DNA of 64,000 nucleotides. It comes from a bacterium (GTDB taxonomy: Bacteria > JAMCPX01). The notes beneath the pieces were generated by a model, which was not told where the DNA came from, made no database searches, and was given only the letters and a program-made list of their open reading frames with translations. Shown here piece by piece: positions 1 through 64,000 of the stretch; the first letter of the stretch is position 1, and each line of letters begins with the position of its first letter. The stretch spans positions 1 through 64,000 of the forward strand of contig JAJYLN010000011.1 in the NCBI GenBank assembly GCA_021787665.1, read 5' to 3'. The translations under genes and the position numbers were made by a program.

Positions 1-2
1 AC

Positions 3-71
3 GCATCGGCCTGTGACCTCCTTCTTTATCTGGTGATAAAATTAAAGGAGCTTTATCACAGTAACCGATGC
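3..71. repeat. Imperfect palindrome at the window edge
   Basis: The left arm at 3-16 (GCATCGG, then TGTGA) is the reverse complement of the right arm at 56-71 (TCACA, then CCGATGC), with a two-base length difference. An inner eight-base pair, GTGATAAA at 33-40 and TTTATCAC at 52-59, competes with it. The palindrome sits immediately before the truncated fic frame, so it may be the end of a small mobile or deletion-associated element. It could also be an ordinary transcription hairpin belonging to a gene left of the window. Confidence 0.45.
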
Positions 72-111
72 TTTTCTTTGCTTTTTTATCCCCTATATGG
101 CATGATCACTT

Positions 112-438
112 TTGGGAGAAGAGCCCAAATTTAAAGGCGTGCTGGGCGCTATTTATCAGACGTTCGACAAGGAAGAACTTTACCAAAGCATAGAAGAAAA
201 GGCCTCAGACCTGTTGTACCTTACCATAAAAGACCATCCGTTTGTTGATGGCAACAAGCGCATCGGCTCGCTGCTTTTTCTGCATTTTCTTGCAAAGAAT
301 AACTATCTCGTAAAAACGACAGGGGAGCGAAAGATGAACGATAACACCATTGTTGCCCTTGCCTTGCTTATTGCCAGCAGTTCTCCGAGTGAGAAAGAAA
401 CAATGATAAATATTATCAGTAACTTGCTTAAGATATAA
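112..438 (+). pseudogene. 5'-truncated Fic/DOC domain gene
   Basis: The open frame encodes the C-terminal half of a Fic domain. The Fic signature HPFVDGNKRIG is visible at residues 42-52 (HPFx[D/E]GN[G/K]R), which normally transfers AMP or another nucleotide monophosphate to a target protein. A stop codon lies a few codons upstream at about 103, and the only start is a TTG at 112, so the N-terminal helices of a normal Fic protein (or of a RhuM-type fusion) are missing. The catalytic loop itself is intact. It ends three bases before the next gene, which suggests the two were once co-transcribed. I read it as a remnant. A short active Fic protein is possible but unlikely at 108 residues. Confidence 0.7.
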
Positions 439-441
439 CCT

Positions 442-1200
442 ATGAACTCGTTCAAAGACATTGCCTATCAGATTTTGAAGGAAGCGGGCAAGCCGCTGCA
501 TAGCAAGGAGATTACGAAGATTGCTTTGGAGCGGGGATGGCTGAAAACCGCGGGCAAGACACCTGAGGCCACAATGAATGCCCAGCTTATCGTTGATATA
601 AACGCAAAGGGCAATAAATCCCGCTTCATAAAGACTGCACCGTCTGTTTTCGGACTCAATGACAATGTTACCAGGCCAGAAGATGAAGCGGTCAAGAAAG
701 CAGAAAAGCTTTATAAAATCTCCAAAGACGTTTCCACAAAGCAGAAAGGTGATATTGCAGAAGCGCGGATAGCAGAGCTTATTACTCTTTATGGTGATAC
801 CACCTTATCCTGTTACAAACCGCTTTCTGACGACGAAGGCATAGATTTGATCGTTAAGGAGAAAGGGAGTCTGAAAACAATGTACATCCAGATCAAGAGT
901 CGCTTCGGCGACAACCCGGATGAGATATTTACTGCTATGACTAAAGCCGCAAGTATTGCTGATAACTACTCGATGGCTGTTGTTTTCTGTTTCTTTGACA
1001 CGGATGAAGGAGACCTTTGGGACTATCTCTGGTTTGTACCTGCACCGGATTTTGTAAAATCAGCGAACATACTTCAGGGTGGAAGGTTTTTTGGCTTTGT
1101 GGCAGGGAGAAAGAAAAAAGAGTCGAATAAATGGGATAGTTACTTGATTGATAAACGTGATCTGGCAAATGCTATCATTGCACAGATGAAAAGGGTATAG
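442..1200 (+). CDS. HARE-HTH domain fused to a PD-(D/E)XK-type nuclease domain
   Basis: The 252-residue protein has two parts. Residues 1-75 match the HARE-HTH (HB1/ASXL) winged-helix domain, with the typical opening of helix, KPLHSKEI and a later SRF...G segment. Residues about 100-240 look like a restriction-endonuclease fold: GDIAEAR near 103-109, GID at 133-135, then QIK at 150-152, giving an acidic residue followed by Q-x-K. HARE-HTH domains are known to be fused to restriction-type nucleases in bacteria. The start ATG follows the fic remnant by three bases. No methyltransferase partner is visible to the right; one could lie to the left of the window. The likely role is DNA binding and cleavage in defence, which is inference. 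Confidence 0.7.
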   Translation: MNSFKDIAYQILKEAGKPLHSKEITKIALERGWLKTAGKTPEATMNAQLIVDINAKGNKSRFIKTAPSVFGLNDNVTRPEDEAVKKAEKLYKISKDVSTKQKGDIAEARIAELITLYGDTTLSCYKPLSDDEGIDLIVKEKGSLKTMYIQIKSRFGDNPDEIFTAMTKAASIADNYSMAVVFCFFDTDEGDLWDYLWFVPAPDFVKSANILQGGRFFGFVAGRKKKESNKWDSYLIDKRDLANAIIAQMKRV

Positions 1201-1265
1201 GGAATATAGGGAGGAAGGGCTACACATTTGACAAAGGAAGCAGACGTGTCTGGAAAAGTGAGATG

Positions 1266-1428
1266 CTGGATTCCCGCAGAAAACCCCTCACCTTAATCCT
1301 CTCCCAAAGGGCGAGGAGATGGGGAATTTCTTCTCCCGTTGGGGAAAGGGCAGGATGAGGGCTTTCTTTGAATTACGTGTTGAAGCCACCGCCTTTCGCA
1401 GTGGTAGTTCACGGGGACGGGAATGACG
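1266..1428. repeat. Nested intergenic repeat remnants
   Basis: This gene-free stretch contains CTGGATTCCCGC at about 1267-1278 and ACGGGAATGACGG at about 1407-1428, the two halves of a familiar type of intergenic inverted repeat. Between them lies another imperfect palindrome of the CCCTCACCTTAATCCTCTCC type (about 1287-1361), with pieces matching GGCAGGATGAGGG in inverted form. The arrangement looks like one repeat inserted inside another. No coding frame with recognisable content is present. Confidence 0.5.
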
Positions 1429-1502
1429 GATATGAGTAACTCGGGATGGCGGACTGTTTTATATTTTGAGGAATTAAGATGCATGAAAGTAAAATAAAAT
1501 GT

Positions 1503-1586
1503 AACTCCCTTTATCCCTCTTATGTAAGAGGGATAACGCAGAAGTACGAGGAGAACACACCTCGTGCCCCTCTTGTAAGAGGGGGT
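1503..1586. repeat. Hairpin cluster upstream of the kdpD-like gene
   Basis: A perfect 12-base stem with a two-base loop lies at 1511-1536 (TTATCCCTCTTA paired with TAAGAGGGATAA). A related eight-base hairpin lies at 1567-1584 (CCCCTCTT, GT loop, AAGAGGGG). Between them ACGAGG and CCTCGT form a third pairing. The two outer hairpins share the CCCTCTT/AAGAGGG core, so this is probably a composite dispersed repeat. It ends about 18 bases before the kdpD-like start and might affect its expression. Confidence 0.55.
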
Positions 1587-1603
1587 AAAGAGATGAATAG
1601 TTT

Positions 1604-3547
1604 ATGGCTGACGAAGACTACAGAAGACCGTCACCCGAAGAGCTCCTGAAGCTTTCCCAGAAAGCGGCAGCGGAAAAGAAGCGGGGTAAGCTGACCATCT
1701 ACTTCGGGTTTGCACCGGGTGTCGGCAAAACGTTCGCCATGCTGAGCGATGCTCGTCTGCGCAAACGAGAAGGTATCGACATCGTCGCCGGCTACGTAGA
1801 AACCCACGGCAGGACGGAAACTGATGCCTTACTCGAAGGACTGGAGATCATTGAGCTCCGGGCCGTCGAATATATGGGCGTGAAGCTCAGAGAGATGGAT
1901 CCGCTTAACGTCATCGGGCGCAAACCCCGTCTCGCGATTGTCGATGAGCTTGCCCACACCAATGCCCCGGGTTCTCACAATGCAAAGCGGTATATGGACA
2001 TAGAGGAGATACTGAACGCCGATATTGATGTTTACACGACCATGAACGTCCAGCACGTTGAAAGCCTGAACGACATCGTCTCCCAGATCACCGGCATCCG
2101 GGTACGAGAGACCGTACCAGACACCTTCATCGAATCCGCGCAGGAGATCAAACTCATCGATCTCCCTCCCGAAGAACTGCTGAAAAGGCTCGGCGAGGGA
2201 AAGGTCTATGTCAAGGACATGGCCGGTCTTGCTGTCAACAGCTTTTTCCGATCGGGAAACCTTCTCGCACTCCGGCAGCTCGCCCTCAGGGTCGTTGCAG
2301 ACCGGGTCGACGAGCGGATGCGGGGATACATGCAGGCGCACGCAATCGCAGGCCCCTGGCCGGTACGCGAATCGATCCTTGTTGCCGTCTACGCCAGCCC
2401 GTACGCCGAGAAATTGATACGCTCGGCATTCAGGCTCGTCACCGAGACGAATGCAGAATGGACAGCCTTCTACGCAGAAACAGACCAGCATAAGAAGTTG
2501 TCTGTCCGGGAGCTTGAATGGCTGAACAAGGCCATGGACCTGGCGAAGAAGCTCGGCGCGGGCGTCGTTTGGATTAAGGCCAATGATATCGTTCAGGCAA
2601 TCGGAGAATACGCTGCAAGCAATAACGTGACCAAGATCGTGATGGGCAAAAGCCGTCGTTTTGGCCTGTTCCCGACAATACCTCAAAAGATCATGACCAG
2701 TACGCCGAACATCGATCTGTATCTGATAGATGCCGAGACCGGAACCAACAGCCATCCGGTAAAATTCAGAAAACCGGTCTTCACGTCGGGCTGGATTAAA
2801 TATGCCGGAGGGATCCTTGCCGTTGCCGCAGCATCGACAGCAGCATTCGTACTCCGTCATAACCTGAGTCAGATCAACCTGCTGTTTGTGCTGTTGCTGC
2901 CGGTCATCCTCAATGCCCTGTTCATCGGGAGGGGCCCCTCCATCGTTTCGGCACTCCTCAGTATCATGATCTTCGATTATTTCTTTGTGCCACCATTCTA
3001 TAGCTTTGCAGTTACGGATACCGGGTATTTCGTTTCGTACATCATCTCGCTGTTCATCGCCGTCATCATCAGCAATCTCGCTTATAAGCTCCGCACCAAA
3101 GTCGACTTGCTCAAACAGAGCGAGGCCCGAAACATCGCGTTCTACACCCTGAGCAGGGAGCTGGTTACCGCGGTGAACGTGGAACAGGTCCTTGCCATCA
3201 TCGTACGGCATACCACCCGGATATTTCCCTGCAACCTTGCTGTTTTCTTCCCGGATGCAGACCGTCTTGCCATAAAAACAAAGACACCGGGTTTTGATGT
3301 CAATGACAAGGTGCTTGCGGTGGCGTCATGGGTCGTACTGAACAAGCAGCCGGCTGGTCACGGGACATCCACCCTGCCGCAGGAGAAGGCCACGTACCTG
3401 CCGATGCTCGTCGAAGACACCCTCGTCGGAGTAATCGGTTTTCTGTTCGATCCGCCCGGGCAGGTCATCCTCCCCGAAAACCTTGCGGTCATGGAGACTA
3501 TTGCGCGCCTGGGTGCTATGGCTCTTGAACGGAACAGGCCGAAATAG
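1604..3547 (+). CDS. KdpD-like sensor without a histidine kinase domain
   Basis: Residues 1-245 are the KdpD N-terminal domain, with a Walker A motif GFAPGVGKT at 35-43 and the conserved VDELAHTN segment near 108-116. Residues about 255-375 form a universal-stress-protein-like domain. Residues about 395-500 carry the DUF4118 transmembrane block, and about 515-645 a GAF domain. KdpD senses potassium and turgor and normally phosphorylates KdpE. Here the protein stops at 647 residues (Escherichia coli KdpD has 894), and the DHp and ATPase kinase domains are absent. No kdpE or kdpFABC gene is nearby. Shortened KdpD proteins exist in some bacteria, so this may be a functional regulator rather than a fragment. 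A clean stop after the GAF domain supports that. Confidence 0.85.
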   Translation: MADEDYRRPSPEELLKLSQKAAAEKKRGKLTIYFGFAPGVGKTFAMLSDARLRKREGIDIVAGYVETHGRTETDALLEGLEIIELRAVEYMGVKLREMDPLNVIGRKPRLAIVDELAHTNAPGSHNAKRYMDIEEILNADIDVYTTMNVQHVESLNDIVSQITGIRVRETVPDTFIESAQEIKLIDLPPEELLKRLGEGKVYVKDMAGLAVNSFFRSGNLLALRQLALRVVADRVDERMRGYMQAHAIAGPWPVRESILVAVYASPYAEKLIRSAFRLVTETNAEWTAFYAETDQHKKLSVRELEWLNKAMDLAKKLGAGVVWIKANDIVQAIGEYAASNNVTKIVMGKSRRFGLFPTIPQKIMTSTPNIDLYLIDAETGTNSHPVKFRKPVFTSGWIKYAGGILAVAAASTAAFVLRHNLSQINLLFVLLLPVILNALFIGRGPSIVSALLSIMIFDYFFVPPFYSFAVTDTGYFVSYIISLFIAVIISNLAYKLRTKVDLLKQSEARNIAFYTLSRELVTAVNVEQVLAIIVRHTTRIFPCNLAVFFPDADRLAIKTKTPGFDVNDKVLAVASWVVLNKQPAGHGTSTLPQEKATYLPMLVEDTLVGVIGFLFDPPGQVILPENLAVMETIARLGAMALERNRPK

Positions 3548-3578
3548 AAACCGGGAAGTTCCTCCGGTAAGGGTATAC

Positions 3579-4803
3579 CTATGCTCCGAACTTCTTGAGG
3601 CGCAGAGCGTTTGCAAGCATCAACGGGATGATATCCGTCGAGTGGATTATGCCAAACTCGCCTTTGAGGCATTCCCTCTCTGTAAATGCTGCGGATGTCC
3701 TGCCGAAGACATACCTGCTCTTTAACAGCACCGGAACCGGATGCCAGCTATGTCCCTTGATAAGTGCTGGCGTGGAATGGTCTGCGGTTATGACGAGGAC
3801 GTCCGGATTGAGCGACAGGATATCCGGAAGGTTTTTATCAAACTCTTCTATGACCCTGCACTTGCCTTCGAAATTGCCGTCCTCCCCGTTCGAATCCGTT
3901 TTCTTCACGTGGAGGTAAAAGAAATCATAGTTGTCATAATTTTTTTCAGGGTTTCTATCTCCTGCGCGATGCCTCCTTCGGGCTTGATTGTATCCATACC
4001 GAGCAGTTTCGCAACACCGAGGTACATGGGGTACGTAGCGATGGCAAGAGATCTCACGCCGTAAACGTCATTGAACTTAGGTATCTTCGGCACGGATGAA
4101 AACCCCCGTAAAAGAATATAATTTGCTTTCTCCTGATCCTTCAGTATTTGAGCTGCCTTTTCCACGAACTGAAGTGCGATCTCCAGGACATGTTTTGCCT
4201 GTTTGTCTGAAGGCGACGGCACTACCGGTTCAAGCCCTTCTTTTTGCGGGTCTGTATCCTCAATAAGATCCGCACCCTTTTCCAATGCGCGGGGAAACCT
4301 TAAAACAAGGGCAAATCTGTGTTCCATACCGGGAAGCAGGATGACCTGTGCATCATCGATCTGCTGTATCTTTTCCTGCAGCATCTGTGTGATCTTTTTG
4401 CTGCGGTCCGTGGGGATCCTGCCGGCCCTCCTGTCCTTGATGATGGTCTTCGATCCCTCCTGCACCGCTGTCGCATAATTGCACCGGATGGCTATGTCGT
4501 TTTCCGTCAGGTGTATGCCAAGTCCGAGGGCCTCGAGGACACCCTGCCGATTTCGTACTGAAGGGGATTATAGCCGAATATCCCCAGATGACCGGGACCG
4601 CTGCCAGGGGTAATTCCGTAAGCAACCGGCACCTGCAATCCGCATGCAGAACTCCGGGCCAATGCAGAGAGGTTCGGCGTGTCCGCCTTTTCAAGCTCGC
4701 TGACGCCGTTGACCGGCAGTCCGCCGACACCGTCCATCACAACAAGAGCGAGCTTCGTCGTATTGGATTCTATCAGGGGCCTTAACAATTCTTGATCATT
4801 CAT
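3579..4803 (-). pseudogene. apgM: Broken 2,3-bisphosphoglycerate-independent phosphoglycerate mutase (ApgM type)
   Basis: Three minus-strand frames together make a nearly complete ApgM-family mutase, which converts 3- to 2-phosphoglycerate. The N-terminal part (4803-4547) has VVMDGVGG and [10 protein letters not shown]. The middle part continues from GVLEALG to ETLKK. The C-terminal part (from about 3940) contains VITADHSTP and HSWHPVP. The first shift is a missing base in a G run at about 4541-4546; the second is a missing A in an A7 run at 3940-3946. Restoring each base joins the frames exactly. Metal-binding residues are present in all parts. This may be recent gene decay, or two assembly errors in homopolymers, in which case the gene is intact. 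It converges with the kdpD-like gene. Confidence 0.85.
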
Positions 4804-4823
4804 ACCGTCTCTTTTGCATGGGT

Positions 4824-4931
4824 GTTCGCCGCAATCCCTCCTGCCATAGGAGGGAAGGTCACGGCGAACTATACGATTACCTTGTTCCCTGCCAACGAAG
4901 AATCCTCGCTGTTTACAGCGTGGTTCTTCAA
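4824..4931 (+). repeat. Double-palindrome dispersed element, copy 1
   Basis: Palindrome one spans 4824-4869, with outer stem GTTCGCCG/CGGCGAAC and inner stem CCCTCCT/AGGAGGG. Palindrome two spans 4898-4928 with CGCTG/CAGCG and flanking AAGAA...TTCTT. A 28-base linker joins them. A second copy with the same order, linker length and related linker sequence lies at 59931-60030. It precedes apgM on the opposite strand. No encoded protein is implied. Confidence 0.75.
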
Positions 4932-4981
4932 GAATGGAGTAAACTGTATCAGACAATACCGTATTTGGCAATCATTGCAGG

Positions 4982-6085
4982 CTAAAACCAGCCGTAAAAA
5001 AGTCCGTATAGCGTAACGAGTATCCGTGATCTGTGGAGGAGAAAATACCGTTTGAACCATCCCATGTTCGACCGGTAAACCTTAAAACGCTTTATCTTGT
5101 AGGGATTGCCGCCTCGCACATTCGCGCCCTTGTCCGTGGTTACCGCGCCCCTGTATCCGAGGTCCTTCACGACCTCTATGGTGCGCCTGCCATACTCCCC
5201 CCAGGGGAAGCACAGGAACCCAGGCACAGCGCCGATATGTCCGGCTATCACCTGCCTGCTCTTTTCGAGGTCGGCCCTGCACCGCCTCGCATAGCTGTCC
5301 CCGGACTCATAGATGACCTTCACCGGGTGCTGCCTCCTGTATCCCCGGTACGCCTGCCGCAGCACGCGGAGAACGCCTGCCTCGGTGGGGTCGAGCGGAC
5401 CCTCTTTCACGAGCTTTACGAGGTGCTCGTTGAGCCTGTAGTCCCCGGTAAAGTTCCTGTGTGCCAGAGAAGAGCCTGTCCGGTACCGCACCGTGCCCGG
5501 CCTCGTATCGCCCCATACGGGCCAATCGAGCTCGACACCCGTGTTGAAGCCGGCTACCCTGTCATCGCGGTAGACCCTGTCGTGGAACAGGCTGTGATCC
5601 TCCACCTGGACAAGCCCGGACTCCGCCATCGCCTTGAGCTCGTCCCATGTCGCGAAGTTCGCTGTCGCCTCCGCATTTGCTCCGCTGCGCGCGGTATAGC
5701 CCCTTGCCTGCTCCCTCGGTCCGGCATCGATCGACTGCTTCCTCGCGCCGGTGACGGCAAACACCGTGGCCTTGAGGCCGGACTTTTTGAGAATGGGGAA
5801 AAGATGGCGGTAGTTGCAATAAAACCCGTCGTCGAACGTCAGCACAAAGCTCTTTCTTCCCGGCCTGTGCAGGCCCTGCATGAACTCAGCAAGTTCAAGC
5901 AGCGATATGCTCCGGTATCCCTTCGAGAGCAGGTACTGCATCTGTATCTCGAACACCCGGGGCGTTATCGGGTCGCCCGGCTCGACATGATGGTAGTATA
6001 GCACCGGTATGGAGTACGCCCTGAATTCGAGGTACCATACCGCAAGGGCCGTCAACGATGCAGCGAGGAGGATACCGTATATCAT
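4982..6085 (-). CDS. Membrane-anchored polysaccharide deacetylase (NodB domain)
   Basis: A hydrophobic N-terminal segment (residues 2-18) anchors or exports the protein. The NodB homology domain follows: LTFDDGF at 82-88 supplies the paired aspartates, HSLFH the metal-binding histidines of motif 2, and FPWGEY motif 3. Such enzymes remove N-acetyl groups from chitin-like, peptidoglycan or exopolysaccharide chains. About 120 residues inserted between motifs 2 and 3 are unusual and may set the substrate. The start overlaps the stop of the upstream glycosyltransferase by four bases (ATGA), so the two are translationally coupled, which points to modification of a cell-surface or secreted polysaccharide. 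Confidence 0.87.
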   Translation of the reverse strand: MIYGILLAASLTALAVWYLEFRAYSIPVLYYHHVEPGDPITPRVFEIQMQYLLSKGYRSISLLELAEFMQGLHRPGRKSFVLTFDDGFYCNYRHLFPILKKSGLKATVFAVTGARKQSIDAGPREQARGYTARSGANAEATANFATWDELKAMAESGLVQVEDHSLFHDRVYRDDRVAGFNTGVELDWPVWGDTRPGTVRYRTGSSLAHRNFTGDYRLNEHLVKLVKEGPLDPTEAGVLRVLRQAYRGYRRQHPVKVIYESGDSYARRCRADLEKSRQVIAGHIGAVPGFLCFPWGEYGRRTIEVVKDLGYRGAVTTDKGANVRGGNPYKIKRFKVYRSNMGWFKRYFLLHRSRILVTLYGLFYGWF

Positions 6086-7155
6086 AGCAAGGCCCTGAAG
6101 AGGTCCTCGGTCTTTTGCGAGACGACCTCAACCGAGAAGCCGTGCTCGATAGTTGTGCGTGCGTGTACGCCGAGCTCGTGTGCCCGGGCAGGGTTATTCA
6201 GTAGTCCGCACACGGCATCGGCTATCTCCCTTTCCGAGCCCGGCCGCACGAATACGCCATTCACGCCGGGGGAGACGACGTCGAGCATTCCCCCGGTCCT
6301 GCTTACGACGACCGGCTTCTGCATCGCCATGGCCTCGAGCAGCGAGGTGCCCAGACCCTCCACGATCGAGGGGAACACGAATACGTCCATTGCCCTGAGG
6401 TATGGCCGGACGTCTTGCCGGAACCCGGTGAATACGATCCTGTCCCGCACGCCGAGCCTGTCCGCAAGGCCTACGAGTTCTGTGTCGCTATCACGTACCC
6501 CGACGTCCACGAAGCGTGCGTCCGGGTACCGCTTCAGTATCAGAGGCATGGCCGACAGAAAGTAGCTATGTCCCTTTTGCCGGTTCGCGTTGCCCACGGT
6601 GCCGACGACCGGGCCTTTGCCGGAGAGCTCCGGGGCAGGGGCGATGCCCGCCGGGTCATACTGACTGCTATCGATGGCGTCCGGTATCACGGCGATGTGT
6701 CCTTCGCTAACGCCGGTCATGACGAGGCTCTGCTTCACATCGTTCGATATGGCTATCACGCGGTCCACGAACCACTCGTACTTCACCTTTGCAGATATCC
6801 GCGAGGGGATGCCGTACGGCACCCTCCTCGTTACGATGAACCTCGAGCGGGTCGATAGCATGTTCGCTACCATGGCTATGGTGTGCGCGGTCGGCCTGTG
6901 GACATTGATGACATCGAACCTGCCCCGCCTCAGAAAGCCAGCCATCCTTGCCATGGAGAAAACGTCGGCTTCCTTGTTCATCCTGAAGGGATGGACGTCC
7001 ATGGACTCTGCGGCAAGTCTCCTGCCGAGCTCGCTGTCGCCCGAGGCAACGATAGACACGGCATTACCCCTGTCCCGGAGTCCTTTCGCCAGCAGGTAGA
7101 CCTGGTACTGTCCCCCGCTCCAGCCCGACGAAGATGTTGCAAGAAGGATCTTCAT
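6082..7155 (-). CDS. GT4-type glycosyltransferase
   Basis: This 357-residue protein has the GT-B fold pattern of family 4 glycosyltransferases: an N-terminal SGWSGGQ loop near residues 10-16, an HRP motif where the acceptor domain ends its sheet, and the C-terminal nucleotide-sugar motif EGLGTSLLEAMA near 265-276 with the EX7E glutamates. It probably transfers a sugar from a nucleotide donor in the cytoplasm to a surface glycan or lipid carrier. It starts 8 bases after the OmpA-like gene stop and overlaps the deacetylase gene by 4 bases. Donor and acceptor cannot be named from sequence. Confidence 0.87.
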   Translation of the reverse strand: MKILLATSSSGWSGGQYQVYLLAKGLRDRGNAVSIVASGDSELGRRLAAESMDVHPFRMNKEADVFSMARMAGFLRRGRFDVINVHRPTAHTIAMVANMLSTRSRFIVTRRVPYGIPSRISAKVKYEWFVDRVIAISNDVKQSLVMTGVSEGHIAVIPDAIDSSQYDPAGIAPAPELSGKGPVVGTVGNANRQKGHSYFLSAMPLILKRYPDARFVDVGVRDSDTELVGLADRLGVRDRIVFTGFRQDVRPYLRAMDVFVFPSIVEGLGTSLLEAMAMQKPVVVSRTGGMLDVVSPGVNGVFVRPGSEREIADAVCGLLNNPARAHELGVHARTTIEHGFSVEVVSQKTEDLFRALL

Positions 7156-7163
7156 CTCCCGGG

Positions 7164-9152
7164 TTACTCTATCGTAAACTGGATATTGACCCTTCTGTTT
7201 ATGGCCCTCGCCCCGGACGACGTATTGGGCTCTACTGGCTGGGTCTCTCCGAAGCCCCTGGTCCGCAGGCGGTCCGGGTCTATCCCATGACTGACGAGGT
7301 ATTGCTTGACGGCATCCGCCCGTGCTGCGGAGAGTTTCTCGTTCAATAGGCGGGAGCCGGAATTGTCCGTATTTCCCTCTATCAGGATATGGATGGCAGG
7401 GTTGTTTCTCAGGAGCCTCACCAGGTCATCGAGGATCGGATAGAATACCGGGAGCACCTTTGCACTGCCCAGATCGAAGTGGATGGACTGCGCCCGTATG
7501 GTTATCTTCCGCATTGCCCGCTCGAGGACCGGGGACGGCCTGCCCACGGCGGTGCCGGACACCGGCCCTGCTGCCTGGCTCGGCACGAGCGCGAACGCCG
7601 CGACGGTCTTTCCGCCCTCAGTTATGTCCACACCCTCTGTATTGCTCGTGAAGCCCTGCGCCGAGGCCGTGACCTGATAGCTACCCGGGGGCAGCTTGAC
7701 AGCATAGGCGCCTGTCTCCGGGTCCGTGCCTATGGGTGCCTGGGCAGGGCTGTTGAACGAGATGACCGCAGCGAGGGGCGCCCCGGTCGTGTCGGTCACC
7801 GTGCCGGCAAGCTCCCCTTGCCTCGGGACCGGCCTGCTCTCCGCTGTGGGGGACACCGGGGCAGCCGCACGCTGGCTCGGCTCAAGCATGAACTGTGCGG
7901 TGGTCTTTGCGTTCTTGAGTATTTCGATAGTTACCGTCTGGCTCGTGAAGCCCTCCGCGGAGACGGTGACCTGGTAGCTGCCCGGGGGCAGCCTGACGGA
8001 GAAGATGCCTGTCTCCGGGTCCGTGCCCAGGGGAGACTGTGTCGGGCTGTTGAACGAGATGACCGCTGCAACAGGGAGGCCGGTGGTCGTGTCGGTCACC
8101 ATGCCGGCCAATTCGCCGGACACCGGCAGCTCGGCCTTTTGGGCAGCAGGGGTCGCGCCGGGTAGGATCGTGTAGCTGGCCCCGAGGATGATGGTCCACG
8201 GAGGCACCCCGCTGACTTCTGTCGTTGTACCCGGCGGCGAGCCCGGTACGGACAGATTCTCGTCCCTCGTGAGGCCTATCTCGGCGGCAAGGTCTATCGC
8301 AAGGGCCCTGAGCGGGGTGAACCGTACGCCCGGGATGAGGTACTGCGGGGACTGGTCATAGCGGAGCCCCACCCCGGAGGTGCCCAGAAGCTGGTTCGTG
8401 TAGTACTGGATAAACGGCGTCACCAGCGTGAGGGGGACCTGAAGTCCGATCGCGCCCAGTATCTGGTCGGTGTGATAGACCCCCAGGGCGTATTCAATCT
8501 CGTTTCTCGGGAGCCCGGAGCTGTACAGGTCCGCCACCGTCGTGTACGGACCGATGGTATAGTTCGGGGCCGTCAGCAGGTATCTGGAATTGTCCCACCG
8601 GAACCCCAGATTAACGTCGAATATCAGGGGGACGTTCCTTGTCACGTCGAGCTGTTTGGAAACCAGTATCCTCATGCCGAAGCCCGTGGCACGCATGTGA
8701 TAGCCGAATGCCCCGGTTGCGGTGTACAGTCTCGTAAGGGCATAGAGGCCAACGGTCAGGTCGGAGGGCAAACGGTAGCTTACCTTGGCGCCGGCGGTGA
8801 GATCGCCGAATATCGTATATATGCTGTCTTTGCCAATAGCGTTGTTCGTTATCGTTTGCGTGGAATTCGACTCGTTCAGGAATACCTCGAGCCAGTCTGT
8901 AGCACCGTAGGTCACATCGATATTCCCCTCGAGCCTCTGGTTGGTATCGGCCGCCGTATTCAGGAGGTCCTTGGCATAGAAATAGAGCCCATCTATCCCG
9001 AAGGTTATTGCCCTTGCAGGCAGGCCCTGTGCAGAGACGAGCCGTACGATGCCCGTCTCTCCGTACAGCGCACTGCCGGTCGGACCGGCGGCATGGGCTG
9101 CCGTTGCAACAAGGAAGAGTCCTGCGATCGCTACCGATACTGTTTTTCTCAT
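7164..9152 (-). CDS. OmpA-family outer-membrane protein with two carboxypeptidase-regulatory-like domains
   Basis: The start chosen gives a clear signal peptide (MRKTVSVAIAGLF..., cleavage after AHA). An alternative start 18 codons upstream would spoil it. Residues about 25-320 resemble a beta-barrel with alternating aromatic strands. Two CarboxypepD_reg-like domains follow, each with a GELAGxVTDTT start and an LPPGSYQVT core. The C-terminus is an OmpA/MotB peptidoglycan-binding domain (HFDLGSAKVLP, then GNTDNSGS and NRRVNI). It probably links the outer membrane to peptidoglycan while displaying Ig-like modules in the periplasm. It starts right after the stop of the propeller lipoprotein gene. 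Confidence 0.85.
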   Translation of the reverse strand: MRKTVSVAIAGLFLVATAAHAAGPTGSALYGETGIVRLVSAQGLPARAITFGIDGLYFYAKDLLNTAADTNQRLEGNIDVTYGATDWLEVFLNESNSTQTITNNAIGKDSIYTIFGDLTAGAKVSYRLPSDLTVGLYALTRLYTATGAFGYHMRATGFGMRILVSKQLDVTRNVPLIFDVNLGFRWDNSRYLLTAPNYTIGPYTTVADLYSSGLPRNEIEYALGVYHTDQILGAIGLQVPLTLVTPFIQYYTNQLLGTSGVGLRYDQSPQYLIPGVRFTPLRALAIDLAAEIGLTRDENLSVPGSPPGTTTEVSGVPPWTIILGASYTILPGATPAAQKAELPVSGELAGMVTDTTTGLPVAAVISFNSPTQSPLGTDPETGIFSVRLPPGSYQVTVSAEGFTSQTVTIEILKNAKTTAQFMLEPSQRAAAPVSPTAESRPVPRQGELAGTVTDTTGAPLAAVISFNSPAQAPIGTDPETGAYAVKLPPGSYQVTASAQGFTSNTEGVDITEGGKTVAAFALVPSQAAGPVSGTAVGRPSPVLERAMRKITIRAQSIHFDLGSAKVLPVFYPILDDLVRLLRNNPAIHILIEGNTDNSGSRLLNEKLSAARADAVKQYLVSHGIDPDRLRTRGFGETQPVEPNTSSGARAINRRVNIQFTIE

Positions 9153-9153
9153 A

Positions 9154-11934
9154 TCAGTGTAGCGCGTAGAGAATAAAGTCATCGGAGCCGACATAGATGG
9201 TGCCATCCGGGCCTATGGCCGGAGAAGAGTCTATAGCGCCGCCCGTAGTATAGCTCCACCTGAATGTTCCATCCGGGTTGATTGCGTACAGGGTATGGTC
9301 TTCAGAACCGACGTAGATAGTTCCGTCCGCTCCTATGGCCGGAGAAGAATTGATGACGCCTGTCGTGGTGTAGGTCCAGTCCAGCGAGCCCGTCGAGAAG
9401 ATCGCATACAGGATGCCGTCGTTCGCCCCGATGTAGATGGTACCGTTCCCGCCTATCGCGGGCGAGGAATACCCTATGGTGCTGCCGGTGGTATAGCTCC
9501 AGTCGAGCCCGCCCCGGGGGCTAATCGCATAAAGATTACCGTTACTTGCGCCGACATAGATGGTGCCGTCCGCACCGATGGCCGGGGAAGAGTATATACT
9601 TGCGCCGGTAGCGTAGCTCCACTCGGGCATACCGTTCGCCGGGTTGATCGCATACACGCTGCCGTTGCCGGAGCCGATATACACGGTACCGTCCGCACCG
9701 ATGGCCGGGGAGGCGTAGATCTGGCTGCTCGTGGTATAGGTCCACTTCAGCCCCCCGCCGGCGCCTATCGCATACAGCTTGCCGTCGCTCGATCCGATAT
9801 ACACGGTACCGTCCGCACCGATGGCCGGGGACGAATACCAGATGGGGCCGCCGGTGGAAAACGGCCATCCCGGGGCTAAGGTGCCGTTTGGCTCGATGGC
9901 ATACAGCTTGCCGTCGCTCGATCCGATATAGATCATGCCACGGGAGCTTACTGCCGGGGACGAGTACCAGATGGGGCTGCCGGTAGCATAGCTCCATCTG
10001 AGCGTTCCGCTCGGGGTAACGGCGTACAGCTTGCCATCGTCGGAACCCACATAGACGGTGCCATCCCAGCCCATGGCCGGCGATGAATAGACGTAGTCAC
10101 CGGTGGTGAAGCCCCATTGGAATGCCCCGGTCACCGAGCTCGTATCGATAGGGCTCAGCCCGGTCGAGCCGATGTCCCTGTGGAACCTTGGCCATGAGCT
10201 GCCGCTGCTCATTACGACGGAGCTGCTGCCGGTCACCGAGGCGCCATACCCGTCGCTAACCAGTACCGTTACATCGTAGTATCCGGGGATTCCCGGAGAG
10301 GTCCATGCGGCCGAGCTGCCCGATGCTACAGGCACACCGCCGATGTACCACAGGTAGTTCAGGCTGTCACCGTCCGGGTCCGACGCACTGCAGGTGAGCA
10401 CGGTGCTGGTAATAACGGGCTGGGGAGAGACCGAAACGCTCGCTATGAAGGGCGGCCACTGGGGCGTCGTGCTGACGGCGAGCGAGCCAGTCGCCATGCC
10501 GCCATGTCCGTCAGTCACCGTTACGGTGACATACCCGGCAGCACTGTGGGTCGAAGGCGGGAACAGCCATGCATGCGGGCCGGACTGGGTTATGCCCCAT
10601 CCGGACGTGGCCGTCCACGAGTAAGCGAGCGTGTCGCCGTCGGTGTCCGACGCATTTGCGATGACCGTTACGGTCTGGTTCGTCGCGACCGGGTTGGGCG
10701 ACGCAGACATGCTGCTTATCGTAGGTATGCCGTTGCCGGACGTGCTGACCTGCAAGGTAGCGCTCACCACGCTGCCGTAGCCGTCGTCCACGGTGACCGT
10801 GATATTCCCGGCCGCGCTGTAGGTATCCGGGGCTACGACCGTGGCCGTGGCCCCGAAGCCGGTGACGGTCCATCCGGAGGAAGTCGTCCACGAGTACGTA
10901 AGTGCGTCCCCGTCAGGATCCGACGCCGCAGCAGTCATGACGATTACTCCGTTCGGCACTACCGGGTTCGGAGCGGCGGTAAGGCCCGCTATGACCGGCA
11001 CGCTGTTGGCGATGGTACCGAGGGCGATGGTAGCGCTTACTACGCCGCCATAGCCGTCGTACACGATCACCGTCACGTTCCCGGCCGCGCTGTAGGTATC
11101 CGGGGCTACCACCGTGGCGGTGGCACCGTAGCCGGTTATCGGCCACCCGGCGGTTGCCGTCCAGGCATACCCGATGGCGTCTCCGTCCGGGTCTGCCGCC
11201 CCGACGGACACGATAATCGTCTGATGGAGGCCAGCAGGGCTGGGTAATGCGGAGATACTGCTTATCACCGGCATGCTGTTGCCTTCCGTACCCACGTTTA
11301 TGGAGCCGCTCGCCACGCCCCCGTGGCCGTCATTCACGGTCACAGAGACCGTGCCGCTGCTGGCGTAGCTGTCAGGGGCCGTTACCGTTATCCCCGGCGT
11401 GCCTTGTCCGGAGTTGATGGCCCAGCCCGTCGTGACCGTCCAGGTGTAGGCCAGGGCGTAGCCGTTCGTGTCCGAGGCAGTCACGGAGATGCTCATGGCC
11501 CCTCCCTTACCAACGGGGTTGGGCAGCGCGGTGATGCTGCTTATCACCGGCAGGCTGGTGGGAGTGGGAGGCGTGCCTGTCTCGGTGGTCACGGCGAGTG
11601 TGCTGTGTGCCGTCTTTCCATTGCCATCGTCCACCGTCACCGTGACAGCACCGGCCGCATTATTGGTCAACGGAGCCACGACCGTAGCCGTGGTGCCGTA
11701 GCCGGTCACCGCCCATCCCGCCGAGGCTGACCACGCATAATGGAGCACGTCCCCGTCGGCGTCAGACGCTATGGCCACGGCGCTCATCGTGCTGCCCGGG
11801 GCCGCTGGGTTTGGTGTTATCTTCAGGCTGCTCACCAGAGGGGAGGTATTACCTTGTGGTCTGCCGCACCCTGCTACCAGAAGAGATAAAAAACCCACGA
11901 CGCCGACCAGGATACTCTTGAGGTTCTCTGTCAT
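9154..11934 (-). CDS. Lipoprotein with tandem Ig-like domains and a PQQ-type beta-propeller
   Basis: A lipoprotein signal with lipobox LVAGC ends near residue 23 when the second ATG is used. Next come five or six Ig/PKD-like repeats of about 90 residues, each with a PNP start and a DPDGD-type calcium-loop motif, then YSW/YAW and TYSAAGNVTV. From about residue 600 there are about eight propeller blades of the form AIGADGTVYIGSxDGKLYAI, the PQQ/BamB-like type. There is no sign of a quinone-dependent dehydrogenase active site, so this is likely a structural or binding propeller on the cell surface. The blades are nearly identical at DNA level. It is probably co-transcribed with the OmpA-like gene two bases away. 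Confidence 0.87.
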   Translation of the reverse strand: MTENLKSILVGVVGFLSLLVAGCGRPQGNTSPLVSSLKITPNPAAPGSTMSAVAIASDADGDVLHYAWSASAGWAVTGYGTTATVVAPLTNNAAGAVTVTVDDGNGKTAHSTLAVTTETGTPPTPTSLPVISSITALPNPVGKGGAMSISVTASDTNGYALAYTWTVTTGWAINSGQGTPGITVTAPDSYASSGTVSVTVNDGHGGVASGSINVGTEGNSMPVISSISALPSPAGLHQTIIVSVGAADPDGDAIGYAWTATAGWPITGYGATATVVAPDTYSAAGNVTVIVYDGYGGVVSATIALGTIANSVPVIAGLTAAPNPVVPNGVIVMTAAASDPDGDALTYSWTTSSGWTVTGFGATATVVAPDTYSAAGNITVTVDDGYGSVVSATLQVSTSGNGIPTISSMSASPNPVATNQTVTVIANASDTDGDTLAYSWTATSGWGITQSGPHAWLFPPSTHSAAGYVTVTVTDGHGGMATGSLAVSTTPQWPPFIASVSVSPQPVITSTVLTCSASDPDGDSLNYLWYIGGVPVASGSSAAWTSPGIPGYYDVTVLVSDGYGASVTGSSSVVMSSGSSWPRFHRDIGSTGLSPIDTSSVTGAFQWGFTTGDYVYSSPAMGWDGTVYVGSDDGKLYAVTPSGTLRWSYATGSPIWYSSPAVSSRGMIYIGSSDGKLYAIEPNGTLAPGWPFSTGGPIWYSSPAIGADGTVYIGSSDGKLYAIGAGGGLKWTYTTSSQIYASPAIGADGTVYIGSGNGSVYAINPANGMPEWSYATGASIYSSPAIGADGTIYVGASNGNLYAISPRGGLDWSYTTGSTIGYSSPAIGGNGTIYIGANDGILYAIFSTGSLDWTYTTTGVINSSPAIGADGTIYVGSEDHTLYAINPDGTFRWSYTTGGAIDSSPAIGPDGTIYVGSDDFILYALH

Positions 11935-11965
11935 ACATCTTTCCTTCATCGCCGATACAGGATTC

Positions 11966-11971
11966 CTTATA
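11966..11971 (-). promoter_or_regulatory. Possible -10 element for the propeller lipoprotein operon
   Basis: TATAAG on the minus strand lies about 30 bases before the lipoprotein start. A TTACTT sequence 17 bases upstream is a poor -35. The call rests on position and the -10 match only. Confidence 0.25.
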
Positions 11972-12077
11972 GCACTTTTTTATGATTGAAGTAACAATTA
12001 TCACAGCAGCACATGGGGACGGTTCAGGGCTGCCGGTTGAAGAGGGATCGTGAACACCCCCAACATGCATGCGGGGC

Positions 12078-13595
12078 TTACAGGTAGTAAGCGAGGCCGA
12101 CCCCGATATACACGCCGCCGAGGTTCAAGGGAGCGCCGAGCTTGCTCGCATCGTTGACCTCGCCCCATGAAACCCTCAGGAGTCCGCTCAGGGAGAGGTT
12201 CGAGGTAAACAGATAGTTGACGCCGAACTGTGCCGCCACATCGTAGGTCAGGAAGCCCACGTTCTTTTCGGAAGGGCTTATCCCGGCATAGGTTATGTTC
12301 CTCGTCCCATAGTAAACGCCCACTCCCGGACCGAAGTGGATATCGAACTTATGGATGAGGATATGGTACTCAGGCGTGATGAGTGCGGACAGCACCATCA
12401 TCTTGTACGTACCGCTCAGCCCGCCGGCCACGAAGTCAGATTCGGCGAAGCCAAGGCCCCCGGAGGCGTCCACGCCGAACGCGTGGGAGAACTTCCTGGT
12501 ATAATCTATGAATCCGCCATAGGGGTTGAGGGACATACGGCTTATCCTGTACGCCGACGCCAGAGCGGTAAGGTACGTGCTGTTGAACAGGAACTGATAG
12601 GCGGGCATTATGCCGATGTACTGGTTGCTCTCTTCGAGCGCGAGTGCCGGGGGCGAGCCAACCTGATAGACGACATAATGGCTGGGCCATCCGACATTCC
12701 CCGCCCTGTCGACTGCCGTGATCGTTATCTCGTTTACAGCCTCGGTCTTCAGCGGTATCTTCCCATCGAAGGTCCCCCTGGCTCCGGTCTTTTGCACGAT
12801 CTCGCCGAAATTCCCCCTGAAATTGACCTTGGCGGCGCGGCTGGTAGAGCCAGTAATAGACTGCAGGCTGTACCCGGTTACGGAGAAATTCCTGTAGGTA
12901 TGCGGCCGTGCGGGCAGTGTCGAGTCCTGGAACACATTGGCGACTGCTGGATCGAGGGTCGTATTGAGTGCGTAAACCCTGAGCTGATTCAGCTTGTTGG
13001 GAGACAAGGGGATGCTGGTCTCGAAGCTGCCGGTCTGAGGATTGGCGATCGTCCATACGTCGGCCTCTGCTCCGTTTATCCATATGATACTCCCGGGGAT
13101 GGAATAGCCGGACACGGACTCGACAGGCTTGTTCGTATACTCGTCCAGGGGATTGAGGACCACGTGCCCTATCACGCCTCTCAGGGAGAGGAGCTTCTCA
13201 TACTTCCACTCCTGACTGGTCATCGACTTCGTCTTTGCCCGGGCAAACTTCATGGTGAATTTGTGTTTTTCTTTTGCGAACTTCGCATTCTGCTCAGCCA
13301 GATCTTTTGCCTCCGCGGAGAGCTGGGCCGAGAGCTTGAAGAGCACGTTTGCTTCGTTCACCTTGTTCTCCTGCAGCTTTTTCTCGCCGTTCACCAGGAG
13401 CTTGTGTGCATCGGCTATCTCTGAGCTCGCATAGTGCTTGGCGTCCGCTGACAACGCCTGCTTGTACGACTCCCGTGCTATCGAAAGCAGAGGGTTGTGC
13501 CCGGTTTTTGTGGTGAACCAGCCGCACGACGACACGGACAGCAGCGCTCCGAGGACCGCAGCGGCGCATACCGTATGAGTATATCTTCTGTTCAT
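12078..13595 (-). CDS. Lipoprotein with coiled-coil N-terminus and outer-membrane-barrel-like C-terminus
   Basis: A lipoprotein signal ends in SVSSC at about residue 24. Residues 35-115 are helical and charged, with a SEIADAHKLL...GEKKL pattern resembling the DUF4398-type helical region of some outer-membrane lipoproteins. Residues about 135-310 resemble Ig-like folds (the ITITAVDRAGNVG segment). The last 180 residues have alternating aromatic strands and end in YYL, as barrel proteins do. A lipoprotein signal combined with a barrel end is odd. I cannot name a function. It is transcribed like the envelope operon downstream but separated by about 140 bases, so it may have its own promoter. Confidence 0.7.
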   Translation of the reverse strand: MNRRYTHTVCAAAVLGALLSVSSCGWFTTKTGHNPLLSIARESYKQALSADAKHYASSEIADAHKLLVNGEKKLQENKVNEANVLFKLSAQLSAEAKDLAEQNAKFAKEKHKFTMKFARAKTKSMTSQEWKYEKLLSLRGVIGHVVLNPLDEYTNKPVESVSGYSIPGSIIWINGAEADVWTIANPQTGSFETSIPLSPNKLNQLRVYALNTTLDPAVANVFQDSTLPARPHTYRNFSVTGYSLQSITGSTSRAAKVNFRGNFGEIVQKTGARGTFDGKIPLKTEAVNEITITAVDRAGNVGWPSHYVVYQVGSPPALALEESNQYIGIMPAYQFLFNSTYLTALASAYRISRMSLNPYGGFIDYTRKFSHAFGVDASGGLGFAESDFVAGGLSGTYKMMVLSALITPEYHILIHKFDIHFGPGVGVYYGTRNITYAGISPSEKNVGFLTYDVAAQFGVNYLFTSNLSLSGLLRVSWGEVNDASKLGAPLNLGGVYIGVGLAYYL

Positions 13596-13637
13596 CGTCC
13601 GTTTCTTACTATAAAAGGCAGGGGGAGATCAAGTCGT

Positions 13638-14945
13638 TTATGCCTGCCGGCCCTCGCGGAACACCTGCTGGTAGATGTAATCCACGTACCGAAAGTGGCT
13701 TTTTATGCCGAGCAGGTGCCTGAGCTCTGCTTTCGTTATGAGCGAAGCCACCCGTTTGTCTGCCGTAAGCACGTCCGCGAAGTCACGGCCCTTGTCAAAG
13801 GCGGCGAAAGCTGCCTTCTGTACGACGGCGTACGCGTCTTCCCGTGCCATGCCCCTGTCGATCAGGGAGAGTAAGATCTTTTCCGAGTCGTAGAGTCCCT
13901 TGGTAATGTCGAGGTTCGCCTTGAGCCTGTCCTCATGCACAACGAGCTTGTCTATCAGCCATACCGCCCTGTCGAGCATAAAATCGACGAGGATCGTCGC
14001 GTCCGGCGCAATGATCCTTTCCACCGAGGAATGACTTATGTCCCTCTCGTGCCATAGGGGGATGTTCTCGAGCGCCGACACGAGGTACGACCGTACGACC
14101 CTCGAAAGGCCGGTGAGGTTTTCCGAGAGGATCGGATTACGCTTGTGCGGCATTGCCGACGAGCCTTTTTGTCCCTCGGTGAAGTACTCCTCTGCTTCTC
14201 TCACCTCGGTACGCTGCAGGTGCCGTATCTCGAGTGCAATTCTCTCGATGCCTGCCGCGAGAATCGCGAGGGCCGAGAAATACTCCGCATGCCTGTCCCG
14301 TGCGATGACCTGCGTCGAGAAGGGCTCAACGTTCAGACCGAGCTTTTTGCACACGTGCTGTTCTATGGCGGGGTCTATGTTGCCGTAGGTGCCGACGGCT
14401 CCCTTGATCTTGCCGTACCGCACGCCCTCGATGGCCCGCCCGATCCTGTCCCTGTTTCTGCGCATCTCCTCGTACCACGACACGAACTTCAGGCCGAACA
14501 CGATGGGTTCGGCATGGATCCCGTGTGTCCGCCCTATCATCGGCAGTGATCGGTACTTGAAGGCCTTCTCCCGGAGGACCTTCAGGAGCCTTTCCATGTC
14601 GTCGAGTATGAGCCTGCCCGCCCGCACGAGCTGGACGGCAAAGGCGGTGTCGAGCACATCGGACGAGGTAAGCCCCATATGGATGAACCGTGCATCCGGT
14701 CCGACCTTTTCCCTTACAGCGGTCAGGAGCGCTATGACGTCGTGCTTCACCACGAGCTCTATTTCGTCGACACGCGCCGCGTCGAAATCGGCCTTCGCCC
14801 GTATCCGCTCGAGCGCGGCCCGCGGTATCTTCCCTGCCTTTGCGTACGCCTCGCACGCAGCAAGCTCAATAGCGAGCCATATCCTGTACTTGGTCTCGTT
14901 GGTCCAGATGGCCGTGCACTCTTTTCTGCTGTACCTTTCTATCAT
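13638..14945 (-). CDS. purB: Adenylosuccinate lyase
   Basis: PurB catalyses two steps of purine synthesis, cleaving SAICAR to AICAR and adenylosuccinate to AMP, both releasing fumarate. The 435-residue protein carries the fumarase/aspartase superfamily signature SSAMPHKRNP near residue 265, with the flexible-loop serine, plus TSSDVLD near 93 and GRTHG near 142. The length is normal. A Shine-Dalgarno-like GGGAG lies upstream of the ATG. The gene has its own upstream intergenic region, shared with the divergent pentapeptide-repeat gene. Confidence 0.96.
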   Translation of the reverse strand: MIERYSRKECTAIWTNETKYRIWLAIELAACEAYAKAGKIPRAALERIRAKADFDAARVDEIELVVKHDVIALLTAVREKVGPDARFIHMGLTSSDVLDTAFAVQLVRAGRLILDDMERLLKVLREKAFKYRSLPMIGRTHGIHAEPIVFGLKFVSWYEEMRRNRDRIGRAIEGVRYGKIKGAVGTYGNIDPAIEQHVCKKLGLNVEPFSTQVIARDRHAEYFSALAILAAGIERIALEIRHLQRTEVREAEEYFTEGQKGSSAMPHKRNPILSENLTGLSRVVRSYLVSALENIPLWHERDISHSSVERIIAPDATILVDFMLDRAVWLIDKLVVHEDRLKANLDITKGLYDSEKILLSLIDRGMAREDAYAVVQKAAFAAFDKGRDFADVLTADKRVASLITKAELRHLLGIKSHFRYVDYIYQQVFREGRQA

Positions 14946-14987
14946 ACCCGTGGTTCTCCCGTGTGTTTTCGGTCTACGTTTTTCAGA

Positions 14988-14996
14988 TATACTATA
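14988..14996. promoter_or_regulatory. Overlapping divergent -10 candidates
   Basis: TATACT (plus strand, 14988-14993) overlaps TATAGT (minus strand, 14991-14996) in the purB/pentapeptide-repeat intergenic region. The -35 matches are weak on both sides, so this is a suggestion from -10 similarity and position. Confidence 0.3.
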
Positions 14997-15078
14997 GCCG
15001 ATGGAAAATAGCTACAAAAGCGGGGCGGAAACATTGTCTCCCGTACCGTTCCTGTTGCAATTATTTCATCGTTAGGGT

Positions 15079-16551
15079 ATGAGCCCTGATATGACCAGGG
15101 ACGAACTGATAAAGTACATGGCCGACCACAAGGACAAGGGGACCGAGCTCTCGAACGTGAAGCTGGTAGGAGAAAACCTCAGGGGACTGAATTTGTCGGG
15201 TATAAAGATGAGGAACTCCGATCTTTCCCAGGTAGACCTCTCCGAGTCGATCCTCGACCATGCCGACCTCTCGTTCTGTCTGTTGAAAGATGCGCGGCTG
15301 ATAAAGTCCTCGTTCAAGGGCACGAACCTGCAGGGCGCAAATGCCACGAAGGCAGACGCACGGAACGCCGATTTCTCCGGCGCTACCCTGCAGGAGGCAA
15401 ACCTGTCCTCTGCAACCATCGAGGGCGCTGATTTCACGGCCTGCCAGATGACCGGGGCGGTGCTTACCGGGGTGAACGGCAAAGAGGCAACCCTGAACGG
15501 GGTGCGGGCTCCGGGCATAAAGTTGAACAAGGCGCTGCTCTACCGGGCGAGCTTTGTGAACGCGAACCTCGAATCGTCGGACCTTTCCGAGGCAGACATA
15601 CGCGGTGCGGACTTCTCCAACGCGACCCTTAGGGGTTCCACCATACAAAAAGCGATGCTTACGGGCGTGTCCCTCAGAAAGGTATTCATGCCCTCGAGCG
15701 ACCTGAAAGGCGTCAATCTGTCCGGACTCGATCTGTCCGAGGCTGTCATCACTTCTGCAAAAATGAGCAGCATCAATCTCACGGACACGAACCTGAGAGG
15801 GGCCAACCTCGAGGGCTCTCAGCTCGACAATGCACAGCTCTCCGGGGCGATCCTCGACTACGCGAAGCTTGACAGCGCGGTCATGACCGGCGCTCTGCTC
15901 GAGCGATCGAGTATGTTGCACGCGTCCTGCGTCAATACGAATTTCTCGATGGCGAATATGAAAGGCGTGATTCTGAGCGATGCAATAGTTTCGAAGGCAT
16001 CATTGAAAGAGGCAAACCTGTCCGGCGCTATCATGAACAACGCAGTGCTCGCTCACAGCGACCTGAGCGGTGCCAACCTCAGCGGTGCGGACCTCAGGGA
16101 GACCGATATGAGCGGCACGAACCTGCACAATGCGGTACTTACCCAGGCGCTCGTGACGAGGCGGACATCCGTGTCCGTCTGCCCGTGGTGCGGGCACCAG
16201 CAGGACACGAAAGAGCGGTGCGAAAAATGCGACAAGCCGATGAAGCTCGGCGAGCCCGTCATCAAACCCATGCCTCTGCTCGTCCTGCTTCCCATAACAG
16301 GGCTGTTAGGGGGGCCGGCTATCTTCATCCTGAGCGGGCTCTATATCCTGAACGTCCGGTTCCTGCCGGCACAGGCCTTTCTCATGGTGTTTCAGGCAGG
16401 TATCCTGCTGACGGCGCTGAGCCTCATGGCTTCGACAGGGATACTCGTCTATCTGAGGCGCAAACCAATGATCGAGAGCGGAGGATACCTGAGGGGGGCC
16501 ATTGCCATCGGTATCGTAAACCTCCTGGCGTACGTTGCGCTCCTATGGTAG
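15079..16551 (+). CDS. Pentapeptide-repeat protein with zinc ribbon and membrane C-terminus
   Basis: Residues about 20-360 are dozens of A(D/N)LxX-type pentapeptide repeats, which fold into a right-handed quadrilateral beta-helix. A zinc ribbon follows (CPWC at about 374-377 and CEKC at about 388-391). Then come three hydrophobic segments between about 405 and 490 that end the protein. The helix would therefore be tethered to the inner membrane through a metal-binding joint. Pentapeptide-repeat proteins have varied roles, including DNA-gyrase mimicry and scaffolding; no specific one is shown here. The FHA-GAF-cyclase gene starts nine bases after this stop, so the two probably work together in signalling. 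Confidence 0.85.
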   Translation: MSPDMTRDELIKYMADHKDKGTELSNVKLVGENLRGLNLSGIKMRNSDLSQVDLSESILDHADLSFCLLKDARLIKSSFKGTNLQGANATKADARNADFSGATLQEANLSSATIEGADFTACQMTGAVLTGVNGKEATLNGVRAPGIKLNKALLYRASFVNANLESSDLSEADIRGADFSNATLRGSTIQKAMLTGVSLRKVFMPSSDLKGVNLSGLDLSEAVITSAKMSSINLTDTNLRGANLEGSQLDNAQLSGAILDYAKLDSAVMTGALLERSSMLHASCVNTNFSMANMKGVILSDAIVSKASLKEANLSGAIMNNAVLAHSDLSGANLSGADLRETDMSGTNLHNAVLTQALVTRRTSVSVCPWCGHQQDTKERCEKCDKPMKLGEPVIKPMPLLVLLPITGLLGGPAIFILSGLYILNVRFLPAQAFLMVFQAGILLTALSLMASTGILVYLRRKPMIESGGYLRGAIAIGIVNLLAYVALLW

Positions 16552-16560
16552 CGTAAGGCG

Positions 16561-18057
16561 ATGCCCCTCCTCGTCCTCAGCTCAAAGGACAACCAGTCCG
16601 AAGAAGTCTACCAGATAGACAAGGACGTGGTAGGCGTCGGCAGACTGCCTTCCAACGACATCGTTTTGCTGGAATCGAGTGTGTCCAGAAACCATTTCGT
16701 CATAAAGAAAGAGACGGACGGCTATTACATCAGCGACAACGGGAGCTCGAACGGCACGTTGGTCAATGAAAAAAAGGTCTCCGGGAAGCGCAGACTGGAG
16801 AACAGGGACAGCATCAAGGCAGGGAGTGTGGTGTTGACCTATAAAGATGACGAGCTGCTTGCCGCACAGGAATCCTTGCTGTCGGGTCCCGGTGGCAGAG
16901 AGACTTCGGTTTCTGCATTGAACCGTGTGTATCTCAACAGCATATTCGCCGTTGCCAGAGAAGGCATATACACGCACGATCAGAAGCAGTTCTACAATCA
17001 TACGATAAAGCTGATCTGCAATGCCCTGAAGGCCGACTATGGTGCGATACTCGTCATCGACGAGGCCACGGGCGAACTGTCGACCGGGGCAGAGAGCAGC
17101 GTCAGAGATCCGGGCACCACCAGTATAAGTTCGGCGGTACTCAACAGGGCCGTAAAGAACAGGGCGGGCATCCTCGTGAAGAACGCGGGGATGGATTACC
17201 GTTTTACGGGCGACCGTACAATCCAGAACATGGGGATAACCTCCGCGCTGTGTGCTCCGGCGTGGGAAAAAGACCATACCTACGGCGCGGTCTATGTGGA
17301 CCGCAAGACGGGCAACCAGCAGTTCACCGAGGAAAATCTCAATTTCATTACGATCATCGCTAACCTTCTCGCCCTCACGATGGCCCATGAAAAGCTTGTC
17401 CAGGCGATAGCCGACGAGAGGAACCTCACGGACCAGATCAAGAGGTTCGTGCCGATAGAGGCCGTGGCCGGGTATCTTGACATGATACAGAACAACCCCT
17501 CGTCCCTCTGGAACGTACAGGAGGTGGCGAGGAGCACGATCCTGTTCGGCGACATCGTGGGCTTTACCTCCCTTACGGAGAAAAACAGGCCGGCAGAGAT
17601 TGCAAGGAAGCTGCGTCTCTTTTTCGAGAAGGCCACCGACATCGTCCTGACGAATGGCGGCTCGGTGAACAAGTTCCTTGGTGATGGCCTCATGGCCGTG
17701 TTCGGTACGCCGGTTTCGCACGACGACGACCCGGACAGGGCCATAAGCTCAGCCGTATCTCTCGTACGATGGGTAAAAGACAATAGGGACGGGATCAACA
17801 TCGCGCTCCGGATCGGTATAGACACCGGACCGGTCCTCGGTATCATGGTCGGCTCCTCCCACAGGCTCGAGTACACGGTCATCGGAGACTGTGTCAATGT
17901 GGCGTCGAGGCTTCAGGCAATTGCGGAGGTAAACCATATAGCGATCTCGCGCGAGACGAACAGCTTTATCAAGAAGCCGGTCGATACAAAGTTGATCGGC
18001 GAGATAATGGTCAAGGGCAAAGCAAACCCGGTGACGGTATATCAGGTGAGCTGCTGA
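16561..18057 (+). CDS. FHA-GAF-class III adenylate cyclase
   Basis: Residues 1-95 form an FHA domain (VGVGR near 27-31, SRNH near 43-46, NGSSNGT near 60-66) that binds phosphothreonine peptides. Residues about 125-275 form a GAF domain. Residues about 315-498 are the class III cyclase domain: GDIVGF and GDGLMAVFG carry the metal aspartates, with NKF and YTVIGD placing the lysine and threonine typical of ATP-specific enzymes and NVASR the transition-state residues. All catalytic residues expected for an adenylate cyclase are visible. It follows the pentapeptide-repeat gene closely. An effector candidate, a CNB-domain protein, is encoded at 23564-24022. Confidence 0.93.
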   Translation: MPLLVLSSKDNQSEEVYQIDKDVVGVGRLPSNDIVLLESSVSRNHFVIKKETDGYYISDNGSSNGTLVNEKKVSGKRRLENRDSIKAGSVVLTYKDDELLAAQESLLSGPGGRETSVSALNRVYLNSIFAVAREGIYTHDQKQFYNHTIKLICNALKADYGAILVIDEATGELSTGAESSVRDPGTTSISSAVLNRAVKNRAGILVKNAGMDYRFTGDRTIQNMGITSALCAPAWEKDHTYGAVYVDRKTGNQQFTEENLNFITIIANLLALTMAHEKLVQAIADERNLTDQIKRFVPIEAVAGYLDMIQNNPSSLWNVQEVARSTILFGDIVGFTSLTEKNRPAEIARKLRLFFEKATDIVLTNGGSVNKFLGDGLMAVFGTPVSHDDDPDRAISSAVSLVRWVKDNRDGINIALRIGIDTGPVLGIMVGSSHRLEYTVIGDCVNVASRLQAIAEVNHIAISRETNSFIKKPVDTKLIGEIMVKGKANPVTVYQVSC

Positions 18058-18086
18058 AGGGACTGGGGAGACCCGGCCGGCTTCCG

Positions 18087-18464
18087 TCACTTCATATTCA
18101 GGTAGGACTTTACCAACTCCATGACCTGGGGGGCGGATATCGGTTTCGTTATGTATGCGTTTGCGCCGAGCGCCATGGCTCTCTCCTTGTCTTCCTGTCC
18201 GCCCTCCGTGGTAACGATGAATATCGGCACCTCCTTATACACGGCGTCCTTGCGGATCAGGCTGACGAGCTTCAGGCCGTCCATGACGGGCATGTTGATG
18301 TCCGTGATGATCAGACTGAACGAATCCTGAGAGAGCTTCTTGAGGCCCTCGACGCCGTCGCTCGCCTCGACGATCCTGACGCCCTTGAGTCTCTTCAGAG
18401 AGAACGCTATGAGCTGTCGCATCGTTGGTGAATCTTCCACGATCAAAATCTTGTATTCATTCAT
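18087..18464 (-). CDS. CheY-like single-domain response regulator
   Basis: The 125-residue receiver shows the acidic pair after LIVED (residues 9-11), the phosphoacceptor aspartate in TDINMP near 55, the TTE threonine near 85 and the lysine in TKP near 107. There is no output domain, so it acts by protein contact. It lies 16 bases after the GAF-protein gene on the same strand, suggesting an operon, and converges with the cyclase gene. Confidence 0.93.
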   Translation of the reverse strand: MNEYKILIVEDSPTMRQLIAFSLKRLKGVRIVEASDGVEGLKKLSQDSFSLIITDINMPVMDGLKLVSLIRKDAVYKEVPIFIVTTEGGQEDKERAMALGANAYITKPISAPQVMELVKSYLNMK

Positions 18465-18480
18465 ACCAGCTCCGATCGGC

Positions 18481-19317
18481 CTACTTCGTCAGCAAGTCAA
18501 TGAAACCCTGTATCGTGGACAGCTTTCTCTCAGACTCCGAGTAGAGCTTGGAGCTGAAGATAGATGTTGCGGCGTGCCCAGCAAGGAGGGTGAACAGCTC
18601 ATGGTCCAGCGGGGTAAAGCTCTGCTTCTGCTGGAGCAGCTTGTATACCACGATAACGCCTATCACATGCTCTTTTATCTTAATGGGGATTGCCACGAGC
18701 GGGTTGAGCCAGTCGGCCTTTACCGTGTCCAGCGCTCCTTCCGTAAAGTAGGGCTCTCCGCTCTTCGCGACCGCCCCGATGACGCCGGTGCCTAACATGA
18801 CCGTAGGTACCTGGTGCTCATCGATGCCCTCGGACGCCATAATCCTGAGCTCGTGCGTCTTTTCGTCGAGCAGAAATATGCCGAATTCCTCTGCACCGAT
18901 GAGGTTGATGATGATCTCGAGAATGATCTGGAGGACCTCCTTGAAATCGAGCGTCGAGTGTAACTGATAGCTCGCTATGTAGAGGTTGGCGAGATTGTTG
19001 TTCTCTTCCTCAACCTCGACATAGCGCTGTGCGAAATCCTTGTTCTCGGACTCGATCTCTTTGGCGCGGCTGGCTATCTCGTTCTTCTCCTTTTTCAGAG
19101 CCTCTATCTGCATCGCCAGCTCTTTGTACTGCTCAGAGGGTATACCCGCGGCTGTCCGTGCACCCTTGTTCTCCTCCTCGAGTTGCAGGACCCTGTACCG
19201 CAACTGCTCGTTTGTCTTCAGGAGTTCCTGAGTGAATTCGGCGCCCTTCTTGAAGACCTGCAGAAATTCCTCAGCCCTTTCAAAAAGGTTCCTATCCCTT
19301 TCTTCTTTCTTGTCCAT
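18481..19317 (-). CDS. Coiled-coil GAF-domain protein
   Basis: The start at 19317 (MDKKEERDR) is preceded by AGAGGTGC, a good ribosome-binding site; a longer frame upstream lacks one. Residues 1-110 are strongly helical and charged, a coiled coil. Residues about 115-265 form a GAF domain with LLDEKTHEL and FTPLDHELFTLLAGHAA, which in related proteins precedes a kinase or cyclase domain. Here none follows, so it is a sensor or adaptor. It is probably co-transcribed with the CheY-like gene immediately downstream. Confidence 0.85.
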   Translation of the reverse strand: MDKKEERDRNLFERAEEFLQVFKKGAEFTQELLKTNEQLRYRVLQLEEENKGARTAAGIPSEQYKELAMQIEALKKEKNEIASRAKEIESENKDFAQRYVEVEEENNNLANLYIASYQLHSTLDFKEVLQIILEIIINLIGAEEFGIFLLDEKTHELRIMASEGIDEHQVPTVMLGTGVIGAVAKSGEPYFTEGALDTVKADWLNPLVAIPIKIKEHVIGVIVVYKLLQQKQSFTPLDHELFTLLAGHAATSIFSSKLYSESERKLSTIQGFIDLLTK

Positions 19318-19588
19318 CGTAGCACCTCTGATGTCATGACAAATATGCCATACGCCTTTGATTGTCAAGACAAGGACCTCGTTTACTGCGCCGGCAACGA
19401 AAGCATCCGGGGGTCCGGAGTACGCGTGGTGCAATGATCCGCTGCGGCTGTGTCGTTACGGTTGCCCGAGACAAAAGGCCGTATGCAACTATGGAACATA
19501 TAATGCTTTTCCCTTCTTTTACCACGCTATCCATTGACTTGACAGCCCCGCTACACATATTCAGTATTATGCCTTATGAGGAGCCAGT

Positions 19589-22201
19589 ATGAAATTATAC
19601 ACGAAGCTGTATACCATGAGGACGGCCGATCCGAAGCTTGAGGGAAACACCTATCAAAAGATAGAGGCGTTCGTGCTCCCCAACGGCTTGAAGGCCTTCT
19701 ACGACCACGTGCCGGACACCCCGCTCGTATCGATACAGGTATGGGTGAACACCGGCAGCGCCGATGAACCGCCGCGATCTGCCGGCATAGCGCACCTGAT
19801 CGAGCATATGTTCTTCAAGGGTGCCGCGAACAAGAAGATATCGGTCATAGCGAAGGAGATAGAGGCGCTGGGCGGCTACATCAACGCGTTCACCTCGTTC
19901 GAGGAGACGGTTTTTTACGTGACTATAAAGAGCGACTATTTCGACAGGGCGCTCGATGTGCTTGCCCAGACGATACGTAACCCCTCGTTCGACGAGGGCG
20001 AGCTGAAGATGGAGCGGGAGGTGGTGCTCGACGAGATCAAACGCGGTAAGGACGATACGTACCAGACCCTGTTCCTTGCATTGTACGATCTTGCGTACCA
20101 GGGACACCCCTACGGCAGGCCCATCATCGGCTCTGAGGACACGGTCCGCTCGCTGACGAGGGAGAGCATACTCGCCCACTACAAGAGGTGGTACGCGCCG
20201 GCCAATATCACCATCGTCATCGCCGGGGACGTTCCGCGGCAGCAGGTGGAGCGCGGGGTCCATGCGGCGTTCGGAGGCATGCGATCGAACGGCGCTGTGC
20301 GGCACCTGCGGCCCGGCCAGCCGGAGCAGCGGCGCCAGCGGAGTATCGTACGGGGGCTCGACGTGAAGGACACCTACTACGCGATGGGCTTCCTGACGCC
20401 CCCGGCGACGGACGACAGCAGCTTCGCGCTCGAGGTGCTGGCCTACATCCTCGGGGGCAACGACACATCGAGGTTACCGCGCATCGTAAAGATGGAAAAA
20501 AGACTGGTCGACAGCATCATTGTCTCGCACTCGGCAAACAGGTACACAGGCTTCTTCAGCGTCAGTGGTACGACGACGCCCGATAAGCTGAAGGGAGCGA
20601 CCGGGAACATCATGGATACGATAGCCGACACCGCTGTCAGACTGCCCACGCATGAAGAGGTCGAGCGCGCGAAGCAGGTGCTGAAGAGCACCTTCATCTA
20701 CGACCTCGAGACCGTCAAGCAGCGCGGGATGAAGATAGGCGAGGCAGTCGTCGAGATGGGCGGACTCGGCTATATCATGAACTACACGAAGAAGATCGAC
20801 GGGGTGGGCCTGGAGGAAATACGGAGCGCGATAGAGAAGTATCTCAGGCCTGACCGGCTCAACGTCGTGGGCATCCTGCCCAAGAAGGGTGCCAGCGCCG
20901 GCAGGGGTAGCGTGAGCCGCGGCCGTCCTGCAGGGTCGGCCATGGGCTATACCCTGAAGCGTGTGGGCAGCGTCCTCGTGGCAACCTTCGAGAACGGTCT
21001 GCGCGTGATACTCAAGGAGAAACACACCATACCGATCGTGGCCCTCTCAGCCCTGTTTTTCGGCGATTCTGCCGGGGAGCCCCGGGACAGAATCGGACTC
21101 ATCAACATCATGGCCATGCTGCTGAAGAAGGGCACGCGCTATCGCAAAGAAGCGGACATAGAGCGCGAGAGCGACACTATCTCCGGCCTGTTCTCGTATA
21201 TCAGAACGAAGCAGTCGTTCGGCATGACCGGGGAATTCCTGAACAGGTACGCGGACGACGGGCTGAACCTGTTTGCAGACATGCTTCTGAACCCGGCGTT
21301 CGAGAGCGAAGAGATCGCAAGGGCCAAGAGGGACGTGCTGACCGATATAAAGGCGGACAGGGACAATATAGGCCTGCAGGCACGAAATGCCTTCCTGCGG
21401 CTCCTCTATGGCCGGTCGCCGCTCAGCCTTTCGGAAAAGGGCGACGAGGGCACGGTAAGAAGGATCGACCGGCAGGACATCGTACATACGTATGACGAGC
21501 TCGTGTGCGGCAGAAACGGCGTGGTATCTGTGGTGGGCGCTATGGACGGGACGGAGTTGGTGAAAAAGATAGCCCGGCACCTTGCCGCGATCAGGACGGG
21601 CAGGAGCCATGTGCCCGCGCAACACAGCGTCCCCCCGGCGGTGAGGAGGGAGAAGACGGAGCGGTACCGGATGGAAAAGAACCAGGCCCACATCATAACC
21701 GGCACGCTCACCATGCCGGTCAACCACAGGGACCGGTTCGCCATCATGCTGCTCGACCAGATCCTCGGTGGGCAGAGCGGCAGGCTGTTCGTCGAGCTGA
21801 GGGACAAGCGGGGGATATGCTATGCGGTACAGACGATAGGAGAGGCGAAGCTGAACAACAAGGGATGGTTCGGCGTGTATACCGCGACATCGCCGGAAAA
21901 GGTGGAGGTATCGCTCGGGGTCATACGCTCCGAGCTCGGGCGGCTGTACCGGGACGGGGTGAACGACATTGAGCTCGGGAACAGCAAGCGCTACCTGCTC
22001 TCGGACTACGATAGCCGCAAGCAAATGGCGCTGAGTGTTGCTGGCATGCTTGCATTCAACGAGCTGTTCGAGCGCAGCGCGGACTACTATACCAGGCTGC
22101 CGGGGCTCATCCAGCGGGTGACGCGGAGCGAGATGAACGACGTCATCAGGAGGTACTTCTCCCCGGACAGGTTCTCGACCCTCGTGCTCATGCCCGGATG
22201 A
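19589..22201 (+). CDS. Full-length M16 zinc peptidase (two fused M16 halves)
   Basis: The protein is a fusion of two about 430-residue M16 units in one 870-residue chain. The active half has the inverted zinc motif HLIEH at residues 69-73 and the third zinc ligand at E149, the usual spacing. The second half lacks HxxEH (INIMAMLLKKG stands in the equivalent place) and has the R/Y region (SGRLFVELRDKRG) that closes the active site. The family degrades peptides or processed precursors. There is no clear signal peptide, so location is uncertain. A GAGGAG ribosome-binding site lies 6 bases before the start. It opens a 20-kb same-strand gene run. Confidence 0.93.
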   Translation: MKLYTKLYTMRTADPKLEGNTYQKIEAFVLPNGLKAFYDHVPDTPLVSIQVWVNTGSADEPPRSAGIAHLIEHMFFKGAANKKISVIAKEIEALGGYINAFTSFEETVFYVTIKSDYFDRALDVLAQTIRNPSFDEGELKMEREVVLDEIKRGKDDTYQTLFLALYDLAYQGHPYGRPIIGSEDTVRSLTRESILAHYKRWYAPANITIVIAGDVPRQQVERGVHAAFGGMRSNGAVRHLRPGQPEQRRQRSIVRGLDVKDTYYAMGFLTPPATDDSSFALEVLAYILGGNDTSRLPRIVKMEKRLVDSIIVSHSANRYTGFFSVSGTTTPDKLKGATGNIMDTIADTAVRLPTHEEVERAKQVLKSTFIYDLETVKQRGMKIGEAVVEMGGLGYIMNYTKKIDGVGLEEIRSAIEKYLRPDRLNVVGILPKKGASAGRGSVSRGRPAGSAMGYTLKRVGSVLVATFENGLRVILKEKHTIPIVALSALFFGDSAGEPRDRIGLINIMAMLLKKGTRYRKEADIERESDTISGLFSYIRTKQSFGMTGEFLNRYADDGLNLFADMLLNPAFESEEIARAKRDVLTDIKADRDNIGLQARNAFLRLLYGRSPLSLSEKGDEGTVRRIDRQDIVHTYDELVCGRNGVVSVVGAMDGTELVKKIARHLAAIRTGRSHVPAQHSVPPAVRREKTERYRMEKNQAHIITGTLTMPVNHRDRFAIMLLDQILGGQSGRLFVELRDKRGICYAVQTIGEAKLNNKGWFGVYTATSPEKVEVSLGVIRSELGRLYRDGVNDIELGNSKRYLLSDYDSRKQMALSVAGMLAFNELFERSADYYTRLPGLIQRVTRSEMNDVIRRYFSPDRFSTLVLMPG

Positions 22202-22243
22202 CCCCGAACCATGCATCTGCAAGAGAGGAGCGGGCTACCCACG

Positions 22244-22810
22244 ATGGATAAAGTCATATTCCTTGACAGAGACGGGACCATAAACAGGGAAGATGGTTAC
22301 ATAACGAAAGTCGAGCAGATACACCTGTACGAAGGTACGGTGCCGGCGCTCAGGATGCTTAATGAGATGGGGTACCGGATCGTCATCGTCTCCAACCAGG
22401 CCGGCGTCGGCAAGGGGCTGCTGAATGAGGACGAGCTTTTAAAAATAAACAACGCCATCCTCAAGATTCTCGCGGACCAGGGCGTATCGATAGAGAGGCT
22501 CTATTACTGTCCTCACCACCCGGACGCCGTCGTCCCGGTGTACCGGAAGCAGTGCGCGTGCAGAAAGCCGGCGACCGGCATGGTCGTGCGTGCCGCACAG
22601 GACCTGGGCGTGGACGTGAGGGGGGCCTATATGATAGGCGACAAGCTCTGCGATATGGAGCTCGCCTATAACTTCGGGGGCAGGGGTATACTCGTGCTCA
22701 CCGGGTACGGGACCAAGGAGCAGGCGCTCATCGACGGCAAGCCGTACGCCCCTGTGTACCTAGCAGCAGACATCCTCGATGCAGTCCGGTGGATAAAGGA
22801 CCGGGACTGA
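22244..22810 (+). CDS. gmhB: D-glycero-D-manno-heptose-1,7-bisphosphate 7-phosphatase
   Basis: The HAD-family phosphatase motifs are visible: FLDRDGT (catalytic DxD) at residues 6-12, SNQAG near 52-56 and GDK near 130. The zinc loop C-P-H-H followed by C-A-C (about 92-110) defines the GmhB/HisB-phosphatase group. GmhB removes the 7-phosphate from heptose bisphosphate in the ADP-heptose route for lipopolysaccharide. The ATG at 22244 (MDKVIFLD) fits the family better than the ATG 11 codons upstream. The annotation as heptose rather than histidinol phosphatase rests on family resemblance. Confidence 0.85.
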   Translation: MDKVIFLDRDGTINREDGYITKVEQIHLYEGTVPALRMLNEMGYRIVIVSNQAGVGKGLLNEDELLKINNAILKILADQGVSIERLYYCPHHPDAVVPVYRKQCACRKPATGMVVRAAQDLGVDVRGAYMIGDKLCDMELAYNFGGRGILVLTGYGTKEQALIDGKPYAPVYLAADILDAVRWIKDRD

Positions 22811-22958
22811 CCCTTCCTTCTCCCCTCACGGAAGGGAAGCCCTTCACCGCTATCCGGCAACCATACGGGATGAAACGCTAGGGGGATCTTCTCGGCAGGA
22901 ACAACGTACGCCGAGGGCTTGTCTTGCGGCGGGCACCCGTCCATGGTATACAAAATCG
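22811..22958 (+). other. Intergenic gap with a small inverted repeat
   Basis: CCCTTC at about 22812 and GAAGGG at about 22840 can pair just after the gmhB stop, but no T-run follows. It is not a convincing terminator, and no other feature is apparent before the next gene. Confidence 0.3.
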
Positions 22959-23474
22959 ATGAGACTCGATTACAGGGGGAAGTCTCCGGCTATCGGCAGG
23001 GAGGTGTACATAGCCGGCACGGCCGTGGTGATCGGCGATGTCGTGCTCGGTGACGACTGTTCGGTCTGGTTCAACGCCGTAGTACGGGGTGACGAGAATT
23101 ATGTACGGGTAGGGAAACGGACGAACGTCCAGGACAATAGCGTCCTGCACGTGACCCTGCAGACCCACCCGCTGTCCGTCGGCAGCGACGTCACTATCGG
23201 TCACAGCGCGATCGTTCACGGCTGCGATATCAAGGACGGGTCCCTCATCGGTATGGGGGCAATCGTGCTTGACGGCGCGGTCATCGGAGAGCGGTCCATG
23301 GTGGCGGCCGGCAGCGTGGTGAAGGAAGGCATGATCGTCCCGCCGGGAACGCTGGTAGCCGGGGTTCCGGCTACGGTGAGGAGGAAGCTGACGGAGGAGG
23401 ATTTCGGGTACCTCACGGACCTGATAAAAAAGTATACGGCCCTGAAATCCGATTACCTGAAGACGGGATATTGA
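22959..23474 (+). CDS. Gamma-class carbonic anhydrase family protein
   Basis: The 171-residue protein consists of hexapeptide repeats forming a left-handed beta-helix. VRGDENYVRVG and the histidines in NSVLHVT and TIGHSAIVH correspond to the metal ligands of gamma-carbonic anhydrases (Cam/CaiE/YrdA group). It forms trimers in relatives. Members hydrate CO2 or have lost activity; sequence alone does not decide which. It overlaps nothing but lies tightly in the same-strand run. Confidence 0.9.
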   Translation: MRLDYRGKSPAIGREVYIAGTAVVIGDVVLGDDCSVWFNAVVRGDENYVRVGKRTNVQDNSVLHVTLQTHPLSVGSDVTIGHSAIVHGCDIKDGSLIGMGAIVLDGAVIGERSMVAAGSVVKEGMIVPPGTLVAGVPATVRRKLTEEDFGYLTDLIKKYTALKSDYLKTGY

Positions 23475-23563
23475 CGCCGATGTCGGGGGAACCCGCAGGC
23501 CTGCGGCCGCTGCCGCGCGAAAGCTTGCTAATTTTAAGGTTTGGGATAATCATACTGGAGCGT

Positions 23564-24022
23564 ATGAATACGGTGAAGATTTTGAGAGAGACCGCTCTTT
23601 TCAGGGGACTCGATGAGAGGCTCATAAACATACTCGCGAACCTAGCGGAGACGATCGATGTTCCGGCAGAGACGGTCATATTTGCGGAAGGCATGCCCTC
23701 CGACGCCCTGTACGTCATTGCGTCAGGAAGCGTGCAAGTCATCAAGGACACGCCCGGGAGCACGGAGGCCGTCATCGGAGAACTGGGGACCGGCGAGGTC
23801 ATCGGTTTGCTGTCGTTGTTTACCGGTGGAGACGGCGGCGAGACGAGGGCCGTCACCGTACGGTCAAGGGAGCCGGTGATGCTCGTGGCCATAACGAGAG
23901 AGAGCTTCAACAAACTCGTGAGCAACAATATCCATGCGGCGTATCAGGTGCTGTTGAGCGCGACGCAGTATTTCATCCATGCCTTCAACGAGCCGGGGTC
24001 CTCCAAGGAGGTCGTACAATGA
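23564..24022 (+). CDS. Stand-alone cyclic-nucleotide-binding (CNB) domain protein
   Basis: The start at 23564 has a GGAG element just upstream; a longer frame from 23471 overlaps the previous gene and adds unrelated residues. The 152-residue protein is one CNB domain with [20 protein letters not shown] and a [12 protein letters not shown] phosphate-cassette region. The usual RxxS/T of the cassette appears as [11 protein letters not shown]. There is no DNA-binding domain, so it is not a CRP-type regulator. A class III cyclase is encoded 5.5 kb upstream, so it could be a receptor for its product, which is inference. Confidence 0.85.
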
Positions 24023-24053
24023 AGGCGGTGGCGTCGGAGAAACGGACGGTGTG

Positions 24054-25535
24054 ATGTCGGGAGATTTTACGGATAGCATACAGGTAAAGGAAGGCTACAC
24101 CTTCGACGATCTGCTGATCCTGCCCGGGGAGTCGAGGGTCGTGGCGAGGGACGTGAATACGGAGGCCCGTCTGTCGAGGCATATTACTCTGCGCATCCCG
24201 CTGGTAAGCGCCGCCATGGACACGGTCACCGAGTCGGCCACAGCTATAGCCATGGCACAGGAGGGCGGCATCGGCATCATTCATAAAAATATGTCGGTCA
24301 AGAAACAGGCCGAAGAAGTATCGAGGGTTAAGAAGTACGAAAGCTACATCATAACGGACCCGGTGACCATGCCGCCGGACAGCAAGCTGAAAGAGGGCGT
24401 TGCCTTTATGCGCAAGCACAACATATCCGGCCTGCCCATCGTCAGAAAGGGCAAGCTCGTGGGCATCCTGACGAATCGGGACATGCGGTTCGAGAACGAC
24501 CTCGAAAGACCGATACGCGAGGTCATGACAAAAGACAAGCTCGTCACGGCGCGGGAAGACGTCACCATCGAAGACGCAAAGAGACTCCTGCACAAGCACC
24601 GGATAGAGAAGCTGCTCGTGGTAAACGATCGCGGAGAGCTGAAGGGCCTGATAACCGTTAAAGACATCGAGAAGACGGTGAAGTTCCCCTTCGCCACGAA
24701 GGACAGGCTCGGCAGATTGATGGTTGGTGCAGCGCTCGGCATATCCAAAGACAGGGAAGAGCGGGCGGAAGCCCTGGTAAAGGCCGGTGTGGACTGCCTC
24801 GTCGTTGACACGGCGCATGGGCATTCAAGGAATGTGATCGAGTTTGCACGGGAACTGAGAAAGAGGTACGACGGGGTCGATATCGTAGCCGGCAATGTTG
24901 CCACCGAAGAAGGTACCAGGGCATTGATGGACAGCGGGGTGGACGCGGTAAAGGTCGGCGTCGGGCCCGGCTCCATATGCACGACACGTATCGTGGCCGG
25001 GATAGGCGTACCCCAGATGACCGCGATCATGAATGCACACCGCGTAGCGAGAAGCAGCGGGATACCGATCATTGCGGACGGCGGTGTGAAGTTCTCCGGC
25101 GACCTTACCAAGGCACTCGCTGCGGGCGCCGACACGATCATGATAGGGAACCTCTTCGCCGGGACGGACGAGAGTCCGGGCGAGTTCGTTTTCTTCGGAG
25201 GAAGGACGTACAAAGTATACCGGGGCATGGGCTCCATCGAGGCGATGAAGGCGGGCTCCAAGGATCGGTATGCACAGGAACACCTCGATGACGAGTCGAA
25301 GTTCGTGCCGGAAGGCATAGAGGGCAGGGTGCCGTACAAAGGCTCTCTTTCGTCCGTTATCTATCAGCTCCTCGGGGGCCTGAGGTCGGGCATGGGATAT
25401 GTGGGTGCCCGGGACATACCGGAGTTGAAGAAGAAGGCCCGGTTCGTCAGGATCACCCAGGCCGGGCTCAGGGAGAGCCATGTCCACGACGTTTCGATAT
25501 CGAAGGAAGCTCCCAACTACAGGCTGGAGTTTTAG
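24054..25535 (+). CDS. guaB: Inosine-5'-monophosphate dehydrogenase
   Basis: GuaB oxidises IMP to XMP, the first step to GMP. The (beta/alpha)8 barrel is interrupted by a pair of CBS domains (about residues 95-215). The catalytic loop GPGSICTTR carries the active-site cysteine near 307, and the flap region contains MGSIEAM and the RYAQ segment. The 493-residue length is normal. The ATG at 24054 fits the family start better than a frame-extending ATG at 23979 within the previous gene. guaA follows 15 bases downstream. Confidence 0.97.
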
Positions 25536-25550
25536 CCGGCACTGCCCTCT

Positions 25551-27083
25551 ATGATCGAGTCCATCGTAATCCTTGATTTTGGCTCCCAGTACACGCAGCT
25601 CATATCGAGAAGGATACGGGAGCTCGGCATCTATTCCCAGATCGTCCCTTACAATACGCCGCGGGGGCGGATAGAGGAACTCAACGCAAAAGGCATCGTA
25701 CTTTCAGGGAGTCCCTATAGTGTCTATCAGAAGGCCGCCCCGAAACCTGACAGCTCGCTTTTCGACACGGTCGTGCCTATCTTGGGTATATGCTACGGCA
25801 TGCAGTACATGACGGATAGGTTTGACGGCACTGTACAAAGATCCAGGGCCAGGGAGTACGGAAGGGCCGAGATCGGGCTTACGAATGACTCTCCCCTGTT
25901 CAGAGGCATGGACGTCGCCGCGAAGCACACCGTTTGGATGAGCCACGCGGACCGCATCGAGAAGCTTCCGGCAGGGTTTAAGGTGATCGCATCGTCGGAG
26001 AACTCGCCGATAGCCGGGTTCCAGCACGTGTCCAGGCCGCTGTTCGGGCTGCAGTTCCATCCGGAAGTTTCGCATACTATGGAAGGCATCAGCATTCTGA
26101 AAAACTTCGTTGACCTCTGCGGTATAAAAGAGCGATGGGACCTCGAGGAGTTTGTCGGAAGGACCGTGGAGGAGATACGGCAGACCGTCGGCAGTGGCCA
26201 CGTCATCGGTGCCATAAGCGGCGGCGTTGACTCGACCGTGGCAGCGGAACTCACCCGGCGTGCGATAGGCCGGCGATTGAAGCTCGTGTTCATAGACAAC
26301 GGCCTGCTGCGCGAGTCGGAGGCCCGCGAGGTCATGGCGGCCTTTCGGGCGATGGGACTCGGCGTCAGGCACGTGGACGCCTCCGCACTGTTCCTCAAAA
26401 GGCTGAACGGCGTCGTTGACCCGGAGAAGAAAAGGAAGGTAATCGGTAAGACATTCATAGACGTGTTCGAGCGGTTCGCGCACGGGGCAGGCGTAGCGTG
26501 GCTCCTCCAGGGCACGCTGTACCCGGACGTGATCGAGAGCACCTCCCCCGTAGGACCGTCGCAGATGATAAAGAGCCACCACAATGTCGGCGGGCTTCCC
26601 GCGGCAATGAGGCTGAAGGTGATCGAGCCCCTGCGGCTGCTTTTCAAGGACGAGGTGCGCACCATCGGAAAGATGCTCGGTATTCCGGGCACGATCCTGG
26701 CACGCCAGCCGTTTCCGGGGCCGGGGCTCGGTATCAGGATACTCGGCACGGTCAATCGGGAGCGCATCGCTATGCTGAGAGGAGCGGACAAGGTCGTGCG
26801 GGAAGAGATAGAGAAGTATCCCCTTTCCGGATCGTTGTGGCAGTACTTTGCTGTGCTTTTGCCGATAAGGACGGTGGGAATCATGGGGGATGAGAGGACG
26901 TACGAGCATGTGGCCGCGATCAGGGCTGTAACCAGCAGCGACGCCATGACCGCTGATTGGGCGCGGCTGCCCCACGAGCTCATGGACAGGCTGTCATCGA
27001 GGATCATAAGCGAGGTCGAGGGCATCAACAGGGTCGTGTACGATATCAGCTCGAAGCCCCCCAGCACCATAGAATGGGAGTAG
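25551..27083 (+). CDS. guaA: GMP synthase (glutamine-hydrolysing)
   Basis: The N-terminal class I amidotransferase shows ILGICYGMQ with the nucleophilic cysteine near residue 83 and the FHPEVSHT histidine-glutamate pair. The ATP-pyrophosphatase domain has SGGVDST near 225-231. The C-terminal dimerisation domain ends in the usual PPSTIEWE. GuaA amidates XMP to GMP. Full length at 510 residues. Its stop lies within a short overlap region with the next start. Confidence 0.97.
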   Translation: MIESIVILDFGSQYTQLISRRIRELGIYSQIVPYNTPRGRIEELNAKGIVLSGSPYSVYQKAAPKPDSSLFDTVVPILGICYGMQYMTDRFDGTVQRSRAREYGRAEIGLTNDSPLFRGMDVAAKHTVWMSHADRIEKLPAGFKVIASSENSPIAGFQHVSRPLFGLQFHPEVSHTMEGISILKNFVDLCGIKERWDLEEFVGRTVEEIRQTVGSGHVIGAISGGVDSTVAAELTRRAIGRRLKLVFIDNGLLRESEAREVMAAFRAMGLGVRHVDASALFLKRLNGVVDPEKKRKVIGKTFIDVFERFAHGAGVAWLLQGTLYPDVIESTSPVGPSQMIKSHHNVGGLPAAMRLKVIEPLRLLFKDEVRTIGKMLGIPGTILARQPFPGPGLGIRILGTVNRERIAMLRGADKVVREEIEKYPLSGSLWQYFAVLLPIRTVGIMGDERTYEHVAAIRAVTSSDAMTADWARLPHELMDRLSSRIISEVEGINRVVYDISSKPPSTIEWE

Positions 27084-27088
27084 AGTCC

Positions 27089-30000
27089 GTGTCTTCGTAT
27101 AACTTCGTTCACCTTCATCTCCATACCAAGTACAGCCTGCTCGACGGCGCCGTGCATATCGACAGGCTGACCGAACGGCTCAAGTCCTATGGTATGACGG
27201 CTGCGGCCATGACGGACCATGGCAACATGTTCGGCGTCATCGATTTCTATCAGCATATGATGAGTGCCGGGATCAAGCCGATAATCGGCATCGAGGCGTA
27301 CATCACGAACGGCACCATCAGGGACAAGAACGCTGCCTCGGAGACGTACCATCTCGTGCTGCTGTCGAAGGACCAGACAGGCTACAGGAACCTTCTCAAG
27401 CTCACCAGCATAGCACACCTGGAGGGCTTCTACGGGAAGCCGCGCATCGACAAGTCCCTGCTCTCGGAGAACCATGAAGGGCTGATAGCGATGTCCGCGT
27501 GTCTGCACGGCGAGGTCCCGTCGAAGCTGCTGGCGGGAAAGGCAGATGAAGCGATCGCAGCAGCCGAACAGTACCGGGAGATATTCAAAGACGATTTTTT
27601 CCTCGAGGTGCAGTCGAACGGAATCCGGGAGCAGGCCGTCGTCAACAACCTGCTGTACGACCTGGCAGCGAGCCTGCGCATCCCCCTGGTGGCCACCAAC
27701 GACGTCCACTATCTCGACAGCTCCGATGCGAAGGCGCACGACGTCCTGCTCTGCATCCAGACGAAAAAGAAGCTGTCCGATGCAGACCGGCTCAAGTTCT
27801 CGACTCAGGAGCTCTACCTGAAGACGCGGGAAGAGATGGCAAAGGCGTTTTCCTCGCACCCCGAGGCGCTCGAATCGACGTGGGAGATAGCGAACCGGTG
27901 CAACCTCGCTATCGACCTCGGGACGTTCCATTTTCCGGAGATAACGATAGACGGCAGCCGGGACTACGATACGCTGCTTGCCGGGTTCTCCAACAAAGGG
28001 CTGGACCGGCTGGTGGAGCGGAACGCGTACATCAAGGACAGGGAGCAGGAGTACAGGGCAAGGCTGGCCCATGAGCTCGATACGATCCGGCAGATGAGGT
28101 TCTCGGGCTACTTCCTGATCGTCAAGGACATGATCGACTACGCACGGGCTCACGCCATACCGGTCGGGCCCGGAAGAGGCTCCGGCGCCGGTAGCCTGGT
28201 GGCATACTCCATCGGCATAACCGGCATAGACCCGATACAGTACGGACTCTATTTCGAGCGCTTCCTCAATAAAAGTCGCATCAGCATGCCGGATATCGAT
28301 ATTGATTTTTGTGCGGACAGGAGGGACCAGGTCATCGATTACCTGAAGGGGAAATACGGCGACCAGAAGGTCGCGCGGATAACATCGTTCCATGCGCTGC
28401 AGTCGAGGGGCGTCGTGCGGGACGTGGGCAGGGTGCTCGACCTGTCCAATGGGGTCGTGGACGGTATAGCTAAGGCCATCCCTCAGAACATGCCGCTGGC
28501 GAAGGCGATAACGGTCGTGCCCCAGCTCGGAGAGATGGCTGCAAAGGACAAAAAGGTCCGGGAGATGCTCGATATCGCCCTGAAGCTCGAAGACCTACTG
28601 AGGGATAAGTCCCTGCACGCGAGCGGGGTCGTTATCTCGGACAAGCCCCTGTACGAATACCTGCCCCTGTACCGGGACAAAAGCGGCAACATCGTGACCG
28701 GGTTCGAGGGGAAGTACCTGGAAAAAACGGGCCTGATAAAGTTCGATCTGCTTGCCCTCGCGACGATGTCGGTGATCGACAAGACGAGGTCCCTTATCAA
28801 ACAGTATCGGGGCATCGAGGTTGACCTGGGCGCCATAGACCTGGACGACCCAAAGCTGTACGAGGCCGTGCAGAAGGGAGACGGCGTCATGCTGTTCCAG
28901 TTCGAGAGCTCCGGCATGCAGAATACGATGAAAAAGATCAAGCCGTCGAAGATCGGCGACATGATAGCCGTGAATGCCATCTACAGGCCCGGTCCCATGC
29001 AGTTCATCGACGACTTTGTGAAGAACAAGGAAAGGGGCGTCAACTCGAACAGGATACCGGCGCTGAACGACATCCTGAAGGAGACCTACGGTGTCATCCT
29101 GTATCAGGAGCAGGTCATGCGGATAGCGAGCGAGATCGCCGGCTTCAGCCTCGAAGAGGCCGATTACGTGAGGAAAGTCATTTCCAAGAAGGAAAGCGAG
29201 GAGCTCCCCATCCTCCACGACAAGTTCGTCAAGGGCGCAGTCGGCCGGGGCATGAAGAAGAAGGAGGCGGAGGAGATATTCTCCCAGATGAAGAGCTTTG
29301 CGGAGTACGCGTTCAACAAGTCCCACAGTGCGACATACGCGATCGTGGCCGTGTGGACCGCGCACCTCAAGGTGTACTACCCTCTTGAGTTCCTGACCGC
29401 TAACCTGTCGAACGAGGCTACGAGGAAAAGCCAGCAGACCTCAAAGCTCTCGCATTACGTCAATTATTGCCGGAAGCTCGGGATCCAGGTCCTGGGACCG
29501 GACATCAACAAGTCAGCCAAGGACTTCTCGATCGAGGGGGACAGAATTCGGTTCGGGTTCCTCGCGATCAAGAACGTGGGCGAGGCCGCGATTGACGAGG
29601 TCCTCGCTGCACGGGCAGGACGCGGGTTCGAATCGCTGTGGGACTTCCTCGTAAGAGTGGACCAGGCGAAGGTGAACCGTAAGGTGGTGGAGAGTCTCAT
29701 AAAGGCCGGGGCGTTCGATTGTACCGGCGCCGCGCGTGCGGCCATGATCAGCAGCCTCGACGTGTCGTACGCACAGGCGGGCAGGATGAGCATGTCCCAG
29801 GACCAGAACCAGCTTTTCAGGACGGACTGGCTCATCTCGAGCACCGGGCCCGGGGACGTCCCGGAGTGGGACGAGCTCGAGAAGCTCGCGTACGAGAAGG
29901 AACTGCTCGATGTCTATATGTCCGGTACGCCCCTGCGGAACTACAGCGCCGAGCTCGGCAAGTTTACGAACGCGCGTATAGGCGAGCTGATGGACCGGGA

Positions 30001-30538
30001 CGGAGAATCGGTCACGATAGGCGGTATGATGACCTCGGTGCGTGAGACCAGGGAGAAGAAATCGGACAAGCTGATGGCCTTCGGGACGATGGACGACGAC
30101 TCCGATAGCGTGGAGGTGATCATCTTCTCGAGCGTGTACGGCGGTATGCGGGATGCGGTGAAGAGCAATAAGCCGGTGATCGTAAAGGGTACGGTTCGGG
30201 TCGAAGAGAAGAACAGCGAGAGCGGGGAGGTGGAGAGTACGGCGAAGGTCTTCGCAGAGAAGGTGTTCACGGTAGACGAAGCAGCAGCGGGCCTTATTGA
30301 AGCGGTGCATATAAGGGTAAAGGACAGCAGCCTTACCGACGAGACTATGTCTATGGTACGGGACTGCCTGGGCAGGTACCGGGGACAGACGAAGGTGTAT
30401 CTCGACTATGAGCGGGAGGGAGGGGGCGAGTACATCATCGAGCTGCCGGACTTTCTGAAGGTCTCGCCGGACAGGAAGTTCATAGCAGAGATAAAGGATA
30501 TCCTCAGCGATGCACGGATATATTTCAATAAGCAATAA
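27089..30538 (+). CDS. dnaE: DNA polymerase III alpha subunit
   Basis: This is the replicative polymerase. The N-terminal PHP domain keeps HLHLHTKYSLLDGA and DHGNMFG, so most metal-binding histidines of the PHP site appear present, unlike the decayed site of enteric DnaE. The polymerase centre shows PDIDIDF with the catalytic aspartates near residue 410, and the QEQVM and YAFNKSHS signatures follow. A C-terminal OB-fold region (about 990-1060) is present. I chose the GTG at 27089, which has GGAG eight bases upstream; an ATG at 27074 inside guaA is the alternative. About 1,149 residues, no intein. Confidence 0.96.
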   Translation: MSSYNFVHLHLHTKYSLLDGAVHIDRLTERLKSYGMTAAAMTDHGNMFGVIDFYQHMMSAGIKPIIGIEAYITNGTIRDKNAASETYHLVLLSKDQTGYRNLLKLTSIAHLEGFYGKPRIDKSLLSENHEGLIAMSACLHGEVPSKLLAGKADEAIAAAEQYREIFKDDFFLEVQSNGIREQAVVNNLLYDLAASLRIPLVATNDVHYLDSSDAKAHDVLLCIQTKKKLSDADRLKFSTQELYLKTREEMAKAFSSHPEALESTWEIANRCNLAIDLGTFHFPEITIDGSRDYDTLLAGFSNKGLDRLVERNAYIKDREQEYRARLAHELDTIRQMRFSGYFLIVKDMIDYARAHAIPVGPGRGSGAGSLVAYSIGITGIDPIQYGLYFERFLNKSRISMPDIDIDFCADRRDQVIDYLKGKYGDQKVARITSFHALQSRGVVRDVGRVLDLSNGVVDGIAKAIPQNMPLAKAITVVPQLGEMAAKDKKVREMLDIALKLEDLLRDKSLHASGVVISDKPLYEYLPLYRDKSGNIVTGFEGKYLEKTGLIKFDLLALATMSVIDKTRSLIKQYRGIEVDLGAIDLDDPKLYEAVQKGDGVMLFQFESSGMQNTMKKIKPSKIGDMIAVNAIYRPGPMQFIDDFVKNKERGVNSNRIPALNDILKETYGVILYQEQVMRIASEIAGFSLEEADYVRKVISKKESEELPILHDKFVKGAVGRGMKKKEAEEIFSQMKSFAEYAFNKSHSATYAIVAVWTAHLKVYYPLEFLTANLSNEATRKSQQTSKLSHYVNYCRKLGIQVLGPDINKSAKDFSIEGDRIRFGFLAIKNVGEAAIDEVLAARAGRGFESLWDFLVRVDQAKVNRKVVESLIKAGAFDCTGAARAAMISSLDVSYAQAGRMSMSQDQNQLFRTDWLISSTGPGDVPEWDELEKLAYEKELLDVYMSGTPLRNYSAELGKFTNARIGELMDRDGESVTIGGMMTSVRETREKKSDKLMAFGTMDDDSDSVEVIIFSSVYGGMRDAVKSNKPVIVKGTVRVEEKNSESGEVESTAKVFAEKVFTVDEAAAGLIEAVHIRVKDSSLTDETMSMVRDCLGRYRGQTKVYLDYEREGGGEYIIELPDFLKVSPDRKFIAEIKDILSDARIYFNKQ

Positions 30539-30548
30539 GGGAGGGAAC

Positions 30549-30827
30549 ATGGCAAGGATAGGAGAGTTTCAGAGGAGCAGGAACCCCGAGGGCGTGAAGG
30601 TACAGCAGGAGAACAACGCGTACAAGGTACCGCAGATAAACATTCAGGACCAATTGCTGAACCAGCTCCGGAAGGACAGGACGAAGATCTCCGTGGAGCT
30701 GATGTCCGGCAACGTGGTGCAGGGAGAGATTGCCGGGTTCGACAACTATTCCATCGTCCTTGACGATGGCGGGAAGCAGTTGATCTACAAGCACGGCATC
30801 GTCCTTATAAAATGGGGTGCCCTCTGA
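30549..30827 (+). CDS. hfq: RNA chaperone Hfq
   Basis: Residues about 31-90 match Hfq: NIQDQLLNQL with the glutamine used for RNA contact, an Sm1 region ending in FDNYSIVL, and the Sm2 motif YKHGI near 80-84. Hfq rings help small RNAs pair with messages. A GGGAGGG ribosome-binding site precedes the start. Unusually, about 30 residues of basic, polar N-terminal extension precede the Sm fold, and there is almost no C-terminal tail. hflX follows, as in many proteobacteria, but dnaE stands where miaA usually lies. Confidence 0.9.
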   Translation: MARIGEFQRSRNPEGVKVQQENNAYKVPQINIQDQLLNQLRKDRTKISVELMSGNVVQGEIAGFDNYSIVLDDGGKQLIYKHGIVLIKWGAL

Positions 30828-31987
30828 CGAACAGCCACGCAAGTGACATGGTGGGAAAGCGAGAGCGGGTACTCGCGGTCCATGTCCAGACCGGGAGGCA
30901 GACAGGCTACGAAGCCGCCAGACGGGTCGACGAATTGAAGGCCCTTGTCCAGACGGACGGCGGCAGTATCGTGAAAACCATGGTGATGAGGGTCAAACAG
31001 CCGAGCGTATCCACGCTGCTGGGGAGTGGCCAGGTCACGGACATCGACGACACCGCAGCGCAGTACGATGCGGACGTTGTCGTATTCAACAGAGAACTCA
31101 CCCCGCAGCAGCAGAGGAACATTGAGGCGGTCATCAACAGGAGGGTGATAGACAGGACCAGACTGATTATAGACATTTTCGCACGCCGGGCCAGGTCCAG
31201 GGAAGGAAAGCTCGAGGTCGAGGAGGCGCTGCTTCGGTACCTGTTGCCGAGGCTGACGGGAAAGGGGATCGTCATGTCGCAGACCGGCGGTGGCGTGGGA
31301 ACGAGAGGGCCCGGCGAGACGAAGCTGGAGATGGACAGGAGGAAGATAAAGGAGAGGCTGAACCGGCTGCGGCGGCTCATGGATGCCGTGAAGTCACAGC
31401 GGTCGGTCCAGCAGAGCAGAAGGGCAAAGACCGGCATACCGCAGATCTCGCTCGTCGGGTACACGAGCGCAGGCAAATCTACGCTCCTCAACGTGCTGAC
31501 CGGATCAACCGAACAATCGAGCGAGAGTCCGTTTACGAGCCTGGACCCGGTTTCGCGGAGACTGTACCTCCGGGGCGGGACTTTCTCGGTCATCACGGAT
31601 ACGGTTGGTTTCATCGAGGATCTCCCGGTCCAGCTCGTCAAGGCGTTCAGGACCACGCTCGAGGACGTGGCGAGATCGGACATACTCCTCTTCGTGGTGG
31701 ACGTCTCCAAGGAGGAGTATGAGAACAACGTCAGCGTGGTTCGCGGCATACTCCGCGAAATAGGGGCCGACAGGATTCCCATGATCTACGTGCTCAACAA
31801 GATCGACAAGGTAGGGAAAGAGGTGTCCCTGGCAGGGATCGCGGAGAGCTACCGGGACCGTGTCCTTGTGTCGGCCAGGGACGGTACGGGCATCGCTGAG
31901 CTCAGAGACACGATAGGGAGGGTACTTGCCATGACAAAACGCTCTGGTAGTGTGCAGGACGAGGATGAATTCTATAGAGCTGTTTAA
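30812..31987 (+). CDS. hflX: Ribosome-associated GTPase HflX
   Basis: HflX is a GTPase that binds and can split stalled ribosomes. The N-terminal domain ends in a GGVGTRGPGETKLE glycine-rich segment typical of the family. The G domain has GYTSAGKST near 208-216, DTVGFIEDLP and NKID. The frame may start at 30812, overlapping hfq by 16 bases, or at ATG 30848. Neither has a strong ribosome-binding site, which points to coupling to hfq. Full length at 379-391 residues. Its end overlaps gspC. Confidence 0.95.
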   Translation: MGCPLTNSHASDMVGKRERVLAVHVQTGRQTGYEAARRVDELKALVQTDGGSIVKTMVMRVKQPSVSTLLGSGQVTDIDDTAAQYDADVVVFNRELTPQQQRNIEAVINRRVIDRTRLIIDIFARRARSREGKLEVEEALLRYLLPRLTGKGIVMSQTGGGVGTRGPGETKLEMDRRKIKERLNRLRRLMDAVKSQRSVQQSRRAKTGIPQISLVGYTSAGKSTLLNVLTGSTEQSSESPFTSLDPVSRRLYLRGGTFSVITDTVGFIEDLPVQLVKAFRTTLEDVARSDILLFVVDVSKEEYENNVSVVRGILREIGADRIPMIYVLNKIDKVGKEVSLAGIAESYRDRVLVSARDGTGIAELRDTIGRVLAMTKRSGSVQDEDEFYRAV

Positions 31988-32834
31988 AAAATACTCGTGG
32001 CTCCTGGACCTCGTGCTGCTGGTGGTGCTGGCCTATGTGCTGGCGTCTTTCACGTCAGCGTACCTGCGGTCCAGGCTCTTCGCGCTGCCATCGGCAGGCA
32101 GGACGACAACGGCCGCTGCACAGAAGGTGCTGACCTCGCAGATAAAGCAGGAGCAGGGATACTACATGAGTATTGTGGAGAGGGACATATTCAACTCTTC
32201 GGCACAGGGGATCGACGAGATCACGGGTACGACTTCCGGGCCGGTTACCAGGACCAACCTGAATGCCAAGCTGCTCGGAACCGTTGCAGGATCCATGGAG
32301 TATGCCTATTCCGTGATACAGTTCGATAACAAGATCAATATCTACCGGGTCAAGGACCACCTCGGGAGCACTGCCGTCATACTGTCCATCGAGCGGAAAA
32401 AGGTGATACTCCTGCACAACGGCTCCCGGGAGGAACTCAGTATGGCAGGAGCAGGGGGACCGGGTGCCGGGCCGGCCGCCGGGCCGATGGCCGGGAACAT
32501 CGAGGAGGTCAGCCAGGGCAACTATGTGATACCGGAAGGCCAGTTCAAGTCGGCGACGCAGAACATGGGACAGCTCCTGACGCAGGCCAGGGTGGTCCCC
32601 AACCTTGATGCCGGCAGGATCAATGGTTATAGAATATTTGCAATAACCCCCGGAAGCCTGTATGCAAATATCGGGCTCCAGAACGGGGACGTTATCCATA
32701 GCGTCAATGGGATTCAGGTAACGACGCCGGAAAGTGCCCTGCAGCTCTTTCAGCAACTACAGAACGAGCGCCGTTTTACGGTCAACATAGACAGGAACGG
32801 TCAGGGGATGACCCTGAATTATACCGTACAGTAA
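31965..32834 (+). CDS. gspC: Type II secretion protein GspC
   Basis: GspC is an inner-membrane protein that connects the assembly platform to the secretin. A short N-terminal cytoplasmic part is followed by one transmembrane segment (residues about 11-30), a homology-region domain (about 70-140, with LLGTVAGSMEYAYSVIQ) and a C-terminal PDZ domain with GLQNGDVIHSVNG. A glycine/alanine/proline-rich linker lies between. The start ATG at 31965 is inside the hflX 3' end, so translation is likely coupled. It opens the gsp gene run. Confidence 0.92.
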   Translation: MNSIELFKKYSWLLDLVLLVVLAYVLASFTSAYLRSRLFALPSAGRTTTAAAQKVLTSQIKQEQGYYMSIVERDIFNSSAQGIDEITGTTSGPVTRTNLNAKLLGTVAGSMEYAYSVIQFDNKINIYRVKDHLGSTAVILSIERKKVILLHNGSREELSMAGAGGPGAGPAAGPMAGNIEEVSQGNYVIPEGQFKSATQNMGQLLTQARVVPNLDAGRINGYRIFAITPGSLYANIGLQNGDVIHSVNGIQVTTPESALQLFQQLQNERRFTVNIDRNGQGMTLNYTVQ

Positions 32835-32845
32835 AGGGTGGAGAA

Positions 32846-35335
32846 ATGAACAGAAAGATTCTCGTATATACTCTGGGCATCATCGTGCTGCTCATGCCCG
32901 CGATGTCGGTCGCGGGAGAGGCCGGGACTACCCTCACGTCGGTGACGGTCCACAAGCCCTCTCCGAAGGAGAAGCACGGTGGAGAGCAGAAAGTGACCAT
33001 GGACTTCAGCAATGTTGACATAAAGGACTTCATAAAGGTGATAAGCAAGATCACGGGCAAGGACTTTATCCTGGGGCAGAACATAAACGGCAAGGTCACG
33101 ATCATCTCGCCGACGCCAGTCACGATTGAAGAGGCATGGAGGATATTCGAGTCCGTACTTCAGGTAAACCAGCTCACCACCGTGGGCAGCGGGAACGTCT
33201 TGAAGATCATATCCCTGAGGGACGCGAAGGGTACCAATATCAGTACGTATATGGGGAGACGGGTAGGGCAGACGAGCGACGTGTATATAACGCAGGTCGT
33301 TCCGCTTCATTACGTGAAGTCGAGCGACATGGCCAATGTTTTGAGGCCGTTCCTCTCGCCGTTCGGCAACATCCAGCCCTACGATACGACGAACACGCTC
33401 ATCATAACGGAATCCGCATCGAACATCGAGCGGCTGATGAAGATCGTACACGAGCTCGACACGGACACCAACAGGCAGACGATAAAGGTTATTCAGTTGA
33501 AGTACGCGACCGCGCAGAGTATCGCTGGCATCATCACCAGCCTCTACAGCGGACAGCCCGGACAGCCCCCCAGACCCGCCTTCGGCTTCTTCAGGCCCAA
33601 CCAGCCCGGACAGGTGCAGCAGGCCATCAAGGTGCTCTCGGACGACAGGACGAACTCCATCATACTCGTTGCGAGCGTCGATGAGATAGCATCGATCGAG
33701 GCGCTGATCGAAAAGCTCGATGTGCCAGTCATGGGAGAGGGACAGATCCACGTCTACTACCTGAAGAACGCGAACGCCGAGAAGCTCGCGTCCACCCTTG
33801 CCACCCTCGCCGGAACCGCCGGCCCTGCGATGCCCGGGCGACCGGGTCCGGCCGGCCCTGCCGTGGCCCAGCTCGCAGGCGGCGTGAAGATATCCGCAGA
33901 TAAGGCGACGAACTCGCTGATCATCATCGCGACACCGCAGGACTATCAGACTCTCAAAGGCGTGATCAAGGACCTCGATATACCGAGGAGGCAGGTCTAC
34001 GTGCAGGCGGTCATAGCAGAGCTCTCGCTCAGCGCCTCGAAGACGCTCGGGGTCGACTTGAATGCGCTGCCGAACATCAACGCGGGCGGTACGCAGGTGG
34101 GCGCCATAAGCAATATGGGCGCGGGCATCGGGAACATCATGTCGTCCCAGAACCAGCTCGGATCTCTGGTCGGGCAGTCCGGGCTCTCGCTCGGCATTCT
34201 CAACGGACAGATAACCTACAACGGCGTGAGCTACCTCAATGTGGTCGCCCTGCTGAACGCGCTCGAGACGAACAGCCAGGCGAACGTGCTCTCGACGCCG
34301 AACATCCTTGCGACGGACAACGAGCCCGCCCAGATCATGGTCGGCGAGAACGTGCCGATACCGACCGGCCAGGCCATCGGCCAGATCAGCGGCTATACGC
34401 AGACCTTCGTCCAGCGGCAGGACGTGGGCCTTACGCTGAAAATTACCCCGCAGATAAACGCAGGAGACTACATACGGCTGAAGCTCAATTTCCAGCTCAC
34501 AGCCATCATACCGTCGCCGCAGGGACTCAACGCGAACGACGTGGGAGTAACGACGTCCAAGCGGTCTGCGGAGACGGTCGTTACCGTGAAGGACAGGAGC
34601 ACGATCGTCATCGGCGGGCTGCTGCAGGACAACTCCAGCGTGAGCGAAAGTAAAATACCGTTCCTCGGCGACCTCCCTATCATCGGCTGGCTGTTCAGAT
34701 ACTCGAACAAGACAAAGAACAAGACGAACCTGATGATCTTCCTTACGCCGTACATCGTACGGGGCCAGTCCGATATCGCGGCGATAAACAGCATGAAGGA
34801 GGCCCAGAGCAGGAGGTTCGAGAAAGATACCTACGGCTATGAGCTCAAGAACAGCCCCTTTACGAAGACCTTCGAAAGGATGAACGAGCAGATGAAGGCA
34901 AACGCAAAACCGCCGAAGCCCCTGCTGTTCACCGGCGAGACCTACATTACGCCGGAAGGAGAGTTCCCGCTGCGGGCGTCCGGCCGGCAGACAGCCACGA
35001 CCATCACGCAGTCCTCGATGCCCGTGACCGGGAGCACTGCTACAGAGACCTCGTCCGGCATGCCGCACGCCGGAACGCTTCCCACGGAGACCTCCGTGCC
35101 CGTGCAGCCGGTAGTGTCCTCGGAGGGACAGCGGATCACCGGAACGCAGGTCACGGCACCCAAGACCGGGGGCACTGGCGTGGAGACCTCCGTGCCCGCA
35201 CTGCTTTCCCCGCCTGCGGAGGGGCAGCAGGTAACGCAGACGACCGGTGCCCGGGGTCTGACCGGGACCGCGTTTACCCCGGAAGCGGTAAAGCCCCCTG
35301 ACACACCGTCTGGCGCAACGGTCAATAAACCATGA
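32846..35335 (+). CDS. gspD: Type II secretion secretin GspD
   Basis: A signal peptide precedes N0-N3 domains (about residues 48-370), visible from the VTMDFSNVDIKDFI start and the repeated AxxIAxII patterns. The secretin core follows (VQAVIAELSLS, then PNILATDNEPAQIMVGENVP and KDRSTIVIGGLL near 595) and forms the outer-membrane channel. After about residue 650 a long threonine/proline-rich tail contains repeated ETSxP segments and may bind a pilotin or envelope glycan. GGAG precedes the start. The end overlaps gspE by four bases. Confidence 0.96.
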   Translation: MNRKILVYTLGIIVLLMPAMSVAGEAGTTLTSVTVHKPSPKEKHGGEQKVTMDFSNVDIKDFIKVISKITGKDFILGQNINGKVTIISPTPVTIEEAWRIFESVLQVNQLTTVGSGNVLKIISLRDAKGTNISTYMGRRVGQTSDVYITQVVPLHYVKSSDMANVLRPFLSPFGNIQPYDTTNTLIITESASNIERLMKIVHELDTDTNRQTIKVIQLKYATAQSIAGIITSLYSGQPGQPPRPAFGFFRPNQPGQVQQAIKVLSDDRTNSIILVASVDEIASIEALIEKLDVPVMGEGQIHVYYLKNANAEKLASTLATLAGTAGPAMPGRPGPAGPAVAQLAGGVKISADKATNSLIIIATPQDYQTLKGVIKDLDIPRRQVYVQAVIAELSLSASKTLGVDLNALPNINAGGTQVGAISNMGAGIGNIMSSQNQLGSLVGQSGLSLGILNGQITYNGVSYLNVVALLNALETNSQANVLSTPNILATDNEPAQIMVGENVPIPTGQAIGQISGYTQTFVQRQDVGLTLKITPQINAGDYIRLKLNFQLTAIIPSPQGLNANDVGVTTSKRSAETVVTVKDRSTIVIGGLLQDNSSVSESKIPFLGDLPIIGWLFRYSNKTKNKTNLMIFLTPYIVRGQSDIAAINSMKEAQSRRFEKDTYGYELKNSPFTKTFERMNEQMKANAKPPKPLLFTGETYITPEGEFPLRASGRQTATTITQSSMPVTGSTATETSSGMPHAGTLPTETSVPVQPVVSSEGQRITGTQVTAPKTGGTGVETSVPALLSPPAEGQQVTQTTGARGLTGTAFTPEAVKPPDTPSGATVNKP

Positions 35336-37050
35336 AGCAGAAGCCTTTACTGGGAGAGATACTCTTAAGCAACAATGCCGTTACACCCGCGCAGATCGAG
35401 GAGGCCCTCGCGTACCAGAAGGAGAAGGGCGGTAAGATCGGGGAACTGCTCCTGACAAAGTTCAAGTTCATAACGGAGCTCGACCTTATCAAGGCGCTGG
35501 CTACACAGTTCGACCTCGAATACATCGCCAACCTGACGAGCCTGAAGCTCGATATGGAGCTCATCCAGAAGTTTCCCAAGGCCCTCTCGCGGCGGTTCGG
35601 CATCATACCGATAGGCAGGGTGGACGGCTTCGTGAGACTCGGGGTCGTGGATCCCGGCGACATCGAGGCTGTGAACGATGCGGAGATCTTTCTCGGGATA
35701 CCTGCCGCGCCGGTGGTGGTGAGCCAGAAGGATGTCATCAACGCAATCAACATTTATTACGACAGGATACAGGTGAGCACCGAGGACATGGTCGAGGAAC
35801 TCGAGGACACGAACCTGGACCATGTCGCTCAGGAGCTGAGCGAGCCGGAAGACCTGCTCGACGCGACGGACGAGGCCCCGATCATCAGGCTCATCAACTC
35901 CCTGCTGTTCGAAGCCGTCAAGAAGCGCGCGAGCGATATCCACGTGGAGCCGTTCGAGAAAGAGGTGTCCGTGCGGTACCGCATCGACGGCATTCTCTAT
36001 GAGGTCATCAAGCCCCCTAAGCGCTTCCAGTCCAGTATCATATCCAGGGTCAAGGTCATGGCGGGCATGAACATAGCGGAGAAGAGGCTGCCACAGGACG
36101 GAAGGATACGGATCAAGATAGCCGGGAAGGACGTGGACATCAGGACGTCCGTGATACCCACCTCGTTCGGCGAGAGGATCGTCATGAGGCTGCTGGACAG
36201 GTCCAGTGTGCTCATCGGGCTGGGCAACATCGGCCTGAGCGGGGAGAAGCTCAAGCTCATCAACCAGCTCATCAAGAGGAGCAACGGCATCATCCTCGTG
36301 ACCGGCCCGACCGGCAGCGGCAAGACCACGACGCTGTACTCGGTGCTCTCGGTCCTGAACTCGCCGGAGGTCAACATCCTCACCATCGAGGACCCGGTCG
36401 AGTACCAGATCAAGGGCATAGGTCAGATACAGGTCAACTCCAAGATTGACCTGACCTTCGCGAGCGGCCTCAGGTCCATCCTCAGGCAGGATCCGGACAT
36501 CGTGCTCGTCGGAGAGATTCGTGACCGGGAGACCGCGGAGATAGCGGTACAGGCGTCCCTGACCGGGCACCTCGTGTTCTCCACCCTCCACACCAACGAC
36601 GCGGCCGGCGGCATAACGAGGCTGATAGACATGGGCATCGAGCCGTTCCTTGTGTCGTCTTCGGTCGTGGCCCTCGTTGCACAGAGACTCGTCAGGACGA
36701 TATGCCCGGTGTGCAGGACTGCCTACCGTCCCGGCGACGACGAGCTGCTGGAAATAGGTATACCGAGGAACGCGCTTGCTGAGGGCGTCATCTACAAGGG
36801 GAGCGGCTGCGGCAACTGCGTCAATACGGGATACAAGGGCAGGACCGGAATCTACGAGATCCTCGTCATAGACGACGAGATACGGACCATGATCACGAAG
36901 GCCGTTGACTCCTCGATGATAAAGAAGGCTGCCGTGAGCAAGGGCATGTCGACACTGAAGGAGGACGGGATCAAGAAGGTCATCGAGGGGGCGACGACCA
37001 TCCGGGAGGTCCTGAGGGTCACGCAGGAAGAGGTGACCGAGATCGTGTGA
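35332..37050 (+). CDS. gspE: Type II secretion ATPase GspE
   Basis: This cytoplasmic ATPase drives pseudopilus assembly. An N1E-type domain (about residues 1-150) is followed by the ATPase core with Walker A GPTGSGKTT near 323-331, the Asp box, Walker B and the histidine box with STLHTNDA. A zinc site is formed by CPVC and CGNC near 460-500, typical of GspE/PilB. Start overlaps the gspD stop as ATGA. Confidence 0.97.
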   Translation: MKQKPLLGEILLSNNAVTPAQIEEALAYQKEKGGKIGELLLTKFKFITELDLIKALATQFDLEYIANLTSLKLDMELIQKFPKALSRRFGIIPIGRVDGFVRLGVVDPGDIEAVNDAEIFLGIPAAPVVVSQKDVINAINIYYDRIQVSTEDMVEELEDTNLDHVAQELSEPEDLLDATDEAPIIRLINSLLFEAVKKRASDIHVEPFEKEVSVRYRIDGILYEVIKPPKRFQSSIISRVKVMAGMNIAEKRLPQDGRIRIKIAGKDVDIRTSVIPTSFGERIVMRLLDRSSVLIGLGNIGLSGEKLKLINQLIKRSNGIILVTGPTGSGKTTTLYSVLSVLNSPEVNILTIEDPVEYQIKGIGQIQVNSKIDLTFASGLRSILRQDPDIVLVGEIRDRETAEIAVQASLTGHLVFSTLHTNDAAGGITRLIDMGIEPFLVSSSVVALVAQRLVRTICPVCRTAYRPGDDELLEIGIPRNALAEGVIYKGSGCGNCVNTGYKGRTGIYEILVIDDEIRTMITKAVDSSMIKKAAVSKGMSTLKEDGIKKVIEGATTIREVLRVTQEEVTEIV

Positions 37051-37056
37051 TGCGCC

Positions 37057-38280
37057 ATGCCTATATTCGAGTACAAAGGCTTTACGGTAAAAGGACAGCA
37101 GTCCCGGGGTGTCATCGAGGCGGACTCGCAGCACCAGGCGCGTGTCAAGCTCAAGGAGATGGGCATCTACGCGACGGATTTCCGCCAGGAGGTCAAGGAG
37201 GCCGGCTCCGACATAACGAAGGCAAGCATCTCGGATCTGCTCACGAGCATCAAGCAGCAGGACGTCGCCATCGTCACGCGGCAGCTCTCGAGCCTCCTGG
37301 GTGCCGGGCTCACGCTCATTGAGGCGCTCGAAGCCATCACGGAACAGATAGATAAGATAAAACTCAAGAAGATCATCAGCAATGTCAAGACCAAGGTGAA
37401 CGAGGGAAGCTCGTTTGCCGACGCACTGAAGATAGCCCCGCGGGTGTTCCCCGAGTTCTATGTAAACATGGTCGCTGCCGGTGAGTCCAGCGGCGCGCTC
37501 GATATCGTCCTCCAGAGGTTGGCGGACTATATCGAGAGTCAGGTACGGCTGAAGTACAAGATCATAGCGACGATGATTTACCCCGCTATCATGGTGGTGC
37601 TTGCAACGCTCGTCGTCATCGTCCTGATGACCTTCGTGATCCCCAAGGTCACGCAGCTCTTCAAGGACGTCAATCAAACGTTGCCCCTGTTTACCAAGGT
37701 GCTTATTTTCGTTAGCGGCATGATGAGTTCGTACTGGTACCTGTTCATCATTGCGGCGATCGGTGCGTACTACTTTTTCAGATGGTATATAAAGACGGAA
37801 AAGGGCAGGGTCAGGTACGAGGCCTTTTTACTGGGGCTGCCGGTCTTCGGGAGACTCATACGGCTCGTCATCATAGCGAGGTTCAGCCGTACGCTGGCCA
37901 CCCTGTTGAAGAGCGGCGTGCCGGTGGTCAGGGCTATGGACATCGTGAAGACGATAGTCAACAATACCATCATCGGTGCCGCCATCGAGAAGGCGAAGGT
38001 CTCGATCGTGGAGGGGTCTTCGATAGCGGCCCCCCTGAAGTCCAGCGGCGTGTTTCCCCCTATGGTAACGAGGATGATTGCCGTCGGAGAGCAGAGCGGG
38101 GAGCTCGAGACCATGCTCGAGAGGATCGCCTCGACGTACGAGGACAATGTGACGACGGCGATTAGTGCCTTGACGGCGCTCCTCGAGCCGGTGATCATCC
38201 TGATCATGGCAGGCATCGTGCTGTTTATCATCCTGTCCGTGCTATTGCCCATATTCCAGATGAATCAATTGGTGCATTAG
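37057..38280 (+). CDS. gspF: Type II secretion inner-membrane protein GspF
   Basis: GspF is the polytopic platform protein that couples the ATPase to pseudopilin insertion. Two homologous cytoplasmic T2SSF domains (about residues 70-190 and 275-395) each precede hydrophobic segments, with three transmembrane helices in all. FxRQLSSLLGAGLTLxEAL and TRMIAVGEQSGELE are family signatures. It starts six bases after gspE. Confidence 0.96.
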   Translation: MPIFEYKGFTVKGQQSRGVIEADSQHQARVKLKEMGIYATDFRQEVKEAGSDITKASISDLLTSIKQQDVAIVTRQLSSLLGAGLTLIEALEAITEQIDKIKLKKIISNVKTKVNEGSSFADALKIAPRVFPEFYVNMVAAGESSGALDIVLQRLADYIESQVRLKYKIIATMIYPAIMVVLATLVVIVLMTFVIPKVTQLFKDVNQTLPLFTKVLIFVSGMMSSYWYLFIIAAIGAYYFFRWYIKTEKGRVRYEAFLLGLPVFGRLIRLVIIARFSRTLATLLKSGVPVVRAMDIVKTIVNNTIIGAAIEKAKVSIVEGSSIAAPLKSSGVFPPMVTRMIAVGEQSGELETMLERIASTYEDNVTTAISALTALLEPVIILIMAGIVLFIILSVLLPIFQMNQLVH

Positions 38281-38370
38281 AGTTCATGGGATAGGTAGCA
38301 TTTAAAGCTCAAAGGGTGTAAGAAGGAAGTTGGAAAGCATGCAGAAAGGCGAGAAGTGAGGAGGTAGCAA

Positions 38371-38814
38371 ATGAACAAACAAAAAGGATTCACCTTGATA
38401 GAGATCATGGTCGTGGTGCTGATCATCGGCTTGCTGGCAACGCTCGTTGCCGTGAACGTGATACCGAGGAAGGAAGAGGCGAACCGGGTAAAAGCAAGGG
38501 CCGACATCAAATCGCTCGAGACGGCGCTGAAGCTCTATTACCTGGACAACCACACCTACCCCACGACCGAGCAGGGCCTGAAAGCACTCGTCGAGCAGCC
38601 GACGACCGGGAACATACCGTGCTGCTGGAAGGAAGGGGGCTACATAGAGGGCGGCAACATACCCAAGGACCCGTGGGGCAACGCCTACGCCTACATCAGT
38701 CCCGCTCCCAACGGTGCAGACTACGTGATTATATCGTACGGCCCTACCGGCAAGCCCGGCGGGACCGGCAAGGACAAGGAAATAACGAGCCTTGACACCG
38801 ACACGAACCCGTAG
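38371..38814 (+). CDS. gspG: Major pseudopilin GspG
   Basis: The type III signal is KGFTLIEIMVVV: cleavage after glycine 6, phenylalanine as first mature residue, glutamate at mature position 5. The C-terminal part has TYPTTEQGL and DPWGN, which mark the GspG fold and its calcium site. GAGGAGG lies seven bases before the ATG, a stronger ribosome-binding site than its neighbours', as suits the most abundant subunit. A 90-base gap after gspF leaves room for an extra promoter or processing site. Confidence 0.97.
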   Translation: MNKQKGFTLIEIMVVVLIIGLLATLVAVNVIPRKEEANRVKARADIKSLETALKLYYLDNHTYPTTEQGLKALVEQPTTGNIPCCWKEGGYIEGGNIPKDPWGNAYAYISPAPNGADYVIISYGPTGKPGGTGKDKEITSLDTDTNP

Positions 38815-38883
38815 AGAAAAGTACTGGTTGCGGCCACAGCTGCTGCTTCCTCTCCGATCGATCAAAGGTTCGACGCATCGTTT

Positions 38884-39420
38884 ATGAAGAAACGAAATTC
38901 TGGAAGGGGGTTTACCCTCATCGAGCTCACGGTGGTACTCTTCATCATCGCCGTAGTCATGGGAATCGTCGTGCCGAGGCTCATGGATCTCACGGGCGTG
39001 GAACTGCGGTCCGAAGTCATGAGGCTGTCCTCAACGATACGGTACGTCTATTCACGGGCGGTTTTCTCGAAGACGGCGTACTTCCGGATCAAGTTCGATC
39101 TCAAGAAGAACGAGTACTGGGTCGAGAAATGCACGCCGTCGCTGGAAACGAACACGTGCGCGTGGAAGTATGATAACAACGTGCTCGGCAAGCCGGAGAA
39201 GCTCGCGAACGGCACGAGGTTCGAAGACATTATCGTGGGTACGGAAACGGTAAGCTCGGACGCAAGGGACGTCGCGATCCAGTTCTATCCCCAGGGGTAT
39301 ATGCCGTACACGATCATCCACATCACGGACGACCGGAAAGACGTCTATTCCCTGGAGGTAAATCCTTTTACCGGGAGGGTCATCATCCATGTCGGGTACT
39401 TCGAGCCGGAAAAAACTTGA
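38884..39420 (+). CDS. gspH: Minor pseudopilin GspH
   Basis: RGFTLIELTVVLFII shows the prepilin-peptidase site and the glutamate at mature position 5. The 178-residue protein has a GspH-like beta-rich C-terminal part. It is called GspH from its size and its place between gspG and gspI. The 70-base gap to gspG holds nothing recognisable. Its end overlaps gspI by 32 bases. Confidence 0.88.
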   Translation: MKKRNSGRGFTLIELTVVLFIIAVVMGIVVPRLMDLTGVELRSEVMRLSSTIRYVYSRAVFSKTAYFRIKFDLKKNEYWVEKCTPSLETNTCAWKYDNNVLGKPEKLANGTRFEDIIVGTETVSSDARDVAIQFYPQGYMPYTIIHITDDRKDVYSLEVNPFTGRVIIHVGYFEPEKT

Positions 39421-39829
39421 ACAGGGCTTCTCGCTGCTCGAGCTCCTTGTCGCCGTTGCGATACTCGCGGTGGGGCTGATCTCCATACAGTCGCTCGAGA
39501 ACCAGAACATAGATGCGTCCAACTACATCGATGATCTGGGGATAGGTATGATGCTTGCGGATTACCGGCTCGGGGAGGAACAGATAAAGACGAACTTCGG
39601 CGATTTCACGCCCCCGCTGAAGTCGTTCGGGGCACAGTTCCCGTCCTTCAAGGTACATACGGCGATCGAGAACGGTCTCTCCCTGCCTATCGAGCTGCCG
39701 ATCCAGCTCCCGGGCGTGCTCGTAGTGAACGTGAGCTGGAAGTTCCACAGCACCATAGAGAAGCTCATGGTCGTGGACTACCTGCCCACGTCCGTCGGTT
39801 CCTCTCAGGGAACCCTCACCACGCCGTAG
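39389..39829 (+). CDS. gspI: Minor pseudopilin GspI
   Basis: The prepilin signal is EQGFSLLELLVAVAIL after a 12-residue leader. The mature part is short (about 134 residues), as in GspI. It ends the gsp run: no gspJ, gspK, gspL or gspM follows, and the next gene is on the other strand after about 250 bases with nothing recognisable. Confidence 0.87.
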   Translation: MSGTSSRKKLEQGFSLLELLVAVAILAVGLISIQSLENQNIDASNYIDDLGIGMMLADYRLGEEQIKTNFGDFTPPLKSFGAQFPSFKVHTAIENGLSLPIELPIQLPGVLVVNVSWKFHSTIEKLMVVDYLPTSVGSSQGTLTTP

Positions 39830-40081
39830 GGGCCCGTCTTCTCACTCGCACCGGCTCCGTCCCTACACGGGGCTCCGATTTTGTGGACCCGGAAGAAGTA
39901 TCTCGTGTCCGGGCAGGGCCAGGTATACGGAAGGCAACCTGAAGCAGTCGCACAGCACCGGTCACCTGTTGCAGAGCAAGCCGTCAACGGATCAGAAGAA
40001 ATGGCGCTGTATCATGATCAAAGACTGACCCCCCTCCGGATCTATGGATGTGCTATGGGCCAAGCCGGCTTATAACAGCGT

Positions 40082-42064
40082 CTACAGTGCTATGAACGCG
40101 TCTGCAAGGGGTTTTATGGAGGCGTCCCTCGTCAGTATCAGTACCTGCGTCTCTTTCGAGAACGACTTTAAGATGGTGTAGACGGCCTGCCTGTTTGCTT
40201 CGTCGAGGGCCGCGAACGGCTCGTCCATGACGACGGGCCAGGGCCATTTCTCCACGGCGAGCCCGAGAACGGACATCGCTAGAGAGAACATGCACTTCTC
40301 CCTCTCAGACCCGGACAGCGCTTCAAGAGAGGATTCCGTACCGTTCGACTGTATCAGGGTGATTCCATGGTCGGACGCGGAAACCTCCTGAATGACGCCC
40401 TTTGTCAATGAGGTAAGGTAGCCGGCTGCCTTTGTTATGGCGAGCGAGACGACGCGGTCCTTGCTGTCGCCGGTCAGATCCGAGATAACGGAGAGGTTCT
40501 GTATGAATACAGGCACCGGCACCGTACTGGAATCTGCCGGGCCCTGTCGTGCCTCCACCTGAGGTCGGGCGACAGGCGCTGCTTCCTGCCACGAGGGGTC
40601 ACGGTCTTTCTTGTCCAGCCGCCTCTTCAGCGACTCTATCTCCTGTGTTAGCGAGTACGGGTCCATACCCGAGCCGGACAGCGCCCTAAGCTGCTCCTGA
40701 ACGCCTTCTATGTCCGCTTTCGTCTGCTCCGCTTGTTTCTTCAGGGAATCGACGTCGGTTCCGGCAAGGAGGTCCCTGTACTTTTTTCGCACGAACTCGA
40801 GTCTGGCGAACTCGTCCTTGTACCTCTTCAGACCCTCTTTCAACGCGGAGGGCGACTCCAGGCCCATGGATGCCGTGATGCTCGTTATCACGGACCCCTC
40901 TATCTCGTACTTCTTTCTCTGCTCCTTTATCTGCTTTTCCAGGGACTCCACCGCCGACCGAGTCTTTTTGATCTCGGACCTCTTGCCAGCGTCTTTCCAG
41001 AGTGCGTACCCCATGATGCCGAGCCCCGCGAAGATCCCGGCCGAGAAGTAGACACCCCACTGGCCGAGCAGCAGCGTGATTGCAACAGGGGCCACGATGA
41101 AGAGCAGGGAGACTGCGCCGCCGGCGATGAACACGGTGTCCTTGTAGAAGGGAGGCACCGCGGTCATGGCGCCGGTGTAATTCGCCTTTTGCCGCTCTAT
41201 GCTCTCTATCTCCTTCCTCATCTTCGCCTCGAACTGGACATACTCGTCCACCTTCTTTTCTATGTCCTCCGGCAGCTCGGCGAACTTGCTCAGGTCCTTC
41301 GCCTCTTTCTCCGCCTTCTCTACATCGAGGGCGCACGAGCTTATCGCCTTGAGCTTGCCCTGGATGTCGGTGAGCACCGACTCGAGCTGGTCGAGCCTGT
41401 CCTGCTGGGCCGCAGCGTCCGAGGACGCTTTCAGTTCGTCGTTGAGCTTCGCTATCCGGGACCGGATCTCGTCCTCGTTCATTCCGTCGCCGGGCGCATC
41501 GACACCGGCGGCCAGCGAAGTCGGTTCCATGCCATCGATCGGCCCGGCGCCTTGGCCGAAATAGTCCTCCGTGCCGCTATCCCGTGTGACCGGAACCTGA
41601 TTCTCTCCCTTGTGTCCGTGCTCCCGGACGAACGGATTGAGGAGCGCGTAGGTGTCCACCCGGTACAACGATCTGTACTGCTCCAGCGGCTTGAAGAGAA
41701 GGTCGCGCACGATGAAGTCTCTTATCTCGGCAGGGTCCTTCGAGATCGTGTCGAACTTACTGCCTTCCTGATTATACTTCGATAGCAGGACCGCATCGGA
41801 AACGACGTCCATGAGCAGCCTGAAGGTGTACGGGCCCTCCTTGAACGTCACCCCGAGCCTGCTGTCTTTCGAGGAGGGGCTCTTCAGGCCGGCCCCCTGC
41901 TCCTTGTCCTGCGCGAGGGAGAAGAGGAAAAAAAGGGCGTCCGAAACGGTCGTCTTGCCTTTCTCGTTCACGCCATAGAAAACATTCAGTCCGTTGTGGA
42001 GTTGAAACTTTACAGGGTCTTTGAACCTCCGAATACCCTGCAGGATCAATTCACTTATGATCAT
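40082..42064 (-). CDS. YhaN-like SMC-type ATPase with a transmembrane hairpin
   Basis: The N-terminus carries a Walker A motif GVNEKGKTT at residues 31-39 inside a RecF/SbcC-type ATPase head, and the C-terminus carries the signature and Walker B ([22 protein letters not shown] near 620). Between them are coiled coils (about 195-300 and 360-500). Two transmembrane segments, at about 309-333 and 337-356, sit at the hairpin end. This plan resembles YhaN-type proteins, which usually pair with an SbcD-like nuclease; none is seen here. The start overlaps the rplS stop as ATGA, so its synthesis is tied to ribosomal-protein synthesis. Function unknown; a membrane-linked DNA-end or stress role is inference. 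Confidence 0.8.
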
Positions 42065-42477
42065 GCCTGCGGCTTGCTCTCGTCCTGCGGCGCCGGCGCT
42101 GGCTCAGTTCCCGGTACTATGTCCTTCGTCTCCTTGGCCCTCTTCAGCCGGCTCGATTTGGTGCTGAGTCCTCTCAGATAGTACAGCTTCGCTCTCTTGA
42201 CCTTGGTCTTCTGCGTCACCTCTATCTTTTCTATCGCTGGGGAATACAGCGGGAATATCCTCTCAACACCGACGCCGTACGATACCTTCCGCACGGTAAA
42301 GTTCGTATTGATGCCCCCGCCGCTGATGCCGGTCACGACACCCTCGAACTGCTGGATCCTGTTCTTATCTCCTTCTTTGTACTTGGTATACACCTTCACC
42401 GTATCTCCCGGCCTGAAGTCGATCTGCTTCTTCCCGGTGCCCATAAGCTCCTTTTCCAAAAAGGTCAGACTATCCAT
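42061..42477 (-). CDS. rplS: 50S ribosomal protein L19
   Basis: L19 sits at the interface of the ribosomal subunits. The core is recognisable by [24 protein letters not shown] and [17 protein letters not shown]. The 138-residue protein carries an about 20-residue proline/alanine/acidic tail beyond the usual length. The start at 42477 fits the family; a longer frame extends into trmD. It overlaps both neighbours, trmD and the YhaN-like gene, by a few bases. Confidence 0.97.
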
Positions 42478-43213
42478 TTTTTCCTCCTGATTTTTTATCG
42501 CTGCGCGCCGGCACATCCCCGGTGTACGTTCCCGAAGATGCAAGGAGGTCAGGCCTCTTCTGCGAGGTCAGCTCCCATGCTTGTCTGCTGCGCCATTCCT
42601 GTATGTCTTTATGATTGCCCGACAGCAGTACCTCCGGCACCGCGTGGCCCTCGAAATCTCTTGGTTTCGTGTACTGGGGGTACTCCAGCAGGCCGTTCTC
42701 GTACGACTCATCGATGACCGATTGGCTGTTGCCCACAAAGCCGGGAGCCAGCCTTGCCACGGTCTCGATGAAGACCAGCGCAGCGGGTTCACCGCCGGAA
42801 AGGACATAATCGCCGATCGAGATCTCCTCGTCCGCATAAAACCGGGTGACCCTTTCGTCGATGCCCTCGTACCTGCCGCACACGAGTATGAATTTCCTGT
42901 ACGCCGCGCAGGCCTTTGCGGCCTTCTGGTCGAACTTTCTGCCTCTCGGCGAAAAGACGATGACCCGGTAATCGTCCTCGCCGGACTTTGCGTGCCGAAT
43001 CGCGGAAACAATGGGCCCGGGCTTCATCACCATGCCCGGCCCGCCGCCGTACGGCGTATCGTCGACCGTCTTATGTTTGTCGTCGGTAAAATCTCTTATG
43101 TCCATAACATCTATCGTCAGATCACTCCTGTCTATGGCATCCTTTATGAGTCCATCCATAAAAGGGGATACGAAATATTTGGGAAAGATACTCAGGATCT
43201 TGAATGAAAGCAT
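42470..43213 (-). CDS. trmD: tRNA (guanine-N1)-methyltransferase
   Basis: TrmD methylates G37 of tRNAs and prevents frameshifting. The SPOUT-fold motifs are present: SIFPKYF at the start, [23 protein letters not shown] and [14 protein letters not shown], which form the knotted SAM site. The start at 43213 (MLSFKIL) gives 247 residues, normal for the family. rimM, which usually lies between rpsP and trmD, is absent; only 31 bases separate them. Confidence 0.97.
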
Positions 43214-43244
43214 AGCGTGCCGCTGCGATCGACCGTGTCCGCGA

Positions 43245-43490
43245 TTATACGATCTTCTTTGCCTCCAGTTCCAGTAAAGACCTGACCTTCGGAGAGAGCT
43301 GTGCACCCTTGCTTATCCACGCCTTTACCTTTTCAGCATCGAGTCGTATCGTATAGGGCTTTGTCGCCGGGCTGAAATTACCGAGGACCTCGAGTACCCT
43401 GCCTCCGGCCGTATACCGTGAATCTTCCACGACTATCCTATACTGCTGGACGTGCTTCCTGCCAATTTTTTTGAGCCGTATTGCTACCAT
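43245..43490 (-). CDS. rpsP: 30S ribosomal protein S16
   Basis: The family start MVAIRLKKIG and the YRIVVEDSR segment identify S16, an assembly protein of the small subunit. Full length at 81 residues. It follows ffh by 14 bases in the ffh-rpsP-trmD-rplS operon, a common bacterial arrangement. Confidence 0.97.
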   Translation of the reverse strand: MVAIRLKKIGRKHVQQYRIVVEDSRYTAGGRVLEVLGNFSPATKPYTIRLDAEKVKAWISKGAQLSPKVRSLLELEAKKIV

Positions 43491-43504
43491 CGTTACCTCC
43501 GTAC

Positions 43505-44821
43505 TTAGTGTCTGTAGTGCTGTAAGCCTTTTATACCAGTTTTTTTGATAATGTCCATCATCCTCTGAGTTTCGTAGAAACGCTTCATGAGCCTGTTGAC
43601 ATCCTCAACCCTCGTGCCGCTTCCCTTCGCTATCCTCTGCTTTCTTCTGCCGTTCAGGACGTCCGGGTTGTCCCGCTCCCTGCTGGTCATCGAATTTATG
43701 ATGGCCTCAAACTTTTTGAGGTCGTTCCCGACTTCCTCGGACCCGGCTATACCCTTGAGTCTCGAAGCCCCCGGTAGCATACCGACCAGGGATTCGAGCG
43801 GGCCGAGCCTCTTTATCATCCGCAACTGCTTGATGAAGTCCTGAAAGGTGAGTCTGCCCTTTCCGCGCTGGTTCACCTGCTCCAGGTCTGCGCCGGTAAC
43901 GGCCTCGGAAACCTTCTCCACGAAACCGGCCATATCCCCGCTGCCGATGACCCTTGCTATGAGCCTCTCCGGATCGAACGGCTCAAGAGCGGTGATCGCC
44001 TCCCCGGTACCCACGAAGAATACCGGCCTGTTCATCGTCTTTCTGAACGATAGGATCGCCCCGCCCCGGGAATCACCCTCGAACTTCGTGAATACCGCGC
44101 CGTCGTACCCTACCCCGGCCATAAAGCTCTCCGACATTTTCAGCACGTCGTGTCCCATCATCGAGTCTATCACCAGGATGATCGTGGAGGGCCTGAGCAT
44201 CTCCTTCACCTGCCTGAGCTCGCCCATGAGCGTCTCGTCTCCGTGGATCCTGCCCGCGGTATCGACGATGATGAAGTCGCAGCCACGGCGCGCCGAGGAG
44301 AGCCTCAGATCCTTCAGTCCCTCGAAGCCCCGGCCGGCGATTTCCTCGTCTACCGAAAAGCCGTTCGCCTTCGCAAGTACCGCGAGCTGCTCTTGTGCCG
44401 CCGGCCTTGCGAAGTCGAGGGACACCAGGTAGGGCTTCAGTCCCCGCTTTTCCTTCAGGTGCCTGGCGAGCTTCACTGCAGTCGTGGTCTTGCCGGTGCC
44501 CTGCAGGCCCACGAGCATGACGACGTCCCCGGTGGCGTCTACTCTTACAGACGCGGCCGGTCCCATGATCTGTATCAACTCCGTCTTGAGTATACCGAGC
44601 AGGTACCGCGATGGATCGATGCTTTTCGAGAGGCCCTCGCCCCGTGCCTTCTGTCTGACATTATCGATGAGCTCCTTTGCCACCCGGTAATGGACGTCGG
44701 CCTCGAGCATTACGATCCGTATCTCCTTGAGCACGGCATCGATATCGCTCTCCGACAGTACACCCCTGCCGGACAGCTTATCAAAGAGTCTTGTAATCTT
44801 TTCCTGAATGAACTCTAACAT
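43505..44821 (-). CDS. ffh: Signal recognition particle protein Ffh
   Basis: Ffh binds 4.5S RNA and signal sequences and targets ribosomes to the membrane. The NG domain has GLQGTGKTT near 108-116, DTAGRIHGD and TKFEGDSRGG. The methionine-bearing M domain follows from about 300, with GLGPLESLVGMLPG and the RNA-binding SRERDNPDVLNGRRKQRIAKGSG helix-turn-helix region. Full length at 438 residues. It heads the operon. Confidence 0.97.
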   Translation of the reverse strand: MLEFIQEKITRLFDKLSGRGVLSESDIDAVLKEIRIVMLEADVHYRVAKELIDNVRQKARGEGLSKSIDPSRYLLGILKTELIQIMGPAASVRVDATGDVVMLVGLQGTGKTTTAVKLARHLKEKRGLKPYLVSLDFARPAAQEQLAVLAKANGFSVDEEIAGRGFEGLKDLRLSSARRGCDFIIVDTAGRIHGDETLMGELRQVKEMLRPSTIILVIDSMMGHDVLKMSESFMAGVGYDGAVFTKFEGDSRGGAILSFRKTMNRPVFFVGTGEAITALEPFDPERLIARVIGSGDMAGFVEKVSEAVTGADLEQVNQRGKGRLTFQDFIKQLRMIKRLGPLESLVGMLPGASRLKGIAGSEEVGNDLKKFEAIINSMTSRERDNPDVLNGRRKQRIAKGSGTRVEDVNRLMKRFYETQRMMDIIKKTGIKGLQHYRH

Positions 44822-44847
44822 CGGGTTTCCGCTTCATGGAAATGTCA

Positions 44848-44876
44848 GTGTTATTTGAGAAAAGACAGAATGTCAA
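44848..44876 (-). promoter_or_regulatory. Probable sigma-70-type promoter for the ffh operon
   Basis: A perfect TTGACA -35 (44871-44876, minus strand) lies 17 bases from TAACAC (44848-44853), a weak -10. It is about 27 bases before the ffh start, where a promoter is expected. Only the -35 and spacing are strong. Confidence 0.5.
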
Positions 44877-44938
44877 GGAATGGCGAGCCGCGGCCGGGTC
44901 CCGGCAAGTCATCGCATCGAGAGAAGAAGGGGATAGTG

Positions 44939-45065
44939 TCAAATGAGGGTTTTCGTCAGTACCTTGTCCTGTTCGGACAGGGCGGATTCTACGGACGGAT
45001 GGTTGTGGGCAATGATGATGCCGACCGCATTCGCGCGGAGTGCCGCTCGTATCGGTTACTTCAAT
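44939..45065 (-). pseudogene. radC remnant
   Basis: On the minus strand, one frame reads IEVTDTSGTPRE and the adjacent frame, after a shift near 45030, reads ALRANAVGIIIAHNHPS, then SEQDKVLTKTLI and a stop at 44939. The HNHPS motif with a following SEQD is the JAB-type metal site of RadC proteins. The rest of the protein on both sides is missing and the usual glycine after HNHPS is lost. It is a short decayed piece of a RadC/JAB gene. Confidence 0.65.
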
Positions 45066-45242
45066 CTACGTTACGGACAGCTTTGGGACAGGGGATTTGT
45101 TGGTAGATTTCGTTGACAAACAGCGGAATATGGCATGTAATGGGATAGACCGGGCAGAGTATTTTGAGACAGGTCGTACTTGGCGTGGCATGCAGGGTTC
45201 CGGGTATTGTTTCTACTGAAAGCATTTTTGAGGGAGGGGAAC

Positions 45243-46147
45243 ATGCATAAAAGATCAAAATGCTCCTTCATGGTGGCAGCGTTATCCGTCAGGAATCTGG
45301 GCGTGGGCATTGCCATTGCAAATGGACCGGATCGGACTCAGGTGAAGACGGCTTCCGTTATACAATGGTATCCTTCAAACGAAGTGGTGACCTATATATA
45401 TCACGAGACGCTCCCCAGGGCGGATATACTGATGAAGGCATATCGAATATCGTTGCAAGGGGCCAATGCGGCAGCAGCAATAAAAAAATATTCGGCAGGC
45501 CATTGCTCTGTGTAAGGAGTATATAAAAGCTAATCCCCATGATAAAGAAGGCATTGTGCAGGCTTATGGGATCATAGCTTATGGATATTTTAGCATGGGC
45601 GAGTATCAGACGAACGATGCTATAAAGATGAAAAGCTATGAACAGGGCAGAGATGCCGCACAAAAGGTCATAGACCTTGAACCCGGTATATGGGATGGGT
45701 GGGCATGGTATGCGAATAACCTTGGACGTATCAGTCAATTGAAGGGCGTTTGGAAATCGTTGATTCCTTGTCGACCCTGTCAAAAAACATATTTTCAAAG
45801 CGGAACAATTATGCCCGAGCAATCCGTTTATTCTTGATGGGCTCGGAATTATGTATAGACAGCTTACCTGGATAGCGAGTGGTAATATGAGTAAGTCACA
45901 AGTATATTTGGAGATGGCTATAAAAACAGACCCGCATTACACGCTTGCAAAATTGGATTTGGCCATCACCCTGCTCGAGGAAGGGAAAAAGGCGCAGGCG
46001 GAAAGCCTTTTGAAAGAGGGCATAAATGCAAAAAAACCTTCCTGGCGCTCGCATTGGCTTATATGGGAGAGACCCAAGGCTGAGGCGCTTTTGAATGCTA
46101 TAGATAAGTACATGCCACGGCTGGATACGTGGCACCAGCTCATGTAA
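45243..46147 (+). pseudogene. Frameshifted gene for an exported TPR-like repeat protein
   Basis: The start at 45243 has a strong GAGGGAGGGG ribosome-binding site and encodes an atypical signal-like segment. The coding signal then passes between frames: after an A7 run at about 45482 to RQAIALCKEYIKANPHDKEG and YGYFSMGEYQTNDAI, then near 45765 and an A6 run near 45785 to HIFKAEQLCPSNPFILDG, YLEMAIKTDPHY and EGKKAQAESLLKEG. These are helix-pair repeats of TPR type. At least three indels break it, two at A homopolymers. It is either a decayed gene or one affected by homopolymer sequencing errors. Base composition is more AT-rich than nearby genes. Confidence 0.7.
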
Positions 46148-46248
46148 GGGCCCTTTCGGTATCGTTCATCTCCTCAAGAGTGCAGGGGCCCACAAAACAG
46201 ATTAAAATGAGGCAGACTTTATGCTATACAAGAGGGGTGGAGGCGCAT

Positions 46249-47661
46249 ATGGTGGGACAAAAGTGCGACGGCGTGCAGTGTACGAATATAGCGGGATGGT
46301 CTTTGGCAGCAGCGGCTTTCTTTATCATGACGCTTATGGGCTGCAACGTCAGTCATACGATAGCGGTCACCAAGGCGCTGCATACGGACGGACCATGGAT
46401 TAAAGATTCCTACGGACGGGTGGTCATCCTGAGAGGGATCAACGCGGGCGGGGACAGCAAGATCCCGCCGTTCATACCGTTCACGACCGAGACGAGTGCC
46501 GAGCAGATAAAGGGATGGGGCATGAATTTCGTCCGGTATGTGACCGTCTGGGAGGGCATCGAGCCCACGGAGGGCGTCTTCGATAACTCGTACATCGACG
46601 ACATGGTGCAGCGCGTAAACTGGCTCACATCGAGGGGGATCTATGTTTTTATAGACATGCATCAGGATCTTTTTGCCAGGGAATTTTGCGGGGACGGAGC
46701 TCCATCGTGGGCTGCAACAGGTGACCCTTCGCAACTTCTTGCGCCTTATCCATGCGGACAGAACTGGTTCATAAATTACCAGTCGCCCCCGGTCATGCAA
46801 TCGTTTACCAGATTCTGGACGGACACGACACTCCAGTCGCAATTCATCGATGCGTTCAAGCTGATCGCCAGGGCATTCAGGAACAACAGGATGGTCGTTG
46901 GCTACGAGCTGTTCAACGAGCCATGGAACGGATCTTTTCCCGTTTCAACCTTTGAAGAGGATTATCTTGCTCCCTTTTACCAAAAGGTCATCGATGCAAT
47001 AAGGCCCGAGGATCCTGGTGCCATAATATTTTTTGAGCCGTATGTGCTTTATGGCGATCTTGGGCAGCAGAGTAACTTCCCGAAACTCTACGATTCAAAT
47101 ATCGTTTATACGCCGCATTATTATGTTCCCGGTGGCTTAACAGGGACAGCAATTACCAACAGTATTGATTATGCGCTGACCCTCGTTCAGCAAAAGGCAC
47201 AACAGCTCGGCATACCTGCCGTACTCGGTGAGTTCGGTGGGAATAACGACACCGTGCTTGAGAGCTATTACAATATGCTGGATAAACATTTGATGGGAGG
47301 GACGATCTGGGACTATGCTGTGAAGGATATATGGAACAATGAAGGTGGTAGCATTGTGAACCATGATATGACCGAAAAGCCTTATGTAAGTGCTCTGATA
47401 CGGCCCTACCCGATGGCGATAGCGGGCATCCCCACCTTGATAAGCTTCAGTCCGACCACCGACGATTTCAGGCTGGAGTTCAACGAAAACGGCACCGATG
47501 CCCCGACGCTCATCTACGTGCCTCCGCGTGTCTATCCGAACGGAATAGCGGTGCAGAAGAGCGACGGGACCTACGCCACGGACACGGCGTCAGACGAGAT
47601 CTATTTTACGACCACGGCGAGCGTTCAAAAGCACTGGATACAAATATCCCCTGCTCCGTAG
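46249..47661 (+). CDS. GH5 lipoprotein, endoglycoceramidase-like
   Basis: The start at 46249 (MVGQKCD) gives a lipoprotein signal with MGC at about 30-32. The (beta/alpha)8 domain begins at about 50 with DSYGRVVILRGIN. The acid/base glutamate is E224 in LFNEPW and the nucleophile is E328 in VLGEFGG. A C-terminal beta domain (about 390-470) follows. The plan resembles endoglycoceramidases and endogalactosylceramidases of GH5, which cut between glycan and ceramide. Related GH5 enzymes act on other beta-glucans, so substrate is inference. It follows the broken TPR gene on the same strand. Confidence 0.8.
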   Translation: MVGQKCDGVQCTNIAGWSLAAAAFFIMTLMGCNVSHTIAVTKALHTDGPWIKDSYGRVVILRGINAGGDSKIPPFIPFTTETSAEQIKGWGMNFVRYVTVWEGIEPTEGVFDNSYIDDMVQRVNWLTSRGIYVFIDMHQDLFAREFCGDGAPSWAATGDPSQLLAPYPCGQNWFINYQSPPVMQSFTRFWTDTTLQSQFIDAFKLIARAFRNNRMVVGYELFNEPWNGSFPVSTFEEDYLAPFYQKVIDAIRPEDPGAIIFFEPYVLYGDLGQQSNFPKLYDSNIVYTPHYYVPGGLTGTAITNSIDYALTLVQQKAQQLGIPAVLGEFGGNNDTVLESYYNMLDKHLMGGTIWDYAVKDIWNNEGGSIVNHDMTEKPYVSALIRPYPMAIAGIPTLISFSPTTDDFRLEFNENGTDAPTLIYVPPRVYPNGIAVQKSDGTYATDTASDEIYFTTTASVQKHWIQISPAP

Positions 47662-47682
47662 TCGGTGCCGCCGGACGGCGCT

Positions 47683-48363
47683 TCAGTGGCCTGTTTCGGA
47701 TGCCTGTTTTTTGTTGGGGCCTTCCACCCATTGTTCCATGGCCTTTGCATAGACCATTGCCGATGACATCGATATCGCCGTATTCAGGACGGGCTGCTGT
47801 TCCAGCATGTATTTTACCAAGAATCCGAGCGAGCTTATGTCGGCGTAGGCCCGGTAAAAGCCGATGGTCCTTGCCCCGTTGTCTATGGAAATGAGCTTCC
47901 ACGATCCTTCTACCTTATCGAGGTTGCCGGATACCCTTGTCCATGTGACGCTGCTGGGCGGGTCCAGGACCTGCTTCAGGGTGTAGTTCGCATGTTCCGC
48001 GATGATGGAGAATTTGAACAGGATCTTGTACTTCACGAACCAGGTGTTCCCCTGCTTTTTCGTGACCTTGACCTCCGTTGTCTGCGGTATGTGTCCCACA
48101 TAGTGATCATAGTCCACGATCGTAGAGAAGACTTTGTTGATAGGTGCGTTGAAGAGCGTTATAACAGTCACAAACTGCGGTTCTCCATGCTCTGCGTTGT
48201 CGATGAAGATGAGCTGACCTTTCTGGAGCAGGCTCTGCAGTATTGAAGGCGATGTGACTGCAAACTGCTCGACTATCGACGAGTTACTCTGTGCCCGTGC
48301 CGTGGCTGCTACCGAAAACAGTACAGCAGCCGCTGCTAACCAGATAACCTCTGCCTTTTTCAT
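47683..48363 (-). CDS. Exported SRPBCC (START-like) protein
   Basis: A signal peptide (cleavage after TARA near residue 24) precedes a single SRPBCC domain with FSTIVDYDHYVGHIPQTTEV, an arrangement of the helix-grip hydrophobic-ligand fold, and SWKLISIDNG later. Such domains bind lipids, sterols or polyketides, but no ligand is evident. The 226-residue protein is exported to the periplasm or beyond. It converges with the GH5 gene, ending 21 bases from its stop. Confidence 0.8.
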   Translation of the reverse strand: MKKAEVIWLAAAAVLFSVAATARAQSNSSIVEQFAVTSPSILQSLLQKGQLIFIDNAEHGEPQFVTVITLFNAPINKVFSTIVDYDHYVGHIPQTTEVKVTKKQGNTWFVKYKILFKFSIIAEHANYTLKQVLDPPSSVTWTRVSGNLDKVEGSWKLISIDNGARTIGFYRAYADISSLGFLVKYMLEQQPVLNTAISMSSAMVYAKAMEQWVEGPNKKQASETGH

Positions 48364-48588
48364 GGACCCCTCCTTACAATATGATGTATTCCTCTGCCCC
48401 GGCAGCCGCCATATGAGGCTGACTGTATCCAGCGTAGCACAGTCAAGAGAAATAGCAACTCCCGCAGGAAACAGAAAGCGGTTGCAATTCTGCGGTAGGT
48501 GGTATACCTTATCCCGGCTTGGTAACGATCATCGTCCGGCCACTGAAGAGGGTCGTGCAAGGGTGGCTCATACATTCGTTCTGATCTT

Positions 48589-48664
48589 GGTGGGTGTAGC
48601 TCAATGGTAGAGCATTGGACTGTGGCTCCAAGGGCTGAGGGTTCGAACCCCTTCACCCACCCCA
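48589..48664 (+). tRNA. tRNA-His (GTG)
   Basis: The acceptor stem GTGGGTG pairs with CACCCAC, and the loop CTGTGGC carries anticodon GTG. The extra 5' G (48589) opposite C73 is the tRNA-His identity pair. The D arm (GCTC...GAGC), T arm (GGGTTCGAACCCC) and an encoded CCA are present. Confidence 0.97.
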
Positions 48665-48732
48665 TTTTTAAGCGTCCAGCCTATTGACAGCTTCATCGGC
48701 ACTCTATATAAACAAAAGAACAAGGAAAGTAG

Positions 48733-50163
48733 ATGTCCAATCTTTATGATGCGGTAATCATAGGTTCCGGATTCGGCGGTTCGATACCGGCCTTGCGTCT
48801 CGCGCAGAACGGCAAGAAAGTGCTTGTACTCGAGCAGGGCTATCGGAACACGGAGAATGACTTCCGACAGTCGTGGGACCCGAAGTATCTCGTCAAGATG
48901 AACCAGGTAATCCCTTCCGATGACTACGCGGTGTTCTACAGGTCCGGTATGACCCTGGGAGGGGGCTCTGTCGTATTCTCCGGGCTCATGAACAGGGCGC
49001 CGTCGGAGGTGTTCCAGTTCGTCGATTTCAGAGGCTACAAGGTATGGCCGGACGCGGTAACCCGGCAGGTGATGGACCCGTACTATGCCATGGTCGAGCA
49101 GATGATGTCTGTGCGTCAGGCGACATGGGACGAGGTACCCAAGACCGGGGGCACGTTCGCCAGGATGATGGACACTATGGGGCTGACCTGCGACCGGGCG
49201 AACTACCCCTATATAAATTGCAGGCAGTGCGGCTTCTGCGAGGCAGGGTGTATTTATGGGGCAAAGCAGTCTCTGATGTTCAACTATATACCGCAGGCGG
49301 AAGGGGCCGGCGTTGAATTCAGGACCGGCTGCATCGCGATGACCATACTGCCGGGTCCGGGGGGGTACAGCGTGCAGTACATGGACCCGCACAGCGGACA
49401 GACGAGTGTACAGGGCACGGTGGTCATCCTCGCTGCCGGGGCCATCGGCTCCGCGGCGATACTCCTCAGGTCGAAGCAGTACCTTTCGCAGCTCTCTCCC
49501 CAGGTCGGCCAGAACTTCAATAACAACGGTGACCTCATCGTAGGCTTTGAGCTCCCGGACGGCTGGCCCCCTTTCTATTCCTATAAAGGGAGAACAAACG
49601 CCGGGGTCATGACCTACGCCTTCTGGGACGAGTACCGCATAACCATTCACACGGGCTCGGTCCCGCCTGCCATATTTTCCGGCCTGAACATCCACAGGCC
49701 GGGCGAGCATGCGTGGGGGCCCGGGTTCAAGCAGTGGACGAAGGAGATTTATTTTTCGAAACTCATCATGTGCGTGGTCATCGGCCTCGTAACCGGGGAA
49801 GGCTACGTCTACCTGAACAACGACTACCCGCTTGTCCACTTCTCTCCGACGACCCCGAGCTTTACGGACTATGTGAACAAGGTCGTTGCCGTGGGCAGCT
49901 CCATTGCAAAGGCAAACAACGCCATGCTGCTCCAGACCAGGACCCATGGATACGAGTACACGGCAAACCACATGCTCGGGACGGTACGGATAGGCGACGA
50001 TCCTGCCCTGTCTCCGGCAGACCCCTATGGCCAGGTCAGGGGATATCCGGGGCTCTTTGTAGCGGACTCCAGTTCCATACCGGGAGGGACCGGGGTAAAT
50101 CTCTCGCTTACGACCGCTGCCAATGCAGAGAGGATTGCGGCGTACATAGTCACGACGTGGTAA
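48733..50163 (+). CDS. GMC-type FAD oxidoreductase, cholesterol-oxidase-like
   Basis: Residues 11-16 are the FAD-binding GSGFGG, followed by the LVLEQG end of the Rossmann unit. TLGGGSVVFSG and the C-terminal DSSSIPGGTGVNLSLTTAANAERIA place it in the GMC family. Four cysteines in the pattern C-x2-C-x2-C-x3-C at 163-173, ahead of GAK, mark the GMC subgroup near cholesterol oxidases. It probably oxidises an alcohol using oxygen or another acceptor. There is no export signal. It starts 68 bases after tRNA-His and stands alone on the plus strand. Confidence 0.87.
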   Translation: MSNLYDAVIIGSGFGGSIPALRLAQNGKKVLVLEQGYRNTENDFRQSWDPKYLVKMNQVIPSDDYAVFYRSGMTLGGGSVVFSGLMNRAPSEVFQFVDFRGYKVWPDAVTRQVMDPYYAMVEQMMSVRQATWDEVPKTGGTFARMMDTMGLTCDRANYPYINCRQCGFCEAGCIYGAKQSLMFNYIPQAEGAGVEFRTGCIAMTILPGPGGYSVQYMDPHSGQTSVQGTVVILAAGAIGSAAILLRSKQYLSQLSPQVGQNFNNNGDLIVGFELPDGWPPFYSYKGRTNAGVMTYAFWDEYRITIHTGSVPPAIFSGLNIHRPGEHAWGPGFKQWTKEIYFSKLIMCVVIGLVTGEGYVYLNNDYPLVHFSPTTPSFTDYVNKVVAVGSSIAKANNAMLLQTRTHGYEYTANHMLGTVRIGDDPALSPADPYGQVRGYPGLFVADSSSIPGGTGVNLSLTTAANAERIAAYIVTTW

Positions 50164-50188
50164 TACCGTAGCCGTAGCATGTCCCGGG

Positions 50189-51694
50189 TCACGGGTTGTA
50201 TACCTCGGCGCTGTCGTGGAGTGCAAGCATGCCCGTTTGCAGATCCACCGAACTGAAGCCCGACGCAATCAGGACAGACCCGTCCGCAAGGCCCATGCCG
50301 GTGTAGCCTGCGCGCGGGACCGAGAGCTGCGGATAGCCGACGAACGATCGCGACACGGTGCTGAAGATCTCTGCCGAGTCCGTTGCTGTGAATGCGGGCG
50401 TCGTCACCCCACCTACGATCAGGACGTCGCCGTTACCGATGAGGATATCGGAAAACAAAGCACGCGGCAGATGCATGCTGTAATAGCCGAGCACGATTCG
50501 TCGGTCAGGATCGACGACAACGGACCTGTTGACCGGCACCCACCCGGGGTCAAAGCCGCCGTTTACGAGGACATCGCTGTTGACCGGCAGGACTGCCGAA
50601 GCAAGGAAGGAGGTCGTTAACGTGATGCTGTCCGACGCGGCGAACCCGGCTGACTGGAAAAACTCGGTATTACCGGAACTGCTTCCGCCCGCGATGAGCA
50701 CAGCATCTCCTGCGCAAGCAGCAGAGGCATGGAAGGCCCTTGCAGCCCCCATCACATATACGGTGTCCTTGTCTGTATACAGCCCGAGGAGCTCGGCTTC
50801 TCTGGTAGGCCCGCCCGGACCGATGCCCCCGGCAATAAGGACAACATCCCCGGCCAATACATCAGCCGTATGGCCGGCCCGTGGGAAGGCCATGGTCCCT
50901 GCCTTATAGAAGCTGTTCGACTTCGGGTCGTATACCTCCAGGGAAGTCTTCGTGTCGTCCTGAGACACGGAGATAGAGCAGGCCCCATCACTGCAGCCTA
51001 TAGCTGCGGAGCCGGCCCCGCCGGCCAGCATGATACTTCCGTCGGCCAGCCTGCTTGCCGTGAAAAATACCCTGCCCTCGGTCATCCGGGGCCCCTGAGC
51101 GAACATGCCCGTATCGGGATGATAGATCTCGGTGGTATCGGTCGCAGCGAGCCGTGTGCATCCCTGGCCACACGAGGCACGCCGGTCTATTATGCCCCCC
51201 ATGATGATGTATGTCCCATCCGGCAGGGAAGCAGACCGGGCGAACGCCCGCGGTATGACCTTCGAGGTAAGTTGCGTGAATACGCCTGTCGGCGTGATGA
51301 GTATGTTCACATCGTTTATACCGCCTGCCTTTATCCTGACACCTGTTGTCATGCCCCGTGCGACCCTATGCGATGATGCGTCCCTGACCTCCACGCTCAC
51401 CGTCCGATCGAAGCCTGCCGGTATATTGTCGATCGTCGTGCCGGAAGGGCTTGCGGCAAGATGCACGGCCTTTACGATGGGACTGAAGTCCGTGCCCGTT
51501 ATGGTAATAGAGACACTGTCCGCGTTCTGTGGCAGGCTACACGGCCTCAGTGCGGACAGTGTGTTAGGAGGGATGTAGTGCGCCTTGATGAAGATAACGC
51601 CGTATCGGTGACCGCCGCTGCAGGAGGCCCCGCTGCAGGAGGCCAGTAATGCACAGAGAATGGCTATAACGATGTATCGATGTTCGGCGGTCAT
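50189..51694 (-). CDS. Kelch-repeat lipoprotein
   Basis: A lipobox LASC near residue 19 is followed by a further cysteine. Residues about 60-130 look like a beta-sandwich. Seven kelch-like motifs then follow (for example SRLADGSIMLAGG, AGDVVLIAGG, GNGDVLIVGG and LADGSVLIASG), enough for one closed seven-blade propeller. No galactose-oxidase copper residues are evident, so it is likely a binding protein. It follows the NHL-repeat lipoprotein by 12 bases and is probably co-transcribed with it. Confidence 0.83.
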   Translation of the reverse strand: MTAEHRYIVIAILCALLASCSGASCSGGHRYGVIFIKAHYIPPNTLSALRPCSLPQNADSVSITITGTDFSPIVKAVHLAASPSGTTIDNIPAGFDRTVSVEVRDASSHRVARGMTTGVRIKAGGINDVNILITPTGVFTQLTSKVIPRAFARSASLPDGTYIIMGGIIDRRASCGQGCTRLAATDTTEIYHPDTGMFAQGPRMTEGRVFFTASRLADGSIMLAGGAGSAAIGCSDGACSISVSQDDTKTSLEVYDPKSNSFYKAGTMAFPRAGHTADVLAGDVVLIAGGIGPGGPTREAELLGLYTDKDTVYVMGAARAFHASAACAGDAVLIAGGSSSGNTEFFQSAGFAASDSITLTTSFLASAVLPVNSDVLVNGGFDPGWVPVNRSVVVDPDRRIVLGYYSMHLPRALFSDILIGNGDVLIVGGVTTPAFTATDSAEIFSTVSRSFVGYPQLSVPRAGYTGMGLADGSVLIASGFSSVDLQTGMLALHDSAEVYNP

Positions 51695-51706
51695 AGTACG
51701 CCCCCC

Positions 51707-54700
51707 TCAATGCAGGACGATTTCCTTTACATGGTTGTTCAGGGTATCGGAGACGAACAGGTTCCCGCTCCCGTCGAAGGCGATGCCGTACGGGGAATCG
51801 ATCCGAGCGAACGGAAGCATGGCGCCATCGGTGCCTATCTGATAGATCATAGCTGCGGATTGGTCTGCGACGTACAGACGGTGCAGGCCATCGAGTGCTA
51901 TGCCGATGGGCAGGCCCAGCCCGGATACGTACACGCTGACGCCGCTGCCTTGTACCACCTTTGCAATGGCCCCGCTCGAGCTGTTCGCAATATACAGGTT
52001 TCCGGGGGACAGCAGGGCTACGCCAAAGGGCCCGGCCAGTCCTACCGCGAACACAGACACCATACCTGTACTGTTTACCACGGACAGCGTACCGTCGACA
52101 TAGTCCGCTACATAGAACAGGTCGTTCACGCTGTCGTACGCCACACCCGCCGGGCCGTTGAGACCGGACACGAATATCGAGAGCAGACCGCCTGCGTAGC
52201 GCAGGAGCCTTGCATGGGTAAAGTCCGAGGCATACAGGTCGCCGCCGGCATCGAACGTGAACCACGACAGCCCGGTGATGCCCTGTGCAAGAGTCGTCAT
52301 AGAGGACCCCGGGCCTATGCTATAAGCCGCGCTGTTTACATAATCCGCAGCACAGACCCTGTTATCCGGTCCCCTTGCCATGCCTCGTATGCCGTTGAAC
52401 CCTGTTGCGTATGCGCTTGTCGGATGGAGCAGCCTGAAGATCTTGCCCTCGGATTCGCTCGCCACGTAGGGTACGCCGTCCCTGACCGCAATGCCGGTCG
52501 GCGCAGCTATGCCTGTGGCATAGATCAGGGTCTGCCCTGCCGGGGTGACCACCGACAGAGAGCTGCCTGCATAGTTCGACACGTAGAGGTTACCGCTTCC
52601 GTCGAAGGCTATGCCGGAAGGCTGGTTGAAGCCGGCAGCGTACGTCGATGTCAGGGTGCCTCCTGCGTTTACCATGGACACGGTGCCGCCTGCGGTGTTC
52701 GCCACATAAAAGTGACCGGAGCCGTTCGTTGCAATGCCTTCCGGGGCATGGAAGCCAGACGCAAATCCAAAGACCCGTCCGGTCGATGTCATGGTGAACA
52801 CCTCGCCATTATGCTGGTCCACTATGTAGAGGAGCGGGGTGCCCTGGCCCGTAGAAAAGGTAATGCCCCAAAAATTGGGATTCGGCAGGACCTGTTTCTG
52901 GCATGTCCCCATGGCCGAGGCAGCGCCATCGTACGTAACCTCTGATATCCAGGAGGCCTTAAAGTCGCCGGGCGCCGCCACGAACAGGTTGCCATTGAAA
53001 CCGGTCGTTATGCCCGCGGGTGTGATCATCCCGAATCCATTACAGGCAGCGTCAAGGGACGGAACGAAGCTTTGCGCCTTTCCGTTCGCCGTTACCATAG
53101 AAATCGACCCCCCGCCGGTGGAGAGGTCACCCTGGTTCGCTATGAACAGCGTCCCGGCAGGGGTAAAAACGATCCCCCAGGGATTATAGAGGCCCTTTGC
53201 ATAGACCTCGTAGCCATGGTCTATTTTCGATACGCGGTTGCTGCCGAGATCAGAGGTGTAGATATAGCCGGATGCGTCCATGACCAGGCCATGCGGATTG
53301 GACAGGCCCACGGCATGGGTCACGGTAAATCCGGAAGGAGACAGGACCTTGACAATAGTGTCCCCGGAAGTGACATAGAGGTTGTACGAGCTATCGGCTA
53401 TTATATATTTCGGCGTATCGAGACCCGTGATATACGGGGCAACAGTGCCCAAGAGGTCAACCGCAGATATTGATCCACTCCCATTATTAATAACCTTAAA
53501 TGTCTTTCCACCGGTTGGCCCGGTAAACACCATACCAAGAGGCTTGTTCAGGCCCACGGCAAAGGTGGATACCGCACCGCTCAGGTCAAACTTCGAGATG
53601 GTATCGTTGCCGTAGTTCGTCACATACATATTGCCCGCGTCGTCTATGGCGATAGCAGCGGGCATGGAAAAGCCGGACGCAAGGGTGTAGCCGGTCACAG
53701 GGCTGCCGAGCGTGAGCTTTTGGATTGTCCCATCCCCGCTGCAGGCGACGAAGAGCGTTGACGGAGGCAGATAGTACAGGCCCATGGGCGTGCTGAGGCC
53801 TTTATAGATGGTCGTTTGTGTTAGCCCGCCGGGAAGTACCTTTATGATCGTGCCGTCGGTGCGGCTTGCGGTGTAGATGTTCCCGGCACCGTCCCTTGCG
53901 ATGCCGGTCGGCCGGCTTATCGAATAAAAGGTCTTGGTGACCGTGAACCCTGTGCCTGATGATGCTATATCGTTTACCGTGACGACCACGTCGCCCTTTA
54001 CGGCATGGTCCGGCACCCTTACCCGAATGAGGGTGTCGGACCAGCCTATGATGGCCGCGCCTGCGCCTGCGAATGCGACACTGCTCGTCCCCTGCGTGGC
54101 ACCGAAGAGGCTGCCCGTTATGGACACAGCGTCGCCCTGCTCTGCCGTATCAGGCGAGATGGCCCCTACAGAGGGGTGGGTCGTGAGTGTCACGCCGTTG
54201 CTTATGGTGCCGTTTACAGACACATTCACAAGCCCGACCGCTGCGTGCATAAGGTTCCCCACCACGGCAGTGAGCTGATCGTTGGACCACGTCACCGCCG
54301 GCAGGACCGTGCCTGCATAGTCTATCGTCCCGCTGCCCTGCGTCGCGCCAAAGCCCGTCCCGGTGATGACGATCGCGTCGTTAAGCACGACATCCACCCT
54401 GTTTATTTCTGAGATAAACGGCAATACCGTGAAGTCGGCGCCGGCAGTCTGTGCTCCGGAGAAAACGCTCAGCCTAGTGCTGCCGGCGGCTATATCCGGC
54501 ACAGTGGCGCTTATCGATGTGTCGGACCACGCGTTTACCGGTGCAGCAGTGCCTCCGATCTCGACAGAGCCCCTGGAGACCCCGAACCCGGAGCCCGTGA
54601 TCGCGATACAGCTGCCGGCCGGGCCGGCTGCCGGGCTGATGCCGCTCACTGTCATGACAGCGCCGCCCGTGCCCGTGCCGTTATCGGTGCTATTACCGCT

Positions 54701-54814
54701 GTTACTGGTGCTTGTGGAAGGGACCCGGTGTTTATCCGAGCATGCCGACATGAGGAATACGCCTGCCATGATACCGATCGTGCATTGCAGCGTCAGCTTA
54801 CCTATAATGTCCAT
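51707..54814 (-). CDS. Lipoprotein with three IPT/TIG domains and NHL-like propeller blades
   Basis: The signal ends in lipobox MSAC (start 54814 chosen; an ATG four codons earlier is possible). A serine/threonine/asparagine-rich linker follows. Three TIG-type Ig domains (about residues 55-310), each with ITGxxFGxxxG, come next. The rest is about sixteen short NHL/SMP-30-like blades of the form PxGIAxDGSGNLYVSN, enough for two or more propellers. Such proteins are usually surface scaffolds. It heads a two-gene unit with the kelch lipoprotein. Confidence 0.87.
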   Translation of the reverse strand: MDIIGKLTLQCTIGIMAGVFLMSACSDKHRVPSTSTSNSGNSTDNGTGTGGAVMTVSGISPAAGPAGSCIAITGSGFGVSRGSVEIGGTAAPVNAWSDTSISATVPDIAAGSTRLSVFSGAQTAGADFTVLPFISEINRVDVVLNDAIVITGTGFGATQGSGTIDYAGTVLPAVTWSNDQLTAVVGNLMHAAVGLVNVSVNGTISNGVTLTTHPSVGAISPDTAEQGDAVSITGSLFGATQGTSSVAFAGAGAAIIGWSDTLIRVRVPDHAVKGDVVVTVNDIASSGTGFTVTKTFYSISRPTGIARDGAGNIYTASRTDGTIIKVLPGGLTQTTIYKGLSTPMGLYYLPPSTLFVACSGDGTIQKLTLGSPVTGYTLASGFSMPAAIAIDDAGNMYVTNYGNDTISKFDLSGAVSTFAVGLNKPLGMVFTGPTGGKTFKVINNGSGSISAVDLLGTVAPYITGLDTPKYIIADSSYNLYVTSGDTIVKVLSPSGFTVTHAVGLSNPHGLVMDASGYIYTSDLGSNRVSKIDHGYEVYAKGLYNPWGIVFTPAGTLFIANQGDLSTGGGSISMVTANGKAQSFVPSLDAACNGFGMITPAGITTGFNGNLFVAAPGDFKASWISEVTYDGAASAMGTCQKQVLPNPNFWGITFSTGQGTPLLYIVDQHNGEVFTMTSTGRVFGFASGFHAPEGIATNGSGHFYVANTAGGTVSMVNAGGTLTSTYAAGFNQPSGIAFDGSGNLYVSNYAGSSLSVVTPAGQTLIYATGIAAPTGIAVRDGVPYVASESEGKIFRLLHPTSAYATGFNGIRGMARGPDNRVCAADYVNSAAYSIGPGSSMTTLAQGITGLSWFTFDAGGDLYASDFTHARLLRYAGGLLSIFVSGLNGPAGVAYDSVNDLFYVADYVDGTLSVVNSTGMVSVFAVGLAGPFGVALLSPGNLYIANSSSGAIAKVVQGSGVSVYVSGLGLPIGIALDGLHRLYVADQSAAMIYQIGTDGAMLPFARIDSPYGIAFDGSGNLFVSDTLNNHVKEIVLH

Positions 54815-54907
54815 AGAGACCTCCATTAAAACGCTGTATATGCGTTTCGAAGAGGCGTGTCAAGCTTTTTTTTAGGCCCGTGTCGAAAAAGAAAAGAAGT
54901 TATCTGT

Positions 54908-55579
54908 TTATTGACCGTTCGTGCTCTTGAACATATGCTGGATCTTCTCCAGATGCTCTTTCTTGACGATCGCAATTACCTCATCGCCCTGTTTGAAGAT
55001 TGTCTCGCCCTTCGGAATAATCGTCTCGTCGCCCCGATAGATGGAGACGATGATGACGCCTTCCGGAAGGCCGAGGTCCTTGATCTTCTTGTCCAGGATC
55101 CCGGACTCTTTCTGTACCTCCACCTGCACGAGCTCCACATTGCCGCCCTTGAGCTGGAACAGGGGCACGATCACGTCGCCTGCCTTGACCTGCTCTTCGA
55201 TGAGATAGTTGAGCATCCTCGTGGAGTTGATCGTCGCATCAACCCCGATGCTCTGGAAAATCTCCTCGTTTGCCGGGTCGGACACCCGCGCTATCGTCCT
55301 CGGTGACTTGAACATGAGCTTGGTGAGCTGGCAGATGACCAGGTTGGTCGCATCGTCGCCGGTGAGTGCTGCCACGACATCTGCCCTGTTTGCTCCGGCG
55401 ACCTTCATGACCGACGCGTTCGCACCGTTGCCGAGCATGATGACGTCGCCGAAGGTCTCTGACAGGGAGGACACCTTCATCTTGTCCTGGTCGATGAGCG
55501 TTACCTCATGTCCTCCGGACAGGAGGGTCTTTGCGAGATTGATACCGGCCTTACTGGCCCCGACGATTATGATGTACAT
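54908..55579 (-). CDS. TrkA-type protein with TrkA_N and TrkA_C domains
   Basis: Residues 1-115 form an NAD-binding TrkA_N (RCK) domain, with glycine loop VGASKAG replacing the usual GxGxxG, and with LIDQD near 30-34 and the acidic end of the second strand. Residues about 135-220 form a TrkA_C domain. Such proteins gate potassium transporters TrkH/KtrB by binding nucleotides at the membrane. No such channel gene is nearby; the only transporter in the operon is an APC permease. Last gene of the five-gene run, nine bases after its neighbour. Confidence 0.87.
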   Translation of the reverse strand: MYIIIVGASKAGINLAKTLLSGGHEVTLIDQDKMKVSSLSETFGDVIMLGNGANASVMKVAGANRADVVAALTGDDATNLVICQLTKLMFKSPRTIARVSDPANEEIFQSIGVDATINSTRMLNYLIEEQVKAGDVIVPLFQLKGGNVELVQVEVQKESGILDKKIKDLGLPEGVIIVSIYRGDETIIPKGETIFKQGDEVIAIVKKEHLEKIQHMFKSTNGQ

Positions 55580-55587
55580 GTTCCCTC

Positions 55588-55989
55588 CTATGATATCCCG
55601 GGCAGCCTGAGGAGCTCATCGATCGCCAGGCTCGTGGGGCACAGGACCTCGATCCCCAGGTCGGCATACACGGCCGCAAGATTCACGTCGAACAGGCGCA
55701 TGATGACCCGTATCGTTTTGTCGATAAGTTTTATCTTCTGGGATATCATGATGTTCGTGTGGTCGTTGCCGGTCACCACGATCACGAGGTCTGCCGGCTT
55801 CTTTATCGCTTGCCGGATGACCTTTTCGTCCGTGCAATCACCCACGAGCATCTCGATCCCCTGTTTCTCCTCGATGTACATGAACTTGCTCTCGTTCTGC
55901 TCTATGACGAGGACACTGTCTCCCTTCTTGGCGAATATGCTTGCGAGCCTCGATCCCAGCCTTCCGGAACCAACGACGACAACACGCAT
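55588..55989 (-). CDS. TrkA_N-domain protein lacking TrkA_C
   Basis: The 133-residue protein is one Rossmann domain with GSGRLG at residues 7-12, LVIEQNE near 27-33 and VGDCTDEKVI near 52-61. It has no TrkA_C domain. It starts directly after the universal-stress-protein stop. With the next gene it could form a mixed RCK assembly, with one subunit sensing ligands through its C-terminal domain. Confidence 0.85.
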   Translation of the reverse strand: MRVVVVGSGRLGSRLASIFAKKGDSVLVIEQNESKFMYIEEKQGIEMLVGDCTDEKVIRQAIKKPADLVIVVTGNDHTNIMISQKIKLIDKTIRVIMRLFDVNLAAVYADLGIEVLCPTSLAIDELLRLPGIS

Positions 55990-56550
55990 CTATATTTCCT
56001 CCCCTGGTAGTTTGTCTATAATGACCTCGCAGGGCGCCTTCCTCAGTATCGTATCGGAAGTCCTGCCGAGTATGTTTTCCTTGAGCCCCACATGCTGTCG
56101 TATGCCCATGATGATGACGTCCGCGTCCTGCTCCTTTGCGAGCTTGACGATCTCCTCCCCGGCCGACCGCGAGCGTACGATGAGGGAGACGCTCTTCATC
56201 TTGTGCAGCGTCGCGAGCTCCTCCGCATGCGTGATAGCCTCCCGGGCGTTTTTGTCTTCGTCCTGCATCTCCGCGTTCAGCGGCAGGGTCCTCGGTACCT
56301 CGACGATGTACGTAAATATGAGGGTGGCGCTCTGTTCAGCGCCGAGCCGGCAGGCGACTTCTACGCCCCTTTCCGAGTACGCCATGCCCTGCGTGGGGAT
56401 GAGGATACTCTTCAGGGCCTCGACCTCCCTGCGCGCCCGTGCGGCGATCTGCGGGATTATCGGCGGCACGTGGAGCATCCACCACAGCAGCGATACGATG
56501 GATGTAAGGAACACCCCTGCTATGATAAGGCCGAGCGTGGACTGGATCAT
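55990..56550 (-). CDS. Membrane-tethered universal stress protein
   Basis: The start at 56550 overlaps the upstream small gene by four bases. A transmembrane segment (residues about 4-26) leads into a UspA domain (about 45-186) with ILIPTQG at its start and MGIRQHVGLKENILGRTSD as the nucleotide-binding loop, where G-2x-G-9x-G(S/T) is roughly kept. UspA domains bind ATP, AMP or cyclic di-AMP in various proteins. A membrane anchor is uncommon for the family and places it beside the permease of the same operon. Confidence 0.85.
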   Translation of the reverse strand: MIQSTLGLIIAGVFLTSIVSLLWWMLHVPPIIPQIAARARREVEALKSILIPTQGMAYSERGVEVACRLGAEQSATLIFTYIVEVPRTLPLNAEMQDEDKNAREAITHAEELATLHKMKSVSLIVRSRSAGEEIVKLAKEQDADVIIMGIRQHVGLKENILGRTSDTILRKAPCEVIIDKLPGEEI

Positions 56551-56750
56551 CTCCTCCCCCTGAGGTACCGCAGGACGAACCCGAGCCGGTAGATACCGAA
56601 GCCCACGAAGCTCACGCCCACGAGCACCGGCAGCCATGCATGGATGCCCACGGACAGGTGCATCGAACGTATGACTATCGTTGCGCCGAGCACGACGAAC
56701 AGTCCGCTGTTTATCGTCCTGATCTTATCTGATAGCCTTACTTTGCCCAT
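56547..56750 (-). CDS. Small two-transmembrane protein
   Basis: The 67-residue protein has hydrophobic segments at about 15-31 and 37-58 and a basic C-terminus ending in RGRR. It overlaps the permease gene by 26 bases and the universal stress gene by 4. I do not recognise the family. Its tight coupling suggests a subunit or assembly aid for the permease. Confidence 0.7.
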   Translation of the reverse strand: MGKVRLSDKIRTINSGLFVVLGATIVIRSMHLSVGIHAWLPVLVGVSFVGFGIYRLGFVLRYLRGRR

Positions 56751-58317
56751 TTTTCTTCATCTTTTCGTCGCGCTCTTTCAGCGCGATTCTGTACTCCTCC
56801 GCGAGGTCGAACTCCTCAGCAGAGGTAAGCACGTCCATCTGGTGTGCCTCCCAATTCCGCTCCACGCTCTTGGTCAGAGGCATACCGCTCTTTTTCCTGA
56901 AATAGATGTAGTACAGTATGCCGAGCATGACCCACACGGGCCCAGCGATCCTCCCGATCTTATGGGTGAGTATCACCTCAAAAAGCACCATGCCCACGCC
57001 GAGGAACCCCAGGATACCGAGTACCGGGAACTCGACGGTCCTGCCCTTGTACGGCAGCCGTATGTTGAGGGGCATTTTGTACGGTCTGGGCGTGTAGGGA
57101 TCAGAAAAGCGCAGCTTTATGAGTGATATGAAGACGATGAGGTACCCGAGTGTCGCGCCGAATGCGTACATGTTCCCGAGGGTGTTCATGGCCTCCGGCG
57201 TCAGGAAGGAGAGCAGCATCTCGAGTATCCCGATGCCGGAGAAAACCACGATCGTCCTGACCGGGGTCCGGTATCGCGGGCTCACCTTGTCGAACCACTT
57301 GGTGATGAGGTTCAGCTCGCTCATCGAGTAGGTAAGCCTCGATGCGCTCATGACGCCCGAGTTTGCAGAGATCAGCAGGATCGTTGCCCCGAGCAGGGCC
57401 GTGACCGGGCCGGCGAGCATCCCTATGTACGGAATCGAATGCGCGAGGGTCGCTATGGGGTCCCCGATGTGCTGTGCGAAGATCTGCCACGGCAGCACGC
57501 CGAGGCTCAGGGACGAAAACGCGGTCGCGAATATGAATACGGTAAAGATCAGGGTCACGGAGGTCCTCGGTATGATGGTCGCCGGCCTCTTGGTCTCCTG
57601 TGCCGCCTGGGATATGGACTCGAGTCCCACGAAGGATATTATCCCGAGCGACGAGCCGTACATAAATTCGTGGAGCGTGGGGAACGCAACCTGCCACTGG
57701 TGCACGAGCATCGCCGGCTTCCATGCGAACACGAACCCGAACACGATGATGGAGGACTCGATGATGATATCGAAGGCCCCGATCAGCTCGTTGAACAGGG
57801 ACGACTCCCGTATGCCGAGGACGTTCAGCCATATCAGAAACAGGATCATGGACAGCGACTCGAGCAGCCACAGGTAATTGATCCTGAGTGGCCCGAGCAG
57901 GAGCAGAAAGTGGCCCGGCTGAATGCCGAAGTAGGGGAGGAAGAAGTTGATGTAGCCGGCCGACGCTACGGCAAATAGCGCTATGTCTATGGTATAGTCC
58001 AGGAGCAGCGCTGCGCCGGCCACGAAGCCCCAGAAGTCCCCGAGCCCCCGCAGGGCGAAGTAGTGTCCGCCGCCGGCGACCGGGTAGGTCGCAGCGAGCT
58101 CTGTATAGGCGAATCCTATCATGATGTAGACGATGCCAGCCACGGCAAAGGCAAGGCTCGCAGCGCCCTGTGCCGCTGCTATAACCAGGCCGAGTGCGGC
58201 GTAGATGTCTGCGCCGACGTCTGCATATCCCCACATGAAGGAACCCCAGACGGTGATGTCCCTTCTCAGTTCGTGCGGGAGTTGTGCGGATGTAGCTGGA
58301 GCGGTGTTGTTATCCAT
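56725..58317 (-). CDS. APC-superfamily permease
   Basis: The 530-residue protein shows about twelve hydrophobic segments and APC signatures: SFMWGYADVGADIYAAL in the first helix, YPVAGGGHYFA near 85-95 and SFVGLESISQAAQETKRP near 232-249. A charged cytoplasmic tail of about 60 residues follows. APC members carry amino acids, polyamines or, for the KimA group, potassium. Regulators of potassium transporters in the same operon make ion transport an alternative to amino-acid uptake; the substrate is not decided by sequence. First gene of the five-gene operon. Confidence 0.9.
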   Translation of the reverse strand: MDNNTAPATSAQLPHELRRDITVWGSFMWGYADVGADIYAALGLVIAAAQGAASLAFAVAGIVYIMIGFAYTELAATYPVAGGGHYFALRGLGDFWGFVAGAALLLDYTIDIALFAVASAGYINFFLPYFGIQPGHFLLLLGPLRINYLWLLESLSMILFLIWLNVLGIRESSLFNELIGAFDIIIESSIIVFGFVFAWKPAMLVHQWQVAFPTLHEFMYGSSLGIISFVGLESISQAAQETKRPATIIPRTSVTLIFTVFIFATAFSSLSLGVLPWQIFAQHIGDPIATLAHSIPYIGMLAGPVTALLGATILLISANSGVMSASRLTYSMSELNLITKWFDKVSPRYRTPVRTIVVFSGIGILEMLLSFLTPEAMNTLGNMYAFGATLGYLIVFISLIKLRFSDPYTPRPYKMPLNIRLPYKGRTVEFPVLGILGFLGVGMVLFEVILTHKIGRIAGPVWVMLGILYYIYFRKKSGMPLTKSVERNWEAHQMDVLTSAEEFDLAEEYRIALKERDEKMKKNGQSKAIR

Positions 58318-58344
58318 GCTATTTGTTGCTGAGAGCGGCGTGCC

Positions 58345-59100
58345 TTATTCGGACGTCTGTGTGAACTTTGCAAGAAGGGGCACATTGATCTGTATCGCCC
58401 CGTTTGCCTTTGCGCGGTTGATGACGTCCTGTATCCACGTGTCGTAGCCGTTCTTTGCCATAGCAAAGCTGAACTGTAGGTTTGCCTGGACCGCGTCCTT
58501 CGGCATCGAGGGGGACTTCGACTTGTTCCCCATCGAGGAGAGCATCTCGATCTCGCTGCCGTTCAGGAAGACGCTGTCGAAGAAGAGCTTTTTCAGCTTC
58601 AGGGTGAGTATGTCGTCCTTGATGCCCTGCTGGAAGCTGCCCGGCGTTATGTTGTTCTCGCGCAGCACCCCGTAGTATATCCTCGGATCGAACTGGTGAG
58701 CCTTGTTGAGGAAGGCGGGCAGATGTACTATCTCGTCCCGCAGCTCATCGCCCGTCACGATAAATCCCAGATCGTCTGCCTGCTGGACGCCGACCTCGTT
58801 CGTTATGAGGTTCGTCAGCACGATGTTCGGGATGTGCATCGATGCCGCCCGCTCCGGGGTCAGCTCGTGCTTATACTCCTCTGCGTAACGGTTGAGCGTG
58901 ATCCTGTACGTCCTATTGAATCTGTCGGTCGATATGGCCTTGCGGTTCACAATGGCGATGGTGCCCCCGGACATGCCTGTGCCGCAGCTCCTCAGGGCGC
59001 CGAATATGCCGCCGAACCCACCAAGGAAGGTCAAGGCGACAATGAAGTAGATGATCTTCAGGCCCCAGTTGCCGGTATATTTCCTAATGTAACTCAGCAT
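58345..59100 (-). CDS. Membrane-anchored SurA_N-domain protein without a PPIase domain
   Basis: One transmembrane segment (residues about 13-30 from the start at 59100) is followed by an exported part with a SurA/PpiD-type chaperone arrangement: VNRKAISTDRFNRTY, VLTNLITNEVGVQQADDLGF and GDELRDEIVHLPAFL. No parvulin domain is present. PpiD-like foldases hold the same N-terminal region, so this may be a chaperone-only homologue for outer-membrane or exported proteins. The downstream APC gene starts 27 bases after its stop, so they may share a transcript. Confidence 0.82.
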   Translation of the reverse strand: MLSYIRKYTGNWGLKIIYFIVALTFLGGFGGIFGALRSCGTGMSGGTIAIVNRKAISTDRFNRTYRITLNRYAEEYKHELTPERAASMHIPNIVLTNLITNEVGVQQADDLGFIVTGDELRDEIVHLPAFLNKAHQFDPRIYYGVLRENNITPGSFQQGIKDDILTLKLKKLFFDSVFLNGSEIEMLSSMGNKSKSPSMPKDAVQANLQFSFAMAKNGYDTWIQDVINRAKANGAIQINVPLLAKFTQTSE

Positions 59101-59108
59101 AACCATTG

Positions 59109-59114
59109 AGTATA
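59109..59114 (-). promoter_or_regulatory. -10 element close to the SurA_N start
   Basis: TATACT on the minus strand lies 8 bases before the ATG at 59100, with TTGCTT 16 bases further upstream. If it is used, transcription would start within a few bases of the ATG, so the message would be almost leaderless. No Shine-Dalgarno-like sequence is visible, which fits. Confidence 0.35.
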
Positions 59115-59213
59115 GTACGGTAATAGAAAAAAGCAAGCCTTTTACTGCCCGCCGTCCGGCAGCGCATTACGGCAAAAGCGGCGCCGATACCAGTATGCCC
59201 GCGGGAGCTATGT

Positions 59214-59774
59214 CTAAATATATCGCCGCGTTTTGGCAGCATAGGCAACATAATCGGTGCCGAATCTTGTTTTTAGAAATTCTTCTTCTTTCAGGATAAT
59301 CTTGTGGTGGATTACTATACCAAGGATTCCCAGGAGCAAAATGATAATGTCCGCTGTAAAAAGTATGCTTCCAAGGCACATGAAATAAATCCCAAGATAT
59401 GAAGGATTGCGGCTAAATCTAAAAATGCCCAATGTTTTTAACGTTGTCTTTCCGTCCGGAAGCACGGGCGTGTTCGCTTCGGCAAGAGATGCATGTGCAA
59501 TCGCCGACATGACAAAGCCTGCTGCAAATACTCCGGCGGCTGCAACGTCAAAGCTTCCGGGAAGAACGATCATCCTCAAGTTAATACCGATTGCCTGGAG
59601 AAATGACCCGAGCCAGGTCAGTAAAACCGAAAACTTTCCTATCGTGAACAGTCCCTTCTCGACGGGTAAGTTACCCTTGGTTGCATAGCCTTTTTTTATG
59701 GATACCCTTTCCTGAAGGGTGTTTGTCACAAAAAACAAGATAAAGACCGTAACGAATACTATGTTCACCAGCAT
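59214..59774 (-). CDS. Isoprenylcysteine-methyltransferase-family membrane protein
   Basis: Five hydrophobic segments and the C-terminal pattern RNPSYLGIYFM, then EEEFLKTRFGTDYVAYAAKTRRYI, mark the PEMT/ICMT family of SAM-dependent integral-membrane methyltransferases. Bacterial members methylate lipids or unknown small targets. Of 186 residues, normal length. Its base composition is more AT-rich than nearby genes, which suggests separate ancestry. No operon partner. Confidence 0.85.
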   Translation of the reverse strand: MLVNIVFVTVFILFFVTNTLQERVSIKKGYATKGNLPVEKGLFTIGKFSVLLTWLGSFLQAIGINLRMIVLPGSFDVAAAGVFAAGFVMSAIAHASLAEANTPVLPDGKTTLKTLGIFRFSRNPSYLGIYFMCLGSILFTADIIILLLGILGIVIHHKIILKEEEFLKTRFGTDYVAYAAKTRRYI

Positions 59775-59930
59775 GCTTGTTTTTTACTACGCCCTGTACA
59801 ATAAAGCAAGGAAGGTCCTGCAAGCACGCGGCATAAAAATTCGGATAAGCGCGCCGGGGGCAGACTGCCGGCAGACGGGTTGGTTGTGGCCCTTGACAGC
59901 AAAGAGGGGTATTGTATAACATCGGTAATG

Positions 59931-60030
59931 GCAGCTTGCCCGATAGAGCGCCAGGGCGTCGGGTGAGCTACGCGATCAACATATTCCTTACCGATAAAGA
60001 ATCTGCGCTGGTTGCAGCGTGGATTCTTCA
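59931..60030 (+). repeat. Double-palindrome dispersed element, copy 2
   Basis: Palindrome one spans 59933-59969 (AGCT, CCCGA and CGCC paired with GGCG, TCGGG and AGCT). Palindrome two spans 59997-60028 (AAGAATC/GATTCTT and CGCTG/CAGCG). The 27-base linker resembles that of copy 1 at 4824-4931. It lies 11 bases before tRNA-Arg. Confidence 0.75.
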
Positions 60031-60041
60031 ACATAAACCGT

Positions 60042-60114
60042 GCGCCCGTAGCTCAGGGGATAGAGCGTCGGACTACGAATCCGCAGGTCGGGGGTTCAAA
60101 TCCCCCCGGGCGCT
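60042..60114 (+). tRNA. tRNA-Arg (ACG)
   Basis: The acceptor stem GCGCCCG pairs with CGGGCGC and the loop CTACGAA carries anticodon ACG. The D arm (GCTC...GAGC) and T arm (GGGGGTTCAAATCCCCC) are perfect. The first anticodon-stem pair is T-C, mismatched. The discriminator base reads T and CCA is not encoded, unlike the tRNA-His in this window. Confidence 0.93.
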
Positions 60115-60502
60115 TTTATATTTCATATAGTTGCATGTTTTACTGATTTTACATTTCTTTCCAGTATTACCTTAGTATTACCTTTTAAAACGATTTATCA
60201 GCATACGCATTACATTTTTTGAAACACAAACTCTTTCTTTTAACTGTGAACTTCCTCTTGTAGAGCACTTAATACTTAATAGACCCTGGAAATATCCCTT
60301 CTAACCCTCATATTGCCCTGTCCATGGCCTTTTATGAGGGAGATCATCTAACCATATACCTTGTTAGTATCATTGCTCTTGGATTGTCACTAGGAAAGCA
60401 GGGAACTAATAATCGGGGTGAAGCTCAGAATTAGTGATTTTAGTTACCTGTTAAATGTCCTACTGCATTTTTTTACATAGGGTAGGCGTACCAGTCATGT
60501 TG
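60115..60502. other. AT-rich gene-free stretch after tRNA-Arg
   Basis: Base composition drops sharply from the GC-rich surroundings. AGTATTACCTT occurs twice within 25 bases (about 60160-60182). I see no gene, and no second copy of the tRNA 3' end to mark an attachment site. It looks like the remains of inserted DNA at the tRNA. Confidence 0.5.
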
Positions 60503-60925
60503 TCACAGACGGGACTCAAGTTCTTTTGCTGTTACATAGGGAACACCTCTGTCCAGCTTTATATTTTTACTACCCCCTGTAGCTCCTCGCCATTCTTTGG
60601 GAAAGTTCCAGATATTAAATCGTTCATCTGGGTACGTATCATAGCCAAGGTCGTCCCAGCTTAAACAATGAGCGAGGTGTGAAATCGCTGTCCTTTTCCC
60701 TGTGTTAATGTCCATATCAGTATCGAGGTACAAATTGTGTGCTGCCGTGATGGCACCAGTGAGAAAGTTCGCTGCTTGGATTCCCATAAAAGACCGAGAG
60801 TCTGCTTTTCTTACTTTTTTAAGAACACCTTTATTTTCAAGGTTAGCAAGAAAAGAATTGGATATTTTTTGAACTACCTCGTGTTGCTTTTCATAGTTAT
60901 CTGGATGGTTGTCATAGTAAACCAC
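60503..60925 (-). pseudogene. 5'-truncated DUF3800-type gene
   Basis: The frame encodes VYYDNHP, then GIQAANFLTGAI, matching the C-terminal half of DUF3800 proteins (RNase H-like fold, often in mobile elements). The usual N-terminal YIDESG motif is missing and a stop codon at about 60960 closes the frame. It is AT-rich like the stretch beside it and lies inside the presumed insert next to tRNA-Arg. Confidence 0.55.
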
Positions 60926-60983
60926 ATACTCACCCGGTCGAACTTTAAATAGCCCCTATTTTATTTCGGGCGTCTATGCAGGG

Positions 60984-61994
60984 CTAAAAGGTGTATTGGA
61001 CACCGAGGATCCAGAAGATATCCATGCGGTAAATCCCGGGCGGAGGGGTTCGGTTGTATTCGATGACGTTTGATACCTTGAGGGCCAGGTTTCCTCCCAG
61101 TGCGGAGGTGAGGCTTGCTGAGTTTCTTGTCGTGTAGTTGTCTTTCTTGTCGACGCGGTAATACATAACGAAATATTCTGAAAACCGTACCGCCTTGTCA
61201 AATGCCCACAAAAAGGTACCGGCAGCACGCACGGTACTCCACTCGCCGTCCTTACCGACAAAGTGGTCCTCCGTGAAATACGAGTAACCGGCTTCCACTG
61301 AAAGGGTACCCGATGGACCGCTCCATACCTGGTACCCTACGCCGGGTCCTTCCGCCGTGCGCACGCGGAGGTCCCTGAATTTATCCGTCAGCATCTCCAT
61401 GTCGGCATATCCGTAAAAGGCATCCGTAAAAAGGTGCTCATATTTTGCCGAGCCATAGGCATTGCGGGCAGACATGATCCCCGCGTTCTGAGCATAGTTA
61501 TAGAGGAAACGGAGGCCGGCATTGTCCCATGACGACTTCCAGAAGACGTCTGCCCCTATGGATGCACTCAGGACATGGGCATTGCCGGCTTGCGTATTGG
61601 CACCGGCTGTGAGCGATCCGGACACCGAGCTCGGCGGCGGATTCAATGCCCGAATCTGATTCCAGTTCACCGTACCGGCGGATGCACCCTGCCCGGTTTG
61701 GATCTCGAGATTCCCGTTATTCCCCAGGGCAAATTTCCCTTTGATCGATGTGCCGTTTTTCAGTTGCACGTTCAGAGGTTTCTCCATGGTGATCTTTTTG
61801 ATTGTATTTTTCTTTACGGTAATCGGCGACGAATAGTCCGTGGATATGACGAGTGTTCCTTTGCTCCCCCCGGTAATTTTCCCGGTGATCGTATCGCCGT
61901 TCTTGAGCACAACGGTATCTGCGCACACGGCCTGCGCACTCAAAAGAACCGCCGCAACAATGCTTCCATAAAATCCTAACAATCGTTTTGACAT
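60984..61994 (-). CDS. DUF481 family outer-membrane protein (YdiY-like)
   Basis: A signal peptide ends after AVCA near residue 25. Residues about 26-110 contain repeated VVLKNGDTITGKI-type beta motifs. The remaining 220 residues have alternating aromatic strands and end with GVQYTF, as outer-membrane barrels do. DUF481 proteins are linked to salt stress in some enterobacteria, but no substrate is known. Length of 336 residues. It stands alone after the tRNA insert. Confidence 0.87.
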   Translation of the reverse strand: MSKRLLGFYGSIVAAVLLSAQAVCADTVVLKNGDTITGKITGGSKGTLVISTDYSSPITVKKNTIKKITMEKPLNVQLKNGTSIKGKFALGNNGNLEIQTGQGASAGTVNWNQIRALNPPPSSVSGSLTAGANTQAGNAHVLSASIGADVFWKSSWDNAGLRFLYNYAQNAGIMSARNAYGSAKYEHLFTDAFYGYADMEMLTDKFRDLRVRTAEGPGVGYQVWSGPSGTLSVEAGYSYFTEDHFVGKDGEWSTVRAAGTFLWAFDKAVRFSEYFVMYYRVDKKDNYTTRNSASLTSALGGNLALKVSNVIEYNRTPPPGIYRMDIFWILGVQYTF

Positions 61995-62061
61995 TATATC
62001 CGCGTTCTCCTGTTTTTTCTCTTGTGCTATCCTATTCCCGGTCGTGCGTCAATGTAATGTT

Positions 62062-64000
<1,939 letters not shown>

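Follow-up and report, generated by a model that had tools for sequence, protein, structure and literature searches.

A five-gene operon carried on a 64,000-nucleotide stretch of bacterial DNA (the window) probably encodes, as judged from its sequence, an importer under regulatory control whose substrate would be potassium or a comparable monovalent cation, and in which an APC-fold carrier would be accompanied by its own control subunits. On the best reading, it belongs to a so far undescribed branch of potassium importers within the APC superfamily, with a split RCK ring and a membrane universal stress protein (Usp) as presumed regulators. The initial annotation had proposed that an APC permease and the TrkA-type sensors acting on it form one multi-part transporter, and this idea receives strong indirect support from the gene order maintained across phyla, the absence of TrkH from most carriers, a riboswitch found in nine relatives and the KimA-like residues of the permease. 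It needs correction on three points: the permease is not of KimA type by descent, a role of the Usp as a nucleotide sensor has no motif support, and precedents are known. The analysis itself shows that gene content and order are conserved, where the riboswitch lies, how the clades divide, which residues are kept and that TrkH is lacking; the substrate, the coupling ion, the physical complex and the direction of regulation are inferred.

Layout and conservation of the operon

The features of the operon are listed in Table 1. The permease and mini-protein genes overlap by 26 bases and the mini-protein and Usp genes by 4 bases, the Usp and TrkA_N-only genes abut, and the coordinates leave 8 bases between the two TrkA-type genes; this compact minus-strand arrangement is as originally described, except that the last interval had been given as 9 bases. 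The SurA-N-like gene was found at the same position only in loci of the host family, as verified by tblastn of the family loci; it is probably present on the operon transcript and lies outside the widespread module.

Table 1. Features of the operon and the adjacent gene (positions in the window)
Feature	Position	Strand	Evidence and remarks
APC-superfamily permease, 530 aa	56725..58317	minus	Pfam AA_permease_2 1.3e-35; proposed potassium (cation) importer
Two-TM mini-protein, 67 aa	56547..56750	minus	No known family; no Pfam match
TM-anchored universal stress protein, 186 aa	55990..56550	minus	Pfam Usp 4.4e-23, residues 47-178
TrkA_N-only (RCK_N) protein, 133 aa	55588..55989	minus	Pfam TrkA_N 7e-21
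TrkA_N + TrkA_C (RCK_N+RCK_C) protein, 223 aa	54908..55579	minus	TrkA_N 1e-27, TrkA_C 1e-17
SurA-N-like gene	58345..59136	minus	Pfam SurA_N_3 3.6e-34; 27 bases upstream of permease gene

Permease orthologues sharing 52-92% identity were identified in many phyla, and the full set, running from the permease through the two-TM mini-protein, the TM-anchored Usp and the TrkA_N-only protein to the TrkA_N+C protein, was observed in this order in 17 fetched loci spread over about eight phyla, with the two Trk genes fused in three of them. Within the host family, the five genes are found in the same order in genomes G001, G002, G003, G004 and G008, while G006 bears a contig-truncated copy. The comparison of neighbourhoods in relatives had been suggested as a check of the proposal, with scattered genes counting against it; the order proved to be conserved both in the host family and in other phyla, which rules out that the operon is a product of chance or mis-annotation. 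Some carriers harbor the permease alone, or only the permease and the Usp, which speaks against the proposed reading. In plasmid records, only remote permeases were found, all below 60% identity, the best among the matches listed reaching about 26%.

No description of the five-gene set was found in the literature searched, so that the operon appears to be undescribed, as the initial annotation had supposed, although riboswitch gene lists may carry an entry for it as an amino-acid transporter operon. Precedents for its components do exist, however, considering the two-subunit TrkA of TM1088A/TM1088B, the actinobacterial KimA-type permease accompanied by two TrkA genes, and the APC-Usp and APC-TrkA_C fusions.

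Fold, clade and site residues of the permease

The AF2 model of the permease (pLDDT 86.3, pTM 0.86) matched KimA and the bacterial cationic amino-acid transporter GkApcT almost equally well (Z 43.0 and 42.7), and this tie made the fold comparison useless for deciding between KimA and amino-acid transporters. At the sequence level, amino-acid transporters are the closer match, with 181 bits for TIGR00909 and E 1.6e-28 for GkApcT, against E 0.002 for KimA. In the phylogenetic tree it forms its own clade (support 100/99) and the KimA group is separate (100/100), long branches making the placement between groups unsure; the clade also stands apart from 14 sampled APC proteins, a small and uneven set (98/94). 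The tree thus rules out KimA membership by descent, and the KimA-type label of the initial annotation does not hold in that sense. Grouping with typical amino-acid importers, which had been named as evidence against the proposal, was not seen either, the permease clade being apart from those sampled.

The TM1 signature of the permease is MWGYADVGADIY, which takes the form YADxGAD in 43 of the 45 orthologues and YADVGAN in the other two. APC amino-acid transporters present carboxylate-binding TM1 motifs of the GxIGxGIF type where the permease clade reads YADVGADIY, and the clade does not carry this motif. Residues D33, Y108, D111, E233, N319 and Y384 are invariant in 45/45 orthologues, D37 is present in 43/45 and D107 in 44/45. 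It was demonstrated previously that D36, T121 and Y377 of KimA coordinate potassium and that E233 couples protons (PMC6994465). By profile alignment, D107/Y108/D111, E233 and Y384 of the permease pair with KimA D117/Y118/T121, E233 and Y377, so that the potassium-site residues of KimA in TM3, TM6 and TM10 (D117, Y118, E233 and Y377) are matched in 44-45 of the 45 permeases, with an Asp (D111) at the T121 position. For D36 in TM1 the pairing is ambiguous, with D33 or D37 opposite it depending on the alignment. The global profile alignment misplaced TM1, and the local one did not include it.

It could be argued that the permease transports an amino acid, a polyamine or another organic solute, and that its tie to osmotic or potassium homeostasis passes only through the regulators and the c-di-AMP riboswitch. 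The nearest curated families and the best sequence matches are indeed amino-acid transporters, fusions of APC with Usp or with EIIA-TrkA_C occur among amino-acid-permease-like proteins, and genes for amino-acid transporters and for the cell wall likewise lie behind riboswitches of this class (PMC7266159). Nevertheless, we regard this explanation as unlikely, since the GSGIF-type motif is replaced by GADIY (with the Asp in 43/45), the KimA-site residues are invariant, the permease forms a clade of its own and most carriers lack TrkH. Potassium is favoured over amino acids on the basis of the clade, the site residues, the absence of TrkH and the riboswitch.

Regulatory elements and other potassium routes

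The c-di-AMP (ydaO/yuaA) riboswitch RF00379 precedes the permease by 17-276 bases in nine loci, which belong to five phyla (L039, L040, L042, L043, L044, L045, L059, L077 and L078), and scores 71-95 bits there against a cut-off of 38. All nine loci carry the Trk pair, and none of the 16 scanned loci devoid of this pair bears the riboswitch. In the window, RF00379 was not detected for the operon copy, neither at the gathering score nor among matches up to E 5 in positions 57800-61000, which is a point against the proposed reading. This riboswitch class is an off-switch that, in B. subtilis, is found on the importers kimA and ktrAB (PMC5575661). Such placement, together with the frequent absence of the usual importers from carriers, makes it very improbable that the system is a cation exporter, even though RCK and c-di-AMP control is known from the potassium exporters KhtTU (PMC10284832) and CpaA (PMC6488665), both of which are controlled through RCK_C and c-di-AMP.

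The initial annotation had found no TrkH or KtrB gene nearby, and this absence extends to the whole host assembly, in which no PF02386 match was present. TrkH/KtrB is lacking in 9/9 host-family genomes and in 25 of the 30 carriers outside the family, against a background set in which 20/32 genomes have it (Fisher p 0.0003 when the 30 carriers are compared with this set, a value that overstates independence because the carriers include many incomplete MAGs and are mutually related). TrkH, KdpA and Kup are all absent from 10/30 carriers and likewise from G000-G003, of which G003 is 99% complete, although KimA-type genes may be present in both sets. The host genome also encodes an MthK-like 2-TM RCK channel (L001), which is a possible additional potassium route and as such weakens the proposal.

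This channel, or a system such as Kdp, might be the actual client of the TrkA pair and the Usp, which would then have nothing but a transcript in common with the permease; several loci that keep the permease, the mini-protein and the Usp but lack the TrkA set would fit such an arrangement. We consider it improbable, given that the gene order is repeated across phyla with start/stop overlaps, that the channel has RCK domains of its own, that TrkH is absent, and that in three Chloroflexota loci the relocated TrkN still adjoins the permease.

As in two-subunit TrkA systems, one RCK_N-only and one RCK_N+C protein are encoded together, as indicated by Pfam domains and by PDB matches, which for the latter protein include V. 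parahaemolyticus TrkA and T. maritima TM1088B. The TrkA_N-only protein keeps the GxGxxG motif (GSGRLG), and the TrkA_N+C protein reads GASKAG, with the middle Gly changed, and GGGKxG in many relatives. The orthologues of each fall into one group, split by a single branch with 100/100 support. The mini-protein, whose relatives adjoin the permease in 35 loci, shows two TM segments by hydropathy in most of them and only three invariant residues (G22, G45 and R55) among 29 aligned relatives; it is a presumed small membrane subunit. The Usp has an N-terminal hydrophobic segment followed in many relatives by WWMLHxPP, and is a putative regulatory subunit. The ATP motif GX2GX9G(S/T) was found in 0/29 relatives checked and in 2/2 control Usp sequences, which argues against an ATP-binding Usp of the UspFG type and leaves its previously suggested role as a nucleotide sensor devoid of motif support.

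Proposed mechanism and closest known systems

In the proposed system, the LeuT-fold permease would carry the ion, probably with proton coupling as in KimA, by means of acidic residues of TM1 (D33/D37), TM3 (D107 and D111) and TM6 (E233), together with Y384 of TM10. The two TrkA-type proteins would form a hetero-oligomeric RCK ring, split like that of Thermotoga TM1088A/B, which would lie beneath the permease and tune its activity in response to adenine nucleotides, NAD(H) or c-di-AMP. A second regulatory subunit may be the tethered Usp, and the mini-protein may stabilise or link the parts. In the relatives, c-di-AMP would in addition turn the operon off through the riboswitch when its level is high, which is a sign that potassium suffices.

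To our knowledge, RCK rings have until now been described for channels, for Trk/Ktr and for cation/proton exchangers. The broader claim, to which we assign even chances, adds a LeuT-fold secondary carrier under the control of such a ring: the operon would stand for a new family of potassium importers, spread over at least eight bacterial phyla and equipped with a membrane-anchored Usp and a micro-subunit, that provides the main potassium uptake in some bacteria. Potassium is needed by every cell, yet in several carrier genomes no member of the three main uptake families was seen. The operon offers a concrete uptake candidate, hidden by annotation as "amino acid permease". If true, RCK rings and Usp subunits could be attached to a rocking-bundle carrier, beyond channels, and the working of mycobacterial CeoB/CeoC without TrkH may become clearer. 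Structural work could be feasible with thermophilic members, among them the Moorella lineage.

Among known systems, GkApcT (PDB 5oqt/6f34) is the best PDB sequence match and shares the fold, but it belongs to another clade and lacks equivalents of the TM1 Asp, D111 and Y384. APC permeases to which Usp or EIIA-TrkA_C domains are fused (L030, L103) carry the same kinds of regulatory modules, but have no RCK_N pair and show amino-acid-type TM1 motifs (GxIGxGIF or SSGIF); archaeal APC-2xUsp proteins have also been described (PMC3673472). On the Natronomonas pharaonis plasmid PL131 (L107), Usp and TrkA genes share one operon with a potassium transporter, which is however TrkH, and a small gene of its own encodes the annotated Usp.

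In Mycobacterium (CeoB/CeoC with the adjacent Rv2690c, which we take to be an APC-type transporter) and in Nonomuraea (L105), two TrkA genes lie beside another membrane-transporter gene. The Nonomuraea permease is an APC-superfamily protein of KimA type and, unlike that of the window operon, is divergently transcribed; in this layout both TrkA proteins are full-length and no mini-protein or TM-Usp was seen. Mutants of ceoB and Rv2690c share an antibiotic-survival phenotype (PMC12216072).

The B. subtilis KUP-family K+/H+ symporter KimA (YdaO; PDB 6s3k/8b70/8b71) has the same LeuT/APC fold, shares the ion-site residues D117/Y118, E233 and Y377 at the paired positions and is controlled by the same riboswitch class. 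It differs in its separate clade, in T121 and in a large C-terminal cytoplasmic domain, which the permease lacks, its regulators being encoded as separate genes. For these regulators, the counterpart is Thermotoga maritima TM1088A/TM1088B (PDB 3l4b), a TrkA_N-only and a TrkA_N+C protein of 143 and 218 aa, against 133 and 223 aa here, whose partner is TrkH (TM1089), whereas here the partner is an APC permease in a genome without TrkH.

The operon and its distribution

The window corresponds to bases 1–64000 of contig C26 (assembly of 2.25 Mb in 35 contigs, 92.7% complete). The initial annotation had described five of its minus-strand genes as an operon with 26- and 4-base overlaps, one direct abutment and a 9-base gap; this observation was right, except that the gene coordinates give a gap of 8 bases. 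Pfam assigned the five products, in order, to AA_permease_2, no family (the two-TM mini-protein), Usp (TM-anchored), TrkA_N (TrkN) and TrkA_N plus TrkA_C (TrkNC). Permease orthologues were found in six related genomes, with the same gene order in five and the sixth copy running off the contig end, and a SurA-N-like gene lies upstream of the permease. The permease (81–91% identity) is among the most conserved parts and the mini-protein is the most variable (47–78%). The NHL-repeat gene following the operon occupies the same place only in G001 among the family loci.

A permease scan over 84,980 species genomes retrieved 49 loci (52–92% identity), and profile searches of their ORFs identified all five parts in 17, within the family and beyond. 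These belong to Bacillota, Nitrospirota, Zixiibacteriota, Methylomirabilota, Caldifarciminota (WOR-3), Acidobacteriota, Myxococcota and the window's own lineage, although several loci are MAG contigs whose individual assignments may be wrong. About a dozen further loci (Bacillota and Chloroflexota lineages, Armatimonadetes) lack the Trk pair and carry the other three genes, for the permease, the mini-protein and the TM-Usp, and TrkN is placed ahead of the permease in three Chloroflexota loci. Since five loci (L048, L051, L057, L058, L063) have the permease without partners, we infer that it is the core and the remaining parts accessory. In the record of Moorella thermoacetica DSM 21394, the permease gene is broken by either a strain lesion or an assembly error, and there is no such damage to the riboswitch or to the genes for the mini-protein, Usp and Trk proteins. 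In several Bacillota MAGs (L062, L064, L066–L069, L075), another APC-type protein, about 405–442 aa long, is encoded after the short permease/mini-protein/Usp operon, some 1.7–3 kb past the permease; in L064 it comes after a VanW/G5-domain gene.

Coordinates and loci of the features discussed
Sequence	Position (strand)	Feature
Window	54908–58317 (-)	Five-gene operon
Window	51710–54826 (-)	Large beta-propeller with NHL repeats and TIG domains, virginiamycin-B-lyase-like, immediately after the operon
Window	1604–3547 (+)	KdpD-like protein, 648 aa (KdpD, weak Usp, DUF4118, GAF)
L034–L037		All five parts, own family
L039–L045, L049, L060, L077		All five parts, elsewhere
L050, L059, L078		All five parts, TrkN and TrkNC fused (single protein, 384–395 aa)
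L077, M. thermoacetica DSM 21394	6977–8157	Split permease gene, ~residues 73–194 missing
L103	205–2250 (-)	APC permease, PTS EIIA and TrkA_C fused, 682 aa
L104, Streptomyces fungicidicus plasmid	1520–5648	Two TrkA genes, overlapped by the gene of a cation P-type ATPase
L105, Nonomuraea gerenzanensis	2176–5660	Two full-length TrkA genes and a divergently transcribed KimA-type permease

The permease and potassium

A grouping of the permease with amino-acid importers was looked for in the tree, where the permeases instead formed a single clade (100/99), set off from the KimA-type proteins (100/100) and from 14 other APC proteins (98/94); given the long branches, separate groups but no sister order were read from it. 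For the AF2 model (pLDDT 86.3), structural matches to KimA and GkApcT were tied at Z 43.0 and 42.7, respectively. D33, G35, A36, Y108, D111, E233, N319 and Y384 are invariant in 45 orthologues. In the profile alignment, D107/Y108/D111 pair with KimA D117/Y118/T121, E233 with E233 and Y384 with Y377. Either D33 or D37 is the candidate counterpart of KimA D36. Of these KimA residues, D36, T121 and Y377 are potassium ligands, and E233 serves proton coupling (PMC6994465). At the five paired positions, GkApcT carries E, Y, A, D and T; therefore, what sets the clade apart is D111, Y384 and the Asp residues of TM1.

TrkH/KtrB was absent from all nine family genomes and from 25 of 30 other permease carriers, being present in 5/30 carriers versus 20/32 background bacteria (Fisher p = 0.0003, kinship ignored). 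TrkH, KdpA and Kup were all absent from G000–G003 (G003 being 99% complete) and from ten of the 30 carriers, including Zixibacteria RBG-1 (L060), where the permease is encoded on a contig of 2.1 Mb. The absence of these three counted families is only suggestive of a link to potassium, because the host encodes an MthK-like channel (L001) and KimA-type genes fall outside the count. The KdpD-like protein of the window has no histidine-kinase part and no adjoining kdpABC, and KdpA is absent from the assembly.

The Trk pair and c-di-AMP

In the Trk N-domain tree, all TrkN split from all TrkNC at 100/100, fused proteins included; the pair is therefore one ancestral set and did not arise repeatedly from a random TrkA pool. 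The nearest solved structures include Thermotoga TM1088A and TM1088B, a two-subunit octameric ring partnering TrkH (PMC4380455). In the window, TrkN keeps GxGxxG and the TrkNC motif is GASKAG; in many relatives the motifs are GGGKxG for TrkNC and GCSRxG for TrkN, so that often one site of the pair is degenerate.

In the Rfam scan, the c-di-AMP aptamer RF00379 (ydaO/yuaA; cut-off 38 bits) was complete, at 71–95 bits, in nine loci of five phyla, 17–276 bases 5′ of the longest permease ORF, and all nine possess the Trk pair. Among scanned loci with enough flank, it accompanied 9/12 with the pair versus 0/16 without it (kinship ignored); the window itself gave no match. In B. subtilis, kimA and ktrAB are under the control of this riboswitch class (PMC5575661), which also precedes amino-acid transporter and cell-wall genes (PMC7266159). 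All nine family genomes encode a member of the diadenylate cyclase family. In other proteins, c-di-AMP can be bound by the RCK_C domains of KtrA and KhtT (PMC10284832) and by the KdpD Usp domain (PMC4686210). The initial proposal that TrkA-type sensors act on an APC permease is supported in part by conservation, riboswitch, missing TrkH, residues and tree, whereas the ATP motif GX2GX9G(S/T) occurred in 0/29 Usp relatives. The candidate multi-part transporter is partly supported, on better evidence than the initial annotation could have; potassium would be its substrate, and the gene products may form a complex.

Precedents

In the literature searched, there appears to be no description of this five-part system, of its permease clade or of how widely it occurs. 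CeoB/CeoC has been described as a Trk system with two TrkA proteins (PMC13163235), and M. tuberculosis ceoB and the adjoining Rv2690c share a common mutant phenotype (PMC12216072); the Nonomuraea layout may show what CeoB/CeoC-type proteins control where TrkH is lacking. In the Streptomyces plasmid, the ATPase is another unusual TrkA partner, and Usp genes lie just 5′ of the ATPase/TrkA genes. A Natronomonas plasmid carries a Usp-TrkA-TrkH gene run, and APC-Usp and APC-EIIA-TrkA_C fusion proteins exist. Together with the Nonomuraea and ceoB/Rv2690c cases, these indicate that RCK/Usp modules near an APC-fold carrier are not without parallel.
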